Below are positions 1-35,544 of a DNA stretch of 35,544 nt, piece by piece. Both the position numbers and the translations under genes were made by a program. The stretch is from positions 1 to 35,544 of the forward strand of contig JAGXSS010000037.1 in NCBI GenBank assembly GCA_018334055.1. Reading direction: 5' to 3'. The stretch comes from Peptococcaceae bacterium (lineage in GTDB: Bacteria; Bacillota; UBA994). The notes under the pieces are model-generated. The model made no database searches and was not told where the DNA came from. It was given only the letters and a program-made list of their open reading frames with translations. Numbering within the stretch: the first letter of the stretch is position 1; every line of letters begins with the position of its first letter.

Positions 1-224
1 CCCAGGGCCACCGCCCGCTCTAAAACGTCATTGACCATCCGCTCGTATTCCCGCAGCAGACTTTTTTTCGTTTCTTCCGAGCCGGGACGCGGGTGCGGAA
101 CCAACTCCGGATAGACGAACCCGCCACCTACTTCAAAATCCCGGCCATATTTGACCGGATGCTTAGCCGTGCCGAAAATCATTTCGTCCGCGCTATTGTA
201 AGCCATTTGTGTGTACTTAGGCAC
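1..224 (-). CDS. mtaB: Methanol:corrinoid methyltransferase MtaB, 5' part only
   Basis: The first 74 codons of a gene that runs off the left edge. It reads from a GTG at 224 with GGAGG nine bases upstream; an ATG seven codons in is an alternative start. The N-terminus has the MtaB pattern as I recall it: a short lead, a segment ADEMIFGTAKHPVK-like, a glycine-rich stretch GGGFVYPE and an acidic/basic helix with REYERM. MtaB is a zinc enzyme that cleaves the C-O bond of methanol and methylates the Co(I) corrinoid on MtaC. The call is supported by the adjacent mtaC-like gene and by a dedicated sigma-54 promoter just upstream. The catalytic part lies outside the window, so zinc ligands cannot be checked. 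Family assignment is by N-terminal similarity only. Confidence 0.72.
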   Translation of the reverse strand, partial: MPKYTQMAYNSADEMIFGTAKHPVKYGRDFEVGGGFVYPELVPHPRPGSEETKKSLLREYERMVNDVLERAVAL

Positions 225-327
225 TATAAGTCTCCTCCTTTCTATTTTCCCCAACCACGAGCAAATATCGGACATTTGCGAACATTCAGGCCATCAACAA
301 ACCACCCCCTCGCATTTTCTATGTTTA

Positions 328-345
328 TTGCAAGAAGGATGCCAA
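328..345 (-). promoter_or_regulatory. Sigma-54 (-24/-12) promoter for mtaB
   Basis: On the minus strand the sequence TTGGCAT-CCTTC-TTGCA matches the sigma-54 consensus TGGCAC-N5-TTGCA, with GG and GC correctly spaced. It lies about 105 bases before the mtaB start and downstream of the mtaC terminator. The gene immediately preceding mtaC encodes a sigma-54-dependent activator, which fits local control. Confidence 0.75.
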
Positions 346-420
346 AGATAGAATAGTAAGAATTTTGCGCGTTCTTTAGAACAGCGGCCGGCAGCAAGTG
401 TATCATTATGGAGCAGTTTC

Positions 421-443
421 AAAAAAATACCGCTCTTAGCGGT
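421..443 (-). terminator. Rho-independent terminator after mtaC
   Basis: Minus-strand stem ACCGCT / AGCGGT with an AAG loop, followed by A and seven T. It separates the regulator-mtaC transcript from the sigma-54-driven mtaB. Confidence 0.75.
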
Positions 444-453
444 TTATTGGCCG

Positions 454-480
454 TTCCATATTGGAACAGTGCTCCAATAT
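454..480 (-). promoter_or_regulatory. Inverted repeat, probable upstream activator site for the sigma-54 activator
   Basis: An 8-base inverted repeat ATATTGGA (458-465) and TCCAATAT (473-480) with a 7-base spacer, overlapped by the near-palindrome GTTCC-N5-GGAAC at 453-467. It lies about 110-150 bases upstream of the -24/-12 element, the usual distance for an enhancer-binding site. The function is inferred from position and symmetry. Confidence 0.5.
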
Positions 481-487
481 AGAACGC

Positions 488-1234
488 TTATTGATTATAT
501 TTTTGGCGGATTTCTTTCCAGCATAATCCTGAACAAGCATCTCCTGCCATCGGTGGCGCCTCGGCAGCATCCCTGCCATAAACACCAAGGTCAAAGGAGG
601 TAATATAGGTGCGGGAAACACCGCCGCCTCCCCCGCAGGCAAACGGAATTTCCAGGCCTGCCTCACTCAATTTCTCGGCAATACGGCGAAAGGCCTCCAT
701 ATTAGTCGACATACCGGCTGTCCCGGTCAACATCACGGGCCGGTGCTGCTTGACGGCGTCCACGACTTGTTCCACTGGCACATCACAGCCCAGATCCAGG
801 ACTTCATAGCCCTGCGCGCGCAACAAGGCGTTAACGATTTTTTGCCCCAGGTCATGGATATCTCCCTCTGCTGTATGCGTGATGATCAAGCCCTTTTTTT
901 CCATAGAGCCGCCCATTTTTTGCTCACAGATTTCAATCCCGACTTGCATGGCGTCTGAGGCATTGAGCGTCTGAGGCAGATAGTAAACATTTTCATCCCA
1001 TAGCCTGCTAACATACTCCATGGCCGGTATCAAAGCCCGGTAAATAATCTCCTGCGGCTCTTTTCTATTTAGGGTCCTCTCCAGAGCGCCAGCCATGCTG
1101 CTCGTTTCTCCCCGGATAACAATGTCCATAATCTCCTGCAGGTCCTGATCTTCCACTAGTATCTTCGTTTCGCTCTGCTTACTGGTTACCTTTAAATCAT
1201 ACCGGGTAAAAATTTTACTGTAATCAAGAGCCAC
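488..1234 (-). CDS. mtaC: Methanol corrinoid protein MtaC
   Basis: A 248-residue corrinoid carrier. An N-terminal helical cap (about residues 30-110) is followed by a B12-binding Rossmann domain with the EGDIHDLG motif; His127 is the lower cobalt ligand. The C-terminal block with PVMLTGTAGM, IPFACGGG and LGVYGRDAAEAP is characteristic of MtaC rather than of methylamine corrinoid proteins. It starts at GTG 1234 with AGGGAG eight bases upstream, 14 bases after the sigma-54 activator gene, so the two are probably co-transcribed. It ends in TAA before a strong terminator. It would accept methyl groups from MtaB and hand them to a UroD-fold or MtxH-type second methyltransferase elsewhere in this window. 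Confidence 0.88.
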   Translation of the reverse strand: MALDYSKIFTRYDLKVTSKQSETKILVEDQDLQEIMDIVIRGETSSMAGALERTLNRKEPQEIIYRALIPAMEYVSRLWDENVYYLPQTLNASDAMQVGIEICEQKMGGSMEKKGLIITHTAEGDIHDLGQKIVNALLRAQGYEVLDLGCDVPVEQVVDAVKQHRPVMLTGTAGMSTNMEAFRRIAEKLSEAGLEIPFACGGGGGVSRTYITSFDLGVYGRDAAEAPPMAGDACSGLCWKEIRQKYNQ

Positions 1235-1248
1235 CGCCGCAACTCCCT

Positions 1249-3213
1249 TCAGCTCTTAAGGTTGTACTTGCGGATTTTCCGGTACAGTGTATTGCGCCCC
1301 ACGCCCAGCATACCGGCACAGCGCGTGATGTTCCCGGCGCATACGTCCAGAGCGCGGCGGATGTGTTTGCTTTCCTGCATGTCCAGTGCCAGCGGCGCCG
1401 TATGGTCAGGAGGAGAGGCAGACACCTGCAATAGTTTTTCCGGCAGATGTTCCTCGCACAACTCCGGCGCGTAGTTAGAGGCAAAAACCGCCTGCTCCAA
1501 GACATTCTGCAGCTCCCGTACATTGCCGGGCCAGGGATATTGGAGCAGCCGACAGCCACAGGGGCCGGTGATTGACGGAACAAAGGGCAGCCTAGCCCGC
1601 TGGCTGATTTTCTCCAGGATAAACTCAGCCAACAGCAAAATATCGCCTTCCCGCCTGCGCAGGCTGGGAATATGCAAGTTAATCACGTTAATACGGTAAA
1701 AAAGGTCTAGCCGAAAAGCACCCTCTTCTACCAGAGCTAGCAAGTCACGGTGTGTGGCCACAATAACCCGCACATCCACCGGAATGGGTGTGCGGCCGCC
1801 GAGCCTAGACACGGTTTTCTCCTGTAGCACCCTTAAAAGGTGCGATTGGATTTCCTGAGGCATATCGCCAATCTCGTCAAGGAAAATAGTTCCACCCTGA
1901 GCAAGTTCGAATTTTCCAGGACGACCTTCACGGCTGGCGCCGGTAAAGGAACCGGCTTCATAGCCAAACAGCTCGCTTTCTACTAATTCTCTGGGAATAC
2001 CGGCACAGTTAATGGGCACAAACGGTCCCCGTGCCCGCTCGCTGGCGTTATGGATAGCCTGGGCAAACACTTCTTTGCCTGTGCCGCTCTCTCCCTGAAT
2101 AAGAACGGTGTTGTCAACGCCGGCCGCTCGTCTGGCACCCGCCACCACCTTCTCCAGCAGCGGATGCCTGCCAATAATATCGGCAAAGGTAAAAGCAGCC
2201 TGGTTGCCATACGCTTTGTTGATCAAGCGCCGGATAGCTTTGTCTTCACGCAGCATGACAACCATACCCAGGCTTTTCTCCTGCTCATCTTTCATGACCC
2301 GGGCGCTCGCGGAAAAACGCAAAGTTACGCCCTTGGCCTGTAGTGTAATCTCACGGTCATAAAAGCTGCGCCCCTCCCGCAGCGCCTGCACCAGCACGCA
2401 TTCCTCACCGAACAGCTGGAGGATATTTTTCCCAGACCATTCTTCGTCCCTCATCCCCAGCAGCTTCCGGCCAAGCGTGTTCAGGACACTGATTTTGCCC
2501 GTGGCATCGACTGAAATCAGGCCGGCAGTCATTTCTTCCATGATCGTCGTTACTTCCTTGTAAGATCGCTTCAGGCCTTGATTGGCTTCCATGTAAAGCA
2601 ACTGATTCTCAATGGCTTTTACTGAAGCAACGACCAGTCCAAGCGTATGGGGATGAAAATCCTCGTAAAGCCCCACTATGGCCAAAACGCCGAGCAGCCG
2701 CCCGGCCGGGTTGAAAAAAGGCGCGGCTGAGCCAACTAGGACATGCAGTTCCTTACAGAAGTGCTCCATGGCAAAAACTTGAACGGGCATACGCTCACTG
2801 AGCGCCAGGCCAATGCAGTTTGTGCCGCAGCAAGACTCGCTCCAACTAGCTCCTTCCCGAAAGGGCATATTTCTGGTTTTTTGTAAAATAACAGGATCAC
2901 CAAGCACTTTGACAATAGTTCCCTCTTCGTCTGCCAGCAAAACCATAAAGTCTGAGCCCTTGACCAGATTATGGAGTGTATCTATGAAAGGGCGGCTGAT
3001 TTTCACTAGGGTACGGTAATTTGTTTTACTTTTGGTCTCCACCATGTAGCGCAAATTACCATAGGGGTTTACGCCAAAGCCTAGTGAGCGCCCCCAAGAG
3101 GCGGCAATCAGGTCGCGGACGACGTAAGACTCTATGTCTCCCTGAACAAGAAACCTTTGCCAGGCCTCCCCAATACGGTCGGCGCGCTTGCTCAGAGTCA
3201 AACGTTCCCCCAC
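1249..3213 (-). CDS. Sigma-54-dependent transcriptional activator (AcoR-like, GAF-PAS-AAA+-Fis)
   Basis: About 654 residues from GTG 3213, chosen for the AAAGGTGG ribosome site; the frame stays open to a TTG at 3318 that lacks one. The N-terminus (LSKRADRIGEAWQRF) is typical of AcoR-type activators. A GAF-like sensor follows (FREGASWSE..GTNCIGLAL), then a PAS region, then the AAA+ domain with Walker A GESGTGKE, the sigma-54 loop GSFTGA and Walker B TIFLDEIGD. It ends with a Fis helix-turn-helix (GVGRNTLYRKI). It probably activates the -24/-12 promoter upstream of mtaB through the inverted repeat at 458-480. The ligand is unknown; methanol or a methyl-metabolism signal is an inference from context. 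Confidence 0.85.
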   Translation of the reverse strand: MGERLTLSKRADRIGEAWQRFLVQGDIESYVVRDLIAASWGRSLGFGVNPYGNLRYMVETKSKTNYRTLVKISRPFIDTLHNLVKGSDFMVLLADEEGTIVKVLGDPVILQKTRNMPFREGASWSESCCGTNCIGLALSERMPVQVFAMEHFCKELHVLVGSAAPFFNPAGRLLGVLAIVGLYEDFHPHTLGLVVASVKAIENQLLYMEANQGLKRSYKEVTTIMEEMTAGLISVDATGKISVLNTLGRKLLGMRDEEWSGKNILQLFGEECVLVQALREGRSFYDREITLQAKGVTLRFSASARVMKDEQEKSLGMVVMLREDKAIRRLINKAYGNQAAFTFADIIGRHPLLEKVVAGARRAAGVDNTVLIQGESGTGKEVFAQAIHNASERARGPFVPINCAGIPRELVESELFGYEAGSFTGASREGRPGKFELAQGGTIFLDEIGDMPQEIQSHLLRVLQEKTVSRLGGRTPIPVDVRVIVATHRDLLALVEEGAFRLDLFYRINVINLHIPSLRRREGDILLLAEFILEKISQRARLPFVPSITGPCGCRLLQYPWPGNVRELQNVLEQAVFASNYAPELCEEHLPEKLLQVSASPPDHTAPLALDMQESKHIRRALDVCAGNITRCAGMLGVGRNTLYRKIRKYNLKS

Positions 3214-3330
3214 AAAAGTCACCACCTTTACGACTGCGTTCCGGGGCAATCTTTCCGAATATATAAATCTCCCTAAAAGCTTTGCTTGCGGGAAACGAGT
3301 TTTCTCACCAGACAACACAGCTGCAGATTA

Positions 3331-3367
3331 GAGAGAGGGATAAAAAAAGCTATTTTATCCCTCTCTC
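3331..3367 (-). terminator. Long perfect inverted repeat, probable terminator of the methylamine/selenoprotein operon
   Basis: A perfect 15-base inverted repeat (3331-3345 and 3353-3367, GAGAGAGGGATAAAA and complement) with a 7-base loop rich in T on the minus strand. It lies directly after the last cassette gene, whose TAA is at 3374-3376, and before the activator gene. There is no separate T tract after the stem, so termination is likely but not certain. Confidence 0.55.
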
Positions 3368-3373
3368 CATTAG

Positions 3374-3694
3374 TTAGATAGCGTCACGTACTTTAGCGAT
3401 TTCTGTTTTGAGTACCTCCGGAGCTCTTGCTGCCAGGGCATCCAGCAGTTCCTCATACATGGGAATAATGCTTTCAAAGACGATATCACCGTTGATCACA
3501 ATGGTTGGCAGCACTCTGGCTTTATAGCCAAGGAACTTGTTGATGCCTTCCGCGCCCTTGATATTCCACTCTTTAAACTCAATATGCTGCCGCACATTCT
3601 CCGGCAGAGCAGAAACGGCTTCCAGCATATACTGACAGGCCGCGCACTGCACGGAATCGAGCGTCAGAATATCGACTACCATCTTCTCGCTCAT
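3374..3694 (-). CDS. Thioredoxin-like protein, CxxC form
   Basis: 106 residues from ATG 3694, with GGGGGAG upstream. It has a small thioredoxin/glutaredoxin-like fold: a strand VVDILTLDSVQ, the active site C17-A-A-C20, then the cis-Pro-like segment VLPTIVINGDIVFES near residue 70. It is the paralogue of the UGA-containing gene at 4866-5150: Cys17 here occupies the position of UGA17 there, and Cys20 is shared. It begins one base after the UAG of the UroD-family gene, so translation is probably coupled. A dithiol redox role serving the neighbouring methyltransferase or lipoyl protein is inferred from context. Confidence 0.75.
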   Translation of the reverse strand: MSEKMVVDILTLDSVQCAACQYMLEAVSALPENVRQHIEFKEWNIKGAEGINKFLGYKARVLPTIVINGDIVFESIIPMYEELLDALAARAPEVLKTEIAKVRDAI

Positions 3695-3695
3695 A

Positions 3696-4769
3696 CTACT
3701 CTCCCCCTTTTTTGAAATCCTCATAGGTGAGGTAGCCGCGCGGCACATGGTCAGGATACTTGGCATAAAACTTCTCGTACCACTCTTTGGCTTCCAGGAC
3801 TTTATCTACGTTCTCCACGGGAACGTCATAGGGCATGTCTCACCCAGGGGCAAAAGTGTACCCGGTAAGGCCGCCGGCGGCGAGGCTGACTATGGCGTCT
3901 TCTCGCGGGTCGACTATCCCCAGGAAGAGAGCCAGCGTCAGTTTCAGATTGCCTCCAAAGCCCAGCCCATATTTAAGAGCCAAATCCCGCACATAGTTAA
4001 TGTTCAGCTGCTCATCGATAGCAAACCCGTGCGTCCCAATCTTGCAGACTTCCTCCAACGATTTGGTCGCATCACCGCAGATAAAGAAGCTGGAGGTTCG
4101 GCCGGCATCGTGGATGACACTGATGGCCTCCTGACAGGCTGGCGTCACAAACTCCCGGAAAGTTTCCGCCCTAATCTGCGAAGCTACCGGGTCGACAATG
4201 CCAATAATCTCGCAGCCGATATCCCGGTAAATGCGTGCTGACTCGGCGCAGACCTTGGAACTAAATTCCAGAATCTCCCTGGCCAAAGGCTTGTTCTTCA
4301 CCACATCGGTAAAGATCTTGACCCCTCGCAAATGAGACGCCAGAGTCAGTGGTCCGCACAGCAAACCAAGTAAGGCCCAATCCCCCTTCTTTTCCATCAC
4401 CTGCCGGCCGGCTTCCACAATCACCGGCCAGCGACCATCCTTAGCTGTGGGCACTCTCAGGTTTGCCTCGGCCAGCGTCTTGTCGGCCAGCGGGTGGCCG
4501 GTGACAGCCGGCGGGTTGTCAGGGTACCATCTGGCCTCACAGCCCATGGACATCGCTTCCACGTTCAGGTCAAACACGAGCGGCAGACCATCAACTTTGT
4601 ACCGCTCGGCAGCGTAGAGAACTCCTTTGGCAATCAGGTCCGGATTCTGCAGGTAAACATCGGACTTTTCACCGATCAGGTAAGCACAGTGTACGCCAGC
4701 ATAAGGCAGCCACGGTGCTTGGGGCGTCTTTTTGCCTCGATAGGCATCAATCAGCAACTGCTTACCCAT
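3696..4769 (-). CDS. UroD-fold methyltransferase (MtaA/MtbA-like) with an in-frame UGA, probable selenoprotein
   Basis: A plain reading stops at TGA 3842-3840 after 309 residues, ending TGYTFAPG. Other family members in this window continue GC-D/S-I there (WPGCDIWPDA, APGCSIAPGS). Reading UGA as selenocysteine gives APG-U-DMPYDVPVENV and a normal helical C-terminus ending at TAG 3696, 357 residues in all, a usual family length. The distance from Cys231 to Sec310 is 79, the same as Cys240 to Cys319 in the MtbA-like protein at 22681-23709. A SECIS-like hairpin follows the UGA. The usual HxC ligand motif is FIC here, so the metal site has Cys and Sec but lacks the histidine. The start is ATG 4769 behind AAAGGAGG. 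A role as second methyltransferase with a novel active site is inferred. Confidence 0.8.
3808..3826 (-). promoter_or_regulatory. Putative bacterial SECIS element for UGA 3842-3840
   Basis: Minus-strand stem ACGTTC / GAACGT with the 7-base loop CCGTGGA, beginning 14 bases after the UGA, so the loop starts 20 bases after it. This fits the spacing and the G-containing apical loop expected of a SelB-binding bSECIS. The hairpin lies inside the continued reading frame, as in other bacterial selenoprotein genes. Confidence 0.6.
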
Positions 4770-4865
4770 TTATTCAGCCTCCTTTTCTCCTGAGTTTCAG
4801 CCACCACTGCAAACATTATGCTTTTACAGCCGCAATCATCACCTCCAGAGACTTTTTTTTCACGG

Positions 4866-5150
4866 CTACAGGCGGGAACGGATGGCCTCAAACAATTCCG
4901 GTTCTGACGGAATTACGCTCTCAAAAAATATTGCCCCATTAATAGCTATGGTAGGAAAAGTTTTGATGCCAAGTTCATTGTTACGCCTGATACCTTCCGG
5001 TGTGCGTAAATCATGGCGGCAGATTTCCACTGCGTCCGCCAGCTCGCCCAACATTTCAGGAATAGCCTGTACTGCTTCCAGCAGATAAACACAGGGAGTT
5101 CATTGCACAAAGTCGTTGATAAAAATTTCCAGCAGCACTTTTTTATCCAC
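4866..5150 (-). CDS. Thioredoxin-like UxxC protein, probable selenoprotein
   Basis: A 94-residue frame from GTG 5150, with AGGAG seven bases upstream, is interrupted only by TGA at codon 17 (5102-5100). Around it the sequence reads FVQ-U-TPC-VYLLEAVQAIPE. The paralogue at 3374-3694 reads SVQ-C-AAC-QYMLEAVSALPE with its cysteine also at residue 17. UGA therefore replaces the first active-site cysteine, giving a UxxC redox motif as in known thioredoxin-like selenoproteins. The rest (FPTIAINGAIFFES) matches the paralogue and would be pointless if translation ended at UGA. A SECIS-like hairpin follows. It lies 10 bases after the GcvH-like gene. A conventional prediction would miss the first third, starting at ATG 5054. 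Confidence 0.82.
5066..5095 (-). promoter_or_regulatory. Putative bacterial SECIS element for UGA 5102-5100
   Basis: Minus strand: outer stem CCTGT / ACAGG, an internal loop, inner stem CTGC / GCAG and apical loop TGGAA with GG. The apical loop begins 20 bases after the UGA, within the usual bSECIS window. Confidence 0.6.
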
Positions 5151-5160
5151 TGTCTCTCTC

Positions 5161-5640
5161 CTACCTGTTTCTGCGCCTCACCCGGGCCCCGGCGCCACAA
5201 TGGTCGCCTTCGCCCCCAAGCAGCGCCTCCAGATATTGTTCAGCCGTCAGGAAAATTTTGGCCGTATCCAGTCCCTGGCACTGTACAGTGAACAGGGACT
5301 CTTCATAATACCGCTCGTCGAGGATTTTTACCCCCTCGCCCACCAGTTTGTCATTTATGGCTGTAATTACCCCCGCTACCGGCATGGTCACGTTAATCAT
5401 GGCCTTGTACGTCTCGACAAAGAAAATGCTGTCGTCCACGTCTACCGCATCGCCTGGGAAAGCGGCATACTCCAGATACTTAAAACCGTTTACCAAGATA
5501 GCGCCGGCGTGGCTGACCCCGAACCGGTAAACATCCTCCCCGGCCGGCTCCACCCAAAGATGCTCCTGCAAAAAATACAGATACCGCTCTTCAATGGTGA
5601 CGCTCTGACCGTAAAACTGGTCGCAGGTTATAAGCGGCAT
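5161..5640 (-). CDS. GcvH-like lipoyl-carrier protein
   Basis: 159 residues from ATG 5640, with GGGAGG upstream. The core matches the glycine cleavage H protein: EHLWVEPAGEDVYRFGVSH, then the lipoylation motif VETYKAMINVTMPVAG with Lys79 as the probable lipoyl site. The C-terminus is extended by a glycine/arginine-rich tail with one cysteine. No gcvP or gcvT is nearby. The gene sits between two DGC-domain proteins and two thioredoxin-like proteins, which suggests a redox or one-carbon carrier role other than classical glycine cleavage (inference). It stops at TAG 5163-5161, overlapping the ribosome site region of the UxxC gene. Confidence 0.78.
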   Translation of the reverse strand: MPLITCDQFYGQSVTIEERYLYFLQEHLWVEPAGEDVYRFGVSHAGAILVNGFKYLEYAAFPGDAVDVDDSIFFVETYKAMINVTMPVAGVITAINDKLVGEGVKILDERYYEESLFTVQCQGLDTAKIFLTAEQYLEALLGGEGDHCGAGARVRRRNR

Positions 5641-5670
5641 GATGTGCCTCCCTCTGTTCCGCCAGATATG

Positions 5671-6273
5671 CTACTCCAAACCGCAAAGCCGCGGCCTAGA
5701 TGCCGGCCGGTCAACCCCTTCAGCAACCATCACATACCCGACTTCCCCCGGGATATTGTTGATAAAGGCGCAAATCTCCGTCTCCCCCTGCCTGACGCGC
5801 TGCGGCTCGTAGCGATAGTCCGCAGCAAGCATCTCCAGCGCCATGTTTCTGGCCCGCACGGCTACTTCTGTGGCCAGATTCTTCCCCGACTCACTGGGTA
5901 CCCGGCGCTCTGTCCCAGGGGCAAGTCTGACTTGTTTCTTAAGCCCGGCACAATCGCACAAGAATGTCGCCGGCAGTTTGGCAATAGGCGGTATCAGCAG
6001 TCGGGCCACCGGCGTTAAACCCAGTAGACGGAAAAGATTGGAGCCGCACTGGTAGCCGCAACCGTCAATAATGATGGTCGGGTTTTTTTCCACCAGTTCC
6101 ACCTCGTCCGGCAGGCCGTTAAGCAGCCTCTGCGCGTCGACAATTTCTGTTTTCCCCGGCAGCAAGTCCTCGGCAATCAGGTAGGCAGCGTAACGCGCCA
6201 CGCTGGAGAGAACAAAGCCCACACCTCCGCAGGGGTAAATAGCCACCTTTTGTACCTCGCCCACCTTACTCAC
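5671..6273 (-). CDS. DGC-domain putative zinc-binding protein (second copy)
   Basis: About 200 residues. The PCGG motif near the N-terminus, YAAYLIAEDLLPG and IIIDGCGYQCG are the hallmarks of the DGC domain, a family of putative zinc-binding proteins of unknown function. The C-terminal YVMVAEGVDRPA is shared with the neighbouring paralogue (YVTVAEGIYRPA). The start is uncertain: GTG 6273 overlaps the end of the preceding gene by eight bases, and a GTG a few codons later (VAIYPCGG) is possible. It ends in TAG 5673-5671, and the frame continues without another stop into the GcvH-like gene, so UAG read-through would produce a fusion. It probably acts with the redox/lipoyl cassette. Confidence 0.7.
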   Translation of the reverse strand: MSKVGEVQKVAIYPCGGVGFVLSSVARYAAYLIAEDLLPGKTEIVDAQRLLNGLPDEVELVEKNPTIIIDGCGYQCGSNLFRLLGLTPVARLLIPPIAKLPATFLCDCAGLKKQVRLAPGTERRVPSESGKNLATEVAVRARNMALEMLAADYRYEPQRVRQGETEICAFINNIPGEVGYVMVAEGVDRPASRPRLCGLE

Positions 6274-6811
6274 TCTCCCTGTAAAGAAAATGGGGCATAG
6301 CGGCAGGTCGGTAAATACCCTCCGCTACCGTGACATAAGCGAACGGATCCGCCGGCACATCCTCCTGCGCCAGACTGGCACGCGTTTTTATTTTTTGTCG
6401 AGGAAAAACATAATCCACCGCCAACAGCGCCCGGCCAACAGCGGCCGCTCTTTTCGCCACCGCCTCCGCCAGTTGCTGCGCTTCCGGTTCCAGCTCGCGC
6501 CGTGAGGAGCCGTACCCGAGACCGGTGGCAGCGGCAATATCCGGGATAAAAATCCTCGCCGCCGGTGTCACCCCTGCCCGGAACAACAGGTTGGTGCCGC
6601 AATTTTCCCTGTGGCAGTCAATGACTATCGTGGGGTAATCCTCCACCATCACCAGATCTTCCTCTACCCCGCGCAGAAAAGCCGGCACGCACAAAATCAT
6701 CGTCTGACGGGGTAGTAGCTCTTCGTTAACAATGTAGGTGGCCAGACGAGCTACCGTAGACTCCGTCTTCTTGATACCACCGCAGGGGAAAAGACAAACA
6801 CGCTCGGCCAT
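6266..6811 (-). CDS. DGC-domain putative zinc-binding protein (first copy)
   Basis: 181 residues from ATG 6811 behind GGAAGAGGG. It is paralogous to the next gene: FPCGGIKKTESTVARLATYI, then IVIDCHRENCG in place of DGC...CG, then YVTVAEGIYRPAAMP. The first glycine of the DGC triplet is missing here (D-C-H), but the two cysteines spaced to bind metal remain. It is the first gene of the DGC-DGC-GcvH-Trx(U)-UroD(U)-Trx cassette and follows the radical SAM gene by 66 bases. Tandem paralogues suggest a heterodimer. Function unknown. Confidence 0.65.
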   Translation of the reverse strand: MAERVCLFPCGGIKKTESTVARLATYIVNEELLPRQTMILCVPAFLRGVEEDLVMVEDYPTIVIDCHRENCGTNLLFRAGVTPAARIFIPDIAAATGLGYGSSRRELEPEAQQLAEAVAKRAAAVGRALLAVDYVFPRQKIKTRASLAQEDVPADPFAYVTVAEGIYRPAAMPHFLYRESE

Positions 6812-6877
6812 GTTACCACCCTCTTCCCTGAATTTCCCCTCTCACCTGGAAAATTTTATGCCTTCAGGTTAATTCTT

Positions 6878-8110
6878 TTAGCTGCAGCTGTTCGACACCT
6901 CCTGTCTGTGCAACCAGGAGTCTCTGCACATGCATACATTTAAGCCCTTTCCTCCGGGTGGTTCAATCCCGTATTGGGCATAAATTCTGGCCAGCCCGTT
7001 TTTAACCTGCCGATAGAAACTCAACCCCGGTGCCTGCATGTTTCCCAAAACAGGACTTCCAAACGGAACCCATACCGAGGCAATGGGAACAATCCCTCTA
7101 GAGGCCAGGTATTCAGCGCCCTCAAGGTAGCTTTCCGCAGGCTCCACGCCTACAACAAAGCTGCTGCAGGCCTTGTTCGGCCCGTACTGGTCGGCGATAT
7201 ATTCCAGACAGTCTAAATGCCGTTTTCGACCTGTATACTTGGCCTTGCCAGGCATTATTTCTTTCGCTAAATTCTCGTCCCAGATTTCCAGACTGCACGC
7301 AATCCGGTCTGCCCCGGCTTGAAAAAGCTGGTCAACCAGACGCGGATCATGCGGTGGTGTCGTATAGAGCAAGATCTCCCCAGGTATGTTCTCGCGACCT
7401 ACCCTGGTGTTTATAGCCTCCAGGTACTCTTTTATTTTATCACATTCTGCCTGTACATTAAATGTCGAGCCACCGGTGATCTGGAGGCTGCGGGCACATT
7501 TAGCTTTAACAACTGCAAACTCCACTATCTCTGCTACATCCTGAGGCGTCGGAAATGCCGGCAAGGCTTTCCCTCTTTTTGTCAGGGAGTGAAAGATACC
7601 GCCGGAGTAACAAAATTGGCACGGCTCACCTGCACAGGCATAATCGCACCCCCAAAGGCACTGGAAAGAAAGCCACTCGGTTCCCTGCAGAACAGCACTT
7701 CCTAAAAACGGTAGCCCCTGTGAGGTCTTTTGTTTATAAAAGTCGCTGTAACTTGGGAATTGGACGTCCGTCACTATTTTTCCGTGATAAAAAAGAGCAG
7801 GAGTACCTGAATCAGAAATATCCAAACTAAACGGCGTGTTAAGCTCTGAAAAATACTTGATCTTTTTCAAAGCATCCCAGGAAAGCGCGGACTTAAGGTA
7901 GTTCAGGTGAAAGGCCAGGTCTGTCAGCTGAGTGACGGTGCCATCCGGCAACAAAAAACAGTTACATTTCAAGGGATCCGGGAAAATACGCGACGTCTTC
8001 CCAAATTCTGAGTAGACCTGCTTGCTGACTTTAACCCCCTTGCTGATCACTAGCACTTTCAGGTCTATGGAATCAAGGCATTCTCCGTTAAGCTGGTAAG
8101 TTCTCAGCAT
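6878..8110 (-). CDS. Radical SAM protein of unknown function
   Basis: 410 residues from ATG 8110, which has AGGAGGG at good spacing; an in-frame TTG at 8128 is less likely. The cysteine cluster is CLWGCDYACAGEPCQFC, that is CX3CX4CX2C, which differs from the canonical CX3CX2C but is followed by radical-SAM-like segments (LQITGGSTF, GEILLYTTPP, ADRIACSLEIWDENL, SSFVVGVEPAESYLEG). It lies between pylC and the DGC/selenoprotein cassette. Its role is unknown; it is not PylB, which is at 20304-21398. A maturation or methyl-transfer function for the cassette or for methylamine enzymes is possible but unproven. Confidence 0.75.
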   Translation of the reverse strand: MLRTYQLNGECLDSIDLKVLVISKGVKVSKQVYSEFGKTSRIFPDPLKCNCFLLPDGTVTQLTDLAFHLNYLKSALSWDALKKIKYFSELNTPFSLDISDSGTPALFYHGKIVTDVQFPSYSDFYKQKTSQGLPFLGSAVLQGTEWLSFQCLWGCDYACAGEPCQFCYSGGIFHSLTKRGKALPAFPTPQDVAEIVEFAVVKAKCARSLQITGGSTFNVQAECDKIKEYLEAINTRVGRENIPGEILLYTTPPHDPRLVDQLFQAGADRIACSLEIWDENLAKEIMPGKAKYTGRKRHLDCLEYIADQYGPNKACSSFVVGVEPAESYLEGAEYLASRGIVPIASVWVPFGSPVLGNMQAPGLSFYRQVKNGLARIYAQYGIEPPGGKGLNVCMCRDSWLHRQEVSNSCS

Positions 8111-8169
8111 CTCTGTCCCTCCTAGCAATGCTTTTCAACATAACTGCCTTGTCTTGAACCACCAAGCAA

Positions 8170-9324
8170 TTACAGCAAGAATTTTTCGGGGGAAGCGTGA
8201 TGCGCAGTCAAAATGTTTTGCAGCAGAGATTGGCGTTTTAACCATACTTTTTCTCGGCTCTCGTCCGTCAATATAATCGTGGCCAACCAGGGATGGCCCT
8301 TGCGGTAATTAGTTATCGCTTCATCTGCGCCAAAAAAATCCTCCGTGTGGTAAAACCAATCGGTACATTCGGCAAGAGCGTGTTCTCCAGGGGAAGACAG
8401 CTGGCGTCCATCAAAATACAGGTGTTCGTAGATAACCGCTTTTTTGCTTTCTGTTGACGGCACTGGCAACTCTTTTTGCATAAAAGCGGCTAACAGATAC
8501 GCCATCAGATTCTCCCCTGTAGCGTGCAAAACGGCGGTAGGTGTTTGGCTAGGCAGGCGGGCATCAATTTCCAGCACCTTGAACTGCCGGTCAGCATAAA
8601 TAGTTTCTAAGTCCATGACCCCGGTAAGGTTCAGCGCTGAGGCCACCTGAAGCGCCATCTCCCGCATCTTTTCCGCCTCTTGGTCACTCAGATCACATGG
8701 TGCCAGCACGCGGTTACAGTCGAAATGTTCGTCAAAATGGAGTAGGGTTGCGGCAAACGCCACTCCTTTTCCCTGCACTGTCACCACTTCCACCGAGTAG
8801 GAAGGGCCGCTGACAAACTCCTCTATTACCAGACCGCCCTGGTGCTGAGTCTGTCTCTCCAAGATTTCTGCCAACTCGCTTGGCAAAGAGACGACCTGTA
8901 CACCTTCGCTGCCGCTGCCGCAGGCCGGTTTAACAAACAAGGGATAGTTGCCCAGAGGCCACGGCAGAGGGCGGGGCAGTCCCAGGCGCTCGAAAAGCTG
9001 ATTGGAAAGGAGCTTATCTCTGCTCACCCGAAAAGCTTCTGCATCATGGCAAAAAGTGATGCCCGCTTCCAGAGCGGCCTTAGCCATGACCGCCAGTGCC
9101 GGACTATTTTCCGTGGCAGGGATAATCACGTCAACTTTTTGCAAAAAGGCGGACAACTGGCTTGATGAGCAGGCCAATACGTCGAAATTTAGCTTTTCAT
9201 CAGCCAACCCAAAGGCCGGCGCTTGGGGACGCCTGTCAAGCATCACCACCCGGTGTCCCGCCTTTCTTAGCAGATAAGCCGCCTCCAAACCCTGCAGCCC
9301 CCCGCCTAAAACGCCTACATGCAA
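8170..9324 (-). CDS. pylC: 3-methylornithine-L-lysine ligase PylC
   Basis: 384 residues from TTG 9324 behind GAGGG. An N-terminal nucleotide-binding fold (VGVLGGGLQGLEAAYLLRKAG) is followed by an ATP-grasp domain: LFVKPACGSGSEGV, LVIEEFVSGPSYSVEVV, and VLEIDARLPSQTPTAVLHATGEN with metal- and substrate-binding residues. PylC joins 3-methyl-D-ornithine to the epsilon-amino group of lysine, the second step of pyrrolysine synthesis. It is separated from pylB and pylD by the methylamine genes but lies 16 bases after mttB, so it is probably in the same operon. The assignment rests on the fold plus the presence of the other pyl genes. Confidence 0.88.
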   Translation of the reverse strand: MHVGVLGGGLQGLEAAYLLRKAGHRVVMLDRRPQAPAFGLADEKLNFDVLACSSSQLSAFLQKVDVIIPATENSPALAVMAKAALEAGITFCHDAEAFRVSRDKLLSNQLFERLGLPRPLPWPLGNYPLFVKPACGSGSEGVQVVSLPSELAEILERQTQHQGGLVIEEFVSGPSYSVEVVTVQGKGVAFAATLLHFDEHFDCNRVLAPCDLSDQEAEKMREMALQVASALNLTGVMDLETIYADRQFKVLEIDARLPSQTPTAVLHATGENLMAYLLAAFMQKELPVPSTESKKAVIYEHLYFDGRQLSSPGEHALAECTDWFYHTEDFFGADEAITNYRKGHPWLATIILTDESREKVWLKRQSLLQNILTAHHASPEKFLL

Positions 9325-9340
9325 ATGCTATCCCTCGCTT

Positions 9341-10807
9341 TTAATCTTGGTTCTCGGCCGTAAGGACGATGTCGCGTAATTTGTTCTGGACCGTAGCTGG
9401 CAAAGGAGTAGGCTTATGTTTTTGCAGAATGGTCCGCGCTTCTTCTTCCGCTCTTTGCGCCCAATCCTTCCCTCCACGGTTTTGCCAGGCGCCACGCATG
9501 CGCCGATCAATGTTTCTCGGTTTGGACTGTTCCTTGGCCATATACTGTCTGGTATGTTTTTGGGCAAGGAAATCTTTACCGGCACCTACCGTTTTGATTA
9601 CCTCGACCGCCAACATCTCGTCATTAACGTCAATCCCCGCCACAGCCCTTTTCACCATTTTGGCCATTTCGGCATCCATGAGGAGCTGAGCGAAAGAAAA
9701 GGTCATGCCCAACTCCAGCATACCCAGACCGTAAATCAGGTTGGCCCCAGCTAAGGCCGGCAGCAGCGCTGTGATGGTCTTTTCGTGACCCGCCTGCGCG
9801 TCGGGCAGCTTGCTATCCGCCTACCCTCCCGCCACATAACTGGGCAACATGTAATAGTGAGACAGTTCAGCCACTCCGGCGCTGATCATTCCCAGTTCCG
9901 GAGCTCCTACCGGCGCCGTGGCAAAGGTCAGGTCAAAAGTAGTAGTGGAACTACCATAGATCATGGGCGCCCCCTTGCCAGCCAATTGGTGAAGTACCAT
10001 CCCGCCAAGAACTTCAGCATTGTGGGTTACTAAGGTACCCGCAAGCGAAATGGGAGCGGAAGCGCCGGACATGGCCATGGAAAGAATGTTGACCGGGATA
10101 CGTGCCCGGGCACATTCGATAATAATTTCGGCGGTGTGGGTATGCAGTTGGAGCGGACTTGTCGGGCAAACCAGCGCCGAGATAATCGGCCTTTCGCGCA
10201 ATTTATCCATTCCGCCCACAATTGCCGCGCCCATCTCAAAAAATTTTTTGGCCCCGGCACCTCCGGTAAGGTCAATGTGCTGGCAATGCTTTGTCGTGTT
10301 GGACAAAAACGCCTCCGCCTCATGTAGGTCGATAGCCCGTTCCGGCACATCCCTCGCGACAACGGCACTGGAATAGATATCCACCTCCTCCAGAGCGTCA
10401 CAGGCCAGCGCGGTGTTGGCTACATCTTGCTTGTTTGACTCGCGCAGCTCTCCGGTTAGCGGGTCAATGACCATCACACCGGCGCCAAAATTGGTAAAGC
10501 CCACCCGGCGACCTTCCAGGACTGTGTCGTGCCGCGGATCTCGGCCAGCCAGCAAAATGCTGCTCGGGGCACTGCTAATAGCCTCTTCGACTAGGAAAGC
10601 CGGGATCTTGACTAGGTTTGTTTCCTTGTCCACATAACAACCGCTAGCTGCGTAAAGCTCCAAAGCCTCGTCACAAAACACCATGATGCCGTAGCGCTCC
10701 AGCACTTCCAGCGTAGCTAGGTGAATGGCCTCCAACTCATCCCTGCTGAAGAGGCACAGCCCCATCCCGGCAATTTGGCTAAAACCGGCCTTCAACGACC
10801 TGCTCAT
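9341..10807 (-). CDS. mttB: Trimethylamine:corrinoid methyltransferase MttB with in-frame UAG (pyrrolysine)
   Basis: 488 residues when TAG 9823-9821 is read as pyrrolysine at position 329; the Methanosarcina enzyme has it at a very similar place. The bases around it encode LPSYVAGG-O-ADSKLPDAQAGHEKT, the conserved MttB active-site segment. Without read-through, a 328-residue fragment and an orphan C-terminal frame (LLPALAGANLIYGLGMLELGMT) result. The start is ATG 10807 with GGTGAG upstream, 17 bases after mttC. The product demethylates trimethylamine to dimethylamine and methylates MttC. It ends in TAA, unlike mtmB and mtbB, which end in TAG. Confidence 0.95.
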
Positions 10808-10824
10808 TCTCTCACCCCCCATTT

Positions 10825-11481
10825 TTATTCCGCCAACTCCTTAGCTTTCTGGACTGCCTCGGAGGCGTTCTCACCGTAGGCATCGGTCCCAATCTTATTT
10901 GCCCAATTCTGGTTAACCGGCGCGCCGCCAACCATGGTCTTAATTTTCTGCCTTAAACCTGCTTTACGTAACTCCTCCTCAATGGCCTTCTGTCCCATCA
11001 TGGTCGTTGTCATCAGGGTGGAAGAAGCGATAATATTGGCGTTTACCTCCCGTGCTTTTTCTACAAACTTTGCGGGTGGCACATCGCGCCCCAAATCGTA
11101 CACTTCAAAGCCGGAAATGCGCAGCATGGTAGCCACGATCCCTTTACCAATGTCATGGATATCACCTGCACAAGTGCCGATAACAACTACCCCCGCCTTC
11201 TCCTCCGAGCTTCCCGCCGGAATATGTGGCTCCAATATTTTCACCGCCGCCAACATGTTTTCAGCAGCCACAATCACTTGCGGCAAAGAAATTTCCTCTT
11301 GGCTGAACAGCTCGCCGATTTCAATCATGGCGGGAGTAAACCCCTCGTTAATAATCCGCAAGGGGTTTACTCCCGCAGCAATGGTCTTTTCGGCAACTCT
11401 GAGACCTTCATCGTCCTCAAAGCTTAAAACCGCCTCCCTCGCCAACTGGCAAAGTTGCCTGACCACTTCTTCTTCTGACAT
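10825..11481 (-). CDS. mttC: Trimethylamine corrinoid protein MttC
   Basis: 218 residues from ATG 11481 behind AGGAGAGG. It has a helical cap domain (residues 1-90), then the B12-binding domain with AGDIHDIGKG, His109 as the cobalt ligand, and the downstream SSTLMTTTM and GGAPVNQ segments of the methylamine corrinoid family. Its position directly before mttB assigns it to trimethylamine. Methyl-Co(III) MttC would be demethylated by an MtbA-like protein or MtxH. Confidence 0.92.
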   Translation of the reverse strand: MSEEEVVRQLCQLAREAVLSFEDDEGLRVAEKTIAAGVNPLRIINEGFTPAMIEIGELFSQEEISLPQVIVAAENMLAAVKILEPHIPAGSSEEKAGVVVIGTCAGDIHDIGKGIVATMLRISGFEVYDLGRDVPPAKFVEKAREVNANIIASSTLMTTTMMGQKAIEEELRKAGLRQKIKTMVGGAPVNQNWANKIGTDAYGENASEAVQKAKELAE

Positions 11482-11519
11482 TCTTCCCTCTCCTTTCTTG
11501 AGCGAAATTGCGCTGGGCG

Positions 11520-12413
11520 CTATCCCAGGCTCTGTCGTAAAGCGCGGACAATCCCCTGCTCGTCTTCCACAAAGGCAAAAGTTCCCTTGCCGGCTTGGGC
11601 CAATTGCTCAATGACATGTGGCCGGGCTGGTGGAAAACAGATCACATGCAGCGCATCATAAAGCGGTGCCATTTGCAGTGGGTCTTGGCCACGATTCCAG
11701 TTTCCGTCTGTCAACAGCAGCCCAATCTTTACGGGATAGCCAGCCATTTCGTAGAGCGCCGCTTGCAGAGCCGCGGCAATATCCGTTTCACCCTTCAGTT
11801 CCAGATGAAAGATCTTTTCGATCAGCGTTTCCGGGCCTAGCCTTGACTTTAAGCCTTTAAGCGTCTGGGCTTGGGAACTAAAACTAATTACCCCGTAATC
11901 TTGCCGAAAACGGATGGCCACGGCAGCAGCCGTAATGGCAGCACGGACTATCTTTACGCCGCGCATAGAGTAACTGCGATCCAGCATCAGCACAAAGGCG
12001 CGACGTTCAGGGATTCTTACCGACGTGACCAGATGGTCGCGAATGTCTCCCTCCGCTTGTTCGATGTAGCATTCCACAGTCCGGTCGATTTCGATGTCGT
12101 CTGAAGGATTCCTTGTCCTGCGGTACTTGAGCGCTCCGGTGCGCACCCCTGTATCCGCGATTTGCGCCGCTATTTTCAGGATAATTTGACTGGCAATCTT
12201 TACGGCAATTTTTTTGGCCTCGGGTTTTAACATATCAAAAAAAGTGCCGAAAACATTAACGGCGTCTTCCTGCTGGGCAAAGAAATCTTGCAGTGCCTGC
12301 GGGTTCTGGCTATAGTAAAGCGCCAGCCGGTATGGTAGAGCAGCTTCTGTTTCCTTAACCTCTTTTAACGGCGCAGATTGTTTGACGAGATCTCTGGACC
12401 TTGGTGAAACGTT
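11520..12413 (-). CDS. VWA-domain protein, probably made by -1 frameshift from the MoxR gene
   Basis: The von Willebrand A domain lies in the C-terminal two thirds: the MIDAS motif reads LMLDRSYSMRG (DxSxS-like), with TDG near LLLTDGNWNRG. The first ATG in frame, 12233, has no ribosome site, yet convincing protein continues upstream (LPYRLALYYSQNPQALQDFF, EDAVNVFGTFF). No ATG, GTG or TTG exists between 12233 and the preceding in-frame TAA near 12480. The frame joins the MoxR gene by a -1 shift at an A9 run (12420-12412). VWA/MoxR pairs act as chelatase-like or enzyme-activating machines. Here, next to mttC-mttB, a role in activating or remodelling methyltransferases is a guess. Ends in TAG. 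Confidence 0.72.
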   Translation of the reverse strand, partial: NVSPRSRDLVKQSAPLKEVKETEAALPYRLALYYSQNPQALQDFFAQQEDAVNVFGTFFDMLKPEAKKIAVKIASQIILKIAAQIADTGVRTGALKYRRTRNPSDDIEIDRTVECYIEQAEGDIRDHLVTSVRIPERRAFVLMLDRSYSMRGVKIVRAAITAAAVAIRFRQDYGVISFSSQAQTLKGLKSRLGPETLIEKIFHLELKGETDIAAALQAALYEMAGYPVKIGLLLTDGNWNRGQDPLQMAPLYDALHVICFPPARPHVIEQLAQAGKGTFAFVEDEQGIVRALRQSLG

Positions 12414-13309
12414 TTTTTTTCCTCCGCGCCGACTTCTGCGTCCGTGACAGGAACGTAGCTTAGGTTTTCCTTTTCTTTAATTTCTTTCACCAAGCTACTG
12501 ACTACTTGTTCAGGCGTTTTGTTGGACATTTCAGTCAACCAGACTTTGCTGCTCAAAGCCATCAGCGCAGCCTGTTCCACGTTTTCTGCCGTCAACAAGC
12601 CATTCTTTTTCATGCTCTCGCCAAGCGCTACAAGATCAATGGCCGCACGCACGGAAGCCCCCATTTTAATCTCTTCGTGTTCCCTAGTGCGTCGTGCCAG
12701 CTTTACTGCCCACAGCATCAGCTTTTCATCGGTAGACCCCGTTCTTCTGCTGACAATCTCCAGTTCTTCCGCTTCCGACTGGTAATCAAGGGTAATGCGG
12801 CAAATCCGATCCATAAAGGCCCGGCTGATACGCACCGTCCCCACGTCATCATACGGGTTCTGGCTGGCCACTACCGTAAACTTACCTTGAGCGACCACCT
12901 TCCCGTAACGAGGAATATTTAATTCCCTCTCCTCCATGGGAGTAATCAGGATGTTGGCCACATCAGCCGGCATACGGTTAAACTCTTCAATATATAGAAT
13001 GCCACCTTGCTCCATAGCCATAGTCAACGGCCCTTTTTCAAAATGCTTGGGGTCATAGCTGTCCTGCATGACTTTGCCAGGGTTAAAGTGCCCCGCCAAT
13101 TTTGCCGGTGTCAGGTCCATATTCCCTTCCACAATAAACAGCGGTATGTCCAAATACTTGGCGATAGTCCGCAAAACCGTCGATTTGGAAGTGCCTGGCG
13201 GCCCTTCAATCAGGATATGCCGACCGCAATTAACGGCGGCGACGATGGCCGCTATTTCTTTTTCCCGGCCAACAACAACTGCGGAGATAGTTTCAAGCGG
13301 GCTGGTCAT
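12365..13309 (-). CDS. MoxR-family AAA+ ATPase
   Basis: 314 residues from ATG 13309 with GGAGG five bases upstream; ATG 13324 is an alternative. Walker A is GPPGTSKST, Walker B ILYIEEFNR (E-E-F variant of DE), followed by the sensor-like VVASQNPYDDVGT and arginine-rich SRAFMDRI of the MoxR/CbbQ/NorQ group. Such ATPases work with VWA-domain partners to insert metals or remodel enzymes. The partner VWA frame lies immediately downstream and overlaps its 3' end. The last 17 codons, after the A9 run, would be replaced if the ribosome shifts frame, giving an ATPase-VWA fusion of about 596 residues. Confidence 0.85.
   Translation of the reverse strand: MTSPLETISAVVVGREKEIAAIVAAVNCGRHILIEGPPGTSKSTVLRTIAKYLDIPLFIVEGNMDLTPAKLAGHFNPGKVMQDSYDPKHFEKGPLTMAMEQGGILYIEEFNRMPADVANILITPMEERELNIPRYGKVVAQGKFTVVASQNPYDDVGTVRISRAFMDRICRITLDYQSEAEELEIVSRRTGSTDEKLMLWAVKLARRTREHEEIKMGASVRAAIDLVALGESMKKNGLLTAENVEQAALMALSSKVWLTEMSNKTPEQVVSSLVKEIKEKENLSYVPVTDAEVGAEEKKTFHQGPEISSNNLRR
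12410..12426 (-). promoter_or_regulatory. Candidate programmed -1 frameshift site (A9 slippery run)
   Basis: In the MoxR frame the codons are GAG GAA AAA AAA ACG, which contains the classic heptamer A-AAA-AAA, preceded by the Shine-Dalgarno-like GGAGG. A -1 slip continues as AAC GTT TCA into the VWA frame. An uncorrected homopolymer sequencing error would give the same picture. Confidence 0.5.
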
Positions 13310-13343
13310 CTTTGCCTCCGTCATGACAATTAATACGTCGATA

Positions 13344-13889
13344 CTACAACAATAACATTCCCAGTAAAAGATATTCTCCGGTAGGCGGCCAGGCCAGCGG
13401 CAACCCTTTGCGCCGCGCCAGTAAAGTCAAGTCGATCCCCAACCCTTCAGGGCTGGGTCTGGCCTGGAACGGGTGACGGCACGGTTCATTAAGTGGGGCG
13501 CACCTTTCGCAAAGCTTGCAGCCACCCACCGCCAGCCCCATGGCACGGTAGTAACCATGTTGCCAGGCTGTTTTTTCCAGCGCCTGCACTGCCTGGAGGA
13601 GCGCAATTTCTGGCTTAGCCACCTCTTCACGGCTGACTGCTTCGTGTCGCAGGACAAGCAGAAACGCTTGCGAAAAGTAGGTCAACGCCCGCCGGAACTC
13701 GCTGACAGACGGCAAATGTGGCGGGCAAACGCGGCAGACACTGTAAAATTCGCATAAAGGAACAAGACATTTTAAGCGGACCCCTTCATGCACAGGAATT
13801 TCCCGCATTTTCAGAGGAATTATCTGCAAACCTCTTTTTTCTGCTTCCTCACGCAACGTCAGGAAAATGGTTTTTTGCTTCTTAAGCAT
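13344..13889 (-). CDS. DUF2284-type metal-binding protein
   Basis: About 181 residues; ATG 13889 is used, though an ATG at 13895 and TTG at 13898 are in frame and no good ribosome site decides. Cysteine pairs CLVPLCEFYSVCRVCPPH and GGCKLCERCAPLNEPCRHP match the predicted metal-binding DUF2284 family, thought to bind Fe-S or zinc. Such proteins often lie near corrinoid and methyl-transfer genes. It precedes the MoxR gene by 35 bases and follows the mtmB terminator. A redox or metallo-accessory function is an inference. Ends in TAG. Confidence 0.65.
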   Translation of the reverse strand: MLKKQKTIFLTLREEAEKRGLQIIPLKMREIPVHEGVRLKCLVPLCEFYSVCRVCPPHLPSVSEFRRALTYFSQAFLLVLRHEAVSREEVAKPEIALLQAVQALEKTAWQHGYYRAMGLAVGGCKLCERCAPLNEPCRHPFQARPSPEGLGIDLTLLARRKGLPLAWPPTGEYLLLGMLLL

Positions 13890-13936
13890 ACTCATCAAGC
13901 CCCGCTTGGCCAGGATTTTAAAATTAATTAAAGATA

Positions 13937-13977
13937 GAGCCGCGTCCCGTCCGGCCTTGCCGCCCAGGGCGCGGCTC
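13937..13977 (-). terminator. GC-rich hairpin after mtmB, probable (partial) terminator
   Basis: The stem GAGCCGCG (13937-13944) pairs with CGCGGCTC (13970-13977). On the minus strand it is followed by TATCTTTAATTAATTTT. It lies seven bases after the mtmB stop codon and may divide the long transcript or set relative expression. Confidence 0.6.
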
Positions 13978-13983
13978 GTCGCA

Positions 13984-15354
13984 CTAATACTTTAAGCCAA
14001 GCTTGTTCAGAATTTGCCAAGCTTCCTGATAAACGCTTACGTATTCGGGACTGGGCAGCAATTTTACAACATCATAGCATTCATTAAAGGTCTTGCCCTT
14101 GGGAAAATTTTTGTAGTTTGTCTCGTACATGCCTACCAGCTCATCCAAGATGCGGTTCACTTTTTCTGTTTCCATGCCGGCCACAGCGTGAGCTACTTCA
14201 CCCATCATCCGCGCTTCCATAGCCGTCGTATAGTTAGTGGCTACACCTTTGGCTGAAGCAACGCCGGAGAGTAGTTCCCGGCCACTGGCAGTATCAGTGA
14301 TGGCCTGAGCGGCAGTTTCCAGCAGGCACATTACGGTGCAAGGACCCGCTAAAGTATAGTACTGGTTTGCCAGTAAAAAGGGGGTGTTCTCCTCGATGGC
14401 TCGTGCACAGTGGCCGGCTACCGCTAACGACTCCCTGGCCGTGGTAATCCCCCACCGTACATGAATCGGACCATCGAGGTGGTAATGGGCCTGTGTCATG
14501 ACGAAGGCTGTCAGATGGGTGGCCACATCGACAATTGTGGTTTCCTCCAGTCCACCCGCATAGCCTCCGAAGATGGGCATCTGCTCGCACATGATGACAT
14601 CGCCAGCCAAAACATAGTGAGCGACAAAAGATAGTGCACCTACATCTATCTTCAGCTCGTTTAACTGGGACACTTCATGAGAGTCGGACGCCCGCATACC
14701 GCCGGGAAAATCGGCCGAAATCACACCGGCGGCGCTAAGTGATGTTTCATTCCCCTACAAAGCCATTCCCGGCCGGCCAGCCCTAGCCTGAGCGAGTCGA
14801 ACCATCATGGCCTCCGACTTGACAGCAGCAATCTCAAAAGGGGTATTGGGAGAGGGGTCATAGCCATTAATTGTTTGCAGAACACCGTCAACGATCGTGT
14901 CCACGATGGGTTCCCTAGCATAAGCTTCATGCATGGCAATAAAATCCTGCTCGGCCACCGGCGCACCGGTTGGTCCGCCCTGGATAATGGGCGGAGTTTT
15001 TTCGTCAAACCTGCGCGCTTTCAGTGTCACAGCATCTCTTCCCTCACCGAGAATCACCCTGCGAGGCGCCGTTTTAATAGTTCTCCAGACTTCCTCTTCG
15101 GTAAATTTGATGACCCGCTTGGTGTCCATGCAGTAGATGCCGCATTCCACCAGCATCTCCATGCCCGCCCGAAAAATATTGTTAATCAACTGCCCATCTG
15201 TAGGGATAATCTGCTTTTTGTCTATTTTAAGGCCATATTTTTCTTTTAGGCGGCGGGCTGTTTGCGGGATAATCCTGCTATCCCATTCGTTCTCATCTAC
15301 GCGCGGGCCGGTCTTCGCCCGTGCATAGGACTCAAAAACGCCTACTCCTGCCAC
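13984..15354 (-). CDS. mtmB: Monomethylamine:corrinoid methyltransferase MtmB with in-frame UAG (pyrrolysine)
   Basis: 456 residues from GTG 15354, placed by AGGAG eight bases upstream; this puts TAG 14757-14755 at codon 200, close to the pyrrolysine 202 of Methanosarcina MtmB. The flanks read AGRPGMAL-O-GNETSLSAAG, the conserved active-site segment, and continue through GGMRASDSHEVSQLNELKID and EQMPIFGGYAGGLEETTIV. The N-terminal part has IPTDGQLINNIFRAGMEMLVECGIYC. It methylates MtmC from monomethylamine and releases ammonia. Its terminal stop is also TAG (13986-13984), so UAG has two meanings in one gene. Confidence 0.95.
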
Positions 15355-15379
15355 ATTACGCACTCCTTTCTTTTGCTTT

Positions 15380-16024
15380 TTACCTAAACAGTTCTTTGGC
15401 AACCACCACAGCTTCCGCCGCATTATCGGCGTAGCCGTCGCCACCGATCTTGTCAACCCACTCTTTGGAAACGGGAGCTCCTCCGAACATGCACTTGACC
15501 TTGTCGCGGAGGCCCATCTCTATTAATCCTTGGACAATATCCCTTTGCGCCGGCATGGTGGTAGTCATCAGCGCGGAGCCGATCACCATGTCCACGTTTA
15601 GCTCCTTGGCCTTTTGGACTACTAGGTCCACAGGAACATCCCGTCCAAGGTCAATGACCTCAAAACCATTGGCCGCCAACAGCGTTTTGACGATATTCTT
15701 CCCGATATCGTGAATATCGCCCTGCACTGTATGCACAATCACTTTGCCGATTCTTGTCTTGCCGATTTCTTCCGCAGACAAGCCTTGGACTAGGATAGCC
15801 ATGGCATTTTGAAAGGCCTCGGCCGCGAAAAGAATTTGTGGCACGTAAAGCTCTCCCTCATCGAACAGGTCGCTGATCGTCTTCATGGCTGGCGCCAAGC
15901 CTTCATTAATAGCCACAAAAGGGTCTAAGCCGGCCGCTAAAGCTTCCCGTGCTGCCTCTTCAGCCGCGCTGACATCCTGCTCCTCCACAGCTCGCTGCAG
16001 TTTTGCCAAAATACTTGCACTCAT
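15380..16024 (-). CDS. mtmC: Monomethylamine corrinoid protein MtmC
   Basis: 214 residues from ATG 16024 with AGGAGG eight bases upstream. A helical cap precedes the B12-binding domain with QGDIHDIGKN and His105, then IGSALMTTTMPAQ and GGAPVSKEWVDKIGGDGYADNA. It is placed between mtbB and mtmB, immediately upstream of its partner. It carries the methyl group from monomethylamine; it could also exchange with the MtbA-like proteins of this cluster. Confidence 0.92.
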   Translation of the reverse strand: MSASILAKLQRAVEEQDVSAAEEAAREALAAGLDPFVAINEGLAPAMKTISDLFDEGELYVPQILFAAEAFQNAMAILVQGLSAEEIGKTRIGKVIVHTVQGDIHDIGKNIVKTLLAANGFEVIDLGRDVPVDLVVQKAKELNVDMVIGSALMTTTMPAQRDIVQGLIEMGLRDKVKCMFGGAPVSKEWVDKIGGDGYADNAAEAVVVAKELFR

Positions 16025-16073
16025 GGTTTTCACCTCCTCTCTCTGTTTTTATTAAAAACATCCCGCCTTCTAG

Positions 16074-17477
16074 CTAGAAGAAAGTTTTAGACCTGAACCG
16101 TTTTACAGTACTAATTTCAAGATCCAACAACGCCGCAATTCTAGCTTTGGCTTCCATTCCTTTCGCGCTGCCTGGGACAGACGTAATGATGCCAATATCC
16201 AGGTCCTCCCTGATTTCACGCATCACTTGTTCGTCTGAAAGGTCAGTCACAGAAATTTTGAGTCTTTCCGCCACGTATTTTTTGGCTGCAGGCAATTTCA
16301 TCTTACGATGCATTTGCATCCGGGCCACCAGATCTCCAGCGGTACGGATGCCCCCCATGCCCGAGGCCATAACGTGTGCGATCGGCATACCGAGCGGGTC
16401 ACCAACACCAATCTACAACCCGTCCACCTTAGCGATTTGCACCAGCGCCTTAGAAGCTCTCGTGGTGCTGTCAATAGGCGGCGTTTCAAACACAGGTACT
16501 CCGCCCACACCCATGCCCACATTGACATGAATGGGAATCGAAGACACGGCCACAGTATGTTTAACAAAGGTTACCGCTCTGGCTACATTCCAGGGCATTG
16601 ACCTGCTGGTGTTAGTGTTAATTACCGGCCCAAAGATGTCCGCGCCGGCTTCTTCCACCACCTTAACTTGCTGGTGCGGGTACATACCCGCCAGCCTCTG
16701 ACCATTAAAGAAAAGCTCGCCATGCATACCAAGGATAAATTCACCGGCCATTCCTACTTCAATGGCCATCTCCGGCATCGTTTTCTTGATTTCGGCCACA
16801 GCATTCAGGGTAGCGTAAAAGTCCGCGTCACCTGCCGCTGCCGTCGTATCAAAATTGATGCCCTCACAAGCAACTTCATGTAATTTGCTGGAGACATACA
16901 CCATATCTCTGGTAGCATGGCCGGCCGCCTCCAGCTGCGCCTCTCTGGCCTCCCGAACCTTACCCTGAGGCAGCAAGTCCGAAGGGTTGCCGAAAGGTCC
17001 GTCGGGACGGTAGTAAGTACCTAGATTCGGCATTGCTCCGTAAAACAGCGGGACGATTGTCATCATGGCCGCCGTTTCGTATTCCTGCATTTCCATGGAA
17101 ATAATTGGCTTGACTGGCTTGAAGCTGTAGTCAATATGCCCGAGCTCCATGGTGTCGGCGGCAAAGGCACGCTCATGCACCAAGATACCTTGCAGACGGC
17201 TGAGGGGAATCCCCACGCCACTGTTAGCCTGGTCGCCCATCAAGCGCAGGGTGCCGATATCATGGGTCAGAACGACTTCTTCACCGGGAGCAACGCCGAC
17301 TATCCGGTTTTTATCCAGAAAAATTTCCAGCAATTGCTCCAGCTCGTCAGAGCCAAGCTCAGGTATTTTCCCTTTTTGGGCCGCGTCATGCGTTCCGGCC
17401 AGCAGGGCGTCCCGCACCTCCGACACCGACATTTGCACCCGTTCGCCGTCACCCATCCTAGTCAATATGTTGGCCAA
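16074..17477 (-). CDS. mtbB: Dimethylamine:corrinoid methyltransferase MtbB with in-frame UAG (pyrrolysine)
   Basis: 467 residues from TTG 17477 (GGAGG eight bases upstream; GTG 17486 is in frame but overlaps that ribosome site). TAG 16415-16413 falls at codon 355, within one residue of pyrrolysine 356 in Methanosarcina MtbB, in [21 protein letters not shown]. The N-terminal half contains [15 protein letters not shown] and [19 protein letters not shown] typical of MtbB. It demethylates dimethylamine to monomethylamine with MtbC as acceptor. The terminal stop is TAG 16076-16074. Read-through there would add about 36 residues before TGA, overlapping mtmC in another frame. Confidence 0.95.
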
Positions 17478-17490
17478 CAGACGCACCTCC

Positions 17491-18144
17491 TCATTTAGTT
17501 GTTAAACCCAACAGTTCTTTAGCCTTGGCCACAGCTTCCATAGCGTTTTCGCCATAGGCATCAGCACCGATTTTGTTCGCCCAGCGCTGTGTAATTACGG
17601 CTCCTCCCACCATGGTCTTAACTGAGTCTCGCAAACCTGCTTTTTGTAACTCCTGCTCCAGAATTTTCTGCCCGGTCTGGGTTGTGGTCATGAGCGCCGA
17701 AGAACCGACTATGTCCGGCTTGACAGCACGCACCGTCTCGATAAATTTTTTTACTGACACATCCCGCCCCAAGTCGTGTACCTCAAACCCGTATACCCGT
17801 AGCATAGTCGCCACAATTCCCTTGCCAATGTCATGGATATCACCCTCAATGGTTCCTATGACAGCCACGCCTACTTTTTTCTCCTGCTTAGGCAATACGG
17901 CTTCTAAAATGCGAACAGCGGAAACCATCCCCTCAGAAGAGATAATCAACTCCGGCAAAAAAAGTTCGCCTCGCTCAAAGAGCTCACCAGCCTCAGCCAT
18001 TCCACGGGAAAAGCCTTCATTAATGACCAGCAAAGGGTCTACACCTGCTTCTAGAGTCAGGTGAGCGACATTCACCGCTTCTTCAGTGTCAGCATTAACA
18101 ATGGCCCGCGCCGCGCGGTCCAAAAGCTCCTGCACGCTAACCAA
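17491..18144 (-). CDS. mtbC: Dimethylamine corrinoid protein MtbC
   Basis: 217 residues from TTG 18144 with AGGAGG seven bases upstream. The frame stays open through the tRNA gene, so starts upstream of 18144 are excluded. It has the B12-binding motif EGDIHDIGKG with His104, and a GGAVITQRWANKIGADAYGENA segment very close to MttC (GGAPVNQNWANKIGTDAYGENA), which indicates recent paralogy with MttC. It precedes mtbB by 13 bases. TGA stop. Confidence 0.92.
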   Translation of the reverse strand: MVSVQELLDRAARAIVNADTEEAVNVAHLTLEAGVDPLLVINEGFSRGMAEAGELFERGELFLPELIISSEGMVSAVRILEAVLPKQEKKVGVAVIGTIEGDIHDIGKGIVATMLRVYGFEVHDLGRDVSVKKFIETVRAVKPDIVGSSALMTTTQTGQKILEQELQKAGLRDSVKTMVGGAVITQRWANKIGADAYGENAMEAVAKAKELLGLTTK

Positions 18145-18176
18145 AATATCACCTCCTTCGGTCTGACTTATATTTT

Positions 18177-18248
18177 TGGAGGAGAGTCCGGGAGTCAAAC
18201 CCGGCTGCGCAGATTTAGAGTCTGCGTGATCTTGCCGATCAACCCTCC
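18177..18248 (-). tRNA. pylT: tRNA-Pyl (CUA anticodon)
   Basis: 72 nucleotides with all known oddities of tRNA-Pyl. There is a 7-bp acceptor GGAGGGT / ACTCTCC with one G-U pair and a single base between acceptor and D stem. The D stem is GATC / GATC with a 5-base loop. The anticodon stem is a 6-bp CGCAGA / TCTGCG with loop CTCTAAA, giving anticodon CUA. The variable loop has only 3 bases (CAG), the T arm is CCGGG / CCCGG, and CCA is encoded. The stretch GACTCTAAATC...CAGCCGGGTTxGA closely resembles the Methanosarcina tRNA. The discriminator base is U, not the usual G. It lies between the amt-like gene and mtbC and is probably processed from the operon mRNA. Confidence 0.95.
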
Positions 18249-18256
18249 GTTTTACG

Positions 18257-19390
18257 TTAAGCAGAAGTTCTAAAGCCTGTCATAGGGAAGCATTCTTCAT
18301 CATCCAGATTACAAACTGGCTTGCCGAGAGCCTTAACAATGACGCCGGTTACCCATCCTGTAATCAAGGCAATGATAAAGGTTCCTGCTGCCGCTGTGAT
18401 TTGCACCGTGCCGGCAAAAGGAATGGCCAACAGCGCTCCCAGAATCCCGGGAATTCCGTGCAAATTATGCACGCCCATCACATCGAACACGCCGGTAGCT
18501 TTGCCCAGTGCCGGGTGTAGGTAAAGGAAGCAAAGAGTGGAGACCACCCCCGCCAAAATCCCGATGGCAAAAGCAACCCACGGGCCGACCAAGTCGATAG
18601 TAGAGCCGATGGTTACGCCCCCCGCCAAGATAGCGTAGGTAAAAATTAAGGGGTCAATTTTTTTCTGCACCGCCGAAAGCAGGACGTATGTAGAAAGCGT
18701 CGACCCCATCAAGGCCATATAGGTAACAAGCATCACGCTTACCACCTTATCCGGCGCCACCAGCGCGGAAGTGAAAGATGGCCACAACATCCAAAGCAGC
18801 ATGGAAGCCAGCCAGACAAAGCTCACACTGTGTACCGTCGCCTTCATCGGCGCCTCCTGTACTTCTTTGTTTCTCAAGGCCAAAATTACACCAAAGCCAA
18901 AATAGGCCGCAAACGCGTGGACCAGCATGCTGCCTCCGGCGTCAGCCACCCCTTTCAAGTATGTAAACAGAAACCACTCGTTGAAAGCATAGGCGGGAAC
19001 AAACAAGACAGAAACGACGAGGAAGTGCCACGTCTTTATTTGCCCTAAGAACATGCCACAGGCAATGACCAATGTAATGGCCGCCACTACTCCAAGGATG
19101 ATGGTCACAATGTCCCCGCTATGGCCAAAATACATGGTTCTGACCGCGAAATAAAGCGGGAAACTGGCCGACAGCACCAAAATGGTCATCAAGGCGATGC
19201 CCCACTGATAGCGTTTGATAAAGAGCATCAGAAAAGCAACCAGCATCAGCATGAAAAAAACATCTTGCCCACGGTGGTAACGGAAAAGCTCCTCCGCCAG
19301 CGGCGATACCTCTTGGGCCAAAGTACGCCCTGCCCCAAGCAGGACAATCAGAAACGCACTTGACACTCCTAGTAGTTTGCGCCGATTCAC
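18257..19390 (-). CDS. amt: Amt/Rh-family ammonium (methylammonium) transporter
   Basis: 377 residues from GTG 19390 with AGGGGG nine bases upstream. A signal peptide (NRRKLLGVSSAFLIVLLGAGRTLAQE) is followed by about 11 hydrophobic segments. Conserved channel elements include DAGGSMLVHAFAAYFG, with one pore histidine, and DVMGVHNLHGIPGILGAL, with the second; the latter HNLHG-PG form is more Rh-like than the classical Amt signature. It lies between pylD and pylT in the methylamine operon. Methylammonium is a known Amt/Rh substrate and ammonia is the end product of demethylation, so import of methylamine or handling of released ammonium is likely. The short cytoplasmic C-terminus has ECFPMTGF. 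Confidence 0.88.
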   Translation of the reverse strand: MNRRKLLGVSSAFLIVLLGAGRTLAQEVSPLAEELFRYHRGQDVFFMLMLVAFLMLFIKRYQWGIALMTILVLSASFPLYFAVRTMYFGHSGDIVTIILGVVAAITLVIACGMFLGQIKTWHFLVVSVLFVPAYAFNEWFLFTYLKGVADAGGSMLVHAFAAYFGFGVILALRNKEVQEAPMKATVHSVSFVWLASMLLWMLWPSFTSALVAPDKVVSVMLVTYMALMGSTLSTYVLLSAVQKKIDPLIFTYAILAGGVTIGSTIDLVGPWVAFAIGILAGVVSTLCFLYLHPALGKATGVFDVMGVHNLHGIPGILGALLAIPFAGTVQITAAAGTFIIALITGWVTGVIVKALGKPVCNLDDEECFPMTGFRTSA

Positions 19391-19479
19391 TTTTCTATTC
19401 CCCCTGCAAATAAATTTATGCAGCAAACTCCTGTCTCCGTGATGCTCTATGCGCCATAAACCACCATCTTTTTTGTCAG

Positions 19480-20298
19480 TTACTCAGGGCCTCCCTGTGC
19501 CAGAGACATGGCGGCCATGCCCGCTACCCCAAGCACTAAACAATCATGAATCATCCTGTCCTGAAAGCGGGAAAGATGCTGTGCCTGCAACCCTAGCGGG
19601 AGGCCTGGAGCACCAATCACTACCCCATCACTTAACCAGTTTTCCGGGATAAAGCCTTCTCCTGGCGAAGCGTCAATAATGATTTCCGCTTCCCGGCAAA
19701 CATGCGCCAACCTCTGTTCCACTGGGATTACCCCGTATTCTCTCGCCTTTTTCCGGGTTTTTTCGGCAGACAAGTCGTAAACCCACAGGTCTGCCCCACG
19801 GTTTAGGCTCGCGACTAGACACGCTTCCCCTACTTTGCCGAGCCCTAGCAAAAGTGTTTTCTTAGCGCTCATCCCATTGGCCATCAGGGAGGTGGCATGC
19901 ACATACATTTCCGCCGTCGCCGTCGCATTATCGATACAAGTGCCGTTCTTTAAATTAAGCGCCATGAACAAGCTGTCGTCAGCACAAAAAACAATGTCTG
20001 CACCGGCTAAAGCGGCTTGGGCCAATCCGGCTACATCCGTCTCTGCTATTTTCTTAACCGTAAGGCCCAAATATACTAGGACTGCCTCCACTTGTTCCAC
20101 AAAACCTTTGACAATACCCTGTCCCGCTGAAACAGGTATCACCGCAAACAATCTCTGCCGCCGGGTTGGCAAAGGCTCTGGTAGGCCGGCTACCTCGGCA
20201 GCCAGCTGGCAGATGGTTCTGCCCGTCTTGCACTGTACCTCTTTATCGAAGCTTCCCAGGTTAACCGCCCGCAACATGACTTCTGTGAGACGGGTCAT
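19480..20298 (-). CDS. pylD: Pyrrolysine synthase PylD
   Basis: 272 residues from ATG 20298, overlapping nothing and five bases after the pylB stop. The N-terminal helical domain is followed by RLFAVIPVSAGQGIVKGF, NATATAEMYVHATSLMANGMSAKKTLLLGLGKVGEACL and a Rossmann NAD-binding fold, with a late APGLPLGL and HDCLVLGVAGMAAMS. These segments match the PylD family. PylD oxidises the terminal amine of 3-methylornithyl-lysine with NAD, and the product cyclises to pyrrolysine. Confidence 0.92.
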   Translation of the reverse strand: MTRLTEVMLRAVNLGSFDKEVQCKTGRTICQLAAEVAGLPEPLPTRRQRLFAVIPVSAGQGIVKGFVEQVEAVLVYLGLTVKKIAETDVAGLAQAALAGADIVFCADDSLFMALNLKNGTCIDNATATAEMYVHATSLMANGMSAKKTLLLGLGKVGEACLVASLNRGADLWVYDLSAEKTRKKAREYGVIPVEQRLAHVCREAEIIIDASPGEGFIPENWLSDGVVIGAPGLPLGLQAQHLSRFQDRMIHDCLVLGVAGMAAMSLAQGGPE

Positions 20299-20303
20299 CT
20301 AGG

Positions 20304-21398
20304 CTACCCTATCCCCACTGTCAACATCTGATTTTCCGCTCTCCTCTCTCTTGCTGCCCGCAGCCAGCTTTGGTAAACGGCTGGCCTAGCCGGCGCCAAA
20401 TTTAGCCTGGAAAGCACGTGCCGGACATTTTCAACCGCCCTTCTGCCATCCGCTATGTCCAGTGAGGTCTGACAAACACCCTTTAGGCCCACTCCGGAAG
20501 GAATAATCGAGGACACTACATTCGCCCCAGCCTCAAGCCTTGAGCTAAGACCGTCCAGCCCCGCCACATCAAGTGAAGCCGGAATCAACTTTTCCGGGAA
20601 AATATGCCGGAAAATTGCCACGACCATTTCTTCAGAAAAATGATGCCGCCGACTGCTGCCGATATGCCGGTGTCCAGGCCGGACATAGGTCATGGCTCGC
20701 ACCTGCTCCGCTCCCAACGACTGGATGGCTGCAACCGCCGAGATTAAATCGCGGGTCTCCTCTCCCACCTCTAGCAAAACACCCTCTTCTACCAGCAGAT
20801 GCAGTTCTCGCGCTTTTCTTTTTGCACTCATCCTCTTCTCAAACTCCTGCCCTACGCGTAACGTCTGGAACTTAGCCCGGTTAAAAGTTTCCTGGTAGCA
20901 CGCATACCAGGCAACGCCCATCTCAGCCATTCTTTTTAGGACAGACACCTCAACCAGTCCCGGAGAAATCATCAGTGGCACATCAATTTCTTGGGTAATT
21001 TGACCGATTAATTCCAGTAATTTACCGGCTCCGTCTGCCAAATACAGCGGGTCTTCGCCCATGGTCAAGTCAATCAGGTGCACACCTGAGTCACGCAACC
21101 GCCCGCAGATATCCAGAACTTCCTGGGTGGTTTTCCGGTACCGAGGTGTTCCGTAGCTTGCCGAGTAATGGCAAAAAGAACAATAGTTGCGGCAAAACGT
21201 GGAAAAATACACGAAACCAGTCAGGAAAATTTCCTCGCCGAAAAAATGTGCGCGGATTTTGCGTGCTCCGAGCATTAACTCGGCAATTTGTCGCTCGTCA
21301 CGCAGTGAAAAAAGGAAAAGAACTTCCTCCTGTGTCAGTGGCTCTTTCGCCAGAGACTTTTCGGTGATCCGCCCAACGCCTAACCCTTCTGCAGACAC
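20304..21398 (-). CDS. pylB: 3-methylornithine synthase PylB (radical SAM)
   Basis: 364 residues from GTG 21398. The radical SAM cluster motif is CRNYCSFC (Cys69, Cys73, Cys76) after FLTGFVYFSTF, as in PylB and its BioB/HydE relatives. Other PylB-like segments are RKTTQEVLDICGRLRDSGVHLIDLTMGEDP, MISPGLV and IPASLDVAGLDGL. It rearranges lysine to 3-methylornithine, the first step of pyrrolysine synthesis. The stop is TAG 20306-20304; read-through would add only three residues (O-P-R) before TGA. That backup stop lies close to the pylD start. Confidence 0.93.
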   Translation of the reverse strand: MSAEGLGVGRITEKSLAKEPLTQEEVLFLFSLRDERQIAELMLGARKIRAHFFGEEIFLTGFVYFSTFCRNYCSFCHYSASYGTPRYRKTTQEVLDICGRLRDSGVHLIDLTMGEDPLYLADGAGKLLELIGQITQEIDVPLMISPGLVEVSVLKRMAEMGVAWYACYQETFNRAKFQTLRVGQEFEKRMSAKRKARELHLLVEEGVLLEVGEETRDLISAVAAIQSLGAEQVRAMTYVRPGHRHIGSSRRHHFSEEMVVAIFRHIFPEKLIPASLDVAGLDGLSSRLEAGANVVSSIIPSGVGLKGVCQTSLDIADGRRAVENVRHVLSRLNLAPARPAVYQSWLRAARERRAENQMLTVGIG

Positions 21399-21475
21399 TG
21401 TCTTTGCCCCGTTTCCAAAACAACTCGGATGAATTCAACGTTTCAGGGCGAACTGTCCCCATAACAGCTTGAGCT

Positions 21476-22291
21476 TTAGATGTTTAGCCGTGCGCCGTTC
21501 TGGTAGCTCAGGCTTCTGCTGACCCGCCTGATATTGGAGTAATCTCCCACAGCCATAGCAAGCCTTTCCAAGCCAATGCCCATCCCAAACCATGGACCGC
21601 TAATCTCCCAGTTAGCATCAAGAGCATGCGGCCCTACCGCTGCCGACGCTACCTCGAGCCCTCTGATCACAACGTCAGTCGTTTCTCCGTACACCTCACT
21701 GGGAGCGCAAACCAGGGAATATGTTTTACCAAACTGTCCAAATAGCTTATCCACCATCAGCCGCAACTGTTCGTCAGGGTTGGTACACCCAAGGGAAACC
21801 AGATTCAGCATCGTGAACTCTTCAACGTGTTCCTGTCCCTTAGATTCTTTACGAAAAACCGGTCCCACCTCAAAAATCATTACAGAGCCATCCCAGAGTT
21901 TTTGTAGGTGGCGCAGCAAGTGATACAGGTGTGGAGCCAACATCGGCCGCAGCAGCTTGTTCTTGTCCACCCAGAACAATTGGCGCCAAAGCGGGTGTTC
22001 CGGTGTCAACCCCATCTTCTGCAGGAGTCCTTTGGACATAAGGATGGGGGTCGACACCTCGGCGTAACCTTCGGCCCGCAGCGTGTGCAGCAGTTTTTCC
22101 TCCAGCAGTTTGATATCAGGGCGCAGGCCTTGCTGCAGCCGGTCTAGAGCGGCCTTGTTATTTTTCTCCAGACCCCTAGCCAACTGCCTGAAGCTGTCGT
22201 CACGCTGCCTGCCGCAGTCAAAGTCCCTCTCTAGGCCTTCCTCTAGGCCAAGCTCTACAAGCCTTTGCAGCTGTACATTGCTGAACTTCAT
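21476..22291 (-). CDS. pylSc: Pyrrolysyl-tRNA synthetase catalytic subunit PylSc
   Basis: 271 residues from ATG 22291 (GGGGG just upstream; ATG 22306, overlapping the pylSn stop, is an alternative). It begins KFSNVQLQRLVELG like the Desulfitobacterium PylSc. Class II motifs are clear: LRPMLAPHLYHLLRHL and FEVGPVFRKESKGQEHVEEFTMLN (motif 2), then GMGIGLERLAM (motif 3), and the ending RSLSYQNGARLNI. This is the C-terminal catalytic half only; the N-terminal tRNA-binding half is the separate gene pylSn upstream. This bacterial split arrangement is the main taxonomic clue in the window. Confidence 0.95.
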   Translation of the reverse strand: MKFSNVQLQRLVELGLEEGLERDFDCGRQRDDSFRQLARGLEKNNKAALDRLQQGLRPDIKLLEEKLLHTLRAEGYAEVSTPILMSKGLLQKMGLTPEHPLWRQLFWVDKNKLLRPMLAPHLYHLLRHLQKLWDGSVMIFEVGPVFRKESKGQEHVEEFTMLNLVSLGCTNPDEQLRLMVDKLFGQFGKTYSLVCAPSEVYGETTDVVIRGLEVASAAVGPHALDANWEISGPWFGMGIGLERLAMAVGDYSNIRRVSRSLSYQNGARLNI

Positions 22292-22302
22292 ATAGCCCCC
22301 AC

Positions 22303-22653
22303 TCATTCGAAAAAGGTGCGCGCAAACTTGTTGATTTTCCAGCTTGGAATGCGACAGGCCGGGCAAGCCTTCCATACCCACTTGTTGCGCAACCAGCGCG
22401 CTGCCCGGCTGTTCTTTGACTCTCTCACGCGGAGCAGCTCGTGGCAATGTGTTTCAATAATTAAAAAGTTGCCTTCTTTCGTCATGCTTTTAATGCCATG
22501 AAGCATGCCAGACCGTGCAGGCCAAAGCTTAATTTTTTCCAAAACGGCAGCAATCGGTTTGTGTTTACGAATAAACCGGGGCTTTTCTTTGTTTTGACTG
22601 CTACTGTCATTTTTTTTTGCTAGCAAGAGGGACTTAGCAGGCAAGGCACTCAT
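22303..22653 (-). CDS. pylSn: Pyrrolysyl-tRNA synthetase N-terminal subunit PylSn
   Basis: 116 residues from ATG 22653 (AGGAG upstream). The family core is present: KIKLWPARSGMLHGIKSM, LIIETHCHELLRVRESKNS, RAARWLRNKW, CPACRIPSWKINKF. PylSn binds tRNA-Pyl (T-arm and variable loop) and raises the affinity of PylSc for it. The pair CPAC with the preceding histidine-cysteine THC fits the zinc site described for PylSn. The stop TGA overlaps a possible start of pylSc, indicating coupling. Confidence 0.93.
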   Translation of the reverse strand: MSALPAKSLLLAKKNDSSSQNKEKPRFIRKHKPIAAVLEKIKLWPARSGMLHGIKSMTKEGNFLIIETHCHELLRVRESKNSRAARWLRNKWVWKACPACRIPSWKINKFARTFFE

Positions 22654-22680
22654 TTTTTCACTCTCCTGAAGAGAAAAGTT

Positions 22681-23709
22681 TTACCCCGCTGCTTTCACGG
22701 CGCCGCTGACCATAGCCCGTAAATTGTCAAGCGGCGACCCGGGCGCGATGGAGCAGCCGGGAGCCAGCAAATCGTAGCCGGCATGTACAGCAGCGATGGT
22801 AGCCTGTTCTACTTCCTCCGGCCGCCCGCTATACAGCGTAGCAACCGCGTCAATGCCACCGATCAGCGCGATAAAGCGCTCATACTTCCGTAACTTCTCC
22901 TTGGCTTCCGCTACATTGACTTTAGGCTCCACACTGATAGCTGTGGCGCCGGTTCGCGCAATATCATCCATAATCGGGTCCAGCTTACCGCAGATATGCA
23001 AGATTGTCGGCACGGCAGACAGCGCCTCTATCTGCCGCCTTTCCCACTCAAAGACGCAGGTTCCGTAAATCTTCGGGCTAATGATGTCTAAGGAGGCCAT
23101 CATGTCCTCGATACAGATAGCATCAGCCCCGGCCTCGATAAGTGCCTTGCCTAACACTGTTCCTGCCTGTTCTGACAGATCAAGATAAGGCACTAGCCTT
23201 TCCGGGTACTTAAACGCCGTTTTCAGAATGTCAGTAATCCCGACTAGGCTGGCAGCAATGCTGTAGGGCCCAATAATGCCGCCGATAACGGCTACCTTAT
23301 CGCCCAGCCCCTGCTTTAATATTTTAACGGCCTTAATCAATTCCGGGATTCTGCCTAATTCCAAAAAGTTTTCCGGCAACGGCGGCACAGGACTGCCGAT
23401 TTTATAAGGATGCTCAACAACGCTGGGGATGCCTTCCTTGCCAGCAAATTTAAGCTTCGCTCCCAAAGCCTCCGCCTCTATGGTCTGGCAAAAGGGCACC
23501 CGTACAGCGTCAAAGCCAAGGACAACGTAGGCGCCCGTAGCTAACTTGGCCATTTCCTCCGCCTGACAATGCGCTTCCGGCCAAAAAGCCTGTAATTCCT
23601 CCATTTGATCATAGGTAGCAGTCTGGTCAGCACAAAACACTGGTGGACGATCAGTTTCCCGACCATTCAATTTGGCCAGGAAACGTTCCCTGCCTAGCAT
23701 ACCGGACAT
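22681..23709 (-). CDS. MtbA-like methyltransferase (UroD fold), copy 1
   Basis: 342 residues from ATG 23709 (AGGGAG eight bases upstream). TIM-barrel uroporphyrinogen decarboxylase family with zinc ligands His238 and Cys240 (LHICGK) and Cys319 (APGCSIAPG), as in MtbA/MtaA, so it is a methyltransferase and not a true decarboxylase. In methanogens MtbA moves methyl from corrinoid protein to CoM. In a bacterium the acceptor is likely tetrahydrofolate or another thiol (inference). It is a more distant relative of the two other UroD copies upstream. It lies directly before pylSn and behind a candidate promoter at 23826-23854. Confidence 0.83.
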   Translation of the reverse strand: MSGMLGRERFLAKLNGRETDRPPVFCADQTATYDQMEELQAFWPEAHCQAEEMAKLATGAYVVLGFDAVRVPFCQTIEAEALGAKLKFAGKEGIPSVVEHPYKIGSPVPPLPENFLELGRIPELIKAVKILKQGLGDKVAVIGGIIGPYSIAASLVGITDILKTAFKYPERLVPYLDLSEQAGTVLGKALIEAGADAICIEDMMASLDIISPKIYGTCVFEWERRQIEALSAVPTILHICGKLDPIMDDIARTGATAISVEPKVNVAEAKEKLRKYERFIALIGGIDAVATLYSGRPEEVEQATIAAVHAGYDLLAPGCSIAPGSPLDNLRAMVSGAVKAAG

Positions 23710-23825
23710 CTTTTTCACTCCCTGCTGATATATTTGATTTGCTCGTATCGTTCAAATGAGAGACCACCCAATAAAATGAATTTTCAGAAATCGTTGTCGG
23801 AAACCTAACGCCTTCCTTGATGCTG

Positions 23826-23854
23826 ATTTTAGCATATTTATCCTTCTTTAACAA
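23826..23854 (-). promoter_or_regulatory. Candidate sigma-70 promoter before the MtbA-like copy 1/pyl genes
   Basis: Minus strand TTGTTA, 17 bases, TAAAAT, in the 152-base gap between the two UroD-family genes. It could drive pylSn-pylSc-pylB-pylD-pylT separately from the upstream genes. Sequence match only. The same gap has a 27-codon frame (MLKSASRKALG...) that I do not trust as a gene. Confidence 0.4.
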
Positions 23855-23861
23855 TTTAAAT

Positions 23862-24920
23862 CTAGGGTTGTCGCTGCTTACGCACCCATTTTTCAGCGCC
23901 GTATTTTTTTGTCGCTTCCACAAACGCACGCATATTTTCCGGTTTGGCGTCTGGCCAGATATCACACCCGGGCCAAATGGCATCGACACCTTTCTCCAAG
24001 GCCTCTATGACGGCTTTTTCCACTTCCTCCACAGAAGCAATACACAGCAAATAATAAGCGTCAATGTTGCCAAAAACCAGCGGCTCCCAGCCGATATCCG
24101 CCCTAGTTTTAACCAAGTCATTTTTCGCCTCTACGCTAATAGCATCGTAGCCGCACTCCCGTATTTGCGGGATCACGGCATTGGTACTGCCACAAATGTG
24201 CAAAATGTTGGGATAGTCAAGAGCCGTACGGATTTTTCTCAGGTGGGGCTGAATAATCATTTTAAAGCTGCGCGGGCTTAAGACATCTGTAGTAGCCCCC
24301 ATTTCCCTGATGCAGACGTAGTCGGCGCCAGCCTGGCGGTATATTTCAGCCAGCTTGATCGACACATCCACTAGTCTGTCAAGCATCTGGTTGACTAGGT
24401 CGGGTTTTTTAAAGGAGAGCTTAAACAGGTCGTTCAGGTCCATTATTTGTCCCGCCAAGGTAAACGGGGCCACCAAGTAGGTGCCGATAACCACTTTGTC
24501 GCCGATTTCTTTTTTTAGCAACCGAATGGCCTCGGTCACCACGGGTACCCGGCCGGCGCTGGCTAAGCTGTCTGGGACAACAAACGAGGTCATTTCCTGT
24601 TCGTTATGGATGGCCTTTTCCTTGATGGTAGGATACAGCAATTGATCCACATGATCGTAAGCATTCATCTCGCAGCCCAGTACTTCCGCCTCGACACAAA
24701 GGTCAAAGGGAACAACCGCACACTCATACCCGTACATTTTATAGCTAGAAGCCGCTAGATCGGCCATCTTTTTAGCATCGCCGTGAACCTGCGGAAACTT
24801 GTAGCCGAGCTCCTTAAGACCGGCCACCGTTACGTTGCCCATACCGCTATAGCAGGCCACTCGATCCACTTCTCCACCGGCAAATAAATTTAAAACTCTC
24901 TCCCTTGGTGTGAGACCCAT
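23862..24920 (-). CDS. MtbA-like methyltransferase (UroD fold), copy 2
   Basis: 352 residues from ATG 24920 (GGGAGG upstream). Metal ligands His241 and Cys243 (LHICGS) and Cys319 (WPGCDIWPDA). It is closely related to copy 3 at 27916-28950 (CYSGMGN versus VFSGLGN, FECAVVPFD, SVEAKND versus SVEQKNH) and is separated from it by MtxH and an activator. It would take methyl groups from one or more corrinoid proteins. Ends in TAG followed two codons later by TAA. Confidence 0.83.
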   Translation of the reverse strand: MGLTPRERVLNLFAGGEVDRVACYSGMGNVTVAGLKELGYKFPQVHGDAKKMADLAASSYKMYGYECAVVPFDLCVEAEVLGCEMNAYDHVDQLLYPTIKEKAIHNEQEMTSFVVPDSLASAGRVPVVTEAIRLLKKEIGDKVVIGTYLVAPFTLAGQIMDLNDLFKLSFKKPDLVNQMLDRLVDVSIKLAEIYRQAGADYVCIREMGATTDVLSPRSFKMIIQPHLRKIRTALDYPNILHICGSTNAVIPQIRECGYDAISVEAKNDLVKTRADIGWEPLVFGNIDAYYLLCIASVEEVEKAVIEALEKGVDAIWPGCDIWPDAKPENMRAFVEATKKYGAEKWVRKQRQP

Positions 24921-24950
24921 TGTTTACACCTCCCTATTTTTTTTGCAGCT

Positions 24951-25895
24951 TTATTTACTGGCCTGTAATTTCTCAGCGAAGTCACCGAAAAACTTGTAGA
25001 GCGGATGCTCCGGATTGGAGGGCAGGCGGCCTGTCTCTTGATAGACCAGCGTAGCAAGTAAAAGTGTGGCGCTGACGACTGCCGGAAAAATCCGCGGCGC
25101 CGTCACCTGTGGCCCGTAGAAAATAAGGTCTGACCAGAACATTGTGGAGATAGCCTGTGCCGCCACGTTCATAGCTGAGAAACCCTCGCTTCCCCACATT
25201 TCCCGCGCTGACTTCCACATAAACGTGCCGTTGGAGCTGGCCAAGCCTGCCGGAACACCAAACTCCTCTTTAATTAAACGGTTAGCCACAGACGAGAAAG
25301 AGGTCGCCGGCAGATTCATCACTGAGGTATCGACCAGCACGCTAGGAAAAGTGTCCGTGCCAATCGCCTCCATCATTTTGCGGAAACTGGTCAGCCGGCC
25401 TTGCGGTGTAGGGTCGTTGTCGTCGTAAACCTGTACCACCACATGCTTTACGCCAAGCTCTTTTAGTTGGGTCACTTGCCCTGGAATGTCTTTGTCCCAT
25501 GGAGTGATGCTGTTGTAGAGCAATCTGTCCATTAACCCCAGCTCCGCCACATATCTAACACTGGCGATGCGGGGCTCCTGCACCCACATGTCAATGCCAA
25601 ACGGCTTGTCGCTGACGCTAACAAAAAAGTCTATATACCTTTTCATCTCCTCGGCAGTATTGGCCACCAAGGCCGTAATGGCGGGAAGGCCAGTCTGTTC
25701 GGAAAGCTCTTCCTGACGTTTGATGTAATCGATCGCTTTCGTTTTGTCAAATTTTCCCTCTTTGCGGCTTTCTAGCAACTTGTCACCCTTATGAAACATG
25801 GATGAAATCAGGAGAGGAGGATTATCTCCGGGCTGTCCGCCCACTCTCCACTGCCCTATTTGGCAGATTTTTTGCTCCTTCTGCAGCGTAAACAC
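24951..25895 (-). CDS. MtrH/MtxH-family methyltransferase (methyl-corrinoid to tetrahydrofolate)
   Basis: 314 residues from GTG 25895 behind AAAGGTG. It is a TIM-barrel protein like subunit H of methyl-tetrahydromethanopterin:CoM methyltransferase and its bacterial MtxH/MtgA relatives. Typical segments are IGQWRVGGQPGDNPPLLISSMFHKGDKL, DWVQ-like FGIDMWVQEPRIASVRYVAELG and LVDTSVMNLPATSFSS. Bacterial relatives transfer methyl groups between corrinoid protein and tetrahydrofolate. Its position between UroD copies and a corrinoid activator makes it the likely exit to the Wood-Ljungdahl methyl branch. It stops in TAA. Confidence 0.85.
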   Translation of the reverse strand: MFTLQKEQKICQIGQWRVGGQPGDNPPLLISSMFHKGDKLLESRKEGKFDKTKAIDYIKRQEELSEQTGLPAITALVANTAEEMKRYIDFFVSVSDKPFGIDMWVQEPRIASVRYVAELGLMDRLLYNSITPWDKDIPGQVTQLKELGVKHVVVQVYDDNDPTPQGRLTSFRKMMEAIGTDTFPSVLVDTSVMNLPATSFSSVANRLIKEEFGVPAGLASSNGTFMWKSAREMWGSEGFSAMNVAAQAISTMFWSDLIFYGPQVTAPRIFPAVVSATLLLATLVYQETGRLPSNPEHPLYKFFGDFAEKLQASK

Positions 25896-25912
25896 GGTTT
25901 TTCACACCTTTC

Positions 25913-27853
25913 TTATGGTATATTTTCCAAAATATGCTGAATACTAGGGAACCTATCCTTGCTGTGCGGGAAAGCCATGGCCGCAATAAATTGTTCTAGG
26001 AAATCAGACTCGGTGGCCGTCTCCACAAATTCTACAAACCCGGCGACCTCCCTAGCCTCCTGACGTTTAGCCAAGCTGAGCAGTGCCAGTTTGGCGCCAT
26101 CGCCGGCAGCGTTACCCACTGCCTGGACATGATCAAAGTCACAATCCGGAAACATACCCATGACCATGGCGCTTTCCTTGTTGATATAGCTACCAAAAGC
26201 GCCAGCCAAGGTAACGCTGGCAGGTTTACTCACGCCCAGCTTTTGCATTAAGTACCTAGCGCCCACATAAAGTGCCGCCTTGGCCAGCAACACAGCATGG
26301 ACATCCTTCTGCGTGACCGTGATATCTTGCCCGATAGAGGAATCACCCGCGTAGCAGAGCACGTATTCCATTTTGCCGTCTGCGCCCCTCCGTACTCTGG
26401 AGGCGGAAGCTTCCTTGTTAAAGCGTCCACTGCTGGAAATAATCCCCGCTTTGAACATTTCCGCAATGACATCAATGATGCCGGAACCACATATGCCCCT
26501 GGCGATAGGTTCATCGCCTGTTTCGTACCAGTCGTCCTGGCCGATGATTTTAATCTTCGGCTCTTTGTCTCCCGGAGCAATCTTCACGCGTTCGATGGCC
26601 CCTGGCGCCGCGCGCATGCCAAATTTGATTTGCGCTCCCTCCAGTGCCGGTCCAGTGGCGCAAGAAGTGCATAGCAGGCGCTCCCGGTTGCCGAAGTTAA
26701 TTTCCCCATTGGTGCCAATGTCGATAATTAGCATCATACGATCCTGTTTATGGGGCTCTTCAGCGATCAGGACTCCCATGTTGTCCGGACCAACAAACCC
26801 GGCCGCCACCGGCAAAGTATGGACAAAAGCACCCTTGCCAATCTGAATTCCCAGATCTCTGGCCTTAAAATTCATGCTCGTCTTAAAAACCGGGGCAAAC
26901 GGTGCCCTCCCCATGAACTTTGGATCAATCCTTAGCAGGATATGGTGCATCACGGTATTGAGCACCAAGACCATGTCCACCACATCCACGCGGGTGATAC
27001 CCGCCATTTCCGTCAGCCGCTCCACTAGGGTATTCACACCGTCGATGATGGCCATGCTTAGCTTTTCCAGACCATCCTCGTTCATCATACCGTAGGTAAT
27101 GCGAGAAAGGACGTCCTCACCATAGCGGATTTGCGGGTTCATCAGCGAAGTTGTGTGAGGGACCTCGCCGGTTTTGAGGTTACATAGATAGGCCACCACA
27201 GTAGTAGTGCCTACATCAATGGCAATTCCCCACAGTTCATCCCAGTGACCCGGAGTGACTTTAATGATTTCTTTCCCTTCCCAGACCGTCACCGTCACTT
27301 TCCATTGTTCAGAGCGGACAGCTACCGGCAGGCTTTGCAGCACCGTGTAGTCGATGCGCAAATCTACCGGTAGGCCGTATTTTGCGGCCAGTCCCGCCTG
27401 GAGGCGCGCATAGTCGTCAGTCTGGTCATCAAGCGTTGCCGGATCCATCTCAAGATAGTAGTTTCTTGCCGCCGGGTTCAGTTCAAAAATCCGCTCCCTA
27501 CCAGTCTCTAAAATAACCTGTTTGGCGCCACGCGACTCCTCCGGCACAAACACCAAGACATCGCCCCGTACGCCGGCACAACAACATAGACGATAGTTGT
27601 CAGCCAGCTCTTGAGCCTTTAAGAAGGCCTTTTCTTCTTCCATCAGGGGGGACAAATGCGTCACCCGCGAGTCGATAGCAGCCTTCTGAAAAACACCCTC
27701 CTCAACTTTTATTTTGCATTTACCGCAAACCCTAGCTCCTCCGCAAGGGGCCTCAATGTCCACGCCTAACTCCCGTGCCGCCTCCAGCAAGGTTTTCCCT
27801 TCCGCAACCGATCCTCGCCGACCGGATGGTTGAAAGATAACGGTATGTTCCAC
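25913..27853 (-). CDS. Reductive activator of corrinoid enzymes (2Fe-2S + ASKHA ATPase, RACE/RamA-like)
   Basis: 646 residues from GTG 27853 (GGAGG six bases upstream). The N-terminal 2Fe-2S ferredoxin domain has Cys37, Cys43, Cys46 and Cys91 (IEAPCGGARVCGKCK ... YRLCCCAG). A linker follows, then the ASKHA-type ATPase: GIAIDVGTTTVVAYLC (phosphate 1), LIIDIGTNGEINFG and VTLAGAFGSYI. Such proteins use ATP to reduce inactive Co(II) corrinoids to Co(I). It has the standard domain order, in contrast to the paralogue at 29090-32527, with which it shares FQPSGRRG at the N-terminus. Confidence 0.9.
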   Translation of the reverse strand: MEHTVIFQPSGRRGSVAEGKTLLEAARELGVDIEAPCGGARVCGKCKIKVEEGVFQKAAIDSRVTHLSPLMEEEKAFLKAQELADNYRLCCCAGVRGDVLVFVPEESRGAKQVILETGRERIFELNPAARNYYLEMDPATLDDQTDDYARLQAGLAAKYGLPVDLRIDYTVLQSLPVAVRSEQWKVTVTVWEGKEIIKVTPGHWDELWGIAIDVGTTTVVAYLCNLKTGEVPHTTSLMNPQIRYGEDVLSRITYGMMNEDGLEKLSMAIIDGVNTLVERLTEMAGITRVDVVDMVLVLNTVMHHILLRIDPKFMGRAPFAPVFKTSMNFKARDLGIQIGKGAFVHTLPVAAGFVGPDNMGVLIAEEPHKQDRMMLIIDIGTNGEINFGNRERLLCTSCATGPALEGAQIKFGMRAAPGAIERVKIAPGDKEPKIKIIGQDDWYETGDEPIARGICGSGIIDVIAEMFKAGIISSSGRFNKEASASRVRRGADGKMEYVLCYAGDSSIGQDITVTQKDVHAVLLAKAALYVGARYLMQKLGVSKPASVTLAGAFGSYINKESAMVMGMFPDCDFDHVQAVGNAAGDGAKLALLSLAKRQEAREVAGFVEFVETATESDFLEQFIAAMAFPHSKDRFPSIQHILENIP

Positions 27854-27915
27854 AATAGGCCTCCTTGCCCACAAGCCTGGCGCGGATGTTCAGGCAATTT
27901 CTACGTGCCTATCCT

Positions 27916-28950
27916 CTAAAGCTTCCCATACTTTCTCGTCGCTGCCACCAGTGCCTCCATATTCTCTTTGGTCGCCGTGGGCCATAAGTCACAGCCCGGC
28001 CATACGGCATTGACGCCATCGGCGATAGCCTGCTTTACGGCACTGTCCACATCCTCGGGCTTTCCTTTCACCATCAAGGAGTAGGTATCAATATTTCCAT
28101 AGATGTGCACATCTGGGCCCACCTTCTTCCGACTTTCGGCCAGATGGTTTTTTTGCTCTACGCTGATCGCATCAGCGCCACAGATCGCCATCTGCTCAGT
28201 AATACCGTCCGTATCACCACATATGTGCAAAACCCTTGGCGACGGCACAGCGGCAATGATTCGTTCCAGATGAGGCCGTACTACGGTTCGAAACATGCTT
28301 GGGCTTAATATATCTCCTCCCGCGGCCATTTCATGGATAGTTATATAATCAGCTCCGGCTTCTCTATAAATTCTGGCCGTTTCGATTTCAACTTCATCTA
28401 GGATGTCCAGCAACTTATGAACTAGCGCTGGCTTCTTATAGGCTAGCTTGGCCATATTGCCGGGATTGGTGATCTGCCCGGCCAAGGTATAAGGGCCTAG
28501 AATTACGGCTCCTACAGCTATATCTTTGCCTACTTCCTTTTTCAGGAGACGAATTGCTTCTGCCACTACAGGTATCCTTCCTGCCCTAGCTAAATCCGCA
28601 GGAACCTCGACCTTTAGGTCCTCGATATGCTCCGCTAAGTGTTGTTTGATGGTGGGGTAAACAACATCATCCCGTTGCGGGTAAAAATTAACCTCGCAAC
28701 CCAAGGCTTCGGGTTCGACTCCAAAATCAAAAGGAACGACAGCGCACTCAAAGCCAAACACTTGAAACGTAGTGGCGGCCGCTTGCGCCATTTTGCGCGC
28801 GTCCGCATGGATGTCTACAAATCTTAAGCCGCATTTGTTAAGCCCGGTAACCGTTATGTTCCCAAGACCACTGAAAACAGGAAGACGATCTATTTCTTCT
28901 TTCCTAAAAAGCCTTAGCACTCGTTCGCGAGAGTTAAGTTCTGCTTTCAT
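27916..28950 (-). CDS. MtbA-like methyltransferase (UroD fold), copy 3
   Basis: 344 residues from ATG 28950 behind GGAAGGGG; an upstream ATG at 28968 overlaps that ribosome site. Ligands His242 and Cys244 (LHICGD) and Cys320 (WPGCDLWPTA). It is very similar to copy 2, so the two probably arose by duplication and may serve different corrinoid proteins. It lies between the two activator genes. Ends in TAG with another TAG four codons later. Confidence 0.83.
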   Translation of the reverse strand: MKAELNSRERVLRLFRKEEIDRLPVFSGLGNITVTGLNKCGLRFVDIHADARKMAQAAATTFQVFGFECAVVPFDFGVEPEALGCEVNFYPQRDDVVYPTIKQHLAEHIEDLKVEVPADLARAGRIPVVAEAIRLLKKEVGKDIAVGAVILGPYTLAGQITNPGNMAKLAYKKPALVHKLLDILDEVEIETARIYREAGADYITIHEMAAGGDILSPSMFRTVVRPHLERIIAAVPSPRVLHICGDTDGITEQMAICGADAISVEQKNHLAESRKKVGPDVHIYGNIDTYSLMVKGKPEDVDSAVKQAIADGVNAVWPGCDLWPTATKENMEALVAATRKYGKL

Positions 28951-29025
28951 CTTTCCCCTTCCTTCCATTTTTTCATCGCCCCATCTGCGCTCCTACTTGC
29001 CCTTCTAAGGTCCCGTCGGTCAGTT

Positions 29026-29077
29026 ATCGCACCCTGTGAGGAACGTTTCCCCGTGTTCCTTGCCCACAGGGTGCGAT
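29026..29077 (-). terminator. Long nested hairpin between the activator-flavoprotein and UroD copy 3
   Basis: A perfect 13-base inverted repeat (29026-29038 and 29065-29077, ATCGCACCCTGTG and complement) encloses a second stem AGGAAC / GTTCCT. No T tract follows, so it may be an mRNA-stabilising or processing element, or an attenuator, not a simple terminator. Confidence 0.5.
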
Positions 29078-29089
29078 ACTGCCTTCAGC

Positions 29090-32000
29090 CTATTTCGCAG
29101 CTTTACCAGGAAGAAGGTTTTCTATATGAGGAAACTTATCCTTCATATGAGGCAGCCACATGGCTTCCGAAAAAACCTTGTCAAAATCTGGTTCTACGGT
29201 TAATTCCACATATTCCACTTGTCTTGCCATAATATCAGCTTCTACTCTTTTATCCACGTTGAGCAGGGCTACACGAGCCCCATCGCCTGCCGCATTACCC
29301 ACAGAATAGATATTCTCTAATTCGCAACTGGGGAAAAGCCCAAGGACAGCGGCAGATTTCTTGTCAATGTAACTGCCGAAAGCTCCTGCCAAGATGACCT
29401 TGTCTACTTTGTCCACGCCTAAACGACGCATCATCAGTTTGGCGCCAGCATACATCGCCCCTTTAGCCAGCTGGATATTCCTAACATCATCCTGGCAAAC
29501 TACAATATCCTCTCCAATGGAGGTTTCCTTTGCCCAGGCAATTACGAACTCTGCGCCGCCTTCATCAATACGGAAACGAGGGTGCTGTAGGTCCTTCTTA
29601 AAACGACCGGTTCGGTCTATAATGCCTGCCATAAACAATTGCGGCACTACATCAATTATGGCCGAACCACAGATTCCATTAGCCCCTATATTGTCCACCT
29701 CTGTATTCCACTCATGCCTCTCGATCACCTTGAAGCGCACCTCTTTGGTCTCAGGGTCTATCTCTATCTTTTCGATAGCGCCCGGCGCGGCACGGCACCC
29801 AAACCTGATCTCCGCCCCCTCAAACGCCGGGCCTGTGGCGCAAGATGAAGAAATAAGCTTTTTCCGGTTGCCGAGGATTAACTCCCCATTTGTGCCAATG
29901 TCAATGATCAGCTCAATAGCATCTTGCTCATAAGGCTTCTCGGCAAGGAGCACCCCTACATTGTCAGCGCCAACGAAACCAGCCTCGATGGGAAGGACAT
30001 GAATATAGGCCCCCGGAGCTATCTTGACACCTAAGTCACGGCACTCCACAACCGCCGCTGTTTCGGCAAACTGGCTGCAGTTTAGGCACCGCTTGGATTC
30101 TTCAGCAGCTATTTCCTCCCTGGAATCCCCAGCAGAGCCCTTTCCCTGCTCCAGTTCAAGCAGTGGCACAACCCTTCTGGCTACCTTCTCCAGCCCCGTC
30201 TTAGGAACATTTTCCACTCTCTTAAGTGGGGCGGGCCGGCCTCTTTTTAAATCTACCCCTTCAAGATGAAGCCCTATGGAGATGGCTGCTTGCTGCCCGG
30301 CGGCAATAGATTTTATAACATTGGAGGCGCCTAAAGCCACATCACCACCGGCAAAAATCCCTTCCATACTTGTCTGTAAGGTCTCGGGGTCAACAGAGAT
30401 GGTTCCTTGGCTAGTGTATTCGAGCCCCGCTGGCAGCGTTGCTTTATCCACTACCTGGCCGATGGCCACGATTACATGACTGACATCTAGATTAAACTCC
30501 GACCCTTTGATGGGGATGGGACGCTGTCTACCGCTATCATCAGGTTCACCTAACTCCGTGCGCACACATTGAAGGCCGATAACCTGACCGTCTTTGGCTA
30601 ATATCTTGACTGGTGCCGCCAGAAGATGCAGCTTTACACCTTCCCGCTCAGCCTCCTCCACCTCGGTCATTATAGCTGGCATTTCAGCACGGGAGCGCCG
30701 GTAGATAAGCACAACCTCGTCTGCCCCCAGGCGCTTGGCTACCCTAGCGGCATCTACGGCAGCATTGCCGCCACCGATCACGGCAACGCGTTTCTTAAGC
30801 TCCACGTTTTCTCCGGAATTTACCTTCCTCAGCAAATCAAGGGCGCAAATTACCCCGCTAGCCTCCTCATTAGGAATAGACATCTTTTGGGGTATCCCGG
30901 CGCCGGTAGCGAGGAAAACAGCCTTATAGCCCTGGTCAAAAAGGCTCTTAACATCTTTTTGTGGGCTGCTCGTCTTTATCTCCACACCTAGCTCTTCAAT
31001 GAAGTTAATCTCGTTATCCAGCATCCCCTTAGGCAGGCGGTAATCAGGAATACCATAGCGCAACAGGCCGCCAGCCTTAGCGGCAGCCTCAAAAACGGTA
31101 ACTGGGCATCCCTTTCTGATCAGGTCATAGGCGCAAGCCAAACCTGCTGGACCGGAGCCGATAATAGCTACTCGGTCTTCCCTTTTCTTCACCACGGGGG
31201 TGGCCTTTGCTCTGCCCGCTCCCAGCTCATACTCAGCCAAGAAACGGTGTGTGGAGCAGATGGACAGCGGCTCGTCAAGCTGCCCTCTTTCACACTCTAC
31301 CTCACAAGGATAGGTACAAACATAGCCGCAGACCCCAGAAAAGGGCATGGCTCTCCTTACCAGCTCAAGGGCTTCACTAAATTTGCCTTGGGCCGTAAGG
31401 TAGAGAAAGTCTTGACCATTAACGCCGGCCGGACAGGCAACTTGGCAAGGCGGATAGCCACCTTTATCAGCAGCCTCAGCCTCCGGAGGAACCTTAAGGC
31501 CAAGCTCACGAGCCTTAAGGTCTAAGGAATGGTGGATGGCTGGAGGGAAAGGACTCATGCCAATATACAAGGGATCAATATTTAGGAAAAGATGGTGCAT
31601 ACAAGTATTGCCCACTATCACCATGTCCACAATATCCTCGCGCTTTATGCCTGCCTGTTCCGCCGCTTCCCCGGCGATTTCATTGAGCCCGTCAATAATG
31701 GCCTTGTTCATATGCTCAAGACCATCTTTATTGCTCATATGGTAGGTAATGCGCGACATGACATCTTCACCGTAAATCACCTGTGGATTCATCATAGAAG
31801 CAGTTGTTACCACTGTACCATCGGTAAGATCGCAAAGATACCCAGCCACCGTGGTGCTGCCTACGTCTACTGCCAGACCATAGCATCTTTTAGTTACTTG
31901 TCCGGCATCTACCTTGATAACCTCTTTATCCTTCCATACCGAGATAGTTACCTTCCAGTTACCCTCACGCACCACATTTTGTAAACTTATGAGCGCTTGA

Positions 32001-32527
32001 TAGTCAATGGTGAGATTGCTTAAGCCAAATTTCTTTTCCAGTTCATCCTGCAAACGCTCCCAATCGCCTAAAGTATCATGCAAGGTAGCTTTCACTAACT
32101 CCACATAGTACTTCTTCACTGCTGGCTTTAACTCGATGTCCATCGCTCTTGCCGGTTTACGCACAACTTGCTTTCTTATCCGGCTCTCCTCAGGGATGAA
32201 CACCACAATATCACCATGTACTTGCGTTTGGCAAGCCAGCCGATAGCCCCCACGTTCTTGCTGCAGATTAAAAAATTTCTTTTCTACTTCTCCCACTGGC
32301 GAGACATGGTCTCGCCCCGACTGAATACCATATTTCTCAAAATACCCCTCTTCAATCCTAACCTTACATTTGCCGCAGGTAGCCTGCTCACCGCAGATAC
32401 CTTCTATATCCACACCCAACGCTACTGACGCCTGCTTAATCGTTTTCCCTTTGTCAACATAGCCTCTGCGGCCGGATGGTTGAAAGATAATCCTATGCCT
32501 ATTACCAATATTTTCCTTTTCTGACAT
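29090..32527 (-). CDS. Corrinoid activator (RACE) with an inserted GltD-like flavoprotein domain
   Basis: 1145 residues from ATG 32527 with GGAGG upstream. Residues 1-110 form a 2Fe-2S domain (Cys45, Cys51, Cys54, Cys99). About 110-345 is the first part of the RACE ASKHA domain, with AVDVGSTTVAGYLC, up to KARELGLKV. Residues about 347-827 are a complete GltD/NADPH-dependent oxidoreductase: iron-sulfur cysteines (CQVACPAG; VCGYVCTYPCEVEC), FAD motif GSGPAG (457-462), NADPH motif GGGNAA (585-590), GGDV (728) and CLNC (814-817). From about 828 the ASKHA domain resumes (CRDLGVKIAPGAYIHVLP) to the end with DIGTNGELILG and LAGAFGSYI. The product would draw NAD(P)H electrons into corrinoid reactivation (inference). 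There is no frameshift. Ends in TAG. Confidence 0.9.
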   Translation of the reverse strand: MSEKENIGNRHRIIFQPSGRRGYVDKGKTIKQASVALGVDIEGICGEQATCGKCKVRIEEGYFEKYGIQSGRDHVSPVGEVEKKFFNLQQERGGYRLACQTQVHGDIVVFIPEESRIRKQVVRKPARAMDIELKPAVKKYYVELVKATLHDTLGDWERLQDELEKKFGLSNLTIDYQALISLQNVVREGNWKVTISVWKDKEVIKVDAGQVTKRCYGLAVDVGSTTVAGYLCDLTDGTVVTTASMMNPQVIYGEDVMSRITYHMSNKDGLEHMNKAIIDGLNEIAGEAAEQAGIKREDIVDMVIVGNTCMHHLFLNIDPLYIGMSPFPPAIHHSLDLKARELGLKVPPEAEAADKGGYPPCQVACPAGVNGQDFLYLTAQGKFSEALELVRRAMPFSGVCGYVCTYPCEVECERGQLDEPLSICSTHRFLAEYELGAGRAKATPVVKKREDRVAIIGSGPAGLACAYDLIRKGCPVTVFEAAAKAGGLLRYGIPDYRLPKGMLDNEINFIEELGVEIKTSSPQKDVKSLFDQGYKAVFLATGAGIPQKMSIPNEEASGVICALDLLRKVNSGENVELKKRVAVIGGGNAAVDAARVAKRLGADEVVLIYRRSRAEMPAIMTEVEEAEREGVKLHLLAAPVKILAKDGQVIGLQCVRTELGEPDDSGRQRPIPIKGSEFNLDVSHVIVAIGQVVDKATLPAGLEYTSQGTISVDPETLQTSMEGIFAGGDVALGASNVIKSIAAGQQAAISIGLHLEGVDLKRGRPAPLKRVENVPKTGLEKVARRVVPLLELEQGKGSAGDSREEIAAEESKRCLNCSQFAETAAVVECRDLGVKIAPGAYIHVLPIEAGFVGADNVGVLLAEKPYEQDAIELIIDIGTNGELILGNRKKLISSSCATGPAFEGAEIRFGCRAAPGAIEKIEIDPETKEVRFKVIERHEWNTEVDNIGANGICGSAIIDVVPQLFMAGIIDRTGRFKKDLQHPRFRIDEGGAEFVIAWAKETSIGEDIVVCQDDVRNIQLAKGAMYAGAKLMMRRLGVDKVDKVILAGAFGSYIDKKSAAVLGLFPSCELENIYSVGNAAGDGARVALLNVDKRVEADIMARQVEYVELTVEPDFDKVFSEAMWLPHMKDKFPHIENLLPGKAAK

Positions 32528-32576
32528 AGTTCCTCCTCCTCTTGATTAACGTTATGCTCTCAGAAAATCACATCTA

Positions 32577-33260
32577 TTATTCTGCCGCAGCCTCTTCTTT
32601 CCTGAGCATTTCAATTAGCTTCATCGCCTCATCGACCGCCGTACCAGCGCTCTCAGCATAGCCATCGGCACCATATTTTTTAGCTACATCCAGGTTTATC
32701 GGGGCTCCACCTAGCATAATGCGACATTTGGGATTTTTCGCTCTAATCATTTCAATAGCTTTAGGCATACCCAACATACTGGTTGTCATCATCGCCGACA
32801 TAGCCACGATATCGGAACCGGTCTTTAGTTGCTCCTCAACAAACTTTTCAAGGGGCACATCTTTACCTAGGTCATAGACATTCCAGCCGGCAACGTCAAA
32901 CATCATCTTAATCAAGTTTTTGCCGATGTCGTGAACATCACCCTCCACAACACCAATGACCACTGTCCCTGACACTTTTGCTTTTCTTCCAGAGGCTACA
33001 ATAGCCGGCTTTAGAATGTCCAACCCAGCATACAAGGCATCAGCGCACATCAGCATCTCCGGGACAAAATACTCCTTTTTGTTATACATCTCGCCTACCT
33101 CTAGCATTCCAGCGGCCAAACCGTCCATTGTGGCTACATAGGGGTCTACGCCTTCATTTATGGCGGCATGACATAACTCCCTAACCTTGTCTTCGTCAAA
33201 GTTTATCACCGCATCTTGAAGTCCCTTCAGTATCTCCTTGGTCCTTTCTTCTGTCGCCAT
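32577..33260 (-). CDS. Methyltransferase corrinoid protein (MttC/MtmC-like), first operon gene
   Basis: 227 residues from ATG 33260 behind AAGGAGG. It has a cap domain, then the B12-binding domain with EGDVHDIGKN (His110), MSAMMTTSML and LGGAPINLDVAKKYGADGYAESA. It is more distant from MttC, MtmC and MtbC than they are from one another (for example MTTSML in place of MTTTM). No substrate-specific B protein lies beside it, so its methyl donor is unclear; glycine betaine or another methylated amine is possible. It may serve the adjacent activator, UroD copies and MtxH as a general carrier. Confidence 0.88.
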   Translation of the reverse strand: MATEERTKEILKGLQDAVINFDEDKVRELCHAAINEGVDPYVATMDGLAAGMLEVGEMYNKKEYFVPEMLMCADALYAGLDILKPAIVASGRKAKVSGTVVIGVVEGDVHDIGKNLIKMMFDVAGWNVYDLGKDVPLEKFVEEQLKTGSDIVAMSAMMTTSMLGMPKAIEMIRAKNPKCRIMLGGAPINLDVAKKYGADGYAESAGTAVDEAMKLIEMLRKEEAAAE

Positions 33261-33302
33261 CAATTTTTCCTCCTTTATCGTTCTTGAATCTGCTTGAACC
33301 GC

Positions 33303-33341
33303 TTAAAATAGTCCCTTTCTTTTGGCCTACTATTCCGGCAT
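33303..33341 (-). CDS. Candidate leader peptide with two adjacent UAG codons
   Basis: ATG 33341 has AAGGAGG with ideal 7-base spacing, and reads M-P-E-UAG-UAG-A-K-R-K-G-L-F-TAA (33303). The two UAGs are at 33332-33327. With tRNA-Pyl charged the peptide would be 12 residues; without it, translation stops after three. A second frame (ATG 33344, 23 codons, M-I-C-R-N...) overlaps but its start is only two bases from the ribosome site. The ribosome site lies partly in a CCTTGC / GCAAGG stem (33375-33380 and 33352-33357). It precedes the first operon gene by about 40 bases. No downstream terminator was found, so a regulatory mechanism is hypothetical. Confidence 0.35.
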
Positions 33342-33447
33342 ATCATAACCTCCTTGCACAATTTAATTCGCGAAGCAAGGATCGGACAGCTTTAGCCAAG
33401 ACCCAAAACCAAGCTTGATTTCACAGCCAGAAGTTAGTATTTATGGA

Positions 33448-33478
33448 AGCAAAATTTTTATCTAAAAAAAATTTTGCT
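33448..33478 (-). repeat. A/T-rich perfect inverted repeat in the operon leader
   Basis: AGCAAAATTTTT (33448-33459) and its complement (33467-33478) with a 7-base loop. It lies about 40 bases after the inferred transcription start, between promoter and leader peptide. It may be a regulator site or an RNA hairpin. The rest of this 350-base intergenic region holds the promoter and the leader described separately. Confidence 0.5.
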
Positions 33479-33516
33479 GCTACTAAATAAGAAAAAACAA
33501 TACCCCTGCATGCCAA

Positions 33517-33545
33517 ATTATATCAAAAAAAAAAAGATTACACAA
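33517..33545 (-). promoter_or_regulatory. Sigma-70 promoter of the methyl-transfer operon
   Basis: Minus strand TTGTGT (33545-33540), 17 bases containing eleven T, then a perfect TATAAT (33522-33517). It is the best sigma-70 promoter seen in the window and precedes the first operon gene with a leader of about 250 bases. Confidence 0.6.
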
Positions 33546-33612
33546 GAGCGCCTTCCTGAAAATTTTTCAATATTCTAAATCCTCAATTGCCTATACTGCA
33601 GCCTCCATAAGT

Positions 33613-34386
33613 CTACTTCTCTTGACAATACTTTCTGTTGCGCTTAAAAAATTGCAAATAGTTCAGGACATAACGCAATTCCGCCGCATTAAGGTCGCGA
33701 ATGGAGCGCAGGATAGCCTGCACTTTATGGTCACCGAGCAGCTCAATCAAATTAGGGCCTAAGCTGGACAGCAAATTTTCAATTTCCTCATATTGCAGTA
33801 AAAAGTAATGCACCGTTGTCCCCAAACTATCGGCCAGACGTTCTAATGTATCCAGTGAGGGGATGGTGTAACTGTTCTCGATCTGACTGATCAGACCGCT
33901 GGAAACACCCGCTTTATCGGCCAGAAGCGCAGCGGTAAGACCCTGCCCCTCCCGCAACTGTTTCAGGCGCACACCGATACCGGTCTGGTAGTTTCCTTTT
34001 TCTAGAAAATAACTGACTGTAAAATTTAGTGCCTCCGCTAACTGCTCCAGCTGTTCAAAGTCTGGCCTGCTTTCCCCAGCCTCAAACTTTTCCACCAGCG
34101 CTGCCGGCAATTCGCTGATTTCAGCCAGCTCTTCCAGTGAAAGCCCCCTTCCTTCCCGTAAAAACCGCAACTTTTCACCGGTAAAAGTCTCGTCTTCATC
34201 CAGAACAAGTAACGCCGAGGAAACATGTAGCGCATCAGCAATATTTTTCAGCACCGGAATCGATGGTTTTTTCAGACCGCGTTCGATAGTGCTCAGGTAA
34301 GAAGCGGAGAGTCCCGACGCTGCCGCTAATTGCCCTAAGTTTAGACCGCGCTCCAACCGAAAAGCCCTGATTCTGTTTCCAAGCAT
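33613..34386 (-). CDS. XRE-family regulator with three helix-turn-helix domains
   Basis: 257 residues from ATG 34386 (AAGGTG upstream; the frame extends to 34425 without a ribosome site). Three consecutive HTH_3 modules lie at about residues 2-56 (IRAFRLERGLNLGQLAAASG), 69-128 (LRFLREGRGLSLEELAEIS) and 137-196 (LKQLREGQGLTAALLADKAG), followed by a helical C-terminus (LGDHKVQAILRSIRDLNAAEL). No ligand domain is visible. It lies directly upstream of the operon promoter and is a candidate regulator of it. Most XRE proteins have one such domain; three in one chain is unusual. Stop is TAG. Confidence 0.82.
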   Translation of the reverse strand: MLGNRIRAFRLERGLNLGQLAAASGLSASYLSTIERGLKKPSIPVLKNIADALHVSSALLVLDEDETFTGEKLRFLREGRGLSLEELAEISELPAALVEKFEAGESRPDFEQLEQLAEALNFTVSYFLEKGNYQTGIGVRLKQLREGQGLTAALLADKAGVSSGLISQIENSYTIPSLDTLERLADSLGTTVHYFLLQYEEIENLLSSLGPNLIELLGDHKVQAILRSIRDLNAAELRYVLNYLQFFKRNRKYCQEK

Positions 34387-34488
34387 TCTTTCACCTTCGT
34401 TCCGAAAATTAACTTTCTTCATCACTGATTTTTTCGAATTTCATGGTAACAGCAGTAGGCAACATGCCATCTAACTCAATCTGAACAG
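33999..34488. repeat. Direct repeat, copy A (within the intact XRE gene and its leader)
   Basis: About 490 bases, nearly identical to 35055-35544 at an offset of 1056 bases. It covers the 5' part of the XRE gene and its upstream region. Only a few base differences are visible (for example one Leu/Pro change), so the duplication is recent. Confidence 0.9.
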
Positions 34489-34492
34489 TGAC

Positions 34493-35041
34493 CTATACCC
34501 AGAACTCCGGATACTTTCTATGCTTAGGAATATTGTTCACCAAAAGAGCAACCACCAAAAGAATCATAGCGCCAACCCCCACTGGCACAAAAGCGTAAAG
34601 ATAGCCTAGATTGTGTATTTTTTCTCCGCCGACAACTGCCAGCAGCGCCGTTCCTCCTGCCGGAGGATGGAGCGTCCTTGTTACCAACATCGCTGCTATA
34701 GCAAGCGATACTGCCATAGATGCCCCAACCCAGGCTATCCCTCCGAAGAGCTGATAGCACTGAACTCCTACAAGGCCTGAGATGATGTGCCCGCCAATCA
34801 AGTTTCTTGGCTGAGCCAAAGGACTTTTAATGGAAGCACAAACCAGCACAGCAGATGCCCCAAAGGGGGCGATCATTAACGTAACATCTCTGGGTTCAAA
34901 GTACATGGATGAGAGAAACCCAATGATGCCTATCGCTATTGCAGAGCCGAGCCACGACCAAAAAATCTCTGTAAGCCCAACTTTTCCTGGCAAACGCTGC
35001 GGTTCGCCCTTCATTTTCAAGAAATAATCCTGAATTTTCAC
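34493..35041 (-). CDS. HPP-family integral membrane protein
   Basis: 182 residues from ATG 35041. Hydrophobic helices are interspersed with the family motifs LMIAPFGASAVLVCA, PLAQPRNLIGGHIISGLVG and LHPPAGGTALLAVVG, the last containing the namesake HPP. HPP proteins are thought to be membrane transporters, some linked to nitrite. The substrate here is unknown. It ends in TAG 34495-34493, after which the same frame continues for 27 plausible codons (VTVQIELDGMLPTAVTMKF...) to TAA, so UAG read-through or a decayed longer gene is possible. It lies between the two XRE copies. Confidence 0.8.
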   Translation of the reverse strand: MKIQDYFLKMKGEPQRLPGKVGLTEIFWSWLGSAIAIGIIGFLSSMYFEPRDVTLMIAPFGASAVLVCASIKSPLAQPRNLIGGHIISGLVGVQCYQLFGGIAWVGASMAVSLAIAAMLVTRTLHPPAGGTALLAVVGGEKIHNLGYLYAFVPVGVGAMILLVVALLVNNIPKHRKYPEFWV

Positions 35042-35442
35042 CTTGCAAAACCACTTTCTAGAAAATAACTGACTGTAAAATTCAGTGCCTCTGCTAACTG
35101 CTCCAGCTGTTCAAAGTCTGGCCTGCTTTCCCCAGCCTCAAACTTTTCCACCAGCGCTGCCGGCAATTCGCTGATTTCAGCCAGCTCTTCCAGTGAAGGC
35201 CCCCTTCCTTCCCGTAAAAACCGCAACTTTTCACCGGTAAAAGTCTCGTCTTCATCCAGAACAAGTAACGCCGAGGAAACATGTAGCGCATCAGCAATAT
35301 TTTTCAGCACCGGAATCGATGGTTTTTTCAGACCGCGTTCGATAGTGCTCAGGTAAGAAGCGGAGAGTCCCGACGCTGCCGCTAATTGCCCTAAGTTTAG
35401 ACCGCGCTCCAACCGAAAAGCCCTGATTCTGTTTCCAAGCAT
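35038..35442 (-). pseudogene. Truncated duplicate of the XRE regulator
   Basis: 134 residues from ATG 35442. It is identical to the intact regulator through the second HTH module apart from a Leu-to-Pro change (GRGPSLEEL), then diverges at the repeat junction near 35055 and ends ESGFAR with TGA overlapping the HPP start. The third HTH and the C-terminal domain are lost. It probably arose by tandem duplication of a 1056-base unit. It could still bind DNA and act as a competitor, but is most simply a broken copy. Confidence 0.75.
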
Positions 35443-35544
35443 TCTTTCACCTTCGTTCCGAAAATTAACTTTCTTCATCACTGATTTTTTCGAATTTCAT
35501 GGTAACAGCAGTAGGCAACATGCCATCTAACTCAATCTGAACAG
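35055..35544. repeat. Direct repeat, copy B (runs to the window edge)
   Basis: Matches 33999-34488 at +1056 bases and is still matching at the last base, so the duplicated unit continues beyond the window. A second HPP copy is predicted just outside. Confidence 0.88.

Follow-up and report, generated by a model that had tools for sequence, protein, structure and literature searches.

A conserved in-frame UGA at a position aligned with a zinc ligand of MtaA marks an apparently undescribed selenoprotein family in the UroD/MtaA superfamily

A gene of the UroD/MtaA superfamily in a Peptococcaceae bacterium carries an in-frame UGA, which raises two questions: is this codon read as selenocysteine (Sec), and what would Sec do in such a protein? 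The gene was studied within a 35,544-nucleotide stretch of DNA (JAGXSS010000037.1), the whole of which is referred to as the window. It lies on the minus strand at 3696..4769, with an ATG at 4769 and a TAG at 3698-3696, and its product, named UroD-U herein, has 357 aa. The 357-codon open reading frame contains a single in-frame UGA, codon 310 (3840..3842, minus strand), with 309 codons before it and 47 after. The Pfam URO-D profile (PF01208) matches residues 3-327 with 157.3 bits against a gathering score of 23.9, and the match therefore crosses the UGA. An earlier note on this DNA, which had not given the strand, placed the UGA in the column of a conserved cysteine and described a 47-codon continuation with a family-like C-terminus. 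Both points hold, the second through the reading frame, the motif APG-U-DMPYDVP, and a C-terminus that is conserved past the UGA. The distance of 79 residues between Cys231 and Sec310, said to equal that in an MtbA-like protein of the window, is indeed the same in that protein, which spans 22681-23718. A standard gene caller would truncate UroD-U genes 47 codons early and lose the putative active-site residue.

Homologs were first sought in 200 related genomes. Members of the close subfamily share 34-46% identity; column 310 holds UGA in two more of them and Cys in the others. A wide scan of one genome per species (84,980 species) identified at least 569 relatives, and the best 80 loci were retained. 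Column 310 is UGA in 74 of these best 80 and Cys in four (L063, L068, L113, and L126); the remaining two end before the column. The motif around the UGA is nearly invariant in the same set. Because these loci are a best-hit sample, the counts are no measure of frequency in nature. Most belong to Desulfobacterota and Bacillota (Desulfofundulus, Desulfotomaculum, Pelotomaculum, and Dethiobacter), and some come from actinobacterial MAGs. When 398 relatives of Desulfofundulus were searched with a profile, the members recovered had one TGA or no stop at all, and never another stop codon. One genome (G212) encodes both a form with UGA and a form without it. A tree of 110 rows recovered a clade with support of 100 that includes every Sec form, and Sec and Cys were exchanged at least six times in this tree. 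Downstream of the UGA, synonymous differences outnumber other differences. A search for homologs with Cys in this column and the same downstream extension had been proposed as a check, and its outcome is as predicted: the column holds Cys or UGA, and the frame is conserved beyond it. One mark of a selenoprotein gene, an in-frame UGA where relatives have a conserved Cys, is therefore present.

A second mark is a SECIS hairpin that follows the UGA directly. A SECIS-like hairpin was located at 3808..3826 (minus strand) by folding, homolog comparison, and covariation. It begins at base 14 after the UGA and has a 6-bp stem (ACGUUC/GAACGU) and a loop, CCGUGGA, that contains a G, just as the earlier note had described. 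Taken alone it is weak (-5.7 kcal/mol, z of -0.63 against shuffles), but it stands out across homologs. When codons were shuffled among synonyms, leaving the protein unchanged, the mean z was -1.74 for 74 distinct Sec forms, 0.04 for 12 Cys forms, and 0.14 for a neighboring control region of the Sec forms. The Sec forms thus carry a SECIS-like hairpin that exceeds the demands of protein coding, and the Cys forms do not. Codon choice follows the same division: where a valine stands six codons after the UGA, all 71 Sec forms encode it with GTT, but only three of nine Cys forms do so. Among 19 main-type sequences, mostly Desulfobacterota, a 7-bp stem is paired in 94.7% of cells and three stem pairs have changed on both sides; none of 500 shuffles scored as high, nor did any slid register. 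Because the sequences in these tests share ancestry, the values should be read as indications and not as probabilities. No consensus structure emerged from all 30 sequences together, because the stem register is not the same in hairpins of the Bacillota and Desulfobacterota types; the Desulfobacterota sequences on their own do fold. Through the comparative signal and covariation, this second mark is also met.

The source genome (2.38 Mb, 96% complete) encodes the full machinery for Sec, all on one contig (C68), as the check for selA, selB, selC, and selD required. A tRNA-Sec was found with 75.5 bits (cut-off 47) and selB with 371.8 bits in a family search. The adjoining selA, on the upstream side of selB, was recognized from its open reading frame without a family search, and selD itself carries an in-frame UGA. 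In other genomes, selB was above cut-off in 25 of 28 tested. Two of those lacking it (G030 and G218) have only Cys forms as far as seen (L056 and L126), and the third (G211) is a fragmentary 1.3-Mb MAG that holds pieces of selB. Neither of the findings that were to refute the Sec reading, an absence of sel genes or homologs without the Cys/UGA column and extension, was obtained. We have very little doubt that UGA310 is read as Sec.

UroD-U apparently represents a conserved, undescribed selenoprotein family inside a known superfamily. No UroD/MtaA selenoprotein is present among the 119 prokaryotic selenoprotein families and subfamilies tabulated in a 2026 review (PMC13188914), no selenoprotein model in NCBIfam (June 2026) matches UroD-U, and a text search of the literature returned no report of one. 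This agrees with the earlier remark that no MtbA-type enzyme with Sec has been described. Priority remains uncertain, as the families of Zhang & Gladyshev 2007, Haft & Gwadz 2023, and Haft & Tolstoy 2025 were covered only via NCBIfam and the review, which cites these papers and tabulates their families. UroD-U genes have a wide distribution among sulfate reducers and other anaerobes. The selenoproteins known so far are mostly regarded as either redox enzymes or enzymes that contain molybdenum, tungsten, or nickel. A conserved catalytic-site Sec on a corrinoid methyltransferase scaffold would be a new chemical use of selenium.

The predicted structure of UroD-U has a mean pLDDT of 92.9 (AlphaFold). 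By both sequence and fold, the nearest solved structure is MtaA of Methanosarcina mazei (4ay7; TM 0.84/0.89, using the predicted structure). Residues His246, Cys248, and Cys325 of the MtaA chain (the zinc ligands His237, Cys239, and Cys316 in native numbering) align with Phe229, Cys231, and Sec310. The central claim about this gene, that Sec occupies the site equivalent to the third MtaA zinc ligand, is supported by the homologs, the sel genes, the hairpin covariation, and the absence of selB from two Cys-only genomes; metal binding by this Sec is not shown. In UroD-superfamily S-methyltransferases the zinc sphere is His-Cys-Cys, according to Kountz and Balskus (PMC10418091). Within the clade that holds the Sec forms, Cys231 and Cys/Sec310 are each conserved in 86 of 86 rows, and residue 229 is Phe in 77, Tyr in six, and Leu in three; His occupies this position in 24 of 24 rows outside. 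The replacement of HxC by FxC, noticed previously in this one protein as a change of two ligands, is real, and loss of the His is the rule across the whole clade. Six further residues (Glu253, His146, Trp20, Tyr57, Tyr181, and Ser226) are invariant inside the clade and rarer outside. Judged by alignment, Sec310 occupies what was a zinc-ligand position; a present metal is not shown, and with a metal ligand lost, zinc binding is unproven. In the predicted secondary structure, Cys231, Glu253, and Sec310 lie at or just past the C-terminal ends of successive barrel strands, from which we infer that they probably surround the active site.

Genes near UroD-U were clustered over 81 loci, consisting of the best 80 of at least 569 and the window. 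The most frequent neighbors encode a COG0523/CobW GTPase (51/81), a corrinoid reductive activase (48/81), a corrinoid protein (46/81), and a thioredoxin-like CAAC protein (45/81), with further thioredoxin-like proteins in 29 and 22 loci. A second, MtaA-like UroD with an intact HxC...C is found in 30 loci, an MtrH-like methyltransferase in 29, DUF6951 in 26, DUF2284 in 25, and a thioredoxin-reductase-like flavoprotein in 22. A corrinoid protein, an activase, and a second methyltransferase encoded nearby were taken to indicate a corrinoid system, and all three are present. A thioredoxin-like gene adjoins UroD-U in nearly all loci, and in six (L026-L028, L052, L053, and L056) the thioredoxin-like domain is fused to the UroD-U C-terminus. 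In the window, the CAAC protein is separate and is encoded by the next gene downstream (3374..3694, minus strand). The same strand encodes an MtaC/MtbC-like methyltransferase corrinoid protein at 488..1234 (PF02310 and PF02607; NCBIfam MtaC and MtbC below cut-off) and a sigma-54-dependent regulator at 1249..3318 (PF00158, HTH_8, GAF, and PAS); activases and an MtrH-like gene lie ~20-28 kb from UroD-U. In the window, as in loci of Bacillota and actinobacterial type, the cluster also includes two DGC-domain proteins and a lipoyl GcvH-like protein. In the window these are, all on the minus strand, the GcvH-like protein (5161..5640; PF01597 and PF00364 above cut-off), which is a conserved neighbor in Bacillota/Actinomycetes-type loci, a DGC-domain protein (6266..6811; PF08859, 34.9 bits, cut-off 27), and a DGC-domain-like protein (5671..6273), identified by homology to its DGC neighbor and by a U/C column. 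Some Bacillota clusters also contain major-intrinsic-protein genes of aquaglyceroporin type, at L070:9778-10617 by Pfam and at L059:14481-15317 by sequence similarity only, which might hint at a small uncharged substrate. Elsewhere in the window, one activase (29090-32527, minus strand, 1145 residues) has its activase domain interrupted, at about residues 357-829, by an inserted GltD-like NAD(P)/FAD domain, and another (25913-27874) lacks this insert. Two HTH regulators (33613-34425 and 35038-35481, minus strand) are near-identical over their N-terminal 140 residues and flank an HPP-like membrane protein, reflecting either a recent duplication or an assembly edge effect.

The cluster encodes further selenoproteins. 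Directly upstream of UroD-U, and absent from the earlier note's finding, is a 94-residue thioredoxin-like selenoprotein with a UxxC motif, FVQ-U-TPC (4866..5150, minus strand; GTG start at 5150, UGA at 5102-5100). Its U column is kept in relatives from five loci (L058, L059, L060, L104, and L127), and UxxC thioredoxin-like proteins are frequent in other loci (34 stretches). The downstream thioredoxin-like gene has UxxC (LQ-U-PAC) in the actinobacterial-type loci L065, L069, L072, L087, and L133 and CAAC elsewhere. Near the cluster in seven loci (L066, L067, L070, L071, L077, L106, and L137) is a thioredoxin-like paralog with TDQ-U-ASG, which has U and no second Cys of the CxxC type. DGC proteins with an in-frame UGA (TFV-U-DC) occur at L060:5901-6485 and L127:6137-6715, where the window protein at 5671-6273 has Cys (TFL-C-DC), and may constitute a third family of selenoproteins in the cluster. 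These multi-selenoprotein clusters would mark an unexplored anaerobic methyl pathway that is testable in cultured carriers such as Desulfofundulus thermosubterraneus (L070) and Desulfatitalea alkaliphila (L076). Another form of recoding was observed in the window. Three methylamine-methyltransferase-like genes (9341-10822, 13984-15456, and 16074-17486, minus strand) each have one internal TAG, a tRNA-Pyl is located at 18177-18248 (minus strand), and look-alikes of pylB, pylC, pylD, and pylS are nearby, placing pyrrolysine and Sec decoding together within one 35-kb stretch.

The gene set corresponds to a methyl pathway (substrate methyltransferase, corrinoid protein, activase, and tetrahydrofolate transfer), and UroD-U is taken to be a corrinoid-linked methyltransferase on this basis. 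The account that we favor as a whole, with somewhat more confidence than doubt, is a Sec-decoded methyltransferase of this kind with a Sec/Cys pair reduced by a thioredoxin-like protein; methyl transfer, reduction, and substrate class are inferred. UGA310 would be decoded with the aid of the hairpin just downstream, and the zinc-site triad His-x-Cys...Cys would have become Phe-x-Cys...Sec (or Cys) in the clade. UroD-U would most likely be the substrate-handling methyltransferase of the corrinoid system, in which Sec310 and Cys231 may activate a soft heteroatom or take the methyl group themselves. The methyl group would pass between the substrate and the MtaC/MtbC-like corrinoid protein and then to tetrahydrofolate by the MtrH/MtgA-like transferase, and the adjacent or fused thioredoxin-like protein is inferred to keep the Sec/Cys pair reduced. 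Methylarsenicals, methylselenides, and methyl thiols are guesses at the substrate that rest on neighbor types only. There is no biochemistry behind this account, the match to MtaA/CmuA is below cut-off, and the window's own hairpin is modest by itself; moreover, methyl transfer could really be the task of the HxC...C UroD of 30 loci, in which case UroD-U would do something else. Metal binding by Sec310 is not shown: Phe, Tyr, or Leu stands in for the His clade-wide, and given the linked or fused thioredoxin-like proteins, a redox or nucleophilic role is about as likely as a metal-ligand role. A more specific proposal, which we regard as speculative, is that a selenolate replaces zinc chemistry in a corrinoid methyltransferase whose site is metal-free or re-liganded: in a methylated metalloid or chalcogen (e.g., a methylarsenical or methylselenide), Sec310 would attack or hold the heteroatom that bears the methyl group, and a dedicated selenothioredoxin relay would regenerate Sec310. 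If true, the cluster would be an unknown anaerobic demethylation pathway.

Zinc may instead have been retained. Here Sec310 and Cys231 would still hold the metal, a clade-specific residue (Glu253, His146, or His27) would replace the lost His, and Sec would only tune Lewis acidity, so that the enzyme would be a corrinoid methyltransferase that depends on zinc and has a softer site. This reading and the favored account, which leaves the metal open, overlap. Zinc retention is a serious possibility that falls a little short of even, resting on the complete retention of Cys231 and Cys/Sec310, on Glu253 and His146 being invariant inside the clade and rare outside, and on the 51 loci with COG0523 GTPases, a metal-chaperone-type family that clusters with the zinc-dependent mtaA/mtaB genes (PMC2770081). 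It has to contend with the replaced His, with the existence of zinc-free methyltransferases in the UroD superfamily (CdmB, PMC13222342), and with fused or dedicated thioredoxin-like proteins that point to redox chemistry. The latter would suit a selenol-dependent reductase on a UroD scaffold, without methyl transfer, in which Sec310 and Cys231 alternately form and open a selenenylsulfide, with reduction coming through the lipoyl protein and thioredoxin-like partners. The adjacent or fused partner, the several partners with UxxC, the thioredoxin-reductase-like gene of 22 loci, the GcvH-like protein of the window, and a lipoate-ligase-type gene in L059 are consistent with it, but it is doubtful because these clusters also encode a corrinoid protein, an activase, and an MtrH-like transferase, which favor methyl transfer. 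A genuine stop or an error, leaving a pseudogene or a 309-residue protein, has only the in-frame stop codon in a draft contig to recommend it and is practically untenable, being ruled out by 74 other loci that share the UGA and have conserved sequence after it, by the predominance of synonymous differences downstream, and by the sel genes.

The favored Sec-dependent, corrinoid-linked methyltransferase was compared to known systems. The best NCBIfam matches of UroD-U are MtaA/CmuA-type methyltransferases, every one below cut-off. Scores were 122.4 bits for MtaA/CmuA (TIGR01463, cut-off 235), 99.6 for the MtaA model (cut-off 400), 89.4 for the MtbA model (cut-off 600), and 43.9 for HemE (TIGR01464, cut-off 302.95), which excludes UroD-U as a member of MtaA/MtbA or HemE. 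To our knowledge, coenzyme M is not expected in the bacteria that carry UroD-U. The SAO and Tso clusters (PMC13188914) likewise have several selenoproteins together in a specialized pathway, but of other protein families, with no UroD/MtaA member listed. The Mlp proteins of type 1 mlp gene clusters, for which methyl-sulfur or methyl-selenium chemistry has been proposed, resemble UroD-U in combining a UroD-superfamily protein with a corrinoid protein and an activase in selenium-using genomes (PMC10418091). Their sites are His-Cys-Cys, with exceptions in some Mlp1, whereas UroD-U fails the His-Cys-Cys test, and the consulted part of that source describes no Sec in Mlps. The chloromethane methyltransferase CdmB is corrinoid-dependent, belongs to the UroD superfamily, and is zinc-free (PMC13222342), so methyl transfer remains possible where the zinc site has been lost; CdmB differs in that no Cys/Sec pair is at issue and its sequence is distant from UroD-U (profile-only match). 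The closest likeness is to MtaA/MtbA (4ay7/4ay8), with which UroD-U shares the fold, the ligand columns 231 and 310, the spacing of 79, and the corrinoid context. Apart from scoring under the family cut-offs, UroD-U lacks the His-x-Cys...Cys zinc triad of MtaA/MtbA, having Phe229-Cys231-Sec310, and its clade is set apart by Sec/Cys310, by Phe, Tyr, or Leu for the zinc His, by an invariant His146 and Glu253, and by a thioredoxin-like partner.
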